Origin: Gemmatimonas sp.
GTDB taxonomy: Bacteria > Gemmatimonadota > Gemmatimonadetes > Gemmatimonadales > Gemmatimonadaceae
DNA length: 64,000 nt
Reading direction: 5' to 3'
NCBI GenBank assembly: GCA_025361705.1
Contig: JANYJW010000010.1
Span: 1 to 64,000 of the forward strand
Positions within the stretch are counted from its first letter, which is position 1. Every line of letters starts with the position of its first letter. The position numbers and the translations under genes were made by a program. Of the stretch, positions 1-64,000 are shown piece by piece. A model generated the notes under the pieces. That model saw only the letters and a program-made list of their open reading frames with translations. It was not told the origin of the DNA and ran no database searches.

Positions 1-1489
1 CGAACTCGTGGAACATCGTCTCGGCGTCACTGAAGCTGAGCAGCGCGGGTTGCCCGGCGGCCGGCTTGGTGAAGTTCCCGACGTTGTAGATGACCGGCTT
101 TGCCTTCAGCAGGCCCGCGTAATCGACAAAGCTTCCTTCCCACGCGCCACCGCTCTTGTTGTCGCGCTTGTAGTAGTCGCAGTACCAGAGCGCCATCGAG
201 GTGCTGTCTGCGTCAAACACCTCGAACACGCGCACGTCAGGGTGGTACACGGGCAGGTCCTTGCGCTCCGTGAACGTGAGCCCGAACAGCTCGTGCGCGG
301 CAAAGAAGACGCCGTCCTTGAGCACGCGATCGAGTGCGAGGTACGGCCTGAGCTGGCCCTCGTCGAGCGCGTACTGCTCGGCGCGCACCTGCTCCGCGTA
401 GTGCTGCCAATCCCACGGCGCAATCGTGAACCCGCCCTGCTGCCGGTCGACGAGGGCCTGCATCGCCGCCGCTTCGGCCGCGACCCTGCCGTTGATGGCG
501 GGCACCATGTCGGTGAGCAGCTTGAGCGCCGCGGTGGGGGTCTTGGCCATCTGGTCGTCGAGCACGAAGGCCGCGATGCTCGGGAAGCCCAGCAGTTTTG
601 CCCGCTCCGCCCGCACTTCGGCGAGGCGCGGCACCAGCGCCCGCGTGTCGTTGCTGTCGCCGTGTTCGGCGCGCGTCGTGGACGCGCGGAAGAGCCGTTC
701 GCGCACGGCGCGATTGGTGAGCGACACCTGGTACGGCTGCTGCGTCGTGTTCTGCAGCGGGAGCACCCACTTGCCCTCGAGCTTGCGCGCCTTGGCGGCA
801 TCTGCCGCGGCGTTGACGTCGCCGTCACTCATGCCCGCCAGCTCGGCCTTGTCGGTGACGACGACGCCGCCGGCCTTGGTGGCCGCGAGCAGGCGGATCT
901 GGAAGTCGGTGCTGAGTTTCGACTCCTCCTCGTTCAGGGCGCGCAGCGTGGTCTTGTCGGCCTCCGACAAGAGCGCCCCGGCGCGCACGAAGTCCTTGTA
1001 GTAGCGCTCGAGCAGGAACTGCTGGACCGCGTCGAGACCAAGCGTCGTGCGCGCGTCGTACAGGGACTTGATGCGGGCAAACAGCGCCGCGTTCATGCGA
1101 ATCGCGTCGGAGTGCGCCGCAAGCTTCGGCGCCAGCACCGTCTGCAGCGCCTGCAGCGAATCGCTGGTGTTCGCCTGCGTGAGGGCCCCGAAGACACTGT
1201 AGGCGCGGGTCAGGAGCTGGCCTGACCGTTCGAGCGCCACGATGGTGTTGTCGAAGGTCGGGCGGGCCGTATCGGCGGCGACCGCGGCGACCTCGGCGAT
1301 CTGCACGCGCATGCCCTCTTCGATGGCCGGCTGGAAATGTTCGTTGCGGATCTTGTCGAACGCCGGCGCCTGGTACGTCAGCGGACTCGGGGTGGCGAAT
1401 GGATTGTCGGCAGTCATGGGCATGGTCGCCTTCTGGGTGCAGGCGATGAGGGCCAGGCAGAACACAAGGGCCGGGCGTCGGACGAGCAT
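1..1489 (-). CDS. dcp: M3 family peptidyl-dipeptidase (Dcp-like) lipoprotein, C-terminus cut by window edge
   Basis: This is a zinc metallopeptidase of the M3A (Dcp/oligopeptidase A) family, which removes dipeptides from short peptides. The first 496 residues are visible. They start with a lipoprotein signal (MLVRRPALVF..., lipobox LIAC, Cys near residue 17), so the enzyme is probably anchored on the outside of a membrane. The family's N-terminal half is clear: NPFATPSPLTYQAPAFDKI, then the PTFDNTIVALERSG and AAHSDAIRMN segments. The window ends within the zinc-binding HEFGH motif: MFHEF is the last readable part. The ATG at 1489 was chosen because it gives the complete lipoprotein signal. 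E. coli Dcp is cytoplasmic or periplasmic, so lipid anchoring is a lineage trait and is inferred here from the lipobox alone. Confidence 0.88.
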   Translation of the reverse strand, partial: MLVRRPALVFCLALIACTQKATMPMTADNPFATPSPLTYQAPAFDKIRNEHFQPAIEEGMRVQIAEVAAVAADTARPTFDNTIVALERSGQLLTRAYSVFGALTQANTSDSLQALQTVLAPKLAAHSDAIRMNAALFARIKSLYDARTTLGLDAVQQFLLERYYKDFVRAGALLSEADKTTLRALNEEESKLSTDFQIRLLAATKAGGVVVTDKAELAGMSDGDVNAAADAAKARKLEGKWVLPLQNTTQQPYQVSLTNRAVRERLFRASTTRAEHGDSNDTRALVPRLAEVRAERAKLLGFPSIAAFVLDDQMAKTPTAALKLLTDMVPAINGRVAAEAAAMQALVDRQQGGFTIAPWDWQHYAEQVRAEQYALDEGQLRPYLALDRVLKDGVFFAAHELFGLTFTERKDLPVYHPDVRVFEVFDADSTSMALWYCDYYKRDNKSGGAWEGSFVDYAGLLKAKPVIYNVGNFTKPAAGQPALLSFSDAETMFHEF

Positions 1490-1732
1490 CGCAAGGTACC
1501 GTGGGGGCTGGTGAGTCAGCTCCCGAAGGTCGGGAGCGTCAATGGCGACGGAACGCGCCGCACGGACAAGATGGCTCCGAGCCCGCGCAACCGGAACGGC
1601 ATCGGGGGCCGCCGGGGCCGAATGCCGGACCGCCTCCGCAGGCACCGCGCGCGGTGGCGTGTCCCCCAACGCAGCGCCCTCGGGCGGCGTATGGTATCGT
1701 CACGTTTCGCCTCATTTCGCCCGGGGATCCAT

Positions 1733-4700
1733 ATGCGATTCAGGTTCGCTCTCCTTCTCTGCAGCGCCGCCGCGACGACGATCCATGCGCAGTCCCTCGA
1801 CTCGGCCACCACCGCCGCGATGAAGTGGCGCAACCTCGGGCCTGCCAACTTCATGGGCCGCCTGTCCGACGTCGTCGGCATCCCCGGCCCCAGCAAGACG
1901 ATGTTCGTCGCCGCGGCCGCGGGCGGCGTCTGGAAGACCACCAACAACGGACAGACGTGGCGCCCCGTGTTCGACGACGCGCGCGTTGCGTCGATGGGCG
2001 CGCTGGCCATCGCGCCGTCCGACACGCAGCAGGTGTGGCTGGGCACCGGCGAACCGCATTCGCGCAACAGCATTGAGCCAGGTGCCGGCATCTACAAATC
2101 GATGGACGGCGGCATCACATGGAAGCTGATGGGGCTCGAGAAGACCCAGCACATCGGTCGCATCGCCGTCGACCCGCGCAACCCGAATGTCGTGTACGTG
2201 GCCGCCCTCGGCGCGGCGTGGAAGAGCAACCCTGAACGCGGGCTTTATAAGACGACGGACGGCGGCACCACCTGGCAGCTGGTGAAGTTCATCAGCGACA
2301 AGGCCGGCTTTGTCGATGTCGCCATCGACCCGCGGAACTCCGACGTGGTCTATGCTGCCGCGTATGAGCGCCTTCGCACGCCGTATTCACTGAAGAGCGG
2401 CGGCATCGGGTCGGGCCTGTTCAAGTCGACCGATGGCGGCAAGACATGGACGGAAATCACCGGCAGTGGGTTCCCCACCGGCCCCAAGGGGCGCATCGGC
2501 CTTTCGATTGCGGCCAGCAACCCCGACATCATTTACGCGATGGTCGAGGCGGGCAAGCTGACGAAGGACGGCAAGATCGCGTCCGAGCGCGTGCCGGCCG
2601 ACAACGGCCTCTATCGCTCGGCAGACGCCGGCAAGACGTGGACGAAGACCAACAGCGCCAACGTCCGCCCGTTCTACTACTCGCAGGTGCGGGCCGACCC
2701 CAAGAACCCCGACCGCGTCTACTTCTCGTCCACGCAGATGCAGGTGTCGGATGATGGCGGCAAGACGGCGCGCCCGGCCGCACAGGCTGTGCACGTGGAC
2801 GACCACGGCCTGTGGATCGATCCCAGCGACCCCGAGCGCTTTGCCATCGCCAACGACGGCGGCATCGCCATCACGTTCGACCGGGGCGGCAACTTCGTGC
2901 AGCCGCAGAACCTGCCACTCGCGCAGTTCTATGAAGTGAGCTACGACATGGCCGTGCCGTACAACGTCTGCTCCGGCGCGCAGGACAACGGGACGTGGTG
3001 CGGCCCGAGCCGCCGCAAGAGCGGATCGGTGAACAACGCCTACTGGTATACGATTGCCGGCGGCGACGGCTTCTACACCGCGCAGGACCAGACCAACCCC
3101 GACATTCAGTTCGGCGAGTCGCAGGGTGGCAACGTGTCGCGCGTGAACGTGCACACCGGCGAGCGCGCCTCGATGCGCAAGCCGTCGTGGCAGGAGCAGT
3201 ACAAGAAGTGGGAAGACAGCATCGCCACGGTGCGCGGCGACATCACCAAGCCGGCAACCAAGGACGTCACGGCCGCCGTGAACGCGCTCAAGGCGAAGCA
3301 GAAGGCCGATTCCACCGACCTGGCGCTGCGCTTCAACTGGAACGCGCCGTTCTTCCTGTCGCCGCACAACCAGCGGACGTTCTATTTCGCGGGCAACCGC
3401 GTGCTGAAGAGCACCAAGCAGGGCGACGAGCTGTTCCTCATCTCGCCCGACCTCTCCAAGAAGCTCGCCGCCAAGATCGACACCTCGATGAACCTCACCG
3501 GCGGCATCACGCTCGATGCCACGGGTGCCGAGACGTACGGCACGGTGGTGGCGCTGGCCGAGTCGTATGTCCGTCCGGGCATGCTGTTCGCGGGCACCGA
3601 CGACGGCAACATGTGGAAGTCGCCCAATGACGGCGCCGCGTGGGAGAGCCTCAACGGGCGCTTCCCCGGCCTGCCCAACGAACTGTACGTCGCGCGCATC
3701 GAGCCGTCGCACTTCGACTCGCTCACGTTCTGGGTGGCGTTCGACAATCACCGCAACAACGACTTCACGCCGTACCTGTACGTGACCAACGACGGCGGCA
3801 AGAGCTTCCGTTCGCTCGTCAACAACCTGCCCAAGGACATGCCGGGCGACTACCTGCACGTCGTGCGCGAGGATCCCACCAACGAGAACGTGCTCTTCGT
3901 GGGCTCGTCGGTGGCCGTCTACGCGTCGGTGGACAAGGGCGCCACGTGGACGCGCTTCATGAGCGGCATGCCGACGGTGCCGGTGTACGACCTCAAGATC
4001 CACCCGCGTGACCACGAGCTGATTGCGGCCACGCACGGGCGCAGCCTGTGGGCGGTGGACATCACGGCGCTGCAGCAGGTGAACGCCAAGGTGCTTGCGG
4101 CCGACGCGCATCTGTTCGAGCCGCGCACGTCGTACCAGTACGGCGAGTCGCCCAACCTGATGGCCAGCGGCAACGGCAACGCGCAGGCGTTCTTTGCGGT
4201 GCCGAGCCCGGCCTACGGCGCCGACATCTTCTACCGCCTGGGCGCCAACGCCCCAGCATCGGTGCGCGTGAGCATCAGCAACGTGGCGGGCGAGGAGATT
4301 GCGAGCCTGCCGGGCGTCGGTGGCGTCGGCGTGCACTCGGTCACGTGGAACTACCGCAGCACGGTGCGGCCGCCGACCACGCCGGCGGTGCTTTCGCCGT
4401 CCGAAAAGCGCGACTCGATCATCAAGGCGACACGCGCCCCGGTGGTGCTCGATTCGCTGGTGAATGCCAAGTACGACAGCGTGGCAATTGCGCGTGCCAA
4501 GCAGCTGCTGAACCCGCCGGCCGGCGGTGGCGGCTTTGGTGGACGCGGTGGTGGTGGCGGCCCCGGCGGCCGCGGCGGCGTGGGATGCGAACGCCCGCTC
4601 ACGCAGTGGGACACGTTCTGCGCCCGGCCGGGCGAAGGGACCGCGCCGCGTCCGGGTACGCCTGATGCGGCCGCCGAGGGCGGTGGCGCGAACCGTGGTG

Positions 4701-4942
4701 CGGCGGAGCCCGAGAACGTGCGGAAGATCTTTGAGCTCATTGGCCTCAAGGTGCCGGCCGGCCCAGGGGGGCGCGGCGGATTCGGCGGCGCTGCCGTCGG
4801 CAGCGACAATGGCACGGGTTCGTACCTGGTGACGCTGAAGATCGGCGATAAGACGTACAAGCAGGTGCTCAAGATCGAGCGAGTGAGCGGCGGCGACAGC
4901 GGCGGTTCGCCGTTTGGCGGCGACGACAACCGCGACCATTAG
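1733..4942 (+). CDS. Exported BNR/Asp-box repeat protein (sortilin/VPS10-like beta-propeller), paralog 1
   Basis: The protein has 1069 residues and a Sec signal peptide (MRFRFALLLCSAAATTIHAQ). Next come Asp-box repeats of the S/T-x-D-G-G-x-T-W type, for example SMDGGITW, TTDGGTTW, STDGGKTW, SADAGKTW and SVDKGATW, which in this superfamily form ten-bladed or paired beta-propellers. Between them are LPLAQFYEV and QDNGTW segments shared with the downstream paralog. The C-terminal part contains a very Gly-rich linker (about residues 920-950) and ends in a Gly/Asp tail. Such proteins are often annotated as glycosyl hydrolases, but no catalytic residues can be assigned and the activity is unknown. 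The ATG at 1733 was chosen because it begins the signal peptide; the frame is open further upstream without a sensible start. The gene is co-directional with the next gene, 165 bp away. Confidence 0.85.
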   Translation: MRFRFALLLCSAAATTIHAQSLDSATTAAMKWRNLGPANFMGRLSDVVGIPGPSKTMFVAAAAGGVWKTTNNGQTWRPVFDDARVASMGALAIAPSDTQQVWLGTGEPHSRNSIEPGAGIYKSMDGGITWKLMGLEKTQHIGRIAVDPRNPNVVYVAALGAAWKSNPERGLYKTTDGGTTWQLVKFISDKAGFVDVAIDPRNSDVVYAAAYERLRTPYSLKSGGIGSGLFKSTDGGKTWTEITGSGFPTGPKGRIGLSIAASNPDIIYAMVEAGKLTKDGKIASERVPADNGLYRSADAGKTWTKTNSANVRPFYYSQVRADPKNPDRVYFSSTQMQVSDDGGKTARPAAQAVHVDDHGLWIDPSDPERFAIANDGGIAITFDRGGNFVQPQNLPLAQFYEVSYDMAVPYNVCSGAQDNGTWCGPSRRKSGSVNNAYWYTIAGGDGFYTAQDQTNPDIQFGESQGGNVSRVNVHTGERASMRKPSWQEQYKKWEDSIATVRGDITKPATKDVTAAVNALKAKQKADSTDLALRFNWNAPFFLSPHNQRTFYFAGNRVLKSTKQGDELFLISPDLSKKLAAKIDTSMNLTGGITLDATGAETYGTVVALAESYVRPGMLFAGTDDGNMWKSPNDGAAWESLNGRFPGLPNELYVARIEPSHFDSLTFWVAFDNHRNNDFTPYLYVTNDGGKSFRSLVNNLPKDMPGDYLHVVREDPTNENVLFVGSSVAVYASVDKGATWTRFMSGMPTVPVYDLKIHPRDHELIAATHGRSLWAVDITALQQVNAKVLAADAHLFEPRTSYQYGESPNLMASGNGNAQAFFAVPSPAYGADIFYRLGANAPASVRVSISNVAGEEIASLPGVGGVGVHSVTWNYRSTVRPPTTPAVLSPSEKRDSIIKATRAPVVLDSLVNAKYDSVAIARAKQLLNPPAGGGGFGGRGGGGGPGGRGGVGCERPLTQWDTFCARPGEGTAPRPGTPDAAAEGGGANRGAAEPENVRKIFELIGLKVPAGPGGRGGFGGAAVGSDNGTGSYLVTLKIGDKTYKQVLKIERVSGGDSGGSPFGGDDNRDH

Positions 4943-4965
4943 GTCGACGGCGCACCAATGCAGGG

Positions 4966-4997
4966 CACGGGGGATGGCTGCCACGCCATCCCCCGTG
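4966..4997 (+). terminator. Perfect 13-bp hairpin between the two BNR genes
   Basis: CACGGGGGATGGC (4966-4978) and its exact complement (4985-4997) flank a 6-nt loop. No T-run follows, so this may be an mRNA-stabilising or attenuating hairpin and not an intrinsic terminator. It is the only structure seen in the 165-bp gap between the paralogs. Confidence 0.4.
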
Positions 4998-5107
4998 GCA
5001 TGTCCGGCTCATGTGCCGCCTCGTGCTGGCACACGACGGCCGGATGCGCGAGCTTCTTTCCGTCCTCGTGTTCGCCACGTGATACCCGTTCTCATCCCGG
5101 CCCATCA

Positions 5108-8464
<3,357 letters not shown>

Positions 8465-8527
8465 CGGCAGATGGCAGCTGGCAGACATGAGAGGGCAGAT
8501 GACTGCGGAGTGATCGTTTGACGCGCG

Positions 8528-8559
8528 AAAGGCGGGCACCGATTCGGTGCCCGCCTTTT
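8528..8559 (+). terminator. Intrinsic terminator after BNR paralog 2
   Basis: GGCGGGCACCG (8531-8541) pairs perfectly with CGGTGCCCGCC (8545-8555) around the loop ATT, followed by TTTT and preceded by AAA. It lies between two convergent genes and could serve both strands. It is flanked on the left by GGCAG-type motifs and on the right by the inverted 7-mer array. Confidence 0.85.
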
Positions 8560-8567
8560 GCCTGTGT

Positions 8568-8629
8568 CCGCCATCCGCCATCCGCCATCCGCCATCCGCC
8601 ATCCGCCATCTGCCATCTGATATCTGCCA
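8568..8629 (+). repeat. 7-bp tandem array, CCGCCAT/CTGCCAT type
   Basis: Six CCGCCAT units are followed by CTGCCAT, CTGATAT and a partial unit. Reverse-complement motifs (ggcagatggcag) occur at 8465-8490, so the terminator is enclosed by inverted 7-mer arms. Because 7 is not a multiple of 3, all three frames read through as repetitive peptide, which is not real coding sequence. Confidence 0.9.
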
Positions 8630-8637
8630 ACTCCGAT

Positions 8638-9744
8638 CTACCCTATCACCCCCCCATATCCCCGCCCCCGCGCATCCACCGGCCAACTCGTCACCACCTC
8701 TCCCCCGCGCACGCCGAAGATCACGTCGTTCAGGTGCGTCACGATGCACACGTGGTTGGGCACGACGCGCACGAGCTCGCCCACCCGCGGACGCCAGTCG
8801 GAGGTCGACAGGTCCAGGATGCCGTGCTCCTCGCTCATCCGCGACACCACCACCTCGGGACGGTCGACGAGCGCGCCCCACCCTTCCCCACTCGCGCCAC
8901 GAATTGGCTCGCGCCCCAGTGCCTTTGCGCCGGCGTCGATGACGGCCTGCCCAGGCACGCTGGTGCTCACCACCGTTGCCAGCACCGTGAACGCGCAGTC
9001 GCTCCACGTGCACGCGCCGATCTCGGCCGTCGTGCGGTCGTTGTACGCGTAGGTGCCGGGTCGGATCTCCGTGACGCCAGCTATCTCGTGCGACCGCCAC
9101 ATGGTGGGCGTGGAGCCGCCGCTCACCACCTGCGGCGCCAGGCCGGCCTGCGAGAATGCCTCGATGGCTTCCGCCACCTTGTGGCGCAGCCGCTCGAGGG
9201 CGGCGTCCTGCGACGTGACGGGCTCGCGGATGTGCCCGGGATAAAACGCGATGCCCGAGAATTCGAGCGGCGGATTGGCGCTGACGTGCCGCGCCAGCGC
9301 CATGGCGTCGTCGAGGGAGGGCACGCCCACGCGGTGCATGCCGGCGTCGAACTCCACCGTCACCGCCACCGCGCGGTCGTGCCGCACCGCCGCGGCCGCG
9401 AGTTGGTCGATGGCCTCGGCCGAGTCGAGCTGCACGCGCAAGGCCACGTCGTCGCGCACCGTGAAGAGGCGCTCGAGCTTAGCGTGTCCGAGCACCGGGT
9501 ACGCCACGAGCAGGTCGTCGGCGGCCTGCTGCATCACCGTCGCCTCGAACGGGGTGGCGCAGGTGAGGCCCGCGGCGCCGCGGCGGATCTGTTCCCGGCC
9601 GACGTGCACCGACTTGTGTGTCTTGGTGTGCGGGCGGAGCGCCAGGCCGTGCGCGTTGGCGTACGCCTGCATGGCGTCGAGGTTGCTGGCCATCACGTCG
9701 AGGTCGACGAGCGGCGCGGGAGTCTCGAGGTGGTCGAAGGTCAC
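8638..9744 (-). CDS. D-threonine aldolase / D-serine dehydratase-like PLP enzyme
   Basis: This 368-residue protein has a fold-type III (alanine racemase-like) PLP barrel and a C-terminal D-serine dehydratase-like domain. RPHTKTHKS near residue 40 holds the PLP lysine. AYPVLG, SGGSTPT and RPGTYAYND line the active site. PNHVCIVTHLND near the C-terminus carries the His and Cys that bind the divalent metal in this family. It would cleave or dehydrate D-3-hydroxyamino acids in the cytoplasm. The GTG at 9744 was chosen because it lies just downstream of the stop of the DUF5916 gene (5 bp gap), giving a normal family length. The two genes form an operon. The 3' end faces the BNR genes across the terminator at 8528. 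Which D-amino acid it uses cannot be read from the sequence. Confidence 0.85.
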   Translation of the reverse strand: MTFDHLETPAPLVDLDVMASNLDAMQAYANAHGLALRPHTKTHKSVHVGREQIRRGAAGLTCATPFEATVMQQAADDLLVAYPVLGHAKLERLFTVRDDVALRVQLDSAEAIDQLAAAAVRHDRAVAVTVEFDAGMHRVGVPSLDDAMALARHVSANPPLEFSGIAFYPGHIREPVTSQDAALERLRHKVAEAIEAFSQAGLAPQVVSGGSTPTMWRSHEIAGVTEIRPGTYAYNDRTTAEIGACTWSDCAFTVLATVVSTSVPGQAVIDAGAKALGREPIRGASGEGWGALVDRPEVVVSRMSEEHGILDLSTSDWRPRVGELVRVVPNHVCIVTHLNDVIFGVRGGEVVTSWPVDARGRGYGGVIG

Positions 9745-9749
9745 GGGGT

Positions 9750-12119
9750 TTACCGGCGGAACAGGTAACTGGCTTTCACGAAGAGCGCGTCGTTGCGGCG
9801 CGCCAGGTGCTGGAAGCGCATCGGCTCCGGCTCGGTCATCTGCGCGCCGTAGCCGACGTAGAACACCGTGCCCGGCTGCGGCTGGTAGCTCACCAGCCAG
9901 TCGGCCCGGAACGAGTTGGTGGTGTAGCCGGTGGCGCGCACCCACCGGCTGCCATCGAATTGCAGCAGCGGCAAGCCGGTGCGCGAGTCGTCGTACAACG
10001 TGCGCACCGACTCGGTGTAGTACTCGCCGATCACACGGGCAAAGAGCGCGCGCGACAGCTGGTACTCGACCTTCACGCGCGGGTCGCGCAGGATGCCCAC
10101 CATGCCACGCCCCTGCTTGCGATCGTACTCCTGCATCTGGTACGTCGCATTGATCCGCAGCCGTTCGGACGCGCGCACATTGAGCCCGGCGGAGAAATAG
10201 TAGATGTCGCCCGACGACCACTCGTAGAAATTCTCGTCCTGGCCCCAGATGTAGAAGACATTCGCGGACCAGGTCTTGTACTGCGGCGTCTGCAGGCGCA
10301 CCACGTAGTCGCGGTTGGGCAGGCGCGCGGTGCCGGTGAAGGGCAGCGTGTCGGTGCCGCCGCCGGGCAGTGGCTTGGCGATGCGGTACAGGGCGCCATA
10401 GTATGCCGGGTCATAGCCGAACGTCTCGAGCAGCAGCGCGACACCGCCATTCCATCCGCCGCGCAGATTGGCGTCGAGGTTGAAGTGCAGCTTCTTGTCG
10501 CGCGCGTCGCCGTGGTTGAAGAAGTTGTCGTAAAACCAGATGCCGTCGACGAGGATGTTGGGCGTGATGTTCTCGACGAGCGCGCCTTGGCCGCGGAAGA
10601 TCGTGTACCGCGGCGAGATGCTGGCATGCACCTGCCCGCCGCGCGAAATGAACCCGCTCTGGGTGCGGAAGTCGGGGTCGATGCCGGTGATGGCCGCCGT
10701 GACGCCAAAGGCGCGGCCGTTGCGCGCCAGACGCAGGTCCCACAGCGGCCCGGTGGTCGTCACGCCATTGCGCACCGTGCGCGAGCCCACGAATTGCAGC
10801 GACGCCTGGTAGATCTTGTCGCGCACGAGCCGCACGTCGGCGTCGAGCACGCGGTTGCTGTTGTCGCCGTCCATGCGGTCGGTGTAGAGCAGGCCGGCGC
10901 GCCCCTGCTCGCCGACGTCGCGCGTGAGGCGCAGCAGGTTGAAGATGGGATGGTCGGTGCCGCTCGCGCTCGCCACGTTGTCGTCCACGGCGCTGAGCAG
11001 CCCGACGTTGGTGCTGCCGATCTTGCCGGTGAGCTTTGCCGCGGCCACCGGCTGCACAATGCGCCGTGTGTACACGAGGTTGTTGGGCGTGGACAACTGC
11101 TCGCTGCCGTCGAGGAAGAACGGTCGCTTCTCGGAAAAGCTCAATGCCGCGCGCGGGTCGAACGAGAACTGGCCGGCGTCGGCCTCCACTTGGGAGAAAT
11201 CGGGATTCAGGGTGCCGTTGAACGTGAGGTTGTTGGTCACGCCCCAGCGCACATTGGCCCCGATGTCCGGGGCGCGTGTGGTGTACTTCCACTGGCCGCC
11301 CGGCCCGCTGGGCAGCCCGTCGGCGCGGTCGGTCAGTTCGGGGGTGAGGTCGAGCACCAGCCCGCGGCGCAGGTCGTTGAGCCCGACGAGCGTGCCCGAC
11401 TGCGCCAGGAACGACGAGTTCGCCCGGTGGGCGGGCGCCCACGAGTCCTCGTACCCGGAGTGCTGGACGACGCGGGTGACGTTGATGCCCCACGTCTGCG
11501 ATGCCACCGACTGGTACTTGAGCGACTTGAACGGGATGCGCACTTCGATCTCGTAGCCCCACGACGTCACGTGGCCGGCACTCTGGAAAACGAAATCGGG
11601 GTTGAGGTCGGCCGATTCGCGCGACGCCATGGCCGCCATGAAACCGCTGCTGGCCTTCTGTCCGGTCTCGTTCAGCACGCCGTCGGCCTGCACGCCGAGC
11701 GCGTTCACCATGAACACCGACGCCTGCCGCCCGTCATTGAACGTGCCGAGCAGGATCTGCACGTAGTCGTCCGTCTGGATCTTGTCGCGCTGGGCCAGCG
11801 TCGCACGCACGGCGCCGTGCGCTTCGTAGGCGCGGATGCCGAAATGGATGGCGGTCGGCGAATACCAGACGAGCACCTCGGTGCTGTCCTGCGCCGCGAT
11901 GCCGTCCTGCGGCGAGAACTGCGAAAAGCCCGTCAGCACCGCGGCGCGCGACCAGACGGGCTCGTCGAGACGGCCATCGACGGTCACCGATGCCTCGATG
12001 CGCGGCGGGGTCACGGCCAGCTGGCCGTGGCGACCGTGGTACACGGGGGGCAGCTCGGGAACGATCCCGGGCACGAGCGTCGTGAGGGCGGTCAGCGCCG
12101 CGAAGACGGCAGTGAGCAT
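9750..12119 (-). CDS. CBM9-like plus DUF5916 outer-membrane protein
   Basis: The protein has 789 residues and a short N-terminal signal (MLTAVFAALTALTTLVPGIV). A carbohydrate-binding family 9-like domain follows (about residues 40-220: VDGRLDEPVWSRA and the FEYSP-like VWYSPTAIHFGIRAYE region). The long C-terminal DUF5916 region (about 240-789) alternates aromatic and polar residues and ends KASYLFRR, as expected for beta-barrel strands with a terminal aromatic-rich strand. Such proteins are common in Gemmatimonadota and Bacteroidota; their substrate is unknown. It is transcribed ahead of the D-threonine aldolase-like gene. Its start is 74 bp from the divergent K+ channel gene. Confidence 0.85.
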   Translation of the reverse strand: MLTAVFAALTALTTLVPGIVPELPPVYHGRHGQLAVTPPRIEASVTVDGRLDEPVWSRAAVLTGFSQFSPQDGIAAQDSTEVLVWYSPTAIHFGIRAYEAHGAVRATLAQRDKIQTDDYVQILLGTFNDGRQASVFMVNALGVQADGVLNETGQKASSGFMAAMASRESADLNPDFVFQSAGHVTSWGYEIEVRIPFKSLKYQSVASQTWGINVTRVVQHSGYEDSWAPAHRANSSFLAQSGTLVGLNDLRRGLVLDLTPELTDRADGLPSGPGGQWKYTTRAPDIGANVRWGVTNNLTFNGTLNPDFSQVEADAGQFSFDPRAALSFSEKRPFFLDGSEQLSTPNNLVYTRRIVQPVAAAKLTGKIGSTNVGLLSAVDDNVASASGTDHPIFNLLRLTRDVGEQGRAGLLYTDRMDGDNSNRVLDADVRLVRDKIYQASLQFVGSRTVRNGVTTTGPLWDLRLARNGRAFGVTAAITGIDPDFRTQSGFISRGGQVHASISPRYTIFRGQGALVENITPNILVDGIWFYDNFFNHGDARDKKLHFNLDANLRGGWNGGVALLLETFGYDPAYYGALYRIAKPLPGGGTDTLPFTGTARLPNRDYVVRLQTPQYKTWSANVFYIWGQDENFYEWSSGDIYYFSAGLNVRASERLRINATYQMQEYDRKQGRGMVGILRDPRVKVEYQLSRALFARVIGEYYTESVRTLYDDSRTGLPLLQFDGSRWVRATGYTTNSFRADWLVSYQPQPGTVFYVGYGAQMTEPEPMRFQHLARRNDALFVKASYLFRR

Positions 12120-12193
12120 GGCAAGGGGGCAAGAGGACGGCGCCCGGGAGGCCGACAGGCGCGCTCCGGGACGCCGGGGTAACTTAGCACGAT

Positions 12194-13162
12194 ATGGAGA
12201 CCATGAACTACGCCGCGATCCCGACCCCCCGCGGCCCCGAGGAAAAGGGGGATCTCGGCTTCGGCGCCGTCGTCTCGACCGCCAGCCGCAAGCGGTTGCT
12301 CAACCCCGACGGTTCGTTCAACGTGCGGCGCGTGGGACTGCCGTGGGCCGAGGCGGTGAGCCTGTACCACAGCGCGCTCACGCTCAGCTGGCCGCAGTTC
12401 TTCGGCTGGGTGGTGCTCATCTACCTGGGCATCAACATCCTGTTCGGCGCCCTCTTTCTCCTCTGCGGGCCCGGCGCGCTCGTCGGTTCGGGGGCCGCGT
12501 CGATGGGCGGCGCGTTTGCACGGGCGTTCTTTTTCTCGGTCGAGACGTTCGCCACCATCGGCTACGGCAACATCAGCCCTGCCGGCGCGATGCCGCACTT
12601 CATCATGACCTTCGAAGCGCTGGTGGGCGTGCTCGCGCAGGCGCTCATCACCGGCCTGTTCTTCGCGCGGTTCGCCCGCCCCACCGCGGCCATCACGTTC
12701 AGCAGCCGCGCGGTCATTGCGCCGTTCAAGGACGGCAAGGCCCTGATGATCCGCATGGCCAACCGCCGCAAGAACGAGCTCATCGAGCTCAAGGCATCGC
12801 TGTCGTTCTCGTACGTGAATGACGAGAACGGCGTGTCGATGCGCCGCTATCGGGCGCTCACGCTCGACCGCGCCGAGGTGACGTTCTTCCCGCTCGCGTG
12901 GACCATCGTCCATCCCATCACGCCCGCCAGTCCGCTCTGGGCGCTCGACCACGACGCGCTCATGGCCAAGGACGCGGAGATCCTGCTGCTGCTCAGCGGC
13001 ATCGACGACACGTTTGCCACGACGGTGCATGCGCGCACGTCGTACAAGCCCGACCAGCTCGACTGGGACACCAGGTTCACCAACATCTTCAACCAGCCCG
13101 ACGCCGACGGGCTGATGTCGCTCGACATCAGCCGGCTGGACGAGACGCACCCGGTGGTGTGA
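12194..13162 (+). CDS. KirBac-type inward-rectifier potassium channel
   Basis: The protein has 322 residues. A slide-helix region (about 47-66) precedes TM1 (about 68-92), then the pore helix and the selectivity filter TIGYGN (121-126), then TM2 (about 134-158). The C-terminal half is the immunoglobulin-like cytoplasmic IRK domain; FSSRAVIAPFKDGKALMIRMANRR is close to the KirBac consensus and ends in TFATTVHARTSY. It is a K+-selective homotetramer in the inner membrane. The ATG at 12194 was preferred; a second ATG at 12203 is possible. TAACTT at 12180-12185 lies 8 nt before the start, so the mRNA may have little or no leader. The gene is divergent from the DUF5916 gene. Confidence 0.93.
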   Translation: METMNYAAIPTPRGPEEKGDLGFGAVVSTASRKRLLNPDGSFNVRRVGLPWAEAVSLYHSALTLSWPQFFGWVVLIYLGINILFGALFLLCGPGALVGSGAASMGGAFARAFFFSVETFATIGYGNISPAGAMPHFIMTFEALVGVLAQALITGLFFARFARPTAAITFSSRAVIAPFKDGKALMIRMANRRKNELIELKASLSFSYVNDENGVSMRRYRALTLDRAEVTFFPLAWTIVHPITPASPLWALDHDALMAKDAEILLLLSGIDDTFATTVHARTSYKPDQLDWDTRFTNIFNQPDADGLMSLDISRLDETHPVV

Positions 13163-13170
13163 GGCGCGCC

Positions 13171-13190
13171 GGACGCCGCATCAGGCGTCC
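13171..13190 (+). terminator. Possible short terminator hairpin after the K+ channel gene
   Basis: GGACGCC (13171-13177) pairs with GGCGTCC (13184-13190) around a 6-nt loop, followed by TTGATCTTGT. It overlaps the last codons of the convergent SET gene. The stem is short and the T-run is broken. Confidence 0.4.
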
Positions 13191-13708
13191 TTGATCTTGT
13201 CGGTGTGCCGCGCCGCCGCATGGTGGGGCTTGCGCCGCGCCGGCTTGGTGGGCGCGAGGATCGTGCCGCGGCACCGCTTGGCCCCGCAGCGGCACGCGTA
13301 GCGTGCCACGTCCTCGGCCGTCTCGGTGCCGTCGCGCTCGTAGCCGTAGTCGTACGCCAGTTCCTGGCCCGCGGCGATGGGCGTGCGCGCGTAGATGAAG
13401 ACGCGGCTGCGCTCGATGACCGCCTCGCAGTTGGGGTCACACGAGTGGTTGATGAATCGCGCGTCGTTGCCGCCCACCGACGCGTCGATCACCGTCTGCC
13501 GCGAGACGGAGAACAGGAACGTGTGGTGCGACCGCATCGACTCGTCGTGGTACTTGGCGTCGGCCACGGCGTGCGTAATGCGCTGGCCCACGTACTCGAT
13601 GAGCCGTTCGCCCTTGCGGATGTCGCGCGTGGCAAACGCCCCCCGGCCGGCGATGACGGAACGGCGAACCTTGAACGCAGGCGTGGCGGACGGTGGGCGC
13701 GGGGGCAT
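13181..13708 (-). CDS. SET-domain protein lysine methyltransferase
   Basis: The protein has 175 residues, nearly all of it a SET domain. It shows GRGAFATRDIRKGERLIEYVG (SAM-binding start), FINHSCDPNC (85-94, the knot motif), YDYGYE (119-124), and a post-SET cysteine set CxCxxxxC (139, 141, 146) for zinc. In eukaryotes these methylate histones. In bacteria the substrate is usually unknown and may be a nucleoid or ribosomal protein; the short Lys/Arg/His-rich tail here is unassigned. The ATG at 13708 was chosen because the domain begins about 12 residues later and there is no better start upstream. It is convergent with the K+ channel gene and divergent from the aldehyde dehydrogenase. Confidence 0.87.
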   Translation of the reverse strand: MPPRPPSATPAFKVRRSVIAGRGAFATRDIRKGERLIEYVGQRITHAVADAKYHDESMRSHHTFLFSVSRQTVIDASVGGNDARFINHSCDPNCEAVIERSRVFIYARTPIAAGQELAYDYGYERDGTETAEDVARYACRCGAKRCRGTILAPTKPARRKPHHAAARHTDKIKDA

Positions 13709-13794
13709 GGCGTGTGGGGGCTGAAGGACGATGGAAGGTAATCGGCCGACCGCGTTGATGAGGCGTTCGCCGACTGGCGCGCGCCGCAGGTCCG

Positions 13795-15180
13795 ATGCAT
13801 CGTGCGGCCATGCCACAGTCCAGCGTGAATCCCGCCACGGGCCAAGTGCTCGCCGCCATCGCCGACCATTCAGATGCGGAGGTTGAGCGTCGTGTTGCGC
13901 AGGCCGCCGCCGCCGCGGTGACATGGCGCGCCGTACCAGTCGCCGAGCGCACGGCGATGCTGCGCCGCATGGCCGATCGCCTCGACGCCGACCGCGTGAC
14001 GCTTGCCCACCTCGCGGCGCAAGAGATGGGCAAGACCGCACGCGCCGCCGCGGACGAAGTGGCCAAGTGCGCACTCGCCTGCCGCTACTACGCCGACGAA
14101 GCGCCTGCCCTGCTCGCACCGGAACGCGTGATGCGCGACGGCCGCGAGGACGGCGCCGTGCACTTCCAGCCCCTTGGTGTGCTGCTGGCCATCATGCCGT
14201 GGAACTTCCCGTACTGGCAGGCCATCCGCGCCGCCGCGCCGGCGCTCGCCGCGGGCAACGTGGTGCTGCTCAAGCACGCCTCCAACGTCCCGCAGTGCGC
14301 GCTGGCCATCGAACGGCTCTTTGACGAGGCAGGGGCGACACCCGGCGTCTTCACCACGCTGCTGGTGGGCGCGGCGCGCGTGGGTGCCCTTATCGACGAC
14401 CCGCGCGTCGCCGCGGTGACCCTCACCGGCTCCGAGGCGGCCGGACGCGACGTCGGCGCGCGCGCCGGGCGCGCGGTAAAGCCGTGCGTGCTCGAACTGG
14501 GCGGCAGCGACCCCTTTGTCGTGCTCCCCAGCGCCGACCTCGACGCGGCGGCGGCCACCGCGGCCCGCGCCCGTTGCATAAACAACGGGCAGTCGTGCAT
14601 TGCCGCCAAACGGTTCATCGTGCACACCGACGTGTATGACGCGTTCGCCGAGCGCTTCACCGCCGCCATGGGCGCGCTGACCGTCGGGGACCCGCTCGAC
14701 GACGCCACCGACGTCGGGCCCCTCGCCACCGCGGACATCCTGCGCGAAGTGGACGATCAGGTGCGACGCACGGTGGCGGCCGGCGGGCGCGTGCTCGCGG
14801 GCGGCGCCGCGCCACGCGGCGCCGGGAATTTCTATCCGCCTACCGTGCTCGGCGACGTGCCACATGACGCAGCGGCAGCGCGCGAAGAGGTATTTGGGCC
14901 CGTCGCTCCACTCTTCCGCGTGCCGTCCGCCGACGCGGCCCTCGCGCTCGCCAACGACACGCCGTTCGGGCTCGGCGCGTCGGTGTGGACGCGTGACGCC
15001 GATGAGGCGCGGCGCTTTGCCATGGGCATCGACGCCGGATCGGTGTTCATCAACGCGATGATGGCCAGTGATCCGCGGTTCCCGTTCGGCGGCATCAAGG
15101 CCAGCGGCGTCGGGCGCGAACTGGCGCGCGAGGGCCTGCGGTCGTTCGTGAACGTCAAGACGGTGCGCGGCGCGCCATAG
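13795..15180 (+). CDS. NAD(P)-dependent aldehyde dehydrogenase, succinate-semialdehyde dehydrogenase-like
   Basis: The protein is 461 residues from this ATG, or 456 from the ATG at 13810 (MPQSSVNPATG), which gives the more usual family start. It has the complete ALDH fold: PWNFPYWQ in the cofactor region, LELGGSDPF with the general-base Glu, and NNGQSCIAAKRF with the catalytic Cys (about residue 268 from 13795). The C-terminal PFGGIKASGVGRELA is typical. Overall it most resembles the compact (about 455-residue) SSADH/GabD-like branch, which oxidises small aldehydes such as succinate semialdehyde. The substrate is inferred only. No operon partner is adjacent. Confidence 0.85.
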   Translation: MHRAAMPQSSVNPATGQVLAAIADHSDAEVERRVAQAAAAAVTWRAVPVAERTAMLRRMADRLDADRVTLAHLAAQEMGKTARAAADEVAKCALACRYYADEAPALLAPERVMRDGREDGAVHFQPLGVLLAIMPWNFPYWQAIRAAAPALAAGNVVLLKHASNVPQCALAIERLFDEAGATPGVFTTLLVGAARVGALIDDPRVAAVTLTGSEAAGRDVGARAGRAVKPCVLELGGSDPFVVLPSADLDAAAATAARARCINNGQSCIAAKRFIVHTDVYDAFAERFTAAMGALTVGDPLDDATDVGPLATADILREVDDQVRRTVAAGGRVLAGGAAPRGAGNFYPPTVLGDVPHDAAAAREEVFGPVAPLFRVPSADAALALANDTPFGLGASVWTRDADEARRFAMGIDAGSVFINAMMASDPRFPFGGIKASGVGRELAREGLRSFVNVKTVRGAP

Positions 15181-15207
15181 CGGCCGCCATAGCGGCCGCC
15201 GGCGCGG

Positions 15208-16968
15208 CTATCGGGGCTTGGTGAAGAAACGCTTGACCGCCCGCAGCCAGCGCGCGCGGCGCGTGGCGCGGCGCTGCTGACGCGCGAGTTCGCGCGTGAC
15301 GGCGCGCCACTCGCGCTGCATCGACGAGGCGTCGCGAAAGCGCTTGTCCGGGTCCGGCTGCAGCGCGCGCCGCAGCCACGCGGCGAGTTCCTCGGGGAAC
15401 GGTGAGAGGTCCGCGCGCGCGGCGAGCTGCTGCGCCAGGATGGTGCGCGCGTCCCCGGTGCCAAAGGGGAGCTGCCCCGTGAGCGCGAAGATCACGATGC
15501 CCGCCACGGCAAAGAGGTCGCAGGCCACGCCCTGCGCTTCACCCAGCAACTGTTCCGGCGCGGCAAAGGCCGGCGTGCCTGATGCGCCGGTCTTGTCGTC
15601 GCCGAGCGCGTTGGCAATGCCGAAGTCCGACAGCCGCCACTGCCGGTAGCGGTCAATGAGAATATTGGCCGGCTTGATGTCGCGGTGGATGATGCCGTTG
15701 GCGTGCGCCAGTCCCAGCCCATCGAGCACCGCCTCAACCTGCGGGGCGATCTCGGCCACCGTGCGCGCGCCCTGTCGCGCCACGAGGTCGGCCACGGAAC
15801 CCTCTTCCTGCAGCTCCATGATGAACCACGACACGTCGCCCTTGGAATCCCACGAGTAGATGGGGACGATGGCCGGATGCTTGAGCTGCGCCGCCATGCG
15901 CGCCTCGCGCCGGAACCGCGCCACCGCGTCCTCGTTCCGCGCGATGTTGGGGTGGAGCATCTTGAGCGCCACCTCGCGTTCGAGCGACAAGTCGCGCACG
16001 CGCCACACCGAGCCGAACTGCCCCGCGCCAAGGGCGGCGAGCACTTCGTAGTCATCGCCGGTCGCCCACCGCAGGCGGTCTTCCTCGGAGACGGCGCGAT
16101 ACTCACCGGACGTCTGGTCGACGCCCAGCACGAGCGGCGTGCCGGTCCCCGAGATGCGCTCGATGTGTCGCAGCATCGACGACAGGTTGGGAAACCGGTC
16201 GCCCGGATTTGCGGCGAGCGTGCGATCGATCAACTCGGCCACGCTCGCCGGGCAGTCGGGACGCACCCAGCGCACCGGCGGCACGCCCGTGCGCGGCGGC
16301 AATTCTCCAGTGAGGATCGCAAAGCAGACGGCACCCAACTGCCACTGGTCGCTGGCCGGCGTCGGCCGCCAGACGCCGCTCGACAGCTCGAGGGGCGTGG
16401 GCACCCACGACGGGTCGGGGCGCAGGCCGGCGGGCACGTCCTGGTATGGGACGGCCCACTGCCATCCCAGCAGGTACAGGCGGCCGGTGGGCGTCGAGTA
16501 GATGGTGTCGGGCGACACCGCACCGTGCTCCGTGCCGGCGTCGTGCAGGAACGCCAGCGCCGACCCGGTAGCCCGCAGGACGCGCAGCATGTACGGCACC
16601 GTCTCGGTGCCGATGCGACGCAGGCGCGCGCCCACCGTTTCGCCCGCCACCCACCGCCGCAGGTAGCCCGGACCACGCCGGCTGTCCCGGTAGGGTCGCC
16701 AGTAGTGGTACGTGGTGGGGATGCTGGGATGGTTGCGGTGCGCGAGCTGCCGAGCCTCGGAGAAGAGCCACGCCTCGTGCGCCGGATCGGGCGCGGTCAC
16801 CAGCGCCAGTGAACGCCCGAATGCATCGATGACCTCCATCGAGTGGCGGTACGGCGTAAAGACGCCGTCGGTGCCCCAGCTCCACCCGGGAGGCAGCTCC
16901 CATCGATCCAGATGCGGCGGGATCCCGGTGGAGTGCTTTTGCGGCGGAGAGGTTGATAGCGCGTTCAT
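15208..16968 (-). CDS. Serine/threonine protein kinase fused to an N-terminal pseudokinase-like domain
   Basis: The protein has 586 residues. The C-terminal domain (about 300-560) is a complete Hanks-type kinase: GAGQFGSVW glycine loop (about 311), VALKML lysine (about 332), HRDIKPAN (about 425), DFG (about 447) and an APEQ motif. The N-terminal domain (about 20-285) also reads like a kinase (YRHSMEVIDAFGRSLALVTA, LHDAGTEHGAVSPDTI, SDQWQLGAVCFAILTGELPP), but HGAVSPDT replaces HRDLKPEN and LLGWQWAV replaces the DFG region, so it is probably inactive. No transmembrane segment is visible; the last 30 residues are strongly basic. The ATG at 16968 lies 14 bp after the stop of the NtrY-like kinase, so the two are probably co-transcribed and may share a signalling pathway. 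Confidence 0.88.
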   Translation of the reverse strand: MNALSTSPPQKHSTGIPPHLDRWELPPGWSWGTDGVFTPYRHSMEVIDAFGRSLALVTAPDPAHEAWLFSEARQLAHRNHPSIPTTYHYWRPYRDSRRGPGYLRRWVAGETVGARLRRIGTETVPYMLRVLRATGSALAFLHDAGTEHGAVSPDTIYSTPTGRLYLLGWQWAVPYQDVPAGLRPDPSWVPTPLELSSGVWRPTPASDQWQLGAVCFAILTGELPPRTGVPPVRWVRPDCPASVAELIDRTLAANPGDRFPNLSSMLRHIERISGTGTPLVLGVDQTSGEYRAVSEEDRLRWATGDDYEVLAALGAGQFGSVWRVRDLSLEREVALKMLHPNIARNEDAVARFRREARMAAQLKHPAIVPIYSWDSKGDVSWFIMELQEEGSVADLVARQGARTVAEIAPQVEAVLDGLGLAHANGIIHRDIKPANILIDRYRQWRLSDFGIANALGDDKTGASGTPAFAAPEQLLGEAQGVACDLFAVAGIVIFALTGQLPFGTGDARTILAQQLAARADLSPFPEELAAWLRRALQPDPDKRFRDASSMQREWRAVTRELARQQRRATRRARWLRAVKRFFTKPR

Positions 16969-16982
16969 TGCGTCCAAATGTG

Positions 16983-19900
16983 TCAGGATTGCGCGGCAGG
17001 GACTAGCCGCACCGTCACCGCCGTGCCTGCACCGACGGTGCTTGCAACTTCCACCCCGCCTCCCCAGCCCTCGATGAGCCGCCGACAGATGGCCAATCCC
17101 AGGCCGCTCCCGCTGGTTCGCGTGGAGAAGTGCGGCTCGAAGATGCGCGGCAGCACATCGGCCGGAATGCCGTGGCCATCGTCGCGCACCACAATGCGCA
17201 CCGCACCGCCGCCCTTGGCAATTGCCACCCGCACGTGTCGGCTGCCAGCAAGGCGCGCGTTCTCGAGCACGTTCAGCAGCACCTCGCGCAGCTCGGTCTC
17301 GCGCGCCATCGCCACCACGGGCGCTCCGGTGCCATCGGCAGACCACGCCACATCGCCCGCGCCGAGCTGCTCCAGCCGCACCACGTCCTCGACGATGGCG
17401 GCGACGTCCACTGCGGCGGCGGGTGCCTGCTCTTCGGGCACCATGCCGTAGCGGCTGAAGGCGCGCGCGATCTCGTCGAGCCGGTCGATTTCGGCGAGCA
17501 TGCGGTCGACGTTCTGCTCCAGCACCTGGTCGAAGTCCACGCGCGCGTCGCCGCGCGCCCGGCGCAAGTGCTGCATCCCCAGTCGCATGGGCGTCAACGG
17601 ATTCTTGATCTCGTGCGCCACCTGCCGCGCCATCTCGCCCCAGGCGAGCACGCGCTGAGCGCGCGCCAGCTCGCTCAGGTCGTCGAGCGTGATCACCGCA
17701 CCGCGCGCACCGCGCAGCAGGCGCGTGAGCCGGGCATGCAACTGCACGCCGCCCGGCCGCTCGATGTCGAATTCCTCCTGCTCCGCCGCGCCCGCCAGGA
17801 AGCGCCGCAGCCGCTCGGCGAGCGACGCGTCCAGCACACCATCAGCCATCGCACCCGGCATCGCGCCCGGCGGCAGCAGCGCCACCGCGCGCGGATTGAC
17901 CAGCGCAATGCGGCCGTCGGCATCCACGGCCACGACACCGCTCGCCACATCGCGCAGCACGGCCGCCAGGCGCCGCTCGGCCGCCTCGAGCGCGTCGCGG
18001 CTCGCGCCCAGCTCCGATGCCATGCGACGGAACGCCTGAAAGACCGGCTCGAATTCCACGGGGGGCCGCGCGTCGGGAAGCGGTTCACGCACTCCGCTTG
18101 CCACGGCCAGCGCGCCAAGGCGCAGCGTGTCGATGGGGCGAGCGAACGTTTGCGCCGCGAGACCGCTGAGCCAGAACGCGGCCAGCGCACCCAGCGCGGT
18201 GACGACGAGCACCAGCACCGCCACATCGCGCCGGCGGCGATCGAGCGCCAATTCGTCGCTGCGCGCCGGCGCCGACAGCACCAGCCGCACGCCACTGGGG
18301 TCCACCGCCGCGCGATAGCCAAAGCGCACCGTGTTGCCGCCCACGTCCTCATCCATGCCCGCCAGCAGGTCGTCGTTGGAGCCGAAGGCACTCACCACCG
18401 CAGGCGGCAGCAACCGCCCAACCGGCGCCAGCGCCTCAAACAACGGATCGCTCGTCCCCACCAGCATGCCGTCGGCGTAGAGCAGCAACGGCGTCTCAAA
18501 CCGCGTGGCCGCGTCGGCCAGTTGCACGCTGTCCGACGACGCGGCCACGCCGCGCAGTGTCTCGCGCACCAACAGGTCGCGGCTCTGGCGGTCGTCCGCC
18601 TGCAGGCGGCGGTATGTCCACGCCGCAAAGCCGCCCGCCGGCAAGACGAAGAACGCAAAGAGCGCCAACGACAGCCGCAGCCGGTAGCTGCGCGGCCATC
18701 CCCGCACGCGCGCCCGCACCCAGCGCTGCGCCGTGCCCTCGGCGGCGAACAGCAGCCCCCAGATGAGCGCAACACCCAGCAGGTCCAGCATCACCAGCAG
18801 GGCCCCGCGTGGCGCGAGCACGCCGAGCCCTCGCAGATCCACGCGTGCGTGCACGCGCGCCGTTCCAGCATCGCCGGCCGGCACCACGAAGTCGCCGTGC
18901 AGTTCGTCCACGCGTCGCACCCATTGTTCGCCGTCCACGCCAGCCTCGCGCACATCGCTCATCTGCAGCGTGTACGGCGGCTCGCTGCTGGGTGCCTGGC
19001 CCAAGCCGATGAGCGCAATGAACGGGTCGGCCGGCACCAGCTTGGTGCGCGGCGAAATGACGACCGTGGTCACGGCGCCGCCGACATGCGGCACCGCCAG
19101 CACCAGCTGTGACACGGGGGCCGCCGCCGTCTGACGCAGCACGGGCTGCCGCAACCGCCGAGCCTCGGCGGCAAAGGCATCGAGCCCCAGCGTGGACCCC
19201 CCTGCCATCGCCACGCGCAGGTCGGCGACGACGCGCCCGGCAGAATCCCACGATGTCAGTTCGGCCGGGAATTCCGCTGCGCCGAGATCGCTCTCGGCGT
19301 AGCGCGCCAGCAGACCCACGCGACTTGGCGCCGGCGCCTCCCGCTCCAGCTCGGCGGCGAGGCGCTGCAGCAGCGAGTTGGCGTAGGGATCGGGAACGCC
19401 CAGGCCGGCCACATCGCGCTCCGCCAACTGCACACGTTGCCGCACCGAGGCCGACCAGACCAGCGTCACGGCGCCGCACGCCGCCACGAATGCCGTGCGC
19501 AGAAACGCGCGACGCGCACGCCGTGCGAGCGCCAGTGCCCCGATGGCGGCAATCCACAGCACGGGATACCACCCCGGCAGGCGCCCGGGCGCCTCGAGCA
19601 GCACGGGCGCCAGCAGCGCCGACAGGCCGGCGATGGACGGCGCCACCCAGCCCGGCACGCCGCGCCGTCCGCCCAGTCCTGCCTGCCCCGCCGTGATGCC
19701 CAGCAGCAGGAGCGCAAATGCCGCAAGAAAGAGTGGCGTCTCCCACGCCATCCAGAGCGCCGTCGTCACGCCCTCGCTGGGCACGCGGATGCCCCGCGCG
19801 AGGTCGCGCATGAGAAATGGCCCCACGGCGGCAACCGCCACCAGCACGCCCACCCAGGGCCAGCGGGTGCGCACGGCGGGCGCGTGGCGCAGCACGGCAA

Positions 19901-21035
19901 AGAGCGCCGTCAGTGCCAGCGCGCTCACCACCACCAGCGCGGCGACGTTGGCCGTCAGCGGCCCGAGGGTAGGCGCAAAGTACAGGCCCGCATCGAACCA
20001 GGGCGAGAAGTTGGAGTACGCGCCGAGCGGCAGCACCGCCACCGCCGCGACGACCGTCGCCAGCGCTGCCAGTCGCGTGCCCAGCCCGCGCTCGCGGCGC
20101 CACGCGGTCGCAATGAAGAGCAGGGCCAGCAGCGCCAACATGGCGCCGCTGCGCAGCCGGTCACGTTCCATCGCCTCCAGCGCCACGACCTCCGGCGGCG
20201 CGACGACGGCGCGCACGGCCAGCACGGCATCGCCTTCCACGACGACGCGGCGCATCCCGTTGCCCTCCACGGTGGCCGGGGCGAAGGCGTAGCCCGCGAT
20301 GCCCATCGGCCGCGACGCTTCGCGATCGAGCGGCGTCGTGAGGTGATCCGCCGGTCGCTCGGCGTGCAGCAGCGCGGTGGCGATGACGGCGATGTCGCCG
20401 CGCCGTTCGGCGACGTACAGCGCCAAGTAGAACGGCGTGATCATCACGCCATGCGTGGCCGGGAGCGAATCAACAGGGAGGTTCAGCCGCCCGGCCCACG
20501 CCTCGGGATGCCCCGCGCGCGCCCGAAGGATGGCACGTTCCGGATGGCCGCGCACCAGCTGAGCCATGGCCTGCCAACGCACGCCGCCGCTGTCCGCGCC
20601 GCCGCCCTGTGACGCCGTGCGCGCCGCCGCCCGCAGCTCCACTGCCGTCGATTCGATGCGGCGGGCAAAGTCCTCGGTGGACCGCGCGGCCGCCGCGCGG
20701 CTCCACGCGTCCGGGTCGGCCTCGCGCCGCACGCGTTCGAACCGCGCCCGGGTTCCCTCACCCACAAAGAGCACCGCCAGCGCCAGGAACAGCACCTCGC
20801 GGGCACGCCGCGGCGCGCGCCCAAGTACCGGCATGGCCAAAAGCACCGCAACGGCGCAACTCCAGAGCCAGACCGGCTGGGCCGTGCGAATCCACGCCGC
20901 GGCGGTCAGGATGACCAGCGCAGCAGACCCCGACCACGCCCAGCGCGTGAAGGCGCGGGCGGCGGTCAGAGGCGCCGAGCGGGCCGAGTGGGCCGTGGGC
21001 ACCGCGCTGCGGGAGGTCGGATCGGTGGAGGTCAC
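16983..21035 (-). CDS. NtrY-like multi-pass membrane sensor histidine kinase
   Basis: The protein is about 1350 residues from the GTG at 21035. The N-terminal 600 residues contain many hydrophobic spans (for example ALVILTAAAWI, LWSCAVAVLLAMPVL, AMLALLALLFIATAW, LFLAAFALLLLGI). A second extracytoplasmic region and further spans (LVMLDLLGVALIWGLLF, FVLPAGGFAAWTYRR, VLVLVVTALGALAAFWLSG) lead to HAMP-like and PAS-like segments. The kinase core has ARQVAHEIKNPLTPM (phospho-acceptor His about 1140), DDGHGIP and GSGLGLAICR. This is NtrY-type architecture with an enlarged sensor. No response regulator is adjacent. The start is uncertain: a TTG at 21116 extends the frame, but TATTAT at 21045-21050 would put transcription start 2-3 nt before the GTG. 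Confidence 0.85.
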   Translation of the reverse strand: MTSTDPTSRSAVPTAHSARSAPLTAARAFTRWAWSGSAALVILTAAAWIRTAQPVWLWSCAVAVLLAMPVLGRAPRRAREVLFLALAVLFVGEGTRARFERVRREADPDAWSRAAAARSTEDFARRIESTAVELRAAARTASQGGGADSGGVRWQAMAQLVRGHPERAILRARAGHPEAWAGRLNLPVDSLPATHGVMITPFYLALYVAERRGDIAVIATALLHAERPADHLTTPLDREASRPMGIAGYAFAPATVEGNGMRRVVVEGDAVLAVRAVVAPPEVVALEAMERDRLRSGAMLALLALLFIATAWRRERGLGTRLAALATVVAAVAVLPLGAYSNFSPWFDAGLYFAPTLGPLTANVAALVVVSALALTALFAVLRHAPAVRTRWPWVGVLVAVAAVGPFLMRDLARGIRVPSEGVTTALWMAWETPLFLAAFALLLLGITAGQAGLGGRRGVPGWVAPSIAGLSALLAPVLLEAPGRLPGWYPVLWIAAIGALALARRARRAFLRTAFVAACGAVTLVWSASVRQRVQLAERDVAGLGVPDPYANSLLQRLAAELEREAPAPSRVGLLARYAESDLGAAEFPAELTSWDSAGRVVADLRVAMAGGSTLGLDAFAAEARRLRQPVLRQTAAAPVSQLVLAVPHVGGAVTTVVISPRTKLVPADPFIALIGLGQAPSSEPPYTLQMSDVREAGVDGEQWVRRVDELHGDFVVPAGDAGTARVHARVDLRGLGVLAPRGALLVMLDLLGVALIWGLLFAAEGTAQRWVRARVRGWPRSYRLRLSLALFAFFVLPAGGFAAWTYRRLQADDRQSRDLLVRETLRGVAASSDSVQLADAATRFETPLLLYADGMLVGTSDPLFEALAPVGRLLPPAVVSAFGSNDDLLAGMDEDVGGNTVRFGYRAAVDPSGVRLVLSAPARSDELALDRRRRDVAVLVLVVTALGALAAFWLSGLAAQTFARPIDTLRLGALAVASGVREPLPDARPPVEFEPVFQAFRRMASELGASRDALEAAERRLAAVLRDVASGVVAVDADGRIALVNPRAVALLPPGAMPGAMADGVLDASLAERLRRFLAGAAEQEEFDIERPGGVQLHARLTRLLRGARGAVITLDDLSELARAQRVLAWGEMARQVAHEIKNPLTPMRLGMQHLRRARGDARVDFDQVLEQNVDRMLAEIDRLDEIARAFSRYGMVPEEQAPAAAVDVAAIVEDVVRLEQLGAGDVAWSADGTGAPVVAMARETELREVLLNVLENARLAGSRHVRVAIAKGGGAVRIVVRDDGHGIPADVLPRIFEPHFSTRTSGSGLGLAICRRLIEGWGGGVEVASTVGAGTAVTVRLVPAAQS

Positions 21036-21044
21036 GCCGTTGGG

Positions 21045-21050
21045 ATAATA
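21045..21050 (-). promoter_or_regulatory. Putative -10 box of the NtrY-like kinase gene
   Basis: TATTAT on the minus strand lies 9 nt before the GTG at 21035. This spacing would give a 5' leader of only a few bases and favours the GTG over the upstream TTG. No clear -35 was seen. Confidence 0.45.
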
Positions 21051-21127
21051 CCCCGCTGGCGCGGCGCCGGCGAACGACCGCCGGGCACGGCGCGGCCGAT
21101 GCAGGGTAGACGCCAAGCATCTACTAT

Positions 21128-21133
21128 TATTAT
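21128..21133 (+). promoter_or_regulatory. Putative -10 box for a leaderless transcript
   Basis: TATTAT is followed by exactly 6 nt and then the ATG at 21140, so transcription would begin at or next to the start codon. A weak -35-like TAGACG lies at 21107-21112. No Shine-Dalgarno sequence is present. Confidence 0.6.
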
Positions 21134-21139
21134 CTGGAC

Positions 21140-21835
21140 ATGAAACGACTTTTTTTCAGCCTCCTCGCCATCGCCCTGACCGCGCATTCCGCCGCCGGCC
21201 AAACGACGGTCGTCGACGATGGCAGCTTCACGGTCAGCCGCGCCGGTGATCGCATCGGGCGCGAGGACTTCTCCATTCGCCACGTGCCGACCACGGCAGG
21301 GGCCTTCGAAACGCTCACGCGGGGCGTCATCGTGAGTGGTGGTCGACGGATGACGGTGGACCTTGGCGCAGACTCGACCGGGCTCCCCTCCCTGTATCAG
21401 GCCAAGTCGTCTGAGGAAGACCATCCGGGCGACACGTACCGTGCCGAGGTCAGCGGACACCGGTACAGCGCTCGCGCCACGCGCGGCGCGGGCGAGTCGG
21501 CGCGGGAACTGATGCTCCCCGCCGGGACGTTGGTCGTCGAAGACGGTGTGTTGCACCTGTTGCCGTTTGTCGTCGCGCGCGGTCCGGGAAAGGTCTCGGC
21601 CGTGGTTCCCTCGCGGGGCGTGGTCATCACACTCACCGTCGAAGCCGCCGGGAGCGACCATGTCTCCATTGCCCTCCAGTCGCTCGAGGCGCGCAAGTTC
21701 CTCGTGCGCGAGGGCACGACGGGGCCGGTCCGCGAGGTCTGGGTGGACGCCGCCGGGCGGCTGCTCAAGGTCGCCGTGGCTTCGGAGCGCCTGATGGCGA
21801 TTCGGGATGATGCCCCTCGGTCCCCGGCGCGGTAG
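21140..21835 (+). CDS. Secreted protein of unknown function
   Basis: The protein has 231 residues with a clear Sec signal (MKRLFFSLLAIALTAHSAAGQ). The mature part is beta-rich and begins DDGSFTVSRAGDRIGREDF, then has alternating strands to the end. It has the feel of the DUF3108/DUF6134-type periplasmic proteins (intracellular-facing REDF...RAGDRIG start, VWVDAAGRLLKV near the end), but no family is assigned with certainty. It has no cysteines after the signal and no membrane span. It lies 126 bp upstream of the TolC gene and could belong to the export locus, although the TolC gene may have its own promoter. Confidence 0.7.
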   Translation: MKRLFFSLLAIALTAHSAAGQTTVVDDGSFTVSRAGDRIGREDFSIRHVPTTAGAFETLTRGVIVSGGRRMTVDLGADSTGLPSLYQAKSSEEDHPGDTYRAEVSGHRYSARATRGAGESARELMLPAGTLVVEDGVLHLLPFVVARGPGKVSAVVPSRGVVITLTVEAAGSDHVSIALQSLEARKFLVREGTTGPVREVWVDAAGRLLKVAVASERLMAIRDDAPRSPAR

Positions 21836-21961
21836 CACGCGTACACTCGGCGGCGCCCGCGTGCGGCCGAGGGCCGGGGCGCCGGGTTGCCGCGGTGAAT
21901 TGAAACTCCGTACGGATCGGCCCCGTACTTCCCTCGGACTCAACGATTGGATGCCTCGGAC

Positions 21962-23431
21962 ATGCGCCAGCTACTGACCGCCCTTCTCGTCTCCGGAATC
22001 GCCCTGACCGCCACCGCGCAGTCGGCGACGCCGAGCACGCTGACTCTCGACGATGCCCTCGGCATTGCGAAGAAGAACAACCCCGTGTACCAGCAGCAGC
22101 TGACCGGCAAGACGCGCGCCGCGTTGGCATTGCGCTCGGCGTACGGGGCCTTCCTCCCGTCGGCCGACGCCTCGTTCGGCTCTGGCTATCGCCAGGGCAA
22201 GCCTGAGGTGTTCGGCGGCGTCGCCTTCGGCGCCACGTCAGACATCTTGTCGAGCAGCTGGGGGCTGAACTTCAGCGCCCGACTGTCGGCGTCGACGATG
22301 ACCGAGCTGCGCCGCGCGCGGGCCAACTTCGACGCAGCCGAGGCGGACATCACGGCGGCCGACGTGGGACTGCGCGGCCTGGTCGTCAACCAGTTTCTTG
22401 CGGCGCTGCAGAGCACGGCAAGCGCCGCGTTGCAGGACTCCCTGTACAAGAAGGTTCAGCTCGACCTCGATCTCGCCAAGGCGCGGGTCGACGTCGGCTC
22501 CGGCACGTCGCTCGACGTGAAGCGCGCGGAAGTGGCGGTGGGTCAGCAGCAGGTGGCCGCGTTGCGCGCGCACAACACCGCGGAAATCGACCAGGTGAAG
22601 CTGTTCCAGCAGCTCGGCGTCGCTCGGCCCGGCCCGGTCGCGCTGGTGCCGCTGACCAGCGCCACCGCACCGACATTCGAGATCGGCCAGCTGATGGACA
22701 TCGCGCGCAAGAGCAACCCGACGTTGCAAGGCTATCAGTCGCGCCAGACGGCGGCGGCGGAAGGCGTGCGGTCGGCCAAGGGGGCGTACACCCCCACGCT
22801 GTCGTTCGGCGCCCAGTTGGGCGGCTACACCACGCAGTACAAGAACGCCGACGTGCTGGTCGCGTCGGCGCAGGGCAGCGTCCTGTCGAGCCAGGCGAGC
22901 TGTTACACCACCGATTCACTGCGTCGCGGCGCCGGCATGGCTGGGATTACCGCCAAGTGCGGCGCGATGCAGTTCACCACCGCGCAGGCGCAGGCCATTC
23001 GCGACGGCAACAAGACGTTCCCGTTCGACTTCACCTCCAGCCCGTACAACCTGTCGCTCACCCTGTCGCTGCCGCTCTTCGACAAGTTCGGCCGCGAGCA
23101 GCGCGTGCAGGAAGCACAGATTGCCCGCGACAACGCGCGGTACGACGTGCGCAAGCAGGAACTGCAGCTCGCGGCCGACGTGACGTCGGCTTGGACCTCG
23201 CTGCAGGCGGCGTACCGGACCGTGGGGCTGCAGGAGCAGAACGCGGCCGCCGCGCAGGAAGCGCTGACGCTGGCGCAGGCGCGCTATCGCGTGGGTGCGA
23301 GCACCTTCGTCGAACTGGTGCAGTCGCGCAACGACTACGAGCGGGCCTCCACTGACCGGATCAGCGCCATCTATGATTACCACCGTGCCTGGGCTGCGCT
23401 CGAGAACGCCGTCGGCCGCCCCCTCCGCTAA
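21962..23431 (+). CDS. TolC-family outer-membrane efflux protein
   Basis: The protein has 489 residues. It has a signal peptide (MRQLLTALLVSGIALTATAQ) and two OEP repeats, each with long alanine-rich helices: LDDALGIAKKNNP at the start and RYRVGASTFVELVQSRNDYERA near the end, the latter typical of TolC proteins. It would form the trimeric outer-membrane and periplasmic channel for the adaptor, ATPase and permeases that follow. The ATG at 21962 begins the signal peptide; a TTG five codons upstream was not used. A TTGAAA (21900-21905) is the best -35-like element upstream, without a convincing -10. The adaptor gene starts 12 bp after the stop. Confidence 0.92.
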   Translation: MRQLLTALLVSGIALTATAQSATPSTLTLDDALGIAKKNNPVYQQQLTGKTRAALALRSAYGAFLPSADASFGSGYRQGKPEVFGGVAFGATSDILSSSWGLNFSARLSASTMTELRRARANFDAAEADITAADVGLRGLVVNQFLAALQSTASAALQDSLYKKVQLDLDLAKARVDVGSGTSLDVKRAEVAVGQQQVAALRAHNTAEIDQVKLFQQLGVARPGPVALVPLTSATAPTFEIGQLMDIARKSNPTLQGYQSRQTAAAEGVRSAKGAYTPTLSFGAQLGGYTTQYKNADVLVASAQGSVLSSQASCYTTDSLRRGAGMAGITAKCGAMQFTTAQAQAIRDGNKTFPFDFTSSPYNLSLTLSLPLFDKFGREQRVQEAQIARDNARYDVRKQELQLAADVTSAWTSLQAAYRTVGLQEQNAAAAQEALTLAQARYRVGASTFVELVQSRNDYERASTDRISAIYDYHRAWAALENAVGRPLR

Positions 23432-23443
23432 CAGAGACTGACC

Positions 23444-24717
23444 ATGACCAAGCGTACCAAGTGGATTCTTGCCGGCGTTGTCCTGGCGGCCGTTGCCGGT
23501 GCCGGCTACCTGCAGGTGCAGAAGGCCAAGACGAAGGGCACCGAAGTGCGCATCGAGGCCGTGCAGAAGCGCGACCTCGTGGCGTCCGTGACCGCCAGCG
23601 GACAGGTGACGCCGCGCACCAAGGTCGACCTCTCCGCCGACATCACCGGCAAGATCGTGAGCCTGAATGTGAAGATGGGCGACATGGTCACCAAGGGGCA
23701 GCTGGTGCTGCAGATCGACCCGCAGCAGTTCGAAAGCCAGGTGCAGCGCGCCGAAGCCGCGCTCGCCAACGCCCGCGCCGGCCTGGCGCAGGCCAAGGCC
23801 AGCCTCGGCCAGTCCACCAAGAACTTCGAGCGGTCGGCCGAGATCAAGAAAGGCAACGCGACGCTCATCAGCGATGAGCAGATTGAACAGCTCAAGACGA
23901 CGATGGAAGTCAGCCAAGCCATGTTCGAAGCGGCGCAGCAGTCGGTGAAGCAGGGCGAAGCCACGCTGAAGGACGCGCGCTGGCAGCTCTCGCGCACCAA
24001 CATCTACGCCCCGATGTCCGGACGGGTGACACGCCTCAGCGTGGAAAATGGCGAAACGGCCGTGCAGGGCACGTTCAACAAGGACGCCGCCACGCTGATG
24101 ACGATCGCCGACATGAGTGTGCTCGAGACCAAGGTGAAGGTGGACGAGACCGACGTCTCGCGCATCGCGCTGGGCGACTCGGCCATCATCCAGATCGATG
24201 CCTTCCCCGACACGACGTTCATCGGCAAGGTGGTGGAGATCTCGCAGAGCTCGGTGAAGGGCGCGTCGACGAGCGCCGGCGACCAGGCCATTGACTATGA
24301 AGTCAAGATCCGCCTGCTCAATCCGCCCACCGACACGCGGCAGGACTTCTCGGCCACCGCCAAGGTGATCACCGACTCGCGCACCAAGGTGCTGGCGATC
24401 CCGATCATCGCGCTGACCGTGCGCGAGAACGAGGCGCTGGCGAACAAGGACTCGGTGCCCGCCAACAGCAAGGCCCCGGCCAAGCAGGTGGGCAAGAAGG
24501 ACGTCGAAGGGGTCTTCGTGGTGGACGCGACCAACAAAGTGACGTTCCGGCCCGTAAAGGTAGGGATCGCAGGAGAGAAGTACTTCGAGGTGCTGTCCGG
24601 CCTCAAGGAGAACGACAAGATCGTGGGCGGCACGTATCAGGCCATCCGCGAGCTGAAGGACGGCGCCATCGTGAAGGAAGCCAAGCAGCCGGAGCAGAAG
24701 CCCGGGGAGAAGAAGTC

Positions 24718-24721
<4 letters not shown>
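23444..24721 (+). CDS. HlyD/MacA-family periplasmic adaptor
   Basis: The protein has 425 residues. An N-terminal membrane anchor ([19 protein letters not shown], about 7-25) is followed by the lipoyl-like half-motif ([21 protein letters not shown]), a long coiled-coil hairpin (about 100-180, [22 protein letters not shown]) and the second lipoyl half ([12 protein letters not shown]). Beta-barrel and membrane-proximal domains complete the MacA-type plan. It would bridge the inner-membrane permeases and TolC. The stop overlaps the GTG of the ATPase gene by 4 bp (GTGA), showing translational coupling. Confidence 0.93.
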
Positions 24722-25545
<824 letters not shown>

Positions 25546-25601
25546 GCCACGTGCTTGGCGGCAGGTGATGGCAGATGGCAGACGTCAGATGGCAGGCCCT
25601 G

Positions 25602-25635
25602 AAGGGCGGCTCCCGACTTGGGAAGGCCGCCCTTT
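25602..25635 (+). terminator. Terminator-like hairpin between the ATPase and first permease
   Basis: AAGGGCGGC (25602-25610) pairs with GCCGCCCTT (25626-25634), with an inner TCCC/GGGA stem around gactt, and TTTCTGG follows. If active it would reduce read-through from tolC-hlyD-macB into the permeases. It is enclosed by 7-mer motifs in inverted orientation (25567-25597 and 25667-25764), as at 8528. Confidence 0.65.
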
Positions 25636-25666
25636 CTGGTTTCGCCCGTGAGGCCGACGGTTCGCA

Positions 25667-25764
25667 CTGCCATCTGCCATCTGCCATCTGCCATCTGCCA
25701 TCTGCCATCTGCCATCTGCCATCTGCCATCTGCCATCTGCCATCTGCCATCTGCCATCTGCCAT
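25667..25764 (+). repeat. 14 exact tandem copies of CTGCCAT
   Basis: Fourteen identical 7-bp units (98 bp) lie in the 258-bp gap between the ATPase and permease 1. Opposite-orientation units (gatggcagatggcag) lie at 25567-25597. The array is open in all frames in both directions and produces false MADGRWQ-type translations. Confidence 0.97.
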
Positions 25765-25803
25765 CCCTCGAAACACTGCACCGAACCCCGCCGTACATAG
25801 CCC

Positions 25804-27051
25804 ATGCTCTTCTTCGAAGCGGTCCGCCTTGCGCTGTCCACCATCCGCGCGCAGAAGCTGAAGAGCTTCTTCACCCTGCTCGGCGTCTGCATCGGCGTGA
25901 TGTTTCTCATCGCCGTCGTCTCGATCGTCGAGGGGATGGGGCGCTACATGGAACAGGACCTCATCGGCAAGCTGATCGGGGTCAACTCCTTTGAGCTGCG
26001 CAATCGCCCCAACATCCAGATGGGCGACATGGACCCGGCCGTGTGGGAAGAGATGCGGCGGCGCCCGCGCCTGTATCACGACGACATCGCGCCGGTGGTG
26101 GAAGCGCTCACGCCTGGCACGCGCTGGGCGGTGGTGAGCGACAACAACCTGATGATCTCGTCGCGCTACTCGGGCGGGCCGCGCAGCGCCCAGATCAGTG
26201 CCGTGGAGGGGGACTACTTCGCCATCAAGAAGTTCGTCATCGTCGACGGTCGCGAGTTCACGGCGCAGGAACTGTCCATGGGCACGCCCGTGGTGATCAT
26301 CGGGCAGGACGTGGTGAAGCGCCTCTTCGCGGGCCTCAACCCCATTGGGCGCGAGCTCCGCATGGGCGGGCTTCCCTACACCGTCATCGGCGTGTTGGAG
26401 TCGCAGGGCAGCGCCATCGGCATCTCGTTCGACAACCAGGTGTTCGCGCCCTGGCAGGCGCCGGTGCACCGCCTGCTGAATCGCGTGCCGCAGATCATCG
26501 ACGCCATCATCATCCAGGTGCCCAGTGCTGCGCAGATGGGTGAAGCGCAGGAGCGCGTGCGCCAGGTGATGCGCGCGCGGCACAAGCTGCGCCCGGCGCA
26601 ACCGGACAACTTCTCGGTGCAGACGGCGGAGAGCGCGCTGGCGTTCTGGAACAAGATCAAGCGCTACCTCGTGCTGGCCGGCGTGGCGCTCCCGGCCATC
26701 GGCCTCGTGGTCGGCGCCATCGTGATCATGAACATCATGCTCGTGGCCGTCGCCGAACGCACGCGCGAGATCGGCATCCGCAAGGCGCTTGGCGCGCGAC
26801 GCCGCGACATCCTCACTCAATTCCTCATCGAGGCGGCCACCCTGAGCACGGTGGGCGCGGCCCTCGGCATCGCCCTTGGCATCGGCCTCGCCAAGCTCAT
26901 CTCGGCCGTCAGTCCGCTGCCGGCCACCGTGGCGCCGTGGTCCATCGCGGTGGGTGTCGCGCTCGGCGCAGGGGTGGGAATCATCAGTGGCGTCTATCCG
27001 GCGAGTCGCGCCTCGATGCTCGATCCCATCGCCGCTCTGCGCCAGGAGTAG
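25804..27051 (+). CDS. MacB/FtsX-family ABC transporter permease 1 (type A)
   Basis: The protein has 415 residues. One N-terminal membrane span follows [17 protein letters not shown]-like sequence (about 16-45); a large periplasmic MacB_PCD domain covers about 50-280; three C-terminal spans cover about 290-405. The cytoplasmic coupling motif [20 protein letters not shown] lies after the first of these, and the protein ends IAALRQE. There is no nucleotide-binding domain, so it needs a separate ATPase, probably the one at 24718. The ATG at 25804 is preceded by a conserved CTCGAAAC...CCGCCGTACA block also found before permease 3. Permease 2 starts 2 bp after its stop. Confidence 0.92.
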
Positions 27052-27053
27052 CC

Positions 27054-28310
27054 GTGACCCCGCTTGCGCAGCGCGCCTACAACATTGTCGAGGGCGTCCG
27101 CATCGCCCTCGACGCGCTCAAGGCCAACCGGGTGCGTGCCGGCCTCACCATCCTCGGCATCGCCGTCGGCGTCTTCGTGGTGGTCGTCATTTCGGCAGCC
27201 GTGCACGGCATCAACGTGAGCGTCGCCAAAGACCTCGAGTCCACCGGGCCGACGACGTTCTACGTGCAGCGCTATCCCATTACCTTCGAGGCGTGCGACG
27301 GCACGGGCGACACGTGCAAGTGGCGCTCGAACCCGCCCATCACCTTCGCCGAAATGGACGCGCTGAACCGGCTCGAGGGCGCGGGCACCGTGGGGGCCGC
27401 GATGTTCTGGGGCGGCTCGCTGAAATACCGCGACCGCCAGCTCCCGTCGGCGGCGATCGAGTCGTACACGGGCAACTGGTCGTCGCTGGGCGCGCCGGAG
27501 ATGATGGACGGACGCGCCTTTACGGAGCAGGAAGCGCGCAGCGCCGCTCGCGTCGTGGTGCTCACCACGGTCACCGCCGAGCGCCTGTTTGGCGAAGGGG
27601 ATCCCGTGGGCAAGGAGATCATGGTGAACGGCACGCCGTTCTTCGTGATCGGCGTCTATCGCGACAACGCGAGCTTCCTCTCCGGCGGCGGCGACCGCGC
27701 CAAGGTAGTGATGCCCATCCAGTCGCTGAGCCGGCACCTCAACGTGCAGATCCGCGACATGGGGCTCGCCGTGAAGCCGCGCGACGGGTATCGGCAGGAC
27801 GAGCTGATCGACGATGTGACGGCCACGCTGCGCGGCATGCGCGGCATGCGCCCGGGGCGCGAGTCGAACTTCGCAATCATCACGCAGGACAAGATCATGG
27901 ACACCTACAACAAGATCTTCGGGATGTTCTTCCTGGTGATGATCGCGTTGTCGGCGGTCGGGCTGATCGTGGGCGGCGTGGGCGTGGTGGCCATCATGAT
28001 GATCTCGGTGACTGAACGCACGCGGGAGATCGGCGTGCGGAAGGCGCTGGGCGCGACGCGGAGCACCATCCTGTGGCAGTTCCTCATCGAGGCGGTGACG
28101 CTCACCGGCATCGGCGGCGCCATCGGGCTTGCCGTGGGTTGGGGCGTGGCGCTGCTCGTGCGGCGGTACAGCCCCATTGCGGCCTCCGTGCCACCGATGG
28201 CGGTGGTCGCGGCGCTCGGCGCCAGTGCCGTCACCGGCATCCTGTTTGGCATCTTGCCGGCGGCGCGAGCGGCGCGGCTGGATCCGGTGGATGCGCTGCG
28301 GTACGAATAG
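27054..28310 (+). CDS. MacB/FtsX-family ABC transporter permease 2 (type B)
   Basis: The protein has 418 residues. It has the same plan as permease 1 (1 TM, periplasmic MacB_PCD domain, 3 TM with ERTREIGVRKALGATRSTIL) but belongs to the B subtype: the start reads ALDALKANRVRAGLTILGI and it ends VDALRYE. In the periplasmic domain a cysteine pair (EACDGTGDTCKW, about residues 80-90) is shared with permease 4 but absent from permease 6, so a disulfide is possible. Start is the GTG at 27054, 2 bp after the permease 1 stop, so the pair is translationally coupled and could form a heterodimer; that is inference from context. Confidence 0.9.
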   Translation: MTPLAQRAYNIVEGVRIALDALKANRVRAGLTILGIAVGVFVVVVISAAVHGINVSVAKDLESTGPTTFYVQRYPITFEACDGTGDTCKWRSNPPITFAEMDALNRLEGAGTVGAAMFWGGSLKYRDRQLPSAAIESYTGNWSSLGAPEMMDGRAFTEQEARSAARVVVLTTVTAERLFGEGDPVGKEIMVNGTPFFVIGVYRDNASFLSGGGDRAKVVMPIQSLSRHLNVQIRDMGLAVKPRDGYRQDELIDDVTATLRGMRGMRPGRESNFAIITQDKIMDTYNKIFGMFFLVMIALSAVGLIVGGVGVVAIMMISVTERTREIGVRKALGATRSTILWQFLIEAVTLTGIGGAIGLAVGWGVALLVRRYSPIAASVPPMAVVAALGASAVTGILFGILPAARAARLDPVDALRYE

Positions 28311-28313
28311 GAT

Positions 28314-28362
28314 GGCGGAAGGCGGATGGCAGATGCAGCGCCTCCGCCATCCGCCTTCCGCC
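28314..28362 (+). terminator. 17-bp perfect inverted repeat built from 7-mer-like units
   Basis: GGCGGAAGGCGGATGGC (28314-28330) is exactly complementary to 28346-28362, with a 15-nt loop; TTCTGCCATCT follows. It resembles a compact version of the array plus inverted array found upstream of permease 1. No T-run follows, so function as a terminator is uncertain. Confidence 0.5.
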
Positions 28363-28411
28363 TTCTGCCATCTCCTCGAAACCCACACCGACACGCCGCC
28401 GTACAGGGGGC

Positions 28412-29650
28412 GTGCCCTTCCTCGAAGCCATCCGCCTCGCGCTGGATACCATCCGGATCCAGAAGCTGAAGAGTTTCTTCACGCTGCTGGGCGTGATGAT
28501 CGGCGTGATGTTCCTCATCGCGGTCATCTCCATTGTCGAGGGGATGAGCCAGTACGTGGAGAACGATTTCGCCGGCAAGATCATCGGCGTCAACACGTAC
28601 AACTTCCGGCGCCGCCCGGACTTCACGCCCAACGAAACGGAAGACGCGTGGCGTGAGTACATGCGTCGACCCCGCATCTATCTGGCCGAAGCGGAGCTGG
28701 TGCGCCAGACGATTCCGCCCGGATCGCGTGCCGCCATCACCAACGAGAACTTCATCTACGCCGTTGGCGGCCAGGGACGCCCGCGGCAGGTGCAAGCGGT
28801 GGCCACCGAGTCGGACTACTTCCAGATCAAGAAGTTCGGCATCACGAATGGTCGCGCGTTTACGCAGCAGGAAGTGGGGGTCGGCGCGCGCGTGCTGGTG
28901 ATCGGCGTCGAGGTGGCGGAGCACTTCTTCCCCGGGCTCGACCCCGTGGGCCGCGAGCTGCGCCTGCAGGGCACGCCGTACCAGATCATCGGCGTCATCG
29001 AGAAGCAGGGCTCGGTGTTCGGATTCTCCATGGATCGCCTCGCCATTGCCCCATGGACCACGCCGCTGCATCGCGCCCTGCGGCCGCGCGGCGACATCGA
29101 GTCGCTGCTGGTGCAGGCGCCGTCGCTGGAACTGGTGCAGGAGGGCATCGAGGCCGCCCGCGAGGTGCTGCGCGGCGCGCGCCACCTGCCCCCGGGCAAG
29201 CCCGACAACTTTGCGCTCGAGACGCAGGACTCGGCCATGGAGTTCTTCCGCGGGCTCAAGTCCAAGATGGTCGTCTTTGGCACGGCGCTCCCGGCCATCG
29301 GACTCATCGTGGGCGCGCTGGTGATCATGAATATCATGCTGGTGGCGGTCGCCGAGCGCACGCGCGAGATCGGCATCCGCAAGGCGCTCGGCGCGACGCG
29401 CCGCGACATCCTGTCGCAGTTCCTCATCGAGGCCGCGACGCTGTCGGTGATCGGCGCGGCCATCGGCATCGGGTTCGGCATTGCGCTGGCCAAGGTCGTG
29501 CAGGCCACGACGCCGCTGCCGGCCGCGGTGGCCGTCTGGTCGATCTTCGCCGCGCTGGCGCTGGGCGCCGGAGTGGGGATCGTGGCGGGCGTCTACCCGG
29601 CCAGTCGCGCCGCGCGCCTGGATCCCATTGAAGCCCTGCGGCAGGAATAG
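28412..29650 (+). CDS. MacB/FtsX-family ABC transporter permease 3 (type A)
   Basis: The protein has 412 residues, type A like permease 1: the start reads FLEAIRLALDTIRIQKLKSFF, the periplasmic domain contains AWREYMRRPRIYLAEAE, which parallels permease 1 ([11 protein letters not shown]), the coupling motif is [20 protein letters not shown] and it ends IEALRQE. The GTG at 28412 was chosen because it aligns the N-terminus with permease 1 and follows the same upstream block (CTCGAAAC...GCCGTACAG). Permeases 1-2 and 3-4 therefore look like a tandem duplication of a two-gene unit including its leader region. Permease 4 starts 2 bp after the stop. Confidence 0.9.
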   Translation: MPFLEAIRLALDTIRIQKLKSFFTLLGVMIGVMFLIAVISIVEGMSQYVENDFAGKIIGVNTYNFRRRPDFTPNETEDAWREYMRRPRIYLAEAELVRQTIPPGSRAAITNENFIYAVGGQGRPRQVQAVATESDYFQIKKFGITNGRAFTQQEVGVGARVLVIGVEVAEHFFPGLDPVGRELRLQGTPYQIIGVIEKQGSVFGFSMDRLAIAPWTTPLHRALRPRGDIESLLVQAPSLELVQEGIEAAREVLRGARHLPPGKPDNFALETQDSAMEFFRGLKSKMVVFGTALPAIGLIVGALVIMNIMLVAVAERTREIGIRKALGATRRDILSQFLIEAATLSVIGAAIGIGFGIALAKVVQATTPLPAAVAVWSIFAALALGAGVGIVAGVYPASRAARLDPIEALRQE

Positions 29651-29652
29651 CC

Positions 29653-30918
29653 ATGCGATTCTGGGACAAGGTCATGATGTCGCTGGAGGGCGTCGGCATC
29701 GCGTTCGATGCGATCCGCGCCAACAAGGTGCGCGCCGCGCTGACCATCTCGGGCGTGGCGGTCGGCGTCTTCGTGGTGGTGGCGATGGGGGCGACGATCC
29801 ACGGCATTCGCCAGAGCTTCCAGCAGGACCTCGAGGAGTTTGGCGCCAACACCTTCCAGGTCCGCCGGCGCGGCATCGGCTTCAACACCTGCGACGGCAC
29901 GGACGAGAACTGCCCCGACCGGCGCAACCCGCGCATCACGCTCGATGACTGGTACGCCGTGCGGCGGCTCCCCGAGGTGTCGTCGGCCATGGGGTGGCTG
30001 TTCGCGCAGCAGGACATGACGTACCGCAGCCGCACGGTGAAGGGCGTCGGCATCGACGCGCAGAGCGCCGACTGGATCCAGACCGACATCGCCGACGTCT
30101 CGCCGGGGCGCTCGTTCTCGGAATCCGAACACGATGCGGCCACGCCGGTGATCGTGGTCAACGATTCGCTCAAGAGCCAGCTCTTTGGCGACAGTGACCC
30201 CATCGGCAAGGAGATCATGGTGGGGGCGCTGCAGTTCACCGTCATCGGCGTCTATCACACCAAGGCCGGCTTCCTGAAGGCGATGGACGGGCGCGGTCCC
30301 GACCGGCCGCGCGCCGTGGTGCCGATGATGACCGGATGGCGCCGCATGCCCGTCTGGCGCAACATGCTCATCATGGTGAAGCCGCGCCCCGGCGTGACGC
30401 GCGACGACGCCATGGATGCCGTCACCGCGCTCCTTCGCGGACGCCGCGGGCTGCACCCGAGCCAGCCGAACAACTTCTACCTGATCGGCATGGAGCGGAT
30501 GCTCGACGTCTTCAACCAGCTCTTCGGCGCGATCTTCATCGTCGGGCTGGCCCTGTCGGCCGTGGGATTGCTCGTGGGAGGCGTCGGCGTGGTGGCCATC
30601 ATGATGATTTCGGTGACCGAGCGCACGCGCGAGATCGGCGTGCGCAAGGCGCTGGGCGCCACGCGGGGCACCATCCTGTGGCAGTTTTTGGTGGAGGCGG
30701 CGACGCTGACGAGCCTTGGCTCCATCATTGGCCTCATCATCGGGGCCGGGCTCGCCGCGGTGGTGCGCTCGTACTTCCCGTCGATTCCCGCGTCGGTGCC
30801 GCTGGCGAGCGTCGTGGCGGCCATCGTCGCGGCCGTCCTCACGGGCATTGTCTTCGGCATGCTGCCGGCGCTGCGGGCATCGCGGTTGGATCCAGTGGAT
30901 GCGCTACGATACGAATAA
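29653..30918 (+). CDS. MacB/FtsX-family ABC transporter permease 4 (type B)
   Basis: The protein has 421 residues, type B: the start contains AFDAIRANKVRAALTISGVAVGV, the periplasmic cysteine pair is NTCDGTDENCPDR (about 79-89), the coupling motif is ERTREIGVRKALGATRGTIL and it ends VDALRYE. Topology is 1 + 3 membrane spans around a periplasmic domain. Start is the ATG at 29653, two bases after the permease 3 stop. The long hairpin at 30921 follows and probably ends this transcription unit. Homology to permease 2 is visible along the whole length. Confidence 0.92.
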   Translation: MRFWDKVMMSLEGVGIAFDAIRANKVRAALTISGVAVGVFVVVAMGATIHGIRQSFQQDLEEFGANTFQVRRRGIGFNTCDGTDENCPDRRNPRITLDDWYAVRRLPEVSSAMGWLFAQQDMTYRSRTVKGVGIDAQSADWIQTDIADVSPGRSFSESEHDAATPVIVVNDSLKSQLFGDSDPIGKEIMVGALQFTVIGVYHTKAGFLKAMDGRGPDRPRAVVPMMTGWRRMPVWRNMLIMVKPRPGVTRDDAMDAVTALLRGRRGLHPSQPNNFYLIGMERMLDVFNQLFGAIFIVGLALSAVGLLVGGVGVVAIMMISVTERTREIGVRKALGATRGTILWQFLVEAATLTSLGSIIGLIIGAGLAAVVRSYFPSIPASVPLASVVAAIVAAVLTGIVFGMLPALRASRLDPVDALRYE

Positions 30919-30920
30919 CG

Positions 30921-30967
30921 GCGATTGAGGATCGGGACTCCGGATTCCCGATCCTCAATCGCAGTTT
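30921..30967 (+). terminator. Perfect 17-bp hairpin after permease 4
   Basis: GCGATTGAGGATCGGGA (30921-30937) pairs exactly with 30946-30962 around an 8-nt loop, followed by AGTTT. The MFS gene downstream has its own promoter-like box, which supports a transcript end here. The -35-like element of that gene overlaps the foot of the hairpin. Confidence 0.7.
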
Positions 30968-30993
30968 CCAGAGTCCTGCCATACGCCTAGCTT
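30965..30993 (+). promoter_or_regulatory. Promoter of the MFS gene, leaderless type
   Basis: TTTCCA (30965-30970, 4 of 6 matches to a -35) is separated by 17 nt from TAGCTT (30988-30993), which is 6 nt from the ATG at 31000. Transcription should begin at the start codon. Confidence 0.6.
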
Positions 30994-30999
30994 GAAGGC

Positions 31000-32190
31000 A
31001 TGGAGCCCTCCCCCGCCCCGCGCACCAACCGGCGCGCGCTGACGTTCATTTTCGTCACGATCCTGCTCGACATCATCGGCGCGGGCATCATGATGCCCGT
31101 GGTGCCGTACATCGTGCGGCCGTACAGCCATGACGCACTCACCATCGGCCTCCTCGCCGTGGCGTATTCGGTGGCGCAGTTCTTCGCCGCCCCGCTGCTT
31201 GGCGCCATCTCCGACCGGCACGGCCGGCGGCCCGTGCTGGTCATCAGCCTGTTCGGCGCGGCCATCGGCTATTCGCTGTTCGGCATCGGCGGTGCGCTGT
31301 CGGTCTTCTTCCTGTCGCGCATCATCGCCGGCTTCACCGGCGGCAACCTCACGGCGGCGCAGGCCTACATTGCCGATGTCTCGGGCCCTGACGATCGCGC
31401 CAAGAACTTCGGGCTCGTCGGCGCCGCCTTCGGCCTCGGCTTCATCCTCGGCCCGTCCATTGGCGGCGTGCTCGCCAAGATCAGCCTCACCGCGCCGGCG
31501 TGGGTGGCCGGCGGCGTCGCGCTGACCACGGCCACGTTCGGCTGGTTCGTGCTCCCCGAATCGCTGCCGCCCGAACGGCGGCGGGCGCATCCGCTGCACC
31601 TCGGCGACTTCAACCCGTTTCGCCTGCTGCTCAAGGCGATGAGCACCAAGGAACTGCGCGGCCTGTTCTCCGGCATCTTCCTCTCGCGATTCGCCATGAT
31701 GGCGCTGCAAACCAACTTTGCCATCTACACGCTTGACCGGTTCAAGTACTCGCCCTCGCAGAACGCAGTGGTGTTCACGGTGCTTGGCATCACGTCCACG
31801 TTCATGCAGGGGTTCCTGATCCGGCGCATCTCCGGACGCTACTCCGACCGCGGCATGCTGCTCACCGGTCTCGCCATCATGGTCGTCGGCATGGCGTCGA
31901 TCGCCGCCGTGCCCGTGGGGTGGATGCTGTCGCCGGCCATCGCCGTGCTCGCCATCGGCTCGGGCCTGGTGAACCCCACGCTGCAGAGCCTCATATCGAA
32001 GGCAGGCACCGCCGAGGAGCAAGGGCTGCTCTTCGGTGCCAATGGCGCCATCACGAGCCTCACGGCAATCCTCGGTCCCGCGTGGGCGGGCGCGGTTTTC
32101 GACCACGTGGCCTACACGGCGCCTTACTGGTCGGGCTCGCTCTTCCTCATTGCCGCCTGGTTCGCCGTCCGCCGCGCGGTGCGGGCGTAG
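31000..32190 (+). CDS. MFS transporter, TetA-like drug:H+ antiporter family
   Basis: The protein has 396 residues with 12 predicted spans. Motif A is present after TM2 as SDRHGRRPVL, and TM4-5 contain RIIAGFTGGNLTAAQAYIAD and a GAAFGLGFILGPSIGG segment, both typical of the TetA / DHA1 family that expels drugs or metabolites in exchange for protons. The substrate cannot be read from the sequence. It sits between permease pairs 2 and 3, with 6 bp to the GTG of permease 5, so permeases 5-6 probably share its transcript. No ribosome binding site is needed if the mRNA is leaderless as the promoter spacing suggests. Confidence 0.9.
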   Translation: MEPSPAPRTNRRALTFIFVTILLDIIGAGIMMPVVPYIVRPYSHDALTIGLLAVAYSVAQFFAAPLLGAISDRHGRRPVLVISLFGAAIGYSLFGIGGALSVFFLSRIIAGFTGGNLTAAQAYIADVSGPDDRAKNFGLVGAAFGLGFILGPSIGGVLAKISLTAPAWVAGGVALTTATFGWFVLPESLPPERRRAHPLHLGDFNPFRLLLKAMSTKELRGLFSGIFLSRFAMMALQTNFAIYTLDRFKYSPSQNAVVFTVLGITSTFMQGFLIRRISGRYSDRGMLLTGLAIMVVGMASIAAVPVGWMLSPAIAVLAIGSGLVNPTLQSLISKAGTAEEQGLLFGANGAITSLTAILGPAWAGAVFDHVAYTAPYWSGSLFLIAAWFAVRRAVRA

Positions 32191-32196
32191 CGCCCC

Positions 32197-33438
32197 GTGC
32201 GGTCCGTCGACGTGGTGGGCACCGCCCTCGGGCAGATCGCCGCCAGCAAGCTGCGGTCGTTCTTCACGCTGCTCGGCATCATCGTCTCGGTGGCGTTTCT
32301 GGTCGCCGTGGTCGCCATCATCGAGGGGATGAACGCCTACGTCAAGGAGAACATCGCGGGCGCGGTGATTGGCGCCAACGCATTTCAGGTGCGCCGCACG
32401 CCGCTGCAGATCGGCCTCTTTGACGACGAGCAATGGGCGCGCATGGCGCGCCGCCCGCGCGTGACGGCCGCTGACGCCGAGGCGGTGCGCGCCGCGCTCC
32501 CCGATGCGGAGGCGGTGGCACTCAGTTCGGGATGGCCGACACCGATGAGCGACGTCATTTGGCGCGACGAGGTGATTGGCGACGCGCTCGTGTTCGGCGT
32601 CACGCCCGAGTACCAGGTGGTGCAGGATTACCGCTTTGCCAAGGGGCGTCCCATCACCGACGTCGACGTGCTGCAGCGGCGCGCGGTCTGCGTGGTGGGG
32701 CACGACATCGCCGACAAGCTCTTCGGCGGCATCGATCCCATCGGCCAGTCGGTGCGCGTCGGCGGCCAGCGCTGCGAGATCGTCGGCGTCACGGCGCCCA
32801 AGGGCAAGGTGCTGGGCCAGTCGTTCGACGGCTTCGTGATGCTCCCGGTGAGCTACCACGAGACGATATACGGCCGTCGGCTGACGGCGACCATCAGCGT
32901 GAAGATGCGGGAGGCCGCGGACGTTGCCCCGGCCATGGCGCGCGCCGAGGAGGCGCTGCGGGTGGAGCGCCGCCTGCGGCCGGGCACCGAGAACACATTT
33001 TCGGTGGAGACGGCCGACGCGCTCGTGGCGTTCTGGAAGAGCCTCACCAAGGTGCTCTTCAGCATCATCCCCGCCATGGTGGCCATCGGCATCGTGGTGG
33101 GTGGCATCGTCATCATGAACATCATGCTGATGAGCGTGAGCGAGCGCACGCGCGAGATCGGCATCCGCAAGGCCATCGGCGCGCGCGCCCGCGACATCGA
33201 ACGGCAGTTCCTCGCCGAGGCCATCGTGCTGTCGAGTCTGGGCGGCGTGATCGGCGTGCTCGCCGGGTGGTTGTTCGCCCTGCTCGTGGCGGCGGTGTCG
33301 CCGCTCCCGGCGCGCATCACGGCGTGGTCGGTGGGCGTCGCGCTGTTGCTGGGCGCCGGGGTCGGCATCCTGTTTGGCGTCTATCCGGCGCGGCGCGCGG
33401 CGCGGCTCGACCCCATCACGGCCATGCGGCAGGAATAG
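32197..33438 (+). CDS. MacB/FtsX-family ABC transporter permease 5 (type A)
   Basis: The protein has 413 residues, type A: the start reads ALGQIAASKLRSFFTLLGIIVSV, the periplasmic part has ARMARRPRVTAADAE (matching permeases 1 and 3), the coupling motif is [20 protein letters not shown], and it ends ITAMRQE. It is more diverged than permeases 1 and 3 are from each other, so this pair is probably older. Start is the GTG at 32197, 6 bp after the MFS stop. Permease 6 follows immediately. Confidence 0.91.
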   Translation: MRSVDVVGTALGQIAASKLRSFFTLLGIIVSVAFLVAVVAIIEGMNAYVKENIAGAVIGANAFQVRRTPLQIGLFDDEQWARMARRPRVTAADAEAVRAALPDAEAVALSSGWPTPMSDVIWRDEVIGDALVFGVTPEYQVVQDYRFAKGRPITDVDVLQRRAVCVVGHDIADKLFGGIDPIGQSVRVGGQRCEIVGVTAPKGKVLGQSFDGFVMLPVSYHETIYGRRLTATISVKMREAADVAPAMARAEEALRVERRLRPGTENTFSVETADALVAFWKSLTKVLFSIIPAMVAIGIVVGGIVIMNIMLMSVSERTREIGIRKAIGARARDIERQFLAEAIVLSSLGGVIGVLAGWLFALLVAAVSPLPARITAWSVGVALLLGAGVGILFGVYPARRAARLDPITAMRQE

Positions 33439-33439
33439 C

Positions 33440-34702
33440 ATGCGCCTTCTCGACCGCCTCCTGCGTCACACGACACTCGACGAGAACATCGGGATCGCGT
33501 TCGACAATCTGCGCGCCAACAAGCTGCGCTCGGCGCTGACGATGCTGGGCGTGGTGATCGGCGTGGCGACGGTGATGACGATGGCCAGCATCGTGCAGGG
33601 CGTGCGCACCCAGATTCTGCAGACGCTTGAGGTGGCGGGGCCGACGACCTTCTACGTCATGAAGGTGTTCTCGCAGCAGCCGCTGAACCCCGAGGCGCTG
33701 CCCAAGTGGGTGCGCATCCGCCCGGACCTCACCGAGGACGAGGCCATCGCCATCGGGCGGCTGCCCGAGATCCAGTACTCGGCGCTCTGGGCCCAGATCA
33801 TCGGCCGCCTCGAATTCGAGGGCGCGCGCACGCAAAACATGGCGGTCTTCGGTGGGGACGCCGGCTTCACCCTGATTCAGGGCGGGCAGCTCACGGCGGG
33901 CCGCTGGTTCACATCGCCGGAGGAGCGCTCGGGAGCAGCCGTGGCGGTCATCGCCGCGGTGCAGGCACGCCGGCTCTTCGGCCGGCTCGAGCCACTGGGC
34001 AAGACGATGCAGGTGGGCGGTCGCCCGGTGACGGTCATTGGGCTCTACGAGCCGCCGGAGAACATCTTCGCACCGCCCGGGCAGGAGACGGGCGCCATTC
34101 TCCCGTACAAGTTCGTCGACCGCGGCTATCGCCTCGACAAGGTGAACCAGGTGTTCATCTGCGTGAAGCCGCGCGACGGCGTCACGGTGGCAGCAGCGCA
34201 GGAAGCGGCGACGGTGCTGCTGCGTGAGCGGCGCCACCTGCGCCCGGCCGACGGCAACACGTTTGACCTGCTCACGCAGGACCAGATTCTCGACGTCTTC
34301 AACAACATCACCGGCGTCTTCTTCGTGGTGATGCTCGTGCTCGCATCGGTGGCGTTGCTGGTGGGCGGCATTGGCGTGATGGCCATCATGATGGTGTCGG
34401 TGACCGACCGCACGCGCGAGATCGGCGTGCGCAAGGCGCTGGGCGCAACGCGCCGCGATATCATGGCGCAGTTCCTCGTGGAGGCGGCCACGCTGACGGG
34501 CGTGGGCGGGCTGATCGGCATCGCCGTTGGACTGCTGGTCGGACGCATTGCCACGACGGTGCTGAACATCCCGGCGGCGGCGCCCTGGGGGCTCACGCTC
34601 ATCGCCGTGGGCGTATCGGTGGGCATTGGATTGGTCTTCGGCGTGCTGCCGGCACGCCGCGCCTCGCGACTCGACCCGATCGAAGCGCTGCGGTACGAGT
34701 AG
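33440..34702 (+). CDS. MacB/FtsX-family ABC transporter permease 6 (type B)
   Basis: The protein has 420 residues, type B: the start reads AFDNLRANKLRSALTMLGVVIGV, the coupling motif is DRTREIGVRKALGATRRDIM and the end is IEALRYE. The cysteine pair of permeases 2 and 4 is missing; that part of the periplasmic domain reads SQQPLNPEALPKWVRIRPDL. Start is the ATG at 33440, one base after the permease 5 stop codon. It is the last gene of the locus. The convergent lipoprotein gene ends 10 bp away, and no terminator was seen in that gap. Confidence 0.91.
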   Translation: MRLLDRLLRHTTLDENIGIAFDNLRANKLRSALTMLGVVIGVATVMTMASIVQGVRTQILQTLEVAGPTTFYVMKVFSQQPLNPEALPKWVRIRPDLTEDEAIAIGRLPEIQYSALWAQIIGRLEFEGARTQNMAVFGGDAGFTLIQGGQLTAGRWFTSPEERSGAAVAVIAAVQARRLFGRLEPLGKTMQVGGRPVTVIGLYEPPENIFAPPGQETGAILPYKFVDRGYRLDKVNQVFICVKPRDGVTVAAAQEAATVLLRERRHLRPADGNTFDLLTQDQILDVFNNITGVFFVVMLVLASVALLVGGIGVMAIMMVSVTDRTREIGVRKALGATRRDIMAQFLVEAATLTGVGGLIGIAVGLLVGRIATTVLNIPAAAPWGLTLIAVGVSVGIGLVFGVLPARRASRLDPIEALRYE

Positions 34703-34712
34703 CGCGAGGCGG

Positions 34713-35090
34713 TCAGTCGTTGGCGCTCGTGAACCGGATGGTCGCCACGTAGTCGGTCTTTGCCAACGAGGCGTTCACGGAGGGCTGCGGCGAGAGCGCC
34801 ACCTGCTCGCTCCCTCCCACCGTGAACAACACCGCCGCCTCGCCCGCCCAGATGCACTGCGCACCCGATGGGCACCGGGAGTCGGTCGTGACCGCGGCGA
34901 ATTGCACCTGCACCGTGTCGCCGGGCATGCGCACCGACTTGCCGTAGCGCACCAGCTGGTCGTCCCCGAGCCGTGGTGCGGTGGACGCGCCGCTGCACGC
35001 GACCGCGAGCGCGACCGCCAGCGCGGCGACAACAAGACCCCGCAGCACGCGCAGGCCCCGCTGGTGCGGCGGCCGCTCCTCCACGGTCAC
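34713..35090 (-). CDS. Small lipoprotein of unknown function
   Basis: The protein is about 125 residues. A hydrophobic stretch (LVVAALAVALAVAC) ends in a lipobox, so the mature protein starts CSGASTAPRLGD. The mature part contains DSRCPSGAQCIWAGEA, a two-cysteine motif seen in many short uncharacterised bacterial lipoproteins of beta-sandwich type. The GTG at 35090 was chosen because it overlaps the M28 peptidase stop as GTGA; a GTG at 35099 is also possible. The overlap implies co-translation with the peptidase, but no functional link is known. Confidence 0.75.
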   Translation of the reverse strand: MTVEERPPHQRGLRVLRGLVVAALAVALAVACSGASTAPRLGDDQLVRYGKSVRMPGDTVQVQFAAVTTDSRCPSGAQCIWAGEAAVLFTVGGSEQVALSPQPSVNASLAKTDYVATIRFTSAND

Positions 35091-36760
35091 TGCTTGCACG
35101 CGGCGTTCGGGTTCGGCTTGGCCTTGTCGACGACGATGCGGTGGTCCGCGTTCGCTACGGTCAGCGCAACGTCGTGCACCAGCTGGCTCACCGCTGCCAT
35201 GTGCGGATAATCGATGTACTGGGCCTCGTCCGTCACCTGGTGGTAGTCGGCGTGCAGCCCCGTGGTGAAGAACGTCACCGGAATGCCGAAGCGCGCGTAG
35301 CTGGCGTGGTCGGACCGACAGTAGATGTTCTCGGGATGGCCGGCCGCATCAAAGGTGTAGTCGAACATGAACGGCGCCTTCTGCGCCGTGTTCACGCGTT
35401 CCACCAGGTCCCCGAGTTCGGTGGAGAGGCGGCGTGAGCCGACGAGCTGCAGGTACGCCGGCCCGCCGCCGGCGATGTCAGCCGCTGCGCCGCGCCCCAC
35501 CATGTCCATATTGAGCTGCGCCACGATCGAGTCGAGCGGCACCGTGGGGTGCCTGGTGTACCAGTCCGACCCGACCAGGCCGATCTCTTCACCCATGTGC
35601 CAGACGAAGAGGATCGACCGCTTGGGCTTCACCGTGGCCTTCGCAAACGCCTCGGCGATTTCGGCGACGGCCACCGTACCCGAGCCATCGTCGTCGGCAC
35701 CGTTGGCAATGGAGTCGCGCCGCGGACGGCGGATCACGCGAATGGAGTCGACGTTCACCTTGATGGCGGCGAGCTGCGCCGGCGTCGGCGACGTGCCGTC
35801 GGCGAGCCCGCGCTTGAGGCGTTCGACTTCGAGGTTGTACGCGCGCAATGAGTCGTGGTCCACCGCCGAAGCGGTCACGCCGTTATGGTCGTTGTGCGCG
35901 CCGATGGCGACATATTCACGCTTGAGCGCCGAGTCGGAGCCCTCGACGGCGGCCACCACGTTGCGGGCACTGGTCGGCGCTTCGCTCAGCGAGATCTTGC
36001 CCGTGTAGGCGCCCGTGGAACTCCCCCACTTGGCGGTGGCCAGCGGCCCGCCGACGAGCGCCTGGGCCATCGCGTTCGACACGATGATCGCGACGGGCAT
36101 CACCATGCCGGGTCCGGTGGACGGCACGGTCACGCTTTCGCTCTTCATGAAGAAGCCGCGCACCCCAGACGGCGCGTCATCGAGCATGGGCAGCACCATG
36201 GCCGCCGCCCCCATCACCGGGCGCGACAGCGCCGTCATGAACTGCGCCTGCAGCCCCTTGGCCGCCACCTCGGGCGTGAAGCCGAACACGACCACCTTCC
36301 CCTTGGTCTGCTCGGCCGTGAGATGCACCGACGTGTCGCCCAGCAGCCCGCCGAACACGAGGTCCGCGCCGTCGACCGGCTTGGTGTTCCACTGCGAGAA
36401 GACGCCAAAGTCCCTCTGGTAGGTGAACGTGTTGCCGCCCGCGGTCACTGGAGACGCCATCCAGGTGCGTTTGACCAGCGGGACCTTCTGGAAGAACGTG
36501 CCGCTGTCTCCCATGGGCGTGAGCCCCATCTGCTTGGACCACGCTGCAATGATGTCCGTGGCCTTGTCGTGCGACGGCGTGCCCGACGCCCGGCCCTGCA
36601 GCGAGTCGTCGGAGTAGACGTACAGGCGCGACATCAGGTCTTCGGCCGTGATCGCCGGCTGGGTGGGCTTGGCCGGGCGCTTCACCGGAAGCTGCTGGGC
36701 CTCTATGGCGCCGGCCACAAGAGCGAGCGCGGCCAGTACGGCGGATCGAAGGAAGATCAT
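35087..36760 (-). CDS. Secreted M28 family zinc aminopeptidase with PA domain
   Basis: The protein has 557 residues with a Sec signal (MIFLRSAVLAALALVAGAIEAQ). A lid-like PA domain is inserted at about residues 140-280. The M28 core has YVAIGAHNDHNG (metal His and Asp), GADDDGSGT (bridging Asp), WHMGEEIGLVG (catalytic and metal Glu), LNMDMVG (Asp) and RSDHASYARFGIP (metal His). It is an aminopeptidase or carboxypeptidase acting in the periplasm or outside the cell. The ATG at 36760 begins the signal peptide. It is divergent from the Spy-like gene, sharing a 203-bp gap. Confidence 0.92.
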   Translation of the reverse strand: MIFLRSAVLAALALVAGAIEAQQLPVKRPAKPTQPAITAEDLMSRLYVYSDDSLQGRASGTPSHDKATDIIAAWSKQMGLTPMGDSGTFFQKVPLVKRTWMASPVTAGGNTFTYQRDFGVFSQWNTKPVDGADLVFGGLLGDTSVHLTAEQTKGKVVVFGFTPEVAAKGLQAQFMTALSRPVMGAAAMVLPMLDDAPSGVRGFFMKSESVTVPSTGPGMVMPVAIIVSNAMAQALVGGPLATAKWGSSTGAYTGKISLSEAPTSARNVVAAVEGSDSALKREYVAIGAHNDHNGVTASAVDHDSLRAYNLEVERLKRGLADGTSPTPAQLAAIKVNVDSIRVIRRPRRDSIANGADDDGSGTVAVAEIAEAFAKATVKPKRSILFVWHMGEEIGLVGSDWYTRHPTVPLDSIVAQLNMDMVGRGAAADIAGGGPAYLQLVGSRRLSTELGDLVERVNTAQKAPFMFDYTFDAAGHPENIYCRSDHASYARFGIPVTFFTTGLHADYHQVTDEAQYIDYPHMAAVSQLVHDVALTVANADHRIVVDKAKPNPNAACKQ

Positions 36761-36916
36761 CGGGGTACGGGTTGGGGAAGGCTCGATGGGGGGCCGCCTC
36801 GGCTGGTCTCGATGGCGACCCCTCATCATACCAAGGTCGCCGTCCCGGGGTTTCATCGCCAGCGACCCCGGGGGCGCACCGAGCCTAACGAATGGCTGGC
36901 GCAAGGCGTTTATTGG

Positions 36917-36922
36917 TACGAT
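36917..36922 (+). promoter_or_regulatory. Possible -10 box of the Spy-like gene
   Basis: TACGAT lies about 41 nt before the ATG at 36964, which has its own strong Shine-Dalgarno (GGAGG at 36955-36959). This gene therefore has a conventional leader, unlike the leaderless genes in the window. No clear -35 was found. Confidence 0.35.
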
Positions 36923-36963
36923 GCCCGGGCGATCGGCGCCGGGATACAACACTCGGAGGAAGG

Positions 36964-37344
36964 ATGAAGGTCATTCGGTTTCTTGCCGCAGCCGCACTCG
37001 CGCTGACGGCCACGACGGCGATGGCGCAGGGCGGGCCGCCGGCCGGCGGTCAGGGCGGCGGCAATCGCCAGATGGAAGCGATGATGAAGGACATCACGCT
37101 CAGCCCCGCACAGCAGGCCAAGGTCGACTCGATCGTCGCCGCCTCGCGCGCGGAAAGCACGAAGATGCGCGAAGAGATGACGGCCTCAGGTGCCCCCCCG
37201 GGCCCCGAGATGATGGAGAAGATGCGCGCCGTCACCACCAAGCGGAACGACGCCATCAAGGCCGTCCTGACGCCCGAGCAGCAGACCGTGTTCACCACGA
37301 ACCTCGCGAACATGCCGCAGCGCGCCCCGCGCCCGCCGCGCTAG
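36964..37344 (+). CDS. Small Spy-like periplasmic protein
   Basis: The protein has 126 residues with a Sec signal (MKVIRFLAAAALALTATTAMAQ), a Gly/Pro-rich linker (GGPPAGGQGGG) and a helical part containing two LTxxQ-type motifs: LSPAQQAKVDSI and VLTPEQQTVF. This arrangement is that of the Spy/CpxP-like ATP-independent periplasmic chaperones and metal-stress proteins. Homology is suggested by motif only. The start is fixed by the Shine-Dalgarno GGAGGAAGG next to the ATG. It is a single-gene unit with a perfect terminator 25 bp after the stop. Confidence 0.78.
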   Translation: MKVIRFLAAAALALTATTAMAQGGPPAGGQGGGNRQMEAMMKDITLSPAQQAKVDSIVAASRAESTKMREEMTASGAPPGPEMMEKMRAVTTKRNDAIKAVLTPEQQTVFTTNLANMPQRAPRPPR

Positions 37345-37368
37345 TTCCACGGTCCTTCCAGACGAGCA

Positions 37369-37404
37369 ACGGACCACGGTGAGCAATCACCGTGGTCCGT
37401 TTTC
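37369..37404 (+). terminator. Intrinsic terminator between convergent genes
   Basis: ACGGACCACGGTGA (37369-37382) pairs perfectly with 37387-37400 around the loop GCAA, followed by TTTTCT. It ends the Spy-like transcript and could also act on the opposing SDR transcript. Confidence 0.9.
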
Positions 37405-37441
37405 TGTCTCTCGTCCCCCGTCGTCCTTCGCTCGCCTCGGC

Positions 37442-38245
37442 CTACCGTCCGCTTGCCATCGCCCGCGACGCCATCCGGTCGACCAGCGACGGAAAGAACA
37501 TCTTGAGCCACATCCCCCACCGCGCACGCGACGTCATCACGAGCTCACGGTTGCGATGCTCCGCCGCGTCCAGCAGCAGCCGCGTGCACTCGGACACGGG
37601 CATCATCGCCGCCTCGTCCACGGGGCTGCGCCCCAACCGCTGACCATCGGCCCCGAGATTGCGCGCACGCGACCCCGTGCCGACGAAGCCTGGGCAGACC
37701 ACGGTCACCGACACGCCTGAGCCGTCGAGTTCGATGCGCAGCGAGTCGAAGAACCCACCCAGCGCCGCCTTGGCCGCCGAGTAGCCCGTGCGCATGGGAA
37801 CCCCCGTCTTGCCGGCGAGGCTCGAGACCACCACAACGCGCCCCTTCGACGCGCGCAGATGGGGCAGCGCGGCCAACGCGCAGTACACCGCGCCGAGGTA
37901 GTTCACGCGCATCAGCCGGTCAAAGATGTTCCAGTCGGTCACGTCTTCGGCGCGCGCCCACATGGCCTGCCCCGCGTTGCAGATGAGCGTGTCGATGCGC
38001 CCGAACCGCGCCACGGCGCGTGCCACGAGCAGGCGGCACTGCGCCTCGTCGGTGACGTCGCCGACCACCGTCTCGACCTCGGCCCCGCGCTGCCGGCAGG
38101 CATCAGCGACTGCTTCAAGTCGCGCCGCGTCGCGCGCCGCAAGCACCAGCCGCGCACGCTCCGCCGCGAGCTGATGCGCCACCTCAGCGCCAATGCCGAG
38201 CGACGCGCCGGTCAGCACCACCACCTGGCCGCGCCACGCGTTCAT
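37442..38245 (-). CDS. Short-chain dehydrogenase/reductase
   Basis: The protein has 267 residues with a classical SDR Rossmann fold: TGASLGIG near residue 13 (cofactor loop), CNAGQAMWA in place of NNAG, VSSLAG with the catalytic Ser, and YSAAKAAL with the catalytic Tyr and Lys. An Arg after the second beta-strand (AARDAARL) favours NADP(H). The C-terminal extension with FFPSLVDRMASRAM resembles the membrane-associated DHRS7-like SDRs. The ATG at 38245 overlaps the RidA stop as ATGA. The substrate is unknown. Confidence 0.9.
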   Translation of the reverse strand: MNAWRGQVVVLTGASLGIGAEVAHQLAAERARLVLAARDAARLEAVADACRQRGAEVETVVGDVTDEAQCRLLVARAVARFGRIDTLICNAGQAMWARAEDVTDWNIFDRLMRVNYLGAVYCALAALPHLRASKGRVVVVSSLAGKTGVPMRTGYSAAKAALGGFFDSLRIELDGSGVSVTVVCPGFVGTGSRARNLGADGQRLGRSPVDEAAMMPVSECTRLLLDAAEHRNRELVMTSRARWGMWLKMFFPSLVDRMASRAMASGR

Positions 38246-38637
38246 GCGCTGCCTGCGGTGTCGTCGAGCGCCGCGACGGCCTGCACCTCGATGTGATAGC
38301 CGTAGTGCAGCGCATTCACCGGCACGACGGCACGCGCTGGGCGATGGTCGCCCATCAGCCCGGCGTACGCGGCGTTGAAGCGCCCCCAGAGTTCCATGTC
38401 CGACACATACACCGTCACCTGGAGCAGGCGGTCGAGGTCGCTCCCGGCCGCCCGCAGGATGGCCCGCACATTGGCGAACACCTGGGCCGTCTGTTCCTCG
38501 ATGGAGCCCACGTGATGTGCCGTCTGGCCCGGGACAATGGGGAGCTGTCCCGCCACATAGACGCATCCGTTATGCACCATGGCCTGCGAATAGTGGCCGG
38601 CGGGGGTGGGGGCGGAGGCGGTGGCGATGGAGTGCAT
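38242..38637 (-). CDS. RidA/YjgF family enamine/imine deaminase
   Basis: The protein is 131 residues from the ATG at 38637. It has the RidA trimer fold markers: PAGHYSQAMVHNG (the GPYSQA-type start), VYVAGQLPI, EQTAQVFANVRAILRAAGSDLDRLLQVTVYV and a C-terminal ARAVVPVNALHYGYHIEVQAVA. The Arg that binds the substrate carboxylate (ARAVVPV) is present; the rest of the active site (PVNALHYGYHIEVQ) matches the broader RidA-like subfamilies more than E. coli RidA. It would clear reactive 2-aminoacrylate-like intermediates. An ATG at 38679 is in frame, but 38637 gives the normal family length. It is coupled to the SDR gene by a 4-bp overlap. Confidence 0.85.
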   Translation of the reverse strand: MHSIATASAPTPAGHYSQAMVHNGCVYVAGQLPIVPGQTAHHVGSIEEQTAQVFANVRAILRAAGSDLDRLLQVTVYVSDMELWGRFNAAYAGLMGDHRPARAVVPVNALHYGYHIEVQAVAALDDTAGSA

Positions 38638-38722
38638 GGGGAGGATGGCGGGCGTGGAGGGAGCAGACAGATGGCACATGGCTGATGGGAGGCGCTGGAT
38701 GTCGGACGCCGCCGCCCGCCCT

Positions 38723-38728
38723 TAGCTT
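38723..38728 (+). promoter_or_regulatory. Possible -10 box upstream of bshB1
   Basis: TAGCTT matches the box upstream of the MFS gene (30988). It lies 88 bp before the bshB1 ATG, so the mRNA would have an approximately 80-nt leader containing the CTGCCCT repeats. Confidence 0.35.
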
Positions 38729-38779
38729 AAGGTGTGGCATCGCTGGCCGCCTGTCGCCCCGGGATTCCGCGTCTTCCAT

Positions 38780-38800
38780 CTGCCCTCTGCCCTCTGCCCT
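38780..38800 (+). repeat. Three tandem CTGCCCT heptamers
   Basis: A short array related to the CTGCCAT family (CCAT precedes it), in the leader between the divergent ridA and bshB1 genes. Reverse-oriented CAGATGG and CATGGCTGATGG motifs lie at 38667-38690. Confidence 0.8.
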
Positions 38801-38816
38801 CAGGAACCCACCGCCC

Positions 38817-39536
38817 ATGCCCACCCTCGACGTCCTCGCCATCGTCCCCCACCCTGACGATGCCGAACTGATCTGCGGCGGCACGCTCGCCAGGCTCGCG
38901 CGTGAAGGGCGACACGTCGGCATTCTCGACCTCACGCAGGGGGAGATGGGGACGCGCGGCTCGGTCGAGATTCGCGCCGAGGAAGCCGCGAACGCGGCCA
39001 TGGTGCTCGGCGTCGCCGTGCGCGAACACCTCGGCCTCGCGGACGCCGGGTTCGAGAACCGACCCGCAACGCGCAAGCTGCTCGCGATGGCGCTGCGTCG
39101 ACTGCGTCCGCAGGTCGTCATTGCGCCCGCGCCGCAGGGACGCCACCCGGACCATCGCATCGCGTCGCAGCTCGTCCGCGACGCCTGCTTCCTGGCCGGC
39201 ATTCGCAAGCTCGATCCGGACAGTGAACCGCACCGCCCGCGCAAGCTGCTGTACGCCATCGCCTATCGCGAAGATCACGTGAAGCCGACGTTCGTCGTCG
39301 ACATCTCGGCCGACTTCGATACCAAGCTGCAGGCCCTCGCGTGCTACGCGTCGCAGTTCGAGGGCGCCACACAGGCCGGCGAGGTGTATCCAACGGGCGA
39401 ACCGCTCGCCGAGGTCGTGCGCCATCAGTCGGCGCACTACGGATCGCTGATTCGCTGCGCGTACGGCGAGCCGTTCTGGACGCACGAGACCATGCGCGTC
39501 GACGACGTGATGGCGCTGCAGGTGGAGACGTTCTAG
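38817..39536 (+). CDS. bshB1: Bacillithiol biosynthesis deacetylase BshB1
   Basis: The protein has 239 residues of the PIG-L/LmbE zinc deacetylase family. HPDDAELICGGTLARL (11-26) carries the zinc His and Asp pair, TQGEMGTRGS is the BshB-specific loop, and GRHPDHR supplies the third zinc ligand. The close match to BshB1 (DLTQGEMGTRG, REHLGLADA) suggests deacetylation of GlcNAc-malate to GlcN-malate in bacillithiol synthesis, in the cytoplasm. The bshA and bshC genes are not in the window. The ATG at 38817 gives the correct domain start. The next gene begins at the base after the stop codon. Confidence 0.88.
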   Translation: MPTLDVLAIVPHPDDAELICGGTLARLAREGRHVGILDLTQGEMGTRGSVEIRAEEAANAAMVLGVAVREHLGLADAGFENRPATRKLLAMALRRLRPQVVIAPAPQGRHPDHRIASQLVRDACFLAGIRKLDPDSEPHRPRKLLYAIAYREDHVKPTFVVDISADFDTKLQALACYASQFEGATQAGEVYPTGEPLAEVVRHQSAHYGSLIRCAYGEPFWTHETMRVDDVMALQVETF

Positions 39537-40163
39537 GTGGCACTCATCGACATCTCCGTCACGCTCTCGCCCGCCACCCCCGAGTGGCCGGGCGACACGC
39601 CGTTCTCGTGCGGCTGGAGCTGGCGCATGTCGGAGGGGGCCAGCGTCAACGTGTCGGCAATCACCACGAGCCCGCACGTGGGAACGCACGCGGATGCCCC
39701 GCTGCACGTGCGTGATGGCGCGGCCTCGAGCGACCAGTTGCCGCTCGAGGCGTTCGTCGGGCCGGCCGTCGTGGTGGACGTCTCGCACATTGCCGGGGCC
39801 ATCGACCGGCATGCCCTGCACGCCGCTGGCCTCACCGCCACGCCGGCGCGCCTGCTGCTCCGCACGGGCCACACCATTGCGCATGGGCCATTCCCTGATG
39901 CGTGGCCCGCGCTCACCGCCGCGTGCGCCGCCTCGCTCGCGGCCGACGGCCTGACACTGCTCGGCGTCGACTGCCCCAGCGTGGATGAGCGCGCGTCGAC
40001 TTCGCTCGCCGTGCACCACGCGCTGTTCGACGGTGGCGCGTGCATTCTCGAGAACCTCGACTTGTCGCAGGTACGGCCGGGCGAATATGATCTGCTGGCT
40101 GCACCCGTCAAACTCGGCGGCCTCGACGCCGCGCCCGTGCGCGCCGTACTGCACCAACCCTGA
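39537..40163 (+). CDS. kynB: Arylformamidase / cyclase-family hydrolase (KynB-like)
   Basis: The protein has 208 residues, the normal KynB length. The metal-binding motif HVGTHADAPLH (about 42-52) matches the cyclase family consensus HxGTHxDxPxH. ISVTLSPATPEWPGDTPF at the start and GVDCPSVDERAS in the second half are close to KynB, which hydrolyses N-formylkynurenine in tryptophan breakdown. No other kynurenine-pathway gene is adjacent, so KynB is a family call and not a pathway call. Start is the GTG at 39537, immediately after the bshB1 stop. Confidence 0.85.
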   Translation: MALIDISVTLSPATPEWPGDTPFSCGWSWRMSEGASVNVSAITTSPHVGTHADAPLHVRDGAASSDQLPLEAFVGPAVVVDVSHIAGAIDRHALHAAGLTATPARLLLRTGHTIAHGPFPDAWPALTAACAASLAADGLTLLGVDCPSVDERASTSLAVHHALFDGGACILENLDLSQVRPGEYDLLAAPVKLGGLDAAPVRAVLHQP

Positions 40164-40184
40164 CCATGACCCCATAGGAATCAC

Positions 40185-40772
40185 GTGCACATGACCACGC
40201 ATCACGTTGGCCTTCGCGTACTCGGCGTCATCGCCCTCGGGACCCTTGCCGTCGTCGCGCAGCCGAGCGCGAGTCGCGCCGGTTCGCGGACTTCGGACCA
40301 TGCCGCAACGACCGTGGGATCGCGACCGCTCCCGTTGCAAGGAGGCATCATCATTCAGGTGCGCGATTTTCCGTCGTCCAACGTCGTCTACGTCGTCGCG
40401 TGGAACGCCGGGGAGCCAGCATTCGGCATCAGCACCGATGTGCGGCGCACCGGAGCGCCCAACAGGTACCATCGGCTGTGGGTGAGCCTCGACTGGCCAG
40501 GCGGACGCGACGCGACGCAGGCGCAGGGCCTCGACCGGCCGCTCCCGGTGACCACCGTGACGGAAACGCAGAACTGTTTCAACGGCAAGTGCACACCGAA
40601 CTCAACATTCGGCGCGCGCATTCCCGACGGCCCGCTCCGCGCAAGCAAGGACCCGCTGGTGGTGAAGTTCATCACGGGCAGTGGCAGCGAGATCAACTTC
40701 ACGGCGCGCCGTGCGCTCGTGGACGCCTATCTCGCCACGGTCGATTCGGTCGTGACCGCACTCAAGAAGTAG
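40185..40772 (+). CDS. Secreted protein of unknown function
   Basis: The protein has 195 residues. A hydrophobic N-terminal segment (LGVIALGTLAVVAQPSASRA) looks like a Sec signal peptide. The mature region contains a Cys pair (QNCFNGKCTP) that could form a short disulfide loop, then a beta-rich region with SGSEINFTARRALVDAYL. No domain is recognised. The GTG at 40185 is preceded by AGGA at a suitable distance, but an ATG two codons later would give the same protein. It follows kynB by 21 bp and may be its operon partner. Confidence 0.65.
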   Translation: MHMTTHHVGLRVLGVIALGTLAVVAQPSASRAGSRTSDHAATTVGSRPLPLQGGIIIQVRDFPSSNVVYVVAWNAGEPAFGISTDVRRTGAPNRYHRLWVSLDWPGGRDATQAQGLDRPLPVTTVTETQNCFNGKCTPNSTFGARIPDGPLRASKDPLVVKFITGSGSEINFTARRALVDAYLATVDSVVTALKK

Positions 40773-40790
40773 CGCTCCAGTTCGCGGTTC

Positions 40791-40822
40791 GCCCGCCGGC
40801 ATTGGGGCCCGCCGGCATTGGG
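40791..40822 (+). repeat. Exact 16-bp tandem duplication in a promoter region
   Basis: GCCCGCCGGCATTGGG is present twice in tandem (40791-40806 and 40807-40822), then starts a third time. It lies just upstream of the cysteine desulfurase -10 box, and the second TTGGGG falls near the -35 position. Confidence 0.9.
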
Positions 40823-40842
40823 GCCCGCCCGCCGGGCCCCGC

Positions 40843-40848
40843 TATATT
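40843..40848 (+). promoter_or_regulatory. -10 box of the cysteine desulfurase-mnmA operon, leaderless type
   Basis: TATATT is followed by 6 nt and the ATG at 40855. The best -35-like element is TTGGGG at 40818-40823 (19-nt spacer), inside the tandem 16-bp repeat. Confidence 0.6.
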
Positions 40849-40854
40849 TCTGCC

Positions 40855-42021
40855 ATGCCGCAGCCCCCCATCTACCTCGACCACGCCGCCACGACGCCAG
40901 TGCGCCCCGAGGTGCTTGAGGCGATGTTGCCCTACTTCAGCGCGAAGTTCGGCAACGCATCGAGCACGCACCGCTGGGGCCGCGAGGCCCGTGCCGCCAC
41001 CGACGCCGCGCGCGAGCGCATCGCCGCGTGCCTCGGTGCAGAGCCCGACGAGATCTGCCTGACCTCCGGCGGCACCGAAGCCGACAATCTTGCCGTCCTC
41101 GGCGGCTGGCGCGTGCAGCAGGGCCTGGGCCGACCGGGTATCGTCACGACGCCCATTGAGCACAAGGCCGTGCTCGCGTCGGCGCATCAGGCGGCGCGCG
41201 AGGGCGGTGAGGAGCGGCTCATTGCCGTCGATGCATCCGGCGTGATCAATCTCGACTCGGCGCGGCGGCACATCCGCGACGACGTCGCCGTGGTGAGCGT
41301 GATGTGGGTGAACAACGAGACCGGCGTCATCCAGCCCGTCGCCGAGCTCGCCGCGATGGCCAAGGCCGCCGGCGCCGTCTTTCACACCGACGCGGTGCAG
41401 GCATTCGGCAAGCTGCCGGTGGACGCACGGTCGATTCCGTTCGACTTCCTCTCGGTGAGCGGTCACAAGTTTGGCGCCCCCAAGAGCATCGGCGCCGTGT
41501 ATGTGCGGCGCGGCACGGCGCTGGCCCCGCTCTTCTTTGGCGGCACGCAGGACCGCGGCCGCCGTCCCGGCACCGAGAACGTGCCCATGGCGGTGGCGCT
41601 CGCCACCGCCATGGAACTCGCGCTCACGGAACGCGAAGCGACGTGTGCACGCCTGCGCGCGCTGCGCGACCGGCTCCAGGCGTCGCTGCTGGCATGCGTC
41701 CCGGGACTCGTGGTCCACGGGTGCGCGCCCGAGCGCGTACCGCACATGCTGCACCTCTCGGTTCCCGGCACCGACAGCGAGTCGATGCTGATGGCGCTCG
41801 ACCTGCAGGGCGTGGCCGCATCCAGCGGCTCGGCCTGCCAGAGCGGAAGCGTCACGCCATCGCAGGTCCTCAGCGCCATGGGTGTCGCCGAGGACCTCGC
41901 CAGCGCGGCAGTGCGCATGAGCCTCGGGTCGCTCACCACCGGCGAGCAGATCGATCGCGTGGTGGCCGTCTTTCCGGACGTCGTCCGCAGCGCGCGTGCG
42001 ATGGCGGGGTCGTTCGGATGA
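40855..42021 (+). CDS. Cysteine desulfurase (NifS/IscS-like)
   Basis: The protein has 388 residues, fold-type I PLP enzyme. SGHKFGAPKSIGAVYVRRG holds the PLP Lys (about 205); ASSGSACQSGS holds the catalytic Cys (about 328) on a short loop, as in the IscS/NifS class I enzymes. Early motifs DHAATTPVRPEVLEAMLPY and the GGTEADNLAV segment are typical. It takes sulfur from cysteine as an enzyme-bound persulfide. The overlap with mnmA (ATGA) suggests it supplies sulfur for tRNA 2-thiolation. No IscU or other Fe-S assembly gene lies nearby. Confidence 0.94.
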   Translation: MPQPPIYLDHAATTPVRPEVLEAMLPYFSAKFGNASSTHRWGREARAATDAARERIAACLGAEPDEICLTSGGTEADNLAVLGGWRVQQGLGRPGIVTTPIEHKAVLASAHQAAREGGEERLIAVDASGVINLDSARRHIRDDVAVVSVMWVNNETGVIQPVAELAAMAKAAGAVFHTDAVQAFGKLPVDARSIPFDFLSVSGHKFGAPKSIGAVYVRRGTALAPLFFGGTQDRGRRPGTENVPMAVALATAMELALTEREATCARLRALRDRLQASLLACVPGLVVHGCAPERVPHMLHLSVPGTDSESMLMALDLQGVAASSGSACQSGSVTPSQVLSAMGVAEDLASAAVRMSLGSLTTGEQIDRVVAVFPDVVRSARAMAGSFG

Positions 42022-43079
42022 CAGGGCGCGTGCTCGTTGCCATGTCCGGCGGCGTCGACAGTTCCGTGGCCGCCGCCTTGCTCGTGCGCCAGGGCTACGA
42101 TGTCGTCGGTGTCACGATGAAGCTGTTCGAGGATGGCGCCGAGCTGCCCGACCGTCCCTGCTGCTCGCTCGACGCCACGAGCGACGCGCGCCGCGTGGCC
42201 GAGCAGCTGGGGATTCCGCACTACGTGCTCAACATGGTGGACCATTTCAGCCGCGATGTCATTGCCGACTTCGTGGCCGAATACGCGCGCGGCCGCACGC
42301 CCATTCCGTGCGTGCGCTGCAACACGTTTACCAAGTTCAGCGACCTCGTGGCGAAGGCCGATGGCATTGATGCGCAGTACGTGGCGACGGGCCATTATGC
42401 CCGTGCCGTGGACGGCGCATTGCATCGCGGAGTCGACGACAACAAGGACCAGTCGTATTTCCTCTGGGGAATCAATCGCGGCGTCGTGAAGCGCCTGCTC
42501 CTTCCCGTTGGGGAGATGACGAAGAAAGTGACTCGTGCGCTCGCCCGCGAGCTGCAGTTGCCGCGCGTGGCCGACAAGCCCGAGAGCCAGGAAATCTGCT
42601 TTGTCCCCGGCGGCGACTATGTGCAGATCCTGCGACGCGAACTCGGCGATGCGGCGCCGGCGCTGTCTCCCGGCAACATCGTGACCGCCGATGGCGCGGT
42701 GATCGGCGAGCACGACGGCTTTGCGCGTTACACCGTGGGGCAGCGGCGCGGGCTGCCGGGTGGCTCGGCCGATCCGTTGTACGTGGTGGCGCTGCGCCCC
42801 GCAACACGCGAGGTGGTGGTCGGACCACGCGAGGCGCTGCTCGGCACGACGCTCACCGTGCAAGGCGTCAACTGGCTCGTCGACGCGCCGCCGCGCGCGG
42901 GTGACGAGGTGCAGGTGCGTGTGCGGCATCGCGCGCCGCTGGCGCCGGCCACCGTCGATCGCATCGACGGCGACGCCGTGTCGGTGTCCTTGGTGTCACC
43001 CGTGAGCGCCATCTCGCCAGGGCAGAGCGCGGTCTTCTACGACGGCACCAAGGTGCTCGGCGGCGGGATCATCGACTGA
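42018..43079 (+). CDS. mnmA: tRNA-specific 2-thiouridylase MnmA
   Basis: The protein has 353 residues. The PP-loop SGGVDSS (10-16) activates U34 of tRNA; the catalytic cysteine pair is formed by the CVRCN motif (about 97) and by QEICFVPGGDY (about 194). GHYAR and KDQSYFLWGI are family-specific. It makes 2-thiouridine at the wobble position of Lys, Glu and Gln tRNAs. Start is the ATG at 42018, overlapping the cysteine desulfurase stop by 4 bp. It is convergent with dnaJ; the 7-mer array lies between. Confidence 0.96.
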   Translation: MTGRVLVAMSGGVDSSVAAALLVRQGYDVVGVTMKLFEDGAELPDRPCCSLDATSDARRVAEQLGIPHYVLNMVDHFSRDVIADFVAEYARGRTPIPCVRCNTFTKFSDLVAKADGIDAQYVATGHYARAVDGALHRGVDDNKDQSYFLWGINRGVVKRLLLPVGEMTKKVTRALARELQLPRVADKPESQEICFVPGGDYVQILRRELGDAAPALSPGNIVTADGAVIGEHDGFARYTVGQRRGLPGGSADPLYVVALRPATREVVVGPREALLGTTLTVQGVNWLVDAPPRAGDEVQVRVRHRAPLAPATVDRIDGDAVSVSLVSPVSAISPGQSAVFYDGTKVLGGGIID

Positions 43080-43094
43080 CCGCCGCAGGCCATC

Positions 43095-43136
43095 TGGCAT
43101 CTGCCATCTGCCATCTGCCATCTGCCATCTGCCGCC
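43095..43136 (+). repeat. 7-bp array, CTGCCAT type, about six units
   Basis: CTGGCAT, four exact CTGCCAT units and CTGCCGC lie between the convergent mnmA and dnaJ genes, almost filling the 63-bp gap. Confidence 0.9.
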
Positions 43137-43142
43137 TGTCGT

Positions 43143-44294
43143 TCAGTACTTCAGCCCCGCCTTCGCCGCGAACGCTTCCATCGCGGCCTTGGCCTCGTCG
43201 CTCAGCTCCGCCGGCGCGTCCACGCGCACCTCGACGAGCAAGTCGCCCTTCGTGCCATCTTTTTCGATTCCCTGCCCCCGCACGCGGAAGCGCTTGCCCG
43301 ACGGCGTGCCGGCGGGGATCGCAATGGTCACCTTCTTCTCGTCGAGCGTCTTGACGCTCACCTTCGAGCCGAGCGTCGCCTGCGCGACGTTCACCGGCAC
43401 GTGGGCGATGAGGTCGAGCCCGTCGCGCGAGTAGAACTTGTCGGGCTCCACCTTGAACGTGATCATCAGGTCGCCCGGCGCACCGCCGCGCGCGCCGCGC
43501 CCGCCGTGTCCCTTCAGCCGGAGCTTGCTGTCGGTGTCGGTGCCCGGCGGCACCATGATCTTCACTGTCTTGCGCTGGCGCTTCTCGCCGCGCCCCTCGC
43601 ACGTCGCGCACTTCTCGCTCGGCAACGCGCCCTTGCCCAGGCACATGGGGCACGGCCGCACGCTGGCAAAACTCCCCTGCCCAAAGGAAATGCTGCCGCG
43701 GCCACCGCATTCAGGACACGCCGACACCTTCGCCCCCAAAGCCGCACCGCTGCCGCTGCACGCCGCGCACTCCTCGTTGACCTCGAGCTCGATGGACACC
43801 TTGCCGCCCACCACCGCTACGCGAAACGGCACGTCGAGCGTGGTCTCCACGCTCTGGCCCTTTTCGGGTTCACTGGCCCGCTGGCGCGGTGCGGCACCAC
43901 CAAACATCGAACTGAACAGGTCGCCCAGCCCGCCGAAACCGCCGACGTCGAAGTCCTCGAACTTGTAGCCCGGCGGTGGCGTGCCCGCGCCTGATCGCGC
44001 GCCCGGCCACGCCGCGCCGCGATAGCCGCCCGTCGGGCCGCCTCCCGGCCGCCGCGCAAAATCGCCGAACGCGCCGAGCCGGCGCATCTCGTCGTATTGC
44101 TTGCGCTTCTTGGTATCGCCGAGGACGTTATTCGCCTCCGAGATCTCCTTGAAGCGCTCCGCTGCCTTGGCTTCCCCCTTGTTCGAGTCGGGGTGGTATT
44201 GCTTCGCCAGACGGCGATACTGCTTCTTGATCTCGTCGGCCGTCGCCTTTTCGGAGACGCCGAGGACGGCGTAGAAGTCCTTGCCCTGTGTCAT
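43143..44294 (-). CDS. dnaJ: Chaperone protein DnaJ
   Basis: The protein has 383 residues. J-domain (6-70) with HPD at 34-36, Gly/Phe-rich region (about 75-145), zinc domain with four CxxCxGxG motifs (CAACSGSG, CPECGGRG, CPMCLGKG, CATCEGRG), and two C-terminal substrate domains ending in a short helix. It delivers unfolded proteins to DnaK and stimulates its ATPase. The ATG at 44294 (MTQGKDFYAVLGV) gives the standard start. grpE is directly upstream; the dnaK gene is not in the window. No CIRCE element was found upstream of the pair. Confidence 0.96.
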   Translation of the reverse strand: MTQGKDFYAVLGVSEKATADEIKKQYRRLAKQYHPDSNKGEAKAAERFKEISEANNVLGDTKKRKQYDEMRRLGAFGDFARRPGGGPTGGYRGAAWPGARSGAGTPPPGYKFEDFDVGGFGGLGDLFSSMFGGAAPRQRASEPEKGQSVETTLDVPFRVAVVGGKVSIELEVNEECAACSGSGAALGAKVSACPECGGRGSISFGQGSFASVRPCPMCLGKGALPSEKCATCEGRGEKRQRKTVKIMVPPGTDTDSKLRLKGHGGRGARGGAPGDLMITFKVEPDKFYSRDGLDLIAHVPVNVAQATLGSKVSVKTLDEKKVTIAIPAGTPSGKRFRVRGQGIEKDGTKGDLLVEVRVDAPAELSDEAKAAMEAFAAKAGLKY

Positions 44295-44301
44295 CAGCGG
44301 G

Positions 44302-44859
44302 TCAGCCGTTCCACTGCGACACGACAACGCGCGCGGGACGCAGCAGCTGGCCGTTGAACGTGTAGCCCACTTGATACACCTGCGCCACCCGTTCGTCCTG
44401 CTCCGGCAACTCGGCCGGCATGGCGCTGATGGCTTCGTGCACCGCCGGGTTGAACGCCTCCCCCTCGGGGTTCACGACGTCCAGTCCGTGGCCACCGAGC
44501 GACTTGAGCACCTTCTTTTCCACCATCGCCACGCCGTCGACGATCAACTGCGCCGGCGTGGTGGCCGCATCGAGGTGTGCCACGCGGCCAAGATCGTCGA
44601 GCGCGTCAAGCAGCCCCGCCACGAGGAAGCCCATCCCCTTGGACTCGGCCTCCTGCCGTTCGCGCACGCTGCGCCGGCGGAAGTTCTCGAACTCGGCGTA
44701 CAACCGCAGGTACTTGTCCTTCGAGTCGGCCAGCAGGCGCAGCGCCTCGGTCTCCGCCGCACTGACGCTGTCCACCGGAGCTTCGCTTGGGTCAACAGGC
44801 AGCGCGGGCGGTTCGACGTCCTGGGACAACGCGGGCGATGTGGCGTTCGGGTCGGTCAT
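44302..44859 (-). CDS. grpE: Nucleotide exchange factor GrpE
   Basis: The protein has 185 residues from the ATG at 44859. After an acidic, Pro-rich N-terminus there is a long helix with KYLRLYAEFENFRRRSVRERQEA, the GrpE dimer stalk, and then a beta-wing with FNPAVHEAISAMPAELPEQ and VYQVGYTFNGQLLRPARVVVSQ, the GrpE signature. It releases ADP from DnaK. A GTG at 44925 would add 22 residues (KFNVWPRGAAVASGS...) that do not look like GrpE. dnaJ begins 7 bp after its stop, so they form one unit. Confidence 0.94.
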   Translation of the reverse strand: MTDPNATSPALSQDVEPPALPVDPSEAPVDSVSAAETEALRLLADSKDKYLRLYAEFENFRRRSVRERQEAESKGMGFLVAGLLDALDDLGRVAHLDAATTPAQLIVDGVAMVEKKVLKSLGGHGLDVVNPEGEAFNPAVHEAISAMPAELPEQDERVAQVYQVGYTFNGQLLRPARVVVSQWNG

Positions 44860-45046
44860 TGAGGGATCGGTTCGCCGACTCCCGGACGCCACGGCGGCGC
44901 CTCGGGGCCAGACATTGAATTTCACGGGGTGGAGTCCTGCTGTGCAACCATTGTGCCGGTGAATTGTGCCGGATTGGCGGGTGGCTGTCCCTACGAGCGC
45001 CGCGCGGTCGACGTTTCGCTGGCCGCCCGGCCGAGGAGACGCGCCG

Positions 45047-46306
45047 TCAGGACAAAGCCGCGAGCATCCGGCGCACCAGATTCAGCGCCGCCTGCGCGCT
45101 GCGCTGCCGCACCTCGTGGCGGTCTCCCACCAGCGACGCCCGCACGCTGCGCACGGTGCCGTCCACGTCCGCCGCAAAGCAGACGGTCCCCACCGGTTTG
45201 TCGGGCGTCCCGCCGTCTGGGCCTGCCACGCCAGTGATCGCCACACCCACCGACGCGCCGAGCCGCACACGCACGCCCGTCGCCATCTCGCGCGCGGTCT
45301 CCTCGCTCACGGCGCCGTGCGCCTCGAGCGTGGCGACCCGCACGCCGAGTTGCGTCACCTTCACGTCGTCGTGATACGCGATGATGCCGCCCAGCACGGC
45401 GTTGCTCGATCCGGGGATGGCGGTGAGTCGCGCGCCAAGCATGCCGCCCGTGCAGCTCTCGGCGACGGCAATGTGCAGCCCCGCCGTGCGCAGTCCGGCG
45501 AGCACGATGGCAGCCAGATCATCGTTGCCCGCGCCGTACACATGATCGCCCGCCGCGCCGCGCAACGGGCCGGCCGCGTGCGCCAGGCGCGCATCGGCGT
45601 CATCGGGCGCGAGGCCGCGCGCGGTAAGGCGCAGGTCGACCCCCTCCCAGCCCGGCAGGTAGGCAAGCGTCAGTCCCTCGACGTCCAGCCCCGCCAGCGC
45701 GCGGATGCGGTCGGAAAGTGCGCTCTCGGAAATCCCCGTCGTCCGGACGGTGAGCGAGCGCACCACGGTGGGCGTGCCAGCAAGGCGCGCGCGAATGCGC
45801 GGCAGCAGCTGATCGGCACACATCCCGCGCATCTCGCGCGGCACGCCGGGCAGCATGGCCACCCACCGGCCGCGCGCATCCTCGAGCCAGATGCCCGGCG
45901 CGCTGCCGTGCCCATTGGCGAGAACTACCGCGCCATCGGGAACCTGCGCCTGTTGCAGGTTGCTCACCGGCAGTTCCCCCGCCCATCCGCGCTCCTTCCA
46001 GCGGCGGCGCAGCGCCTCCACCACCGATGCGTCTTCGTGCAGCGCGCGGCCGAACAGCGCGGCGATGGCCGGCTTGGTGAGATCGTCGCTCGTCGGGCCA
46101 AGTCCGCCGGTGGTGATCACGGCACCCGTGCGATCAAGCGCGTCGCCCACCGCCGACGCAATCTCCTCGGCGCCATCACCCACCGAGGTGCGGCGCGCCA
46201 CCATGACGCCCACCTGCGCCAGCTCGCGCGCCAGATGCGCGCCATTGGTGTCGATGGTGAAACCGAGCAGGAGCTCGTCGCCGATCGTTACGACTTCGAT
46301 GTGCAT
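45047..46306 (-). CDS. cinA: CinA family protein (NMN amidohydrolase / ADP-ribose pyrophosphatase)
   Basis: The protein has 419 residues and two domains. The N-terminal MoCF/COG1058 domain (1-170) begins IEVVTIGDELLLGFTIDTN and has TTGGLGPTSDD. The C-terminal CinA domain (about 255-415) begins VAESCTGGMLGARLTAIPGSS and includes GVAGPDGGTPDKPVGTV, matching PncC, which deamidates nicotinamide mononucleotide. It acts in pyridine nucleotide salvage; the old competence link is not implied here. The ATG at 46306 (MHIEVV) was chosen; a longer frame from 46348 begins within the repeat-flanked leader and is not plausible. Confidence 0.94.
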   Translation of the reverse strand: MHIEVVTIGDELLLGFTIDTNGAHLARELAQVGVMVARRTSVGDGAEEIASAVGDALDRTGAVITTGGLGPTSDDLTKPAIAALFGRALHEDASVVEALRRRWKERGWAGELPVSNLQQAQVPDGAVVLANGHGSAPGIWLEDARGRWVAMLPGVPREMRGMCADQLLPRIRARLAGTPTVVRSLTVRTTGISESALSDRIRALAGLDVEGLTLAYLPGWEGVDLRLTARGLAPDDADARLAHAAGPLRGAAGDHVYGAGNDDLAAIVLAGLRTAGLHIAVAESCTGGMLGARLTAIPGSSNAVLGGIIAYHDDVKVTQLGVRVATLEAHGAVSEETAREMATGVRVRLGASVGVAITGVAGPDGGTPDKPVGTVCFAADVDGTVRSVRASLVGDRHEVRQRSAQAALNLVRRMLAALS

Positions 46307-46334
46307 GGGCCGACGATCGTTGGAGTGCGCGTGC

Positions 46335-46383
46335 CTGTCATCTGCCATCTGTCATCTGCCATCGGTCATCTGTCATCTGCCAT
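46335..46383 (+). repeat. 7-bp array, CTGCCAT/CTGTCAT type, seven units
   Basis: Units alternate CTGTCAT and CTGCCAT, with one CGGTCAT. The array lies between the cinA start and the pgsA stop and ends exactly at the pgsA stop codon. Confidence 0.9.
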
Positions 46384-47055
46384 CTATCTGAGCACGCTCC
46401 CATACCGCCGCACATAGATCGCAAAACTCCACACCGTCAGGATCACCGCGACGACCATCGAGACCGTTCCGATCGTCCCTGCGCTCAGGGCCAGCTGATC
46501 CCACGCCGGCGAGGTGAAGCCGTGTTCCTCCACCCACGTGCGGAACGCGAACCAGAAATAGGCGGCGCCCACCCAGATGTACTGGAAGGTCGCCTTGGCC
46601 TTCCCCGGTCCGAGCGCGGAGATGACGACGCCGCGCTTGTTGGCGGCATAGCGGAACCAGGTCATCGCGGCCTCACGGCCGAGCACAATGCACAGCACCC
46701 ACCACGGCAGCGCCACGGTGCCGAAATGCCACGTGGCAAACGGGTACCCCGACGACTCCGCCACGCGCGGCAGCCAGCGCGTGAGCCACTCGCCGCGCGG
46801 CGCCTGCAGCATGTACATCGGGATGAACGTGGCCAGCAAGAAGATCTTGTCGGCCAGCGGGTCGAGCAGCCGGCCGAGGTTGGTGACCTCGTTGCGCTCG
46901 CGGGCCAGCTTGCCGTCGTAGTGGTCGGAGATGGCGACCACGAGATACAGCACAAAGGCGAGGCCGCGCAGCGTGGCCGAATGCATGAACGGCAACCACG
47001 CGACGAGCGGCGTCAGCGCGATGCGCCCGACGGTGATCCAGGTGGGAAGGTTCAC
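46384..47055 (-). CDS. pgsA: CDP-diacylglycerol--glycerol-3-phosphate 3-phosphatidyltransferase
   Basis: The protein has 223 residues and several membrane spans. The CDP-alcohol phosphotransferase signature D-x2-DG-x2-AR-x8-G-x3-D-x3-D is present as SDHYDGKLARERNEVTNLG followed by RLLDPLADK. The start (NLPTWITVGRIALTPLVAWL) is typical of PgsA. It makes phosphatidylglycerol phosphate at the inner membrane. It is a little longer than average because of an Ala/Trp/Phe-rich loop (about 80-115). The mglA gene ends 16 bp upstream, so read-through from mglBA is likely. Confidence 0.92.
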   Translation of the reverse strand: MNLPTWITVGRIALTPLVAWLPFMHSATLRGLAFVLYLVVAISDHYDGKLARERNEVTNLGRLLDPLADKIFLLATFIPMYMLQAPRGEWLTRWLPRVAESSGYPFATWHFGTVALPWWVLCIVLGREAAMTWFRYAANKRGVVISALGPGKAKATFQYIWVGAAYFWFAFRTWVEEHGFTSPAWDQLALSAGTIGTVSMVVAVILTVWSFAIYVRRYGSVLR

Positions 47056-47071
47056 GCGCCCGCGCGCTGGC

Positions 47072-47749
47072 TCAGGCGAGCGCCTTGAGGACCAGCTTGG
47101 AAACCGCCTTGAGGGTATCGAACACGCCCTCCCCGGTCACCGCCACCGCCTCGAAGTACGTCGCGCGCTCGATCCACTCGCCCGTCGGCAGCTGTTCGAT
47201 GAGGTTCTCGCCCGGGTGGAACGGATCGGGCGTCACGCGCTGGCGCGCGGCGTCGGTCACTTCCCAGCCGGGGTTCAGCGCCGCCTGCATGTCGGCCAGC
47301 GGGGCGGCGTTGGGCAGGTCGCGTTTGTTGTACTGCAGCACGAACGGCATCTTCGTCAGGTCGTACCCATACTCGGCCATGTTGTCGTACAGGTTCTGCA
47401 TGGCTTCCTGATTCGCCTCCATGCGCTCGACCTGCGAATCGGCCACAAAGACGATGCCGTCGACACCCTTGAGAATCAACTTGCGCGAGGCGTTGTAGTA
47501 CACCTGGCCAGGCACCGTGTAGAGGTGGAAACGCGTCTTGAAGCCGCGGATCGTCCCCAGGTCAACCGGCAGGAAATCGAAGAACAGGGTGCGCTCGGTC
47601 TCCGTGGCCAGCGAAATCAGCTTGCCGCGCGTGTCCGGCTTCACCTTGCCGTAAATGATCTCGAGGTTGGTGGTCTTGCCACCGAGCCCCGAGCCGTAAT
47701 AGACGATCTTGCAGTTGATCTCGCGCGAGGCGTAGTTGATCATCGACAT
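47072..47749 (-). CDS. mglA: MglA-type small Ras-like GTPase
   Basis: The protein has 225 residues. The P-loop is [10 protein letters not shown] (19-28). The MglA-specific segments [22 protein letters not shown] and [16 protein letters not shown] are present: TVPGQ replaces the DxxG motif of Ras, and the switch residues fit the bacterial MglA family. The NKRD base-recognition motif follows. MglA with MglB sets cell polarity for gliding and pilus motility in Myxococcus and Thermus. The gene lies 12 bp after mglB. The role here (polarity, motility or secretion) is not shown by neighbours. Confidence 0.93.
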
Positions 47750-47761
47750 GGCCGTTCTCTC

Positions 47762-48250
47762 CTAGCTGAACAGCTGGTCGATCTCGTCGTCGGCGCCGGC
47801 GAGAAGGTGGGGTTGCTGCGGCTGGCCGCTGCTGCCGCGCGAAAAGACCGCCTCGAAGAGTCGCGTGAGTTCACCCACGGTTTCCTTCATCTTGAGCCGC
47901 ACCAAGCCAAGCGTGGTGCGGTTGTCGAAGAGCGTGACGAGGATGACGCGCCGGGCAATGTCCGCCAGGTACATCGATTCTTTTTCGCCCTGATGGAAGA
48001 GCGAGTTGAAGTCCGTCTCGCCAATCAGCCGCGCCAACTGGTCGTTGGCGCTGAAATCGGCGGCCGTCAGCGTCGCAAACGCCGTCGGGTCGAAGTTGGG
48101 CTGCTCCCCCACGGTCGCGACCAGCTGCCCCGTACGATCTACGAGGAGCGCGCACCTGGCGTTGCTGTCGAAGAGGAACTTCTGGAGCGTCTGCGTGATC
48201 GCCCCGAAATCATCTTCGGTAAAGGACCAACTGGCGGCACCAACGGGCAT
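47762..48250 (-). CDS. mglB: MglB-like roadblock/LC7-domain GTPase-activating protein
   Basis: The protein has 162 residues. The roadblock/LC7 domain (about 10-120) contains CALLVDRTGQLVATVGE and ADIARRVILVTLFDNRTTLGLVRLKM, close to MglB. A helical stretch with TRLFEAVF and a flexible Gly/Gln-rich tail follow. MglB activates GTP hydrolysis by MglA as a dimer-of-dimers. The pair order mglB-mglA matches other phyla. The start is the ATG at 48250 with the conserved SWSFTEDDF next. Confidence 0.9.
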   Translation of the reverse strand: MPVGAASWSFTEDDFGAITQTLQKFLFDSNARCALLVDRTGQLVATVGEQPNFDPTAFATLTAADFSANDQLARLIGETDFNSLFHQGEKESMYLADIARRVILVTLFDNRTTLGLVRLKMKETVGELTRLFEAVFSRGSSGQPQQPHLLAGADDEIDQLFS

Positions 48251-48292
48251 GGCGGCGGGCTGAGGATGGCGTGAAAGATGGTCGATGGAGGA

Positions 48293-48329
48293 CAGGGGGA
48301 ACAGTCCCCTGCGTGGACCCCAATTGGGG
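48293..48329. other. Two short inverted repeats in the recR-mglB gap
   Basis: CAGGGG/CCCCTG (48293-48311) and the palindrome CCCCAATTGGGG (48318-48329) lie in the 122-bp gap between recR and mglB. They could include the end of the recR operon or an operator for mglBA. Neither has a clear T-run. Confidence 0.3.
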
Positions 48330-48372
48330 TTTGGGGACGGGGTGCGGGGGCGTGGTGGAGGGGGACCGAGCC

Positions 48373-48960
48373 CTACAACGCCCGCCGAGCCGTAATCGAC
48401 TGCGCAATCGTGACCCCATCCGCATACTCGAGGTCGCCTCCCACCGGCAGACCGCGGGCGATGCGGCTCATCGCGACCCCCGACGGGGCCAGCTGCTGCT
48501 GCACGTACAACGCGGTGGCCTCGCCCTCCAGCTTGGCATTGGTGGCCAGAATCACCTCGCGCACGCCGCCGGCCGCAATGCGCGCCACCAGAGGCGCGAT
48601 GGCCAGGTCGTCGGGCCCAATGCCGTCGAGTGGGGCCAGCCGGCCGCCCAGCACATGGTACATGCCGCGATACTCACCCGACCGTTCGATGGCGCCAATG
48701 TCGCTCGCTTCCTCTACGACGCAAATGAGCGCCGCGTCGCGGCGCGGATCGGCGCACATGGCGCACAGCGCCTGTTCGGTGAGGTTGAAGCAGCGCGGGC
48801 ACGCGTGGACCTGGTCGACCAGCGTCACCAGCGCCTGGGCCAGACGGCGCGACTGCTCCACCGGCTGCTTGAGCAGGTGGTACGTGAGCCGCATCGCCGA
48901 CTTCTTGCCGATCGTGGGAAGCCGCGACAGCTCGGCGACGAGATCGTCGATGGCCGACAC
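48373..48960 (-). CDS. recR: Recombination mediator RecR
   Basis: The protein has 195 residues. N-terminal helix-hairpin-helix (LSRLPTIGKKSAMRLTYHLL), zinc finger CPRCFNLTEQALCAMC, and a Toprim domain with VVEEASDIGAIE. YRGMYHVLGGRLAPLDGIGPDD is the RecR signature. It loads RecA with RecF/RecO at gaps. Start is the GTG at 48960, 1 bp after the ybaB stop. It is the last gene of the dnaX-ybaB-recR operon, a very common order. Confidence 0.97.
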   Translation of the reverse strand: MSAIDDLVAELSRLPTIGKKSAMRLTYHLLKQPVEQSRRLAQALVTLVDQVHACPRCFNLTEQALCAMCADPRRDAALICVVEEASDIGAIERSGEYRGMYHVLGGRLAPLDGIGPDDLAIAPLVARIAAGGVREVILATNAKLEGEATALYVQQQLAPSGVAMSRIARGLPVGGDLEYADGVTIAQSITARRAL

Positions 48961-48961
48961 G

Positions 48962-49282
48962 TCAGAACGGAAGCGGGAACGGCAGGGTGAGCCCGCCCAG
49001 CAGCGTGCGCATTTCCTGCTGCGACGCCCCGGACGCCTTCTTCTGCGCGTCCACGATCGCCACCGTGACGAGATCCTCGAGCATCTCCACATCCGCCGGA
49101 TTCACCACAGCGGGGTCGAGGCGCACCGATTTCACGTTGCCCTTGCCGTCGGCCTCGACGGTCACCATGCCACCACCGGACGAGCCGGTGACGGTGAGCT
49201 TGAGCAGCGCCTCGTCCACCTGCTGGGCGCGCTGCTGCATCTGCTGGGCCTGCGCCACGAGGTTCTTGAGGTCCATGGTCAT
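48962..49282 (-). CDS. ybaB: YbaB/EbfC family nucleoid-associated protein
   Basis: The protein has 106 residues. MDLKNLVAQAQQMQQRAQQ begins the dimer helix; VTVEADGKGNVKSVRLDP and LEDLVTVAIVDAQKKA complete the YbaB fold. It binds DNA as a dimer in the nucleoid. The ATG at 49282 overlaps the dnaX stop (ATGA). The second ATG (49276) is a possible alternative start. Confidence 0.95.
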   Translation of the reverse strand: MTMDLKNLVAQAQQMQQRAQQVDEALLKLTVTGSSGGGMVTVEADGKGNVKSVRLDPAVVNPADVEMLEDLVTVAIVDAQKKASGASQQEMRTLLGGLTLPFPLPF

Positions 49283-51069
49283 GGCATCAGGCGAAGATCG
49301 AGCGCGCCGATGGCGGCGTCGAGGATGGGATCGCGCTTGCGCAGCTGCTCGACCCGGCGTTCCATCACCCGCTCCTCGGTGAGCCGCTCCATGGGGGCGG
49401 CCTGCTGCGCCTTGACCACCAGGCGTTCGACGCCGCTGAAACGCGACCGCAACGCAGCGAGGACGAGGTCGGCGCCCTGCGCGATGGCATCGCCATGCGC
49501 CTCGGTGTCCACCGCCAACGTCACGGTGCCATTGCCCGCCACCGCCTGCGGCGTGGCGTAGTCGAGCATCGAGGCCAGCGTACCGCGTCCGTTGCGGCGC
49601 ACGGCGTCGACGATTTCGTCCCAGAACTCGGCCAGCCGGTTGATTTCCGCCGGCATCAGCGCCGCGGGAGCCGCGACATCTGCCACGGGACCTGCCGCAG
49701 CACCCGGCGCCGTGGCCTGCGGCGCGCGCGCGGAGGGACGCGGCGGCGGCGCCTCGGCCACAGCCATCGGGCGGGCCTCGCCGCTGTCGCGCAGGCGCGG
49801 CGCGGCGGCCCGCGGCGCATCGCTCTCGCGCGCGGCCGGGGCGGCGCGCATGACGTCGGGCCGCAATGGCTCGGCACGCGACGGCGCAGCGCGCGATGTC
49901 CCGCCACCGCCGGAGGACGGCGAGCCGTGAGGCGCGCTCATCACGCCCGTCAGCACCGCTTCGAGGTCGAGCGTGCGGTCGAGCAGCGCGAAGCGGACGA
50001 GCATGGTCTCCAGCAGCAGCTGCTGCTGCGACGACCGGCGGAAGTGCGGCTCCAGATCCACGAGCATCACGAGCATGCGCACCAGGTCGCCCGATGCCGC
50101 GCGTCCCTTGCGTGCGTCGAGTGCGGCGTGCAGGCGGTCGCTGATGTCTGGCGGCGTGCCGCCCAGCGCAATCGCCAGCTGCGCGCGCAGCAGGTCGCTG
50201 ATGTTGGACAGCAGCACGTTGAAGTCGACGCCGTGATCGGCCAGCCGCGCTACCGCCGCAAAGATGTCGCCGGCCTTGCGGTCGAGGATGAGGTCGAACA
50301 GCGCGAGCGTCTCGTCCTCGGGCACGAGGCCCAGCGCATCGCGCACGCGCTGCGGCGTGAGCGTGCCGTCGCCCCACGAAAGCACCTGGTCGGTGAGCGA
50401 CAGCGCATCGCGCATGGACCCATCGGCGGCGCGGGCGAGCATCGCGAGCGCCTCGGGCTCCGCCACCACCTGTTCCTCGGCAAGCACAGCGGCCAGCCGT
50501 TCGCGCACGTCAGCGGGTCCGATGCGCTTGAGATCGAACCGCTGCAGGCGGCTGAGCACCGGCGCCGCGGCCTGCGCGATCTTCTGCGGCTCGGTGGTGG
50601 CAAACACGAACACGACGCGCGGCGGCGGCTCCTCGAGCACCTTGAGCAGCGTATTCCACGCCTCACGCGTGAGCATGTGCGCTTCGTCCACGATGTACAC
50701 CTTGTACCCGTGCTCCCCCGACGGCGCGTACTGCGCGCGCTCGCGCAGGTCGCGCGCATCATCGACGCCGCGGTTGGACGCGGCGTCGATCTCCACCACG
50801 TCCAACGAGGCGTTGCCGCTCCAGATGCGCGTGCAGCTGGGGCACTCGCCGCACGGCTCGCCGTCGGGCTGCTTCTTCGCGCAGTTGAGCGCCATGGCCA
50901 GCACGCGCGCCAACGTCGTCTTGCCGGTGCCGCGTGGACCGCACAGCAGGTAGCCGTGCGCCACGCGCCCCCGCGCAATCGCGCCCTTGAGCGTTCCCGC
51001 CACGTGCGACTGCACGGCAACCGTAGCAAAGGTCTTGGGGCGGTACTTTCTGGCGAGGGCGAGCGACAT
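49279..51069 (-). CDS. dnaX: DNA polymerase III subunits gamma and tau
   Basis: The protein has 596 residues. Walker A GPRGTGKTT (about 44-52), zinc module C-x8-C-x2-C-x2-C (in CAKKQPDGEPCGECPSC), DEAHML Walker B, and the sensor-1 region PPPRVVFVFATTEPQKI identify the clamp-loader motor. After domain III there is a Pro/Ala/Arg-rich linker (about 395-480) and a C-terminal tau-like domain. An A-run slippery site for a programmed gamma frameshift was looked for and not seen. The ATG at 51069 (MSLALARKYRPKTF) gives the conserved start. Confidence 0.96.
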   Translation of the reverse strand: MSLALARKYRPKTFATVAVQSHVAGTLKGAIARGRVAHGYLLCGPRGTGKTTLARVLAMALNCAKKQPDGEPCGECPSCTRIWSGNASLDVVEIDAASNRGVDDARDLRERAQYAPSGEHGYKVYIVDEAHMLTREAWNTLLKVLEEPPPRVVFVFATTEPQKIAQAAAPVLSRLQRFDLKRIGPADVRERLAAVLAEEQVVAEPEALAMLARAADGSMRDALSLTDQVLSWGDGTLTPQRVRDALGLVPEDETLALFDLILDRKAGDIFAAVARLADHGVDFNVLLSNISDLLRAQLAIALGGTPPDISDRLHAALDARKGRAASGDLVRMLVMLVDLEPHFRRSSQQQLLLETMLVRFALLDRTLDLEAVLTGVMSAPHGSPSSGGGGTSRAAPSRAEPLRPDVMRAAPAARESDAPRAAAPRLRDSGEARPMAVAEAPPPRPSARAPQATAPGAAAGPVADVAAPAALMPAEINRLAEFWDEIVDAVRRNGRGTLASMLDYATPQAVAGNGTVTLAVDTEAHGDAIAQGADLVLAALRSRFSGVERLVVKAQQAAPMERLTEERVMERRVEQLRKRDPILDAAIGALDLRLMP

Positions 51070-51083
51070 GGGATAAAACTGCA

Positions 51084-51104
51084 GACGGTGGACGGTGGAC
51101 GGTA
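51084..51104 (+). repeat. Short 7-bp array, GACGGTG type
   Basis: Two exact GACGGTG units and one GACGGTA lie between divergent dnaX and the aroF leader. The unit resembles the reverse complement of the GTCTGCC array at 54978, so this copy is probably in the opposite orientation. Confidence 0.75.
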
Positions 51105-51149
51105 GGCGGCCGGTCAGGTATCGGCGCCTCGCATTCGCCACCGACCCTC

Positions 51150-51179
51150 TTGACGCGGCGCCACGGACCCGACTACTCT
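51150..51179 (+). promoter_or_regulatory. Promoter of the attenuated aromatic operon
   Basis: TTGACG (51150-51155, 5 of 6 to a -35) is separated by 18 nt from TACTCT (51174-51179). The box is 6 nt from the ATG of the leader peptide at 51186, so the leader peptide is probably on a leaderless mRNA. Confidence 0.65.
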
Positions 51180-51185
51180 CCGGCC

Positions 51186-51266
51186 ATGCTGATCAGCCGC
51201 CGCGCCTGCGTCTATTCCTACCGCCGCTACCCGACACGGGCCGCGGGGGCAGGTGTTCGCGCATAG
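51186..51266 (+). CDS. Tyrosine-rich leader peptide of the aroF operon
   Basis: The 26-residue frame reads MLISRRACVYSYRRYP and then TRAAGAGVRA. Three Tyr codons (51213, 51219, 51228) fall within six codons, in a peptide otherwise without aromatic residues. A terminator hairpin, a competing antiterminator pairing and a DAHP synthase gene follow in the right order for attenuation by ribosome stalling on charged tRNA-Tyr supply. The peptide itself is not expected to have a function. The evidence is architecture and codon content; no homolog is known to the writer. Confidence 0.7.
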   Translation: MLISRRACVYSYRRYPTRAAGAGVRA

Positions 51267-51324
51267 CTGACACCAACCCATCGCACCGCAGGCCCGTGGA
51301 CATGTCCGCGGGCCTGTTTTGTTT
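51235..51324 (+). promoter_or_regulatory. Transcription attenuator (antiterminator and intrinsic terminator)
   Basis: Terminator: 51289-51300 pairs with 51305-51316 (12 bp, loop CATG), then TTTTGTTT. Antiterminator: 51235-51246 pairs with 51286-51298 (12 bp with one bulged A at 51290), using the 5' arm of the terminator. A third pairing, 51203-51209 with 51249-51255, would protect the terminator when the ribosome does not stall. A ribosome stalled on the Tyr codons (51213-51230) would mask 51203-51209 and free 51235-51255 for antitermination. The aroF GTG follows 18 nt later. No pairing was tested by computation or experiment. Confidence 0.7.
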
Positions 51325-51342
51325 GGCCCACTGGAGAATCTT

Positions 51343-52389
51343 GTGATCATCATTACCGAAGCCGGCATTCCCGAAGCCACCCTCGACGCGCTGCGCGAGC
51401 ACCTTGAGCAGCACGGCGTGCGGACGCACGTGTCGCATGGCACCGACCGTGTGGTGGTGGGATGCATCGGCGACACCTCGCAACTCGACGCCGGCGCCGT
51501 GCGACGATGGCCAGGTGTCGCCTCGGTGGTGCCGGTGCGCACGCCGTACCGGCTGGCGTCGCGCGAGTTCCGCGCCTCGTCCACCCTGGTACCGCTCGGC
51601 GACGCCGCCGGCACCACACTCGGCGGTCGGCAGCTCGTCATCGCCGCCGGCCCCTGCTCGGTGGAGAACGCCGAAATGCTCGTGGAAACCGCGCTCGGCG
51701 TGCGCGCGCACGGCGCCACCATGCTGCGCGGGGGCGCCTTCAAGCCGCGGACCTCGCCATGGGGCTTTCAGGGACTCGGCGCCGAGGGCCTGACGCTGCT
51801 CGCCGAGGCGCGCGCGGCCACCGGCCTGCCAGTGGTCACTGAGGTGATGGACCCCCGCCAAGTAGACCTCGTCGCCGAACACGCCGACATGCTGCAGATC
51901 GGCGCGCGCAACATGCAGAACTACCCGCTGCTTGCCGAAGTGGGACGCGTGCGGCGCCCCGTGCTGCTCAAGCGCGGCCTCTCGGCCACCATCACCGAGC
52001 TCCTGCTGGCCGCCGAGCACATCATGGCGCGTGGCAACGAGATGGTGGTGCTGTGCGAGCGCGGCATTCGCACCTACGAAACCGCCACGCGCAACACGCT
52101 CGACATCGCGGCCATTCCGGTACTCAAGCGCGAGACGCACCTTCCCGTCATCGTCGATCCCTCGCACGCCGCTGGCCGCGCCGACCTCGTGCCGGCGCTG
52201 GCCTATGCCGCCATCGCCGCCGGCGCCGACGGCCTGATTGTCGAGGTGCATCCACGCCCCGGCGAGGCGATGTCGGATGGCGATCAGTCGCTCACTCTCG
52301 AGGCGTTTGGCGCAATGATGCGCATGCTCGCCCCGTTTGCCCAGGCGGCGGGACGTACGCTCACCGCCGACGCGTTGGTCGCCTCATGA
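51343..52389 (+). CDS. aroF: 3-deoxy-7-phosphoheptulonate synthase (DAHP synthase, type I-beta)
   Basis: The protein has 348 residues. An N-terminal ferredoxin-like regulatory domain (about 1-70, [20 protein letters not shown]) precedes the TIM barrel, as in the Thermotoga enzyme, where tyrosine inhibits through this domain. Barrel motifs include [34 protein letters not shown] and DPSHAAG. It joins PEP and erythrose-4-phosphate, the first step of the shikimate pathway. Start is the GTG at 51343 with GGAG at 51333-51336. It is controlled by the attenuator upstream and overlaps the chorismate mutase gene by 4 bp. Confidence 0.95.
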
Positions 52390-52688
52390 CGCCCGCTCCC
52401 AAGGGTTCGACGGCTGCCAAGGAACTGGCGCACCTCCGCGAACAGCTTGCTGCGCTCGACGCGGAGTGCGTCGACCTGCTCGCGCGCCGTTTCGAGCTCG
52501 CCCGTCAGGTCGGCACGCAGAAGCGCGCCGCCGGCCTGGCCATGCTCGACGCGCGCCGCGAGGCGCATGTGATCGCGGCGGCGGCCAAGCACGCCCGCCG
52601 CGTGGGGCTCCCCGAAGAGGACGTCCGCAACATCTTCTGGCAGATTGTCTCCATGAGCCGCCGCGTGCAGCAGAACGACGCCCCATGA
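52386..52688 (+). CDS. aroQ: Chorismate mutase (AroQ class)
   Basis: The protein has 100 residues. The helical AroQ fold is visible: [32 protein letters not shown] carries the catalytic Arg and Lys residues typical of the family, and [22 protein letters not shown] the C-terminal helix. It converts chorismate to prephenate. It lacks any fused domain. Both ends are coupled by 4-bp overlaps (ATGA) to aroF and tyrA, so the three enzymes are made together. Confidence 0.9.
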
Positions 52689-53566
52689 CGTCGCGTGGCC
52701 CGATTGCCGTGCTCGGACTGGGGCTCATTGGCGGCTCGCTCGCCCGCGATCTCGCCGCGCGCGGTGACACCGTATGGGGCTTTGACGCCGACCGCGCTGC
52801 CGTGCGCTCCGCAAGGCGCAGCGGCGTGATTGCCCGCGCCATCGACCACGACCTCACGGCGTTGCGTGATGCGCAGGTGGTGGTGCTCGCCGTGCCCGTC
52901 GATGTGGCGCCCGCATTGCTCCAACGCGCCAGCACCCACGTGCGGGACGCCGCGCTCATCACGGATGTCGGCAGCACCAAGCGGCGTATCGTGCAGTGCG
53001 CGGCAGACCTGACGCTGGGCGCGTCGTTTGTCGGGAGCCATCCGCTGGCCGGCGATCATCGCGCCGGCTGGCGCGCGTCGCGGACGGGGCTGTTCACCGG
53101 GGCACGCGTCGACTTGTGCCGTTCGCCGCAGACGAGCGACACTGCGTGGCGCCGCGCCCGCGCGTTGTGGCGCGCCGTGGGCGCGCGGCCCGTCGAGCAC
53201 GACGCCGCGCGGCACGACGCCGAGCTGGCGTTCGCCAGCCACCTGCCGCAGCTGCTGTCGCTCGGACTCGCCGGGGTACTCGCACACCGCGGCATTGCAC
53301 GGAAACGGCTCGGCACCGGCGGCCGCGACATGACGCGCCTGGCCGCCTCGTCGGAGAAGATGTGGGGCGCAATCTTCGACGAGAACGCGGAGCCGGTGCT
53401 CGACGCGCTCGACGCCTGCCTGGCCGCGCTCGGCGCACTGCGCGGCGCTGTGCAGCACCACGATCGCGAGACGCTGCGCACGGCGTTCACGACGGCGCAC
53501 GCGTGGACGGACGACGAGACCCGGAATCCGGACGCTCACCAAACTCGCGGGGGGCGTGCGCCGTGA
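52685..53566 (+). CDS. tyrA: Prephenate dehydrogenase TyrA
   Basis: The protein has 293 residues. Rossmann motif VLGLGLIGGSLARDL (9-23), VLAVPVD, ITDVGSTKR and the prephenate-binding GSHPLAGDHRAGW segment identify TyrA; the C-terminal helical domain contains HDAELAFASHLPQLLS. It makes 4-hydroxyphenylpyruvate, so the operon leads to tyrosine, which fits the Tyr codons in the leader. The last eleven codons lie in the hairpin that ends the convergent SRP RNA transcript. The start is the ATG at 52685. Confidence 0.93.
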   Translation: MTSRGPIAVLGLGLIGGSLARDLAARGDTVWGFDADRAAVRSARRSGVIARAIDHDLTALRDAQVVVLAVPVDVAPALLQRASTHVRDAALITDVGSTKRRIVQCAADLTLGASFVGSHPLAGDHRAGWRASRTGLFTGARVDLCRSPQTSDTAWRRARALWRAVGARPVEHDAARHDAELAFASHLPQLLSLGLAGVLAHRGIARKRLGTGGRDMTRLAASSEKMWGAIFDENAEPVLDALDACLAALGALRGAVQHHDRETLRTAFTTAHAWTDDETRNPDAHQTRGGRAP

Positions 53567-53586
53567 TGGCGCATACCCCCCGCGAG
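53541..53586 (-). terminator. Intrinsic terminator of the SRP RNA gene, inside the 3' end of tyrA
   Basis: Read on the minus strand, CTCGCGGGGGG (53586-53576) pairs with its complement at 53554-53544, with an inner TGCGCC/GGCGCA stem, and TTT (53543-53541) follows. It begins one base after the terminal stem of the RNA (53588). It overlaps the tyrA stop at 53564-53566. The stem could also end tyrA transcripts, but no T-run follows on that side. Confidence 0.8.
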
Positions 53587-53587
53587 A

Positions 53588-53688
53588 GTGCTTCAGGCCT
53601 GACGATGCGAAATGGGACACCACGTACCGTTGCTGCCTTTCGGCCCTGGCGGAGTTGGCGGGCCCAAGCCCACCGGGGCCTGAAGCAC
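53588..53688 (-). ncRNA. ffs: Bacterial small SRP RNA (4.5S RNA)
   Basis: The 101-nt RNA has a perfect 12-bp terminal stem GTGCTTCAGGCC / GGCCTGAAGCAC. The apical part is the conserved SRP domain: CTCCGCCAGGGCCGAAAGG and then CAGCAACGGTACG, matching the GCCAGG...CCGGAAGG...AGCA core, with a GAAA tetraloop in place of GGAA and the symmetric and asymmetric loops for Ffh binding. With Ffh and FtsY it targets membrane proteins during translation. It has its own promoter and terminator. The tetraloop GAAA is a permitted GNRA form. It is convergent with tyrA. Confidence 0.93.
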
Positions 53689-53693
53689 CCGTA

Positions 53694-53722
53694 AGTTAGC
53701 GAGGGGAGACAGACCGGCACAA
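53694..53722 (-). promoter_or_regulatory. Promoter of the SRP RNA gene
   Basis: On the minus strand, TTGTGC (53722-53717) is separated by 17 nt from TAACTT (53699-53694). The RNA's terminal stem starts at 53688, 6 nt after the box, consistent with the spacing seen in leaderless genes of the window. Confidence 0.7.
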
Positions 53723-53730
53723 CTGAGCGC

Positions 53731-53760
53731 GAGGAGAGGGAATGCGGATTCCCTCTCCTC
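53731..53760 (-). terminator. 13-bp hairpin after the HisC-like gene
   Basis: GAGGAGAGGGAAT (53731-53743) pairs perfectly with 53748-53760 around GCGG. It lies between the HisC-like stop (53769) and the ffs promoter and probably ends the former. No T-run is present on either side. Confidence 0.55.
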
Positions 53761-53768
53761 AATCGTTC

Positions 53769-54905
53769 CTAGGCCAGCACCCTCCGCAACACCTCCGTCG
53801 CCCGCTGCATCTCCTCCATCGTCCCAATGGAGATTCGCAGGTGCGTCGTCAGCGGCGGGAACGGCCGCCCGACGGCAATGCCTTCCTTGCGGCACGCCTC
53901 GCGCACGGGGCGCATGTCGCGCTTGATGTCGACCATCAGGAAGTTGGCGTCGCTCACGCCGGCGTCGTAGCCCGCCTTCTCGAAGAAGGCGCGGGTAAAG
54001 GCCTTGGCCTCGCGGTTTCGCTTCTGCTCGAGCGCGATGTGCTCGCGGTCGCCCACCGACGCGGTCGCCGCGGCCAGCGCCAACACGCTGATTCCCGAGC
54101 CGAGCCGCCAGCCCTGCAGGCGGCGCACAGTGTCCTTGTGCGCAATCGCGTAGCCAGCGCGCAGACCGGCCATGCCGAACACCTTGGAGAACGTGCGCGA
54201 CACGATGACATTGGCATCGGCCAGCGCCAGCGGGATTGCCGTGCGGTACGACGGATCCTCGACGTACTCGTGGTACGCTTCGTCCATCAGGATCACCGTC
54301 GCCGGTGAGTCGCGCCGCACGCGCGCCACAAACTCGCGCACGGCAGCGTCGCCGTGCACGGTCGCCGTGGGATTGTTGGGATTGCAGAAGAAGACGAGGC
54401 CCGCGCCGCCGGCCTTGTCGCCCATCGCGCCGAGGTCGAGCCGCAGCTTGGCGTCCACCGGCACCGTCACCACCGCGCGCCCCATCGTCTTCGCAAAATT
54501 GGCCGGCAGCTCAAACGTCGGCCCCGCCGTCACAAGGTGCTGCGCCGTGTTCACATATGCCTCGACGCACATCCGCAGGATCTCGCTCGACCCGCAGCCG
54601 AGGAGCACGTTCTGCTCGGCGACACCGTGCTCCTTGGCAATCGCCGCCACCAGCGCGCGCTCGGGATCGTCCGGGTAGCGATTGGCCTCGCCGAACATCG
54701 CCTTGATCGCCTCGAACGCCCGGGCGCCCGGTCCGTTGGGATTCTCGTTGCTGTCGAGGCGGATCAGCCCCGCGGGTCCCTCAGCGGACGAGAGCCACGT
54801 TGCCAACCGGGCCTCATGGCCGCGGCCGCCAAGCAGCGGCGGCGAGAGCAGGCCAGCGCCCCCAAGGCCAAGGGCAGAGACAAAGTGGCGGCGGGAGACA
54901 GTCAT
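53769..54905 (-). CDS. HisC-like fold-type I aminotransferase with Tat signal
   Basis: The protein has 378 residues. An N-terminal twin-arginine motif (TVSRRHFVSALGLGGAGLL) is followed by a standard aminotransferase: LDSNENPNGPG (as in HisC), CNPNNPT, DEAYHEYVE and SRTFSKVFGMAGLRAG with the PLP Lys. C-terminal RISIGTMEEM carries the substrate-carboxylate Arg. Soluble HisC enzymes have no signal, so this one is probably exported folded with its cofactor. Whether it makes histidine or amino-transfers another compound in the periplasm is unknown. No his gene is near. The start is the ATG at 54905. Confidence 0.85.
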   Translation of the reverse strand: MTVSRRHFVSALGLGGAGLLSPPLLGGRGHEARLATWLSSAEGPAGLIRLDSNENPNGPGARAFEAIKAMFGEANRYPDDPERALVAAIAKEHGVAEQNVLLGCGSSEILRMCVEAYVNTAQHLVTAGPTFELPANFAKTMGRAVVTVPVDAKLRLDLGAMGDKAGGAGLVFFCNPNNPTATVHGDAAVREFVARVRRDSPATVILMDEAYHEYVEDPSYRTAIPLALADANVIVSRTFSKVFGMAGLRAGYAIAHKDTVRRLQGWRLGSGISVLALAAATASVGDREHIALEQKRNREAKAFTRAFFEKAGYDAGVSDANFLMVDIKRDMRPVREACRKEGIAVGRPFPPLTTHLRISIGTMEEMQRATEVLRRVLA

Positions 54906-54977
54906 CGCAGGCTCCTGAGAGGGCGTGCCCACAAGGTACCCCACGATCCTCGACGAGGCGAGCGTCGCCGCGTCGCG

Positions 54978-55047
54978 GTCTGCCGTCTGCCGTCTGCCGT
55001 CTGCCGTCTGCCGTCTGCCGTCTGCCGTCTGCCGTCTGCCGTCTGCC
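54978..55047 (+). repeat. 10 exact tandem copies of GTCTGCC
   Basis: Seventy bases of a variant heptamer (GTCTGCC, i.e. CTGCCGT in rotated form) lie between the HisC-like start and the ltaE stop. All ten units are identical, which suggests recent slippage. Confidence 0.97.
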
Positions 55048-55083
55048 GCGACAGCCTGCCTTCCCCCGTCCCCCGTCTCGCCG

Positions 55084-56106
55084 CTAGCCGAGCGCCTGCA
55101 CCAGCATCCGCCCCGCCGCCTCCACCTGCTCGGCCGACGCATCCAGATGGCACACCGCCCGCACCCGCTTGGCGTGCCACGGCGAAATCAGCACGCCCAG
55201 GTCCTTGGCGCGCGCCGTCACCAGCGACGCATCGATGCGTGCCGGCAGGTCGATCATCACGATGTTGGTGTCGGGCGGCACCACCTGCACGTCGGCAACG
55301 CCGTCAGCGACGATCGCCGCCAGCCGCTTGGCGTTCGCGTGGTCTTCGGCGAGCCGGCTCAGGTGATGCTCCAGGCCATGCAGTGCTGCGGCAGCCACGA
55401 TGCCGCTCTGCCGCATGCCGCCGCCCAGGCGCTTGCGCGCCATGAACGCCTCGTCGATGTGCGCCGCCGAGCCCGCCACGCACGCGCCGAGCGGCGCGCC
55501 AAGCCCCTTGGAAAAGCTCACCATCACCGTGTCGGCGCAAGCGGCGAAATCGGCCAGCGGCGTGCCCGTGGCAATGTGTGCGTTCCACAGGCGCGCGCCG
55601 TCGAGGTGAATGGGCAGCTTGAGCGTGCCCCGGGCAAACTCCGCCATCGCGCGCAGATCGCCAATGGGCGTCACCATGCCGCCGGCGCCGTTGTGCGTGT
55701 TCTCGAAGCAGACGACGCTTGCCGTCGGCGCGTGCTTGCTCGCCGGACGCACCGCGGCGCGCAGCGTGTCGAGCGTCATCACGGGCGCGCCGCGCACCAT
55801 CCGCGGTTGCAGCCCGCGCAGGCCGGACAGCCCGGCGATTTCCCAGTTGACGATGTGTGAATCGTCGTGTGCGTACGCCTCGGTGCCATGCCGCCCGTGC
55901 ACCCAGAGTCCGCACGCATTGCCCATCGTGCCAGTGGGCACAAAGAGCGCGCGCTCCTTGCCGAGCAGCGATGCCACGCGCTCCTGCAGGGCGGTCACGG
56001 TGGGATCGCCGTCGAGGACGTCGTCACCCACCTCGGCGTCGGCCATGGCGCGGCGCATGGCCGCCGTGGGGCGTGTCACGGTGTCACTGCGCAGGTCGAT
56101 CATCAT
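55084..56106 (-). CDS. ltaE: Low-specificity L-threonine aldolase
   Basis: The protein has 340 residues. [33 protein letters not shown] is a close match to the LtaE start (only parts quoted: [12 protein letters not shown]). [11 protein letters not shown] holds the PLP Lys, and [15 protein letters not shown] the Asp that contacts the pyridine nitrogen. It cleaves L-threonine or L-allo-threonine to glycine and acetaldehyde. The ATG at 56106 overlaps the YihY stop (ATGATG); 56103 is also possible. With the D-threonine aldolase-like enzyme at 8638 the window has enzymes for both enantiomers. Confidence 0.93.
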
Positions 56107-57017
56107 CCCTCCATGGCTTCGGTCCGGTGCACGAGGCGCCGACGTTCATCGTAGACGTGTGCCACTTCGCCCCCGAAGACGAAGAGCAGCGCCGCATAGT
56201 ACGCCCAGAAAACGACGACCACCAGCGCGCCGAGCGTGCCCGTGTACAACGAGGCCGGGTTGAACTGCCGCACCACCAGCACGAACGCGTTGCGCGCGAT
56301 CTCGAACAGCACGCCCGTGGTCATCGACGCCACGAAGGCCTGCTTCCACGGCACGCGCCGTGCCGGCAGGACCTTGTAGATGCTGTAGAAGATGGCCACC
56401 ACGACGCTGAAGGCGAGCAAGCGCCCCAATGCGTACTCCACGCGCCCCATCACCGTCGCGTTGACGCCGATCTCGCGCAGAATCGCCGTGCCTCGGTTCC
56501 CCATGATGGCGAGGTAGGCCGACAGCGTCAGGTAGGCGGCGAACAGCGCCGACGCGACCAGCGTGTACCCCATGTCGTACAGCTTGCCGGCGACGATCCC
56601 CCGCCCCTGCCCCAGTGCGAAGACCCGCTGCAGCACCGTGCGCAGCGTGCCGAAGAGCCGCGTCGAGAACCAGGCGAAGGCGAGGGCCGACACCAGCCCC
56701 ACGCGCCCGCGCGTCCGCACGACATCCCGCAGGATGGGATCGAGAAAACTCTTCCCATCGGCCGCGCCCTCTGGCAGCAGGCGGCCGAGGAACTCCACCA
56801 CGTCGCGCGTCGAGTCGGCCGCCGACTTGTTGAGCGCGTAGCCGATGCCGGCAATCAGCAGCAGGAAGAACGGCACGCCGGCGAGGAGGATGTTGTAGGC
56901 CACCCCGCCGGCGAGAAAGAAGATGTCGTCGTCGTTGCCCTTCGCCCAGATACGGAGGGCGTAGTCAGCGACGGTGTCACGGAGGCGCGCCGCCCCCCAT
57001 GGCGGCGGCGCACTCAT
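56103..57017 (-). CDS. YihY/BrkB-family inner-membrane protein
   Basis: The protein has 304 residues and about six membrane spans ([29 protein letters not shown] is the first pair). The family's conserved region [25 protein letters not shown] and the [30 protein letters not shown] block are present. Proteins of this type were once called RNase BN; that activity belongs to another gene. The actual role is not known, though transport is often proposed. It overlaps ltaE by 4 bp and follows the lipoprotein by 20 bp. Confidence 0.9.
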
Positions 57018-57036
57018 CCGCGAATCGCTCCCGTCA

Positions 57037-57936
57037 TCAGTTCTGGACGATGATCAGGAACTTGGACGCCGCCCAGAACTGCTCGGCGTTGGTGATCTTG
57101 ATCGCCGTCTTGTAGCCGCCCTTGGCGGGCTGCTCGGTGGCGCCGAGGTCCTGACGCGACAGCACGCGGTACGCCTTGTCCGCGTTCGGCAGCGTGATCT
57201 CCGCCACCTTGGTCTTGTCGATCGACGTGAAATCGGCCGGGTTGAGCGTCGTCGCCGGAATGTCCGTCGCCGCGATGCCCAGGATGCCGCCCTTCTTCAC
57301 GATGATCCCCTTCTTGCGCAGCTCGTCCTTGGTGCCGACCACGTAGTAGACCGTGTTGCGCTCGACCGTCAGCGCCGCCTTCTCGCCCGTCAACGCCGTC
57401 TTCTCGGTCGTCAGCGTCGCCTTGTCGGCCTTGAGCCCCGTGTTCTCGCCCTGCAGCACAGCCACCTGCGTCGTCAGCGAGGCGATCTCGGCCTTCTGGT
57501 TCTCGATGATCGACTTGAACGCCGTGATCGTCGAGTCGTACTGCGCGAGCTGCTTGGTGAGGTTCGCGTTGTCCCCCGACATCGCCGCCACGCGCTGGCG
57601 GCTGGCGGCGAGCCGCGACTCGGCGTCATTGACGCGGGCGGTCAGCAGCGTGATGCGTTCAAGCATCTTCGCGCGCTGCTCGGCCGGCGACGGATTGGGC
57701 AGTTCGCCCGCCGCGCCCTGCACGGGCTTGCCGGCCTTGGCGTCCCGCACCTTGCCCAGCTCGGTGTTGACATCCGCAATGAACTGCGACGTCGACATCA
57801 CGTCCTTGAGCAGCGAGTCCTTCTCCGCCGAAATGAGCTTCACCTGCTCGAGCTGCTTCTGCAGCTCGGCCTTGGAATTGTCGCACGCCGTGAGCACGAG
57901 GGTCGCAGCAGCGACCATGAGGAATGTCTTACGCAT
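57037..57936 (-). CDS. Coiled-coil lipoprotein of unknown function
   Basis: The protein has 299 residues. The lipobox LTAC (MRKTFLMVAAATLVLTAC) gives a lipidated mature N-terminus. A long heptad-rich coiled coil spans about residues 20-195, including the repeat-like run of Lys-Ala-Thr-Leu-Thr-Glu-type units near 165-190. A small globular domain follows (about 195-299, VYYVVGTKDELRKKGIIVKKGG), of the type found in several Bacteroidota cell-envelope proteins. Shine-Dalgarno GGAG precedes the ATG at 57936 by 6 nt. It may be an envelope spacer. Confidence 0.8.
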   Translation of the reverse strand: MRKTFLMVAAATLVLTACDNSKAELQKQLEQVKLISAEKDSLLKDVMSTSQFIADVNTELGKVRDAKAGKPVQGAAGELPNPSPAEQRAKMLERITLLTARVNDAESRLAASRQRVAAMSGDNANLTKQLAQYDSTITAFKSIIENQKAEIASLTTQVAVLQGENTGLKADKATLTTEKTALTGEKAALTVERNTVYYVVGTKDELRKKGIIVKKGGILGIAATDIPATTLNPADFTSIDKTKVAEITLPNADKAYRVLSRQDLGATEQPAKGGYKTAIKITNAEQFWAASKFLIIVQN

Positions 57937-57998
57937 GGATTCTCCGTTTGAGGTAAGCGGGCCGCGCCCATCCGCGGACCCCACACACTGCCTTGGTC

Positions 57999-59420
57999 CT
58001 ACTCGCCAGCGTCGGCGTCGTCCGGCGCCGCTTCCACCGCCGGTCCGGCGAGCGACGGCGCAAGCCGGCGCTGATCGGGCACATCGATATACCGCTCGAG
58101 ATACGGAGAAGTGCCAGCGATGCCCAACTGGGTGAACAGAAACTCGAACTTCGCATCGTACGCACGGGCCAGTTCGGCCTGCGTGCTCGACGGCAGCGAC
58201 CAGAGCGCCTTCTTGAACGGTCCCAGCGCCTTCTTGCGCGACTTGTAGAAGAACTGCTCATCCGTGTCACCCGCCTTGCGCTCGTCCTTCGCGTTCTCGC
58301 GCAGCCACGCGTAGATCTCCTCACGCAGGGCGTCCGGCAGGTGGTCGTACAGCATCGTCTGGAAGCCGGTGGCGAGGTGGATCTCCGCCGTCTCCGTCTT
58401 GGGGAAGTTGTGGAACAAGTTGTCCGGCAGGGTGGACGCGCCGTGCTGCACCGCGCCGGCCAGCCCGTACTCGGTGCGTGACACGCGGCCGAGATCCTCG
58501 AGCGTCCCGAAGTCGAGCTTCACGTCGGCAATCGACCCATCGGCCTTCACCGTGCCGCCGTGCGATGTGCCCGACTGCACCGAGATCTTCGAAAGCCCCA
58601 CCGTCCCCGGCGCCCTCGCCAGCAGCGTCTGGTTGTACCCGCTCATGAAGGCGCGCAGTTCGGGCACCGTCGAGTTGGCCGTGCCGACCTCGCCAATCTC
58701 ACCACCCAGCGAGATGGTGATGCCAGCCGGCTCGAGCGAGCGCACGTGCAAGCCAAGCTCCACCCCCACCTCGTAGTTGGGGCGCTGCTGCTCTTCGAGC
58801 GTCGGCTGCGACAGGTCAACCAGCGTCGACGTGTCGACGTCGATGTTGTAGAAGCCGGCGGCAATCGCCTCCGTGGCAAGCTGCTTCACCGCCGCCATCT
58901 CGGCCACGGGGTCGGCCGCGTACTTCTTGGCGTTGATCTGGAAGTGGTCACCCTGAATGAAGACCGGGTGCCGGTAGCCCTCGCGCAGCGCCGCGGCAAT
59001 GATGACGGCCACGTACTCGGCGGGGCGCTGGTCGGTGTACGCAATCTCGCTGCGGGCGATCTCGAGCAGGAACGCGCCGCCGTTCAGCTTGATGGCCGAC
59101 CGGAAGATCGCGCGCGTCGTGTCGTACGTCATGCCGCGGATGTTCATCGCCGGCACGGTGAAGCCGGTGATCTCGCCGCGGCCGCGCGCCATGTACAGCT
59201 CGTGAATGGACGCCGGGCGCACGCCCACCATCTGGCCGAGTTCGAGAATGGCCCAGCGCGCCCACTCCTTCTCGTCCGCGTCGCCAAAGACGGCAAGCTT
59301 GGCAAGCTCGTCCATGCGCGTGGACGCCAGCGAGGCGGGCTCCTTGAGGATCATGCGATTGTTCTCGACCGAGGCCACGGGCCCGAGAACGCGATGCAGG
59401 GAATCAATCGGATTCGACAT
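57999..59420 (-). CDS. fba: Class II aldolase, fructose-bisphosphate aldolase-like (long form)
   Basis: The protein has 473 residues, longer than the common 305-360. GDHFQINAKK (about 150) is the DH metal-binding region, GGEIGEVGTANSTV resembles the GGEEDG zone of class II aldolases, and AVQHGASTLPDNLF carries the HGAST zinc histidine. DVDTSTLVDLSQPTLEEQ lines the barrel. The remaining sequence lacks the usual FbaA motif set, so the substrate is inferred from the neighbouring pgi, pyk and tal genes. It has its own leaderless promoter and is likely separate from pgi. Start is the ATG at 59420. Confidence 0.72.
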   Translation of the reverse strand: MSNPIDSLHRVLGPVASVENNRMILKEPASLASTRMDELAKLAVFGDADEKEWARWAILELGQMVGVRPASIHELYMARGRGEITGFTVPAMNIRGMTYDTTRAIFRSAIKLNGGAFLLEIARSEIAYTDQRPAEYVAVIIAAALREGYRHPVFIQGDHFQINAKKYAADPVAEMAAVKQLATEAIAAGFYNIDVDTSTLVDLSQPTLEEQQRPNYEVGVELGLHVRSLEPAGITISLGGEIGEVGTANSTVPELRAFMSGYNQTLLARAPGTVGLSKISVQSGTSHGGTVKADGSIADVKLDFGTLEDLGRVSRTEYGLAGAVQHGASTLPDNLFHNFPKTETAEIHLATGFQTMLYDHLPDALREEIYAWLRENAKDERKAGDTDEQFFYKSRKKALGPFKKALWSLPSSTQAELARAYDAKFEFLFTQLGIAGTSPYLERYIDVPDQRRLAPSLAGPAVEAAPDDADAGE

Positions 59421-59426
59421 GGTGGG

Positions 59427-59432
59427 ACTCTA
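59427..59432 (-). promoter_or_regulatory. -10 box of the fba gene, leaderless type
   Basis: TAGAGT on the minus strand is followed by CCCACC (6 nt) and the ATG at 59420. No good -35 was seen. This suggests that fba can be transcribed independently of pgi, whose stop is 111 bp upstream. Confidence 0.55.
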
Positions 59433-59531
59433 TGGATTGGTGGCGCCCGCTCAGCGCCTGATGGTGCGTGAAGGCTTTAGCCCGATGAATTTGGCCGCTT
59501 TGGCGGCGCGAGGCAACACGACAGCGGCAAC

Positions 59532-60923
59532 TCAGCCCACGCGCAGCCGCCTGTGCGGGATGGCCGCGTCTTGTGGCAACGTCCCTTTGGCCTCGGACAG
59601 GAAGTTAGGATGCCCTAAATCCTTGTTTGCCAAGCGCTTGCCAAGTTCTACCCCGGGCTGGTCCAGTGGGTCCACCCGATACAGTGCGCCAGCCAGCGTG
59701 GTGGCCTGCATGAACCACATCATCAGGCCTCCGACATGCCACGCGTCCGAGGCACCCACGGTCATCGTCATCGACGGCCGCCCGGCCCGCGCCAGCGCAC
59801 TGGCGGTCGCCCGGCACTCGACGTCGAGCAGTTCGCCCAGGGTGTGCCCGCCGAGGAATGCCAACGCCGGCTCGCCCGATTCGAGACGAGGAATCTCCAC
59901 GTCGTCCGCCGCCGCGTCGACGCGCAGGAACGTCACGGTCTTGTCGGCAGGTCCTTCCATGAACAGCTGCACCTGGCTGTGCTGGTCGGTGGCGCCGACA
60001 CTCGCAATCGGCGTCGGCCCCACGTGCGTGCCGTCCCTGTTGATCTTGCCCAGCGATTCGGCCCAGAGCTGCACGAACCACGGCGCGAGGTCGCGCAGTG
60101 CGTCGCTGTAGGGCATCATCACGTGCAGCCCCTGCCCGGCACGCTCGTGCGCGCGCCACTGCAGCGTGGCAAACAGCCCCGCCGCATTGTGCTCGAGATC
60201 GTCACCCATCGTCGCATCGCGCATCACCGTCGCGCCCGCACACAGGCCCTCGACGTCGATGCCGCAGAGTGCCGCAGGCAGCAGACCCACCGGCGACAGC
60301 ACGCTGAAGCGCCCGCCCACGTTGGGGGGCACCGCAAACACGGGAATGCCGTCGCGCGCGGCAATGACGCGCAGCGCGCCCTTGGCCGGGTCGGTGACGA
60401 ACGCGAGGTGCCGCGCCGCCTCGAGCCCGTCGCCATCCAGCCGCGCGCGCACCACGAGATACTGCGCCAGCGTCTCGATGGTGCCACCCGACTTGGAAAT
60501 CACCACGAACAGCGTGCGTGGCAGCGTGACAATGGACAGCACGCCGGCAATGGTGCGCGGGTCGACGTTGTCGAGCACGTGCAGGCGCGCGCGGCCGCCG
60601 CGCTGCGCGTCGGTGCGCGCGTTCCACGCGGCGGGGAGCAGCGCCGTGCGCAGCGCCATGGCGCCCAGCGACGAACCGCCGATGCCGAGGACCACGATGT
60701 CGTCGTACTGCCCCTGGACGCCGGCGGCAAATGTGGTGACGCGGGCACGCTCGTCGGCCTGCGCCTCGAGCTCGCGGTATCCATATACACCCGTAGCGGC
60801 AATGCCAGCCACCGCCGCGTGCGCCTCACGGAAACGTGCCGCCAGCGTGGGCCATTCGGCAGCGGGGACGCCGGCGCCGACCACCGGCTCCGTCATCGAG
60901 GTCACATCGAGCGTGAACGCCAT
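59532..60923 (-). CDS. pgi: Glucose-6-phosphate isomerase
   Basis: The protein has 463 residues, shorter than E. coli Pgi (549) but typical of the compact bacterial form. GIGGSSLGAMALRTALL (sugar-phosphate binding), VISKSGGTIET (SIS), and GGRFSVLSPVGLLP are the Pgi signatures; SEAKGTLPQDAAIPHRRL near the end resembles the KK/Q-loop. It interconverts glucose-6-P and fructose-6-P. The start overlaps the MBL stop by 1 bp (TGATG). In some bacteria Pgi is fused to transaldolase; here tal is a separate gene of the same cluster. Confidence 0.95.
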   Translation of the reverse strand: MAFTLDVTSMTEPVVGAGVPAAEWPTLAARFREAHAAVAGIAATGVYGYRELEAQADERARVTTFAAGVQGQYDDIVVLGIGGSSLGAMALRTALLPAAWNARTDAQRGGRARLHVLDNVDPRTIAGVLSIVTLPRTLFVVISKSGGTIETLAQYLVVRARLDGDGLEAARHLAFVTDPAKGALRVIAARDGIPVFAVPPNVGGRFSVLSPVGLLPAALCGIDVEGLCAGATVMRDATMGDDLEHNAAGLFATLQWRAHERAGQGLHVMMPYSDALRDLAPWFVQLWAESLGKINRDGTHVGPTPIASVGATDQHSQVQLFMEGPADKTVTFLRVDAAADDVEIPRLESGEPALAFLGGHTLGELLDVECRATASALARAGRPSMTMTVGASDAWHVGGLMMWFMQATTLAGALYRVDPLDQPGVELGKRLANKDLGHPNFLSEAKGTLPQDAAIPHRRLRVG

Positions 60924-61696
60924 CAGAACTCCACCGCAAGGCCGTCAAAGGCCGGTTGAATGTCGGCTGGCAGCTCGGCCGCCAGCGCGGCGTGCAGGTT
61001 GTCGTGCGTCAGGTGCGTCAGCCACGTGCGGCGCGCGCCAATGCGGCGCGCCATGACCACCGCCTCGTCGACGCTGAGATGCGTGGGATGCGGCGTGCGG
61101 AACAGCGCGTTGAGCACCAGCACCTCGGCGCCCCGCAGCAGCGCGAACGCCGCGTCGGGAATCGTCTTGGCGTCGGTGATGTACGCGAGGGCCCCGATGC
61201 GGTAGCCGAACACGCGCCAGCGGCCGTGCGGCACCTCCACGGGTGTGACCTCCGCGTCGCCGATGCGCACCGTCACGCCGGGTTCGAGGACGGTGAGCGA
61301 CCCCTCGGGCTTGTACGTGCCCGGCTGCGCCTTGACCGCGTCGTCGAAGATGTAGGGAAACCGGACGCGCAGGCCCTGCATCGTTTCGGCCGGGCCGTAC
61401 ATGGGCAGCGCACCCACGCGACGCACCGAGATGGCGCGGATGTCGTCGATGCCGTTGGTGTGGTCGGCATGGTCATGCGTGAAGAGCACCGCGTCGACGT
61501 CGGTGATGCCCGTTGCGAGGAGCTGCAGCCGCAGTTCGGGCGGCGTGTCGAGGAGCAGGCGCGTACGCCCCACCTCAACCACCGCACCCACCCGCGTCCG
61601 TTGGTCGCGCGGATCCCTCGACCGGCAGACCGCGCAGTCGCAGCCGACCACCGGCACGCCAAAGCTCGTCCCGGTGCCGAGGAACGTGAGCTTCAC
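60923..61696 (-). CDS. MBL-fold metallohydrolase (PhnP-like)
   Basis: The protein has 257 residues. THDHADHTNGIDDIRA is the HxHxDH zinc motif. Near the N-terminus a Cys-rich segment (VGCDCAVCRSRDPRDQRTR) matches the zinc-binding insertion of PhnP, the phosphoribosyl cyclic phosphodiesterase, and of the related YycJ-like enzymes. C-terminal LTHLTHDN provides further metal ligands. The PhnP substrate is not supported by any phn gene nearby, so the true function could be different (cyclic phosphate, nucleotide or sugar-phosphate hydrolysis). It overlaps pyk by 4 bp (GTGA) and pgi by 1 bp. Confidence 0.88.
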   Translation of the reverse strand: MKLTFLGTGTSFGVPVVGCDCAVCRSRDPRDQRTRVGAVVEVGRTRLLLDTPPELRLQLLATGITDVDAVLFTHDHADHTNGIDDIRAISVRRVGALPMYGPAETMQGLRVRFPYIFDDAVKAQPGTYKPEGSLTVLEPGVTVRIGDAEVTPVEVPHGRWRVFGYRIGALAYITDAKTIPDAAFALLRGAEVLVLNALFRTPHPTHLSVDEAVVMARRIGARRTWLTHLTHDNLHAALAAELPADIQPAFDGLAVEF

Positions 61697-63102
61697 ACCG
61701 TCTCCACCTTGAGCGTGTTGGTGGTGCCGGGCACATCGAACGGCACACCGGCCGTGATCACCACGCGATCGCCCAGCTTGGCGAAGCCGAGGTCCACCAC
61801 GATGCCGCGCGCACTCCACGCCATCTGCTCGTACGTGTCGGCATGCGGCACCAGCACGGGGGTGACGCCCCAGACCATGGCAAGCTGGCGATAGGTGCGC
61901 GCCTGATCGGTCATGGCGATAATCGGCACACCGGGGCGCCGAGCCGCGACGATGCGCGCCGCGAAGCCCGACTTGGTGAACACCACGATGGCGGCCGCGC
62001 CAAGCATGCGCACCGCGGTAGCCGTGGCGCCGGCGATGGTCTCCTCGACGCTCGCGTGCCCGGGCTCCACCCGGTCGGCGCCGAGGCCGCGCGGCACGGG
62101 ATGCCGCTCCGCTTCGGCGGCGATGCGCACCATCGCCTCGACGGCCAGCTTGGGGTAGGCCCCGCTCGCCGTCTCCGCCGACAGCATCACCGCGTCGGTG
62201 CCGTCGAAGATGGCGTTGGCCACGTCGCTCGCCTCGGCGCGCGTCGGGCGCGGGTTGGTGATCATCGATTCGAGCATCTGCGTCGCCGTGATCACCGGGC
62301 GGCCGTACCGGTTGGCAAGCGCGATGATGCGCTTCTGCGCAATCGGCACTTCCTCGAACGGCAGTTCCACGCCCAGATCGCCGCGCGCCACCATCACCGC
62401 GTCCGAGGCCTTGAGGATCTCCTCGATGTCGTTGAGTGCCTGGTCCTTTTCAATCTTCGACACCAGCAGCACGCCCTTGGGCACCAGCGCGCGCAGCGTG
62501 TCGAGGTCCGACGGCTGCCGCACGAACGAGAGCGCCAGGTAGTCGAGGTCATGCTCGACGGCAAAGACGATGTCGGCGTGATCCTTTTCGGTGAGCGTCG
62601 GCGCCGAGACCTTCACGCCGGGCAGGTTCATGCCCTTGTGCGACTTGAGCAGCCCGCCGTACACCACGCGGCAATGCACGCGTGGGCCGACGACCTTCAG
62701 CACGTCGAGCGCGAGCAGGCCATCGTCGAGCAGAATGCGCGCGCCGGCCGTCACGTCGGTGGCGAGGTCGTCGTACGTCACCGGGATGTCGCCCGCAGCG
62801 GCGACGCCCTCGTAGGCCAGCGTGATGTCGCTCCCTTCGACGAGCGTGATGGGACTGTCGAGGTTGCCGACGCGAATGCGCGGCCCCTGCAAGTCGCCGA
62901 GAATGGCCACCGGGCGGTTCATCTCGGCTGCGATGCGGCGAACGTCCGCGATGCGCGCCGCGTGCTGCTCATGCGTGCCGTGCGAAAAATTGACGCGGGC
63001 AACGTCGAGGCCGGCGAGCATCAGCCCGCGCAGCGCCTCGGGGGAGGTCGAGGCGGGGCCGATGGTGCAGACGACCTTGGTGCGCGTGTGCTTGGTGTGC
63101 AT
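61693..63102 (-). CDS. pyk: Pyruvate kinase
   Basis: The protein has 469 residues. TKVVCTIGPAS at the start, RVNFSHGTHEQH, ILGDLQGPRIRVG and MVARGDLGVELPFEEVPIAQK (in parts) are typical; the last holds the catalytic region, and PTRAEASDVANAIFDGTDAVMLSAETA the substrate loop. It transfers phosphate from PEP to ADP. Start is the ATG at 63102, 14 bp after the tal stop. It is the second visible gene of the tal-pyk-MBL-pgi unit. Confidence 0.97.
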   Translation of the reverse strand: MHTKHTRTKVVCTIGPASTSPEALRGLMLAGLDVARVNFSHGTHEQHAARIADVRRIAAEMNRPVAILGDLQGPRIRVGNLDSPITLVEGSDITLAYEGVAAAGDIPVTYDDLATDVTAGARILLDDGLLALDVLKVVGPRVHCRVVYGGLLKSHKGMNLPGVKVSAPTLTEKDHADIVFAVEHDLDYLALSFVRQPSDLDTLRALVPKGVLLVSKIEKDQALNDIEEILKASDAVMVARGDLGVELPFEEVPIAQKRIIALANRYGRPVITATQMLESMITNPRPTRAEASDVANAIFDGTDAVMLSAETASGAYPKLAVEAMVRIAAEAERHPVPRGLGADRVEPGHASVEETIAGATATAVRMLGAAAIVVFTKSGFAARIVAARRPGVPIIAMTDQARTYRQLAMVWGVTPVLVPHADTYEQMAWSARGIVVDLGFAKLGDRVVITAGVPFDVPGTTNTLKVETV

Positions 63103-63116
63103 GGGATGAGTATCGG

Positions 63117-64000
63117 TCAGCGACGGGCCGTCACCGCACGGCCCAGGGCGCTCGCCTTGGCTTCGAGGCCGGCGAGCAGGGTGTCGAACGCTTTCTGGAA
63201 GGACGCGAGGCCTTCACCAAGCAGCTGGTCGGTGACGCCCCGCACGGAGATGCCAGCGGCCTCGACGGCTGCGAGAGCCTGTTCGGCGCCGGCCAGGTCG
63301 GCGTCGATGCTTCGACGCACGTCGCCGTGGTCACGGAACGCCTCGAGCGTGGCCGGCGGCAGCGTGTTCACGGTGTGCGGCCCAACGAGCTCCTCGACGT
63401 AGATGACGTCGCGGTACGACGGGTTCTTGGTGGAGGTGCTGGCCCAGAGCGGGCGCTGCACGCGCGCGCCGCGCGCCGCCAGCGCATTCCAGCGCGGCCC
63501 CCGAAAGCGCTCGGTGAACAGCCGGTACGCCAGCTTGGCGTTGGCGACGGCGGCCTTTCCCTTGAGCGCGGTGGCCGCCGCGGCGTCGATGGTGCCCGCT
63601 GCCGCTTGGGCGTCCAACCGCTTGTCGATCTCGCTGTCCACGCGGCTCACAAAGAACGACGCCACGCTCGCCACGGCGGCAAGGGGGGCGCCCGACGCGG
63701 CGCGCGCCTCGAGGCCCGAGAGATAGGCCTCGATGACGCGGTCGTGGGCCTCGACGGCGAAGAGCAGCGTGACGTTCACGTTGATGCCGTCGGCAATGAG
63801 CGTGCGCAGCGCCATGCTGCCCGCGTCGGTGCCCGGCACCTTGATCATCACGTTGGGCCGGTTCACCAGCGCCCACAGGTGCCGCGCCTCGCGCACCGTG
63901 CCGTCCGCGTCGTTGGCGACGTTGGGCGAGACTTCCAGCGACACGTAGCCGTCGAGTCCGCCCGAGCTGTCGTAGACGCCGCGGAAAAGGTCACACGCGG
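63117..64000 (-). CDS. tal: Transaldolase, N-terminus cut by window edge
   Basis: The visible 294 residues are the C-terminal part of a transaldolase of the large actinobacterial/cyanobacterial-type (TalB2-like). The reading frame is open to the window edge with [42 protein letters not shown] holds the Schiff-base Lys, and [30 protein letters not shown] matches the barrel core. [25 protein letters not shown] is also diagnostic. It links the pentose phosphate pathway to glycolysis. The gene order tal-pyk-MBL-pgi suggests one operon. Confidence 0.93.

Follow-up and report, generated by a model that had tools for sequence, protein, structure and literature searches.

A histidine kinase gene and a tandem kinase gene lie side by side

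We analysed a 64,000-nucleotide stretch of Gemmatimonas sp. DNA (contig JANYJW010000010.1, positions 1 to 64,000; hereafter the window), in which a gene for a histidine kinase (HK) is followed on the same strand by a gene for a protein with two kinase-like domains (K). These genes and their nearest neighbours are as follows.

13795-15180, forward strand: aldehyde dehydrogenase (ALDH), convergent with K and accompanying the HK-K pair in many relatives
15208-16968, reverse strand: K, an ATG open reading frame of 586 aa (16968 down to 15208), N-terminal pseudokinase fused to a C-terminal Ser/Thr kinase
16969-16982, reverse strand: 14-bp spacer between the HK stop and the K start
16983-21035, reverse strand: HK, a GTG open reading frame of 1350 aa (21035 down to 16983), NtrY-like multi-pass membrane histidine kinase
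21140-25545, forward strand: DUF6134-like protein, TolC-type outer membrane protein, MacA/HlyD-type adaptor and MacB-type ATPase, divergent from HK

The coordinates, strands, lengths and 14-bp gap given in a preliminary description of this DNA proved exact and, as it also stated, no response regulator lies between the two genes. HK is divergent from a TolC-MacA-MacB operon in four families of the class (f1, f2, f4 and f5). In the window, a long MacB-type ABC run (24718-34702) likewise diverges from HK; it comprises one ATPase and several MacB/FtsX-like permeases, with a transporter-like protein interrupting the series. On the other side, genes for an inward-rectifier potassium channel (12194-13162) and a SET-domain protein (13181-13708) adjoin the ALDH gene, and the SET gene remains near in many relatives.

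The gene pair is conserved in the Gemmatimonadaceae

We compared the neighbourhoods of 80 Gemmatimonadota K loci, 75 of which were informative and five of which had a contig end before the HK position. HK was present at 75 of the 75 informative loci in this gene-neighbourhood check, which the preliminary description had proposed, indicating that in these soil and freshwater bacteria the pair is conserved in relatives and that the pairing is not due to chance. HK lay directly upstream of K on the same strand at 66 of the 80 loci, and at 9 it was convergent to K and within ~2.5 kb, in most cases with the ALDH gene between them. Furthermore, among 54 family genomes sampled by another route, K and HK could both be located in 47, and were no more than 1.6 kb apart in 46 of these. 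The spacing between HK and K had a median of 14 bp, and 15 of 63 pairs overlapped, by either 4 or 14 bp, which points to translational coupling. Co-expression of the two genes, previously suggested as probable, is likely from this spacing. A sigma-70 promoter scan of the region gave no candidate, and no sigma-54 -24/-12 sites were found in the intergenic regions before HK and before TolC.

We considered whether the convergent lineages might hide a regulator between K and HK and rejected this, since the gene at that place encodes the aldehyde dehydrogenase. In these lineages a 103-104-aa protein (starting MFTLRIVRHDR or similar) is encoded directly upstream of K, in the place of HK, as at three loci:

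L059, 8444-8758: 103-104-aa protein upstream of K
L061, 10934-11248: 103-104-aa protein upstream of K
L062, 10415-10729: 103-104-aa protein upstream of K

A record titled Candidatus Kuenenia stuttgartiensis (L182, CALQGY020000036.1) has a Gemmatimonadaceae neighbourhood, and its bin or label is probably wrong.

K fuses a predicted pseudokinase to an active-type Hanks kinase

The two domains of K and the residues that distinguish them are located at:

15295-16056, reverse strand: active-type Hanks kinase domain (residues 305-558; Pkinase 6.7e-46), containing K336, E355, HRD 428-430, N435 and DFG 448-450
16114-16920, reverse strand: pseudokinase domain (residues 17-285), from the PknA match, AlphaFold, Foldseek and a 66-orthologue alignment
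16462-16467, reverse strand: G168-W169 replacing DFG; W169 invariant (66/66)
16519-16527, reverse strand: H148-G149-A150 replacing HRD; G149 in 66/66, Asp at position 150 in just 3/66
16795-16797, reverse strand: T58, at the position of the ATP-binding beta3 Lys; Thr or Ser in 66/66

The C-terminal domain is of the active type. Pfam Pkinase matches residues 307-554 (6.7e-46, 157 bits), and the G-loop, VAIK Lys, alphaC Glu, HRD-N, DFG and APE motifs are intact in all 66 orthologues. The same model misses the N-terminal domain in the window's K, and in orthologues a Pkinase match (E up to 1) was listed for 49 of 59 N-domains, the best at 2.2e-07.

The N-terminal domain was described earlier as kinase-like in layout, and structure prediction agrees. 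AlphaFold modelled residues 14-288 confidently, with a kinase-like order of strands and helices (pLDDT 87.6, pTM 0.85). Because a Foldseek search with the full model returned mainly the active domain, we modelled the N-domain alone, and this model matched PknA (2.3e-14) and, more generally, PknA/PknB (E ~1e-14, TM-scores 0.64-0.76), with TM-scores of 0.76/0.80 against PknB 1o6y. By phmmer, residues 60-260 matched PknA at 2.5e-15. The reported loss of HRD and DFG likewise stands, as HGAVSPDT and LLGWQWAV are both present and align to these motifs. None of the 66 orthologues retains the catalytic Lys or the HRD Arg in this domain, and at the HRD position the residues are HG and then Ala, Gly, Cys or (3/66) Asp. 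On the alignment and the model, we conclude that the N-terminal domain is a pseudokinase, with a kinase fold in which the beta3 Lys, the HRD aspartate and the DFG aspartate are all gone. As judged from these residues, it would be unable to catalyse ordinary phosphotransfer, and it probably does not bind ATP. Across the 66 orthologues, 54 of 269 positions are invariant in the N-domain versus 62 of 256 in the active domain, and the conserved non-catalytic stretches include PTTYHYW and RRGPGYLRRW. The domain therefore appears to be under strong selection for something besides catalysis.

In the full-length model of K the arrangement of the two domains is uncertain (pTM 0.53). We rejected a membrane-binding tail, as the charge of the C-terminal tail varies from -5 to +9 with no conserved basic anchor. 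The most hydrophobic 19-residue stretch of K, at 480, is part of the kinase domain, and the helix at the C-terminus carries charges.

HK most likely works with an NtrX-type regulator encoded elsewhere

The catalytic core of HK comprises two domains, and a candidate partner lies on another contig of the window's genome (G000):

17004-17300, reverse strand: HATPase_c domain of HK, above the Pfam cut-off
17469-17642, reverse strand: HisKA (DHp) domain of HK with H-box HEIKNPLTP, above the Pfam cut-off
G000, contig C6, 33406-34794: NtrX-type response regulator (REC, sigma-54 AAA, Fis)

Among 74 HK orthologues the H-box was found in 74, G1 in 71, G2 in 73 and the N-box, by a strict pattern, in 55. 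Matches of HK to HAMP (17.4 bits) and PAS (15-16 bits) fell below the cut-offs, and the PAS region is missing from some orthologues, such as that at L072. A Kyte-Doolittle scan gave ~11 separate, strongly hydrophobic segments. Residues 1-950 form a large multi-pass sensor part that has no Pfam match; several families within the phylum conserve it. The earlier label "NtrY-like" is supported by this layout and by the regulator, although the best matches listed included no curated model for NtrY.

A search for a distant NtrX-type regulator, as proposed in the preliminary description, led to the G000 gene. Its best NCBIfam match is NtrX, at 446 bits and thus below the equivalog cut-off of 600. Orthologues of this regulator are widespread among the genomes sampled from the phylum. 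HK and this regulator agree in 146 of 150 genomes (both in 122, neither in 24, HK only in 2, regulator only in 2; Fisher 2.6e-23, a value that overstates independence as the genomes are related), and the four discordant genomes are draft assemblies of 120 to 440 contigs. The two are jointly absent from genus g41 of f1, from G157 of f2, from genera g59 and g73 of f5, from G158 and from f7, while congeners of G157 have both, as does G156, a congener of G158. Such absences in separate groups make several independent co-losses likely. In 32 family genomes the regulator and HK share a contig, 4.7-73 kb apart, and G016 has a regulator of the sigma-54 type at a distance of 4.7 kb from HK. Part of this proximity could come from slow rearrangement across the region as a whole. 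In the regions read, we saw no histidine kinase beside the regulator. The co-occurrence, the lone regulator, the contig proximity and the NtrX best match together suggest that HK and the regulator most likely form one NtrYX-like system. By phyletic profile, the obligate partner of HK is this regulator and not K.

K and HK can be separated

Four genomes (three of genus g7, and G081) have HK but no K, and they also keep the regulator. Conversely, two g41 genomes have K without HK. These separate losses indicate that neither protein is indispensable to the pathway of the other. In g41 (G070, C4, 339064-340737; G069, C37, 102742-104415; loci L208 and L209), K remains at its old site beside TolC while HK and the NtrX-type regulator are gone, and no remnant of HK was found beside K. 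This loss is a natural experiment in which K persists without its neighbour. In G074, K and HK are on different contigs. Over the 54 family genomes, the presence of K did not significantly track that of HK (p = 0.26, from few events).

In f1 the K gene lies behind HK. Related tandem pseudokinase-kinases that are unlinked to HK are found in two sister families, f2 and f3. Their N-domains carry a different degraded signature, with Arg at the beta3 position, RRI or RRV at HRD and DLR at DFG. In an unrooted tree of single domains, N- and C-domains group by position across families, and the C-domain of f1 is sister to that of f2/f3 (support 94/83). This position-wise grouping is compatible with one tandem ancestor in the order. 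We conclude that K is a later, separable partner of HK. A second, unlinked K paralogue with 43-46% identity occurs in genus g26 (L099, 6083-7984; L213, 7238-9121), and the N-domain of the L099 copy is degraded in the same way.

Discussion

Each part of the HK-K-regulator set has a known relative. Like NtrY/NtrX, the system has a membrane histidine kinase with a HEIKNP H-box, possibly with HAMP and PAS regions (weak matches), and a regulator that has REC, sigma-54 AAA and Fis domains and finds its best NCBIfam match in NtrX. It differs in the ~11 hydrophobic segments of HK and its lack of a Pfam sensor, in the non-adjacent genes for HK and the regulator, and in scores under the curated equivalog cut-offs. 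HK is also nearly twice the usual length. In R. sphaeroides, envelope genes are under the control of NtrYX (PMC7240162), and HK here faces an efflux operon. Taken together, the TolC-MacA-MacB position and this precedent suggest envelope stress or efflux as the likeliest output.

For K, the actinobacterial Hanks kinases PknA and PknB provide the nearest solved structures for both domains, although each has a single kinase domain where K has a tandem. PknB is a membrane receptor kinase. The order of K, a pseudokinase and then an active kinase in one chain, is that of the eukaryotic JAK/TYK2 proteins, but the evident relation is limited to the kinase fold and any shared mechanism would be by analogy. 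K has no receptor-binding FERM-SH2 part. In PglW, too, an inactive kinase directly precedes an active Ser/Thr kinase (PMC12839542), and residues 203-572 of K align to PglW 406-784. However, K lacks the NERD, winged-helix and STAND parts, has no BREX genes among the neighbours tested, and stands alone as a protein of 586 aa, coupled to a histidine kinase.

A review of bacterial pseudokinases (PMC12599244) describes them as largely uncharacterised and includes families (ActPs3/MviN, GLW and CP1) that, like the N-domain of K, have lost all three catalytic motifs. VALT at beta3 of ActPs3 resembles LALVT of K, and a bulky Trp is invariant at the DFG position, as in K. GLW pseudokinases, in contrast, have GLW at HRD, whereas K has HGA at HRD and LGW at DFG. 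ActPs3 and GLW are also membrane-linked, and K shows no C-terminal transmembrane region of the GLW kind. In the parts of the review covered here, the word "tandem" is absent and no fusion of a pseudokinase to an active kinase is described.

We favour, with somewhat better than even confidence, an account in which an NtrYX-like system beside a MacAB-TolC operon is co-transcribed with a JAK/PglW-like pseudokinase-kinase. HK would be the sensor of the two-component system, with its NtrX-type sigma-54-family regulator encoded elsewhere in the genome. In the Gemmatimonadaceae ancestor, a gene for a tandem pseudokinase-kinase would have come to lie directly behind HK, and the spacing suggests that the two now share one transcript, often with translational coupling. 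By analogy with JAK or PglW, the pseudokinase most likely has a regulatory and docking role, and most simply it acts on the kinase fused to it. Made together with the sensor, K would under those same conditions most likely phosphorylate Ser/Thr residues of envelope or regulatory proteins. HK or the regulator could be among its substrates, although this is not required.

Other readings overlap with this one. K and HK may be co-inherited only, sharing a promoter and a neighbourhood while acting in separate pathways, with the pair kept by a stable family gene order. Their separability fits this, as does the retention of TolC, MacA and MacB, and often ALDH and SET, over the same genomes. However, spacings of a few bases and frequent overlaps persist at about 55-85% protein identity, and HK and K stay close even where one has flipped strand (9 loci), and we find co-inheritance alone a doubtful explanation. 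A further proposal is a direct cross-talk module, as raised in the preliminary description. Here the pseudokinase would steer K to dock on HK or the NtrX-type regulator, and K would set the gain of the two-component system by phosphorylating Ser/Thr, or else HK activity would switch K on. Hanks kinases are known to phosphorylate the histidine kinase DegS (PMC3033389), and by analogy phosphorylation of HK or the regulator by K is plausible. The adjacency and translational coupling conserved over 75 loci would fit such direct contact, as would the strong conservation of PTTYHYW and RRGPGYLRRW in the pseudokinase. Nevertheless, K or HK persists alone in 6 of 54 family genomes, and the few events available gave no significant tracking of one by the other, and we regard direct cross-talk as unlikely to be the explanation. 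Less likely still would be its most elaborate form, a JAK-like logic in bacteria where the pseudokinase acts as an adaptor, docking the Ser/Thr kinase on the HK-regulator system and thereby joining His-Asp and Ser/Thr signalling physically within a single dedicated module.

A role of K in defence, as a kinase like PglW or MAD6, is suggested by the curated models, among which the matches to these two span both kinase regions. The scores, however, are far below the cut-offs (MAD6 177.6 of 460 bits, PglW 92.6 of 990 bits), K has no NERD domain, no defence gene was found among seven neighbours checked, and K occurs in nearly all family genomes instead of in a patchy pattern. We consider this role highly improbable and have rejected it.

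In the literature, the only bacterial tandem of a pseudokinase and an active kinase that we found is that of the PglW/DndF defence proteins (PMC12839542), and a search for Ser/Thr kinases of Gemmatimonadota or for defence kinases associated with methylation gave nothing useful. New here are a bacterial pseudokinase-kinase that stands alone and occurs family-wide, the way it is coupled to a histidine kinase, and a likely regulator identified for that histidine kinase. K is a compact tandem whose degraded site is invariant, and gene order ties it to an HK whose regulator can now be named. Both the control of an attached kinase by a bacterial pseudokinase and a link from Ser/Thr to His-Asp signalling thus become testable with three proteins. 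The HK-K pairing may let two normally separate styles of bacterial signalling switch on together.
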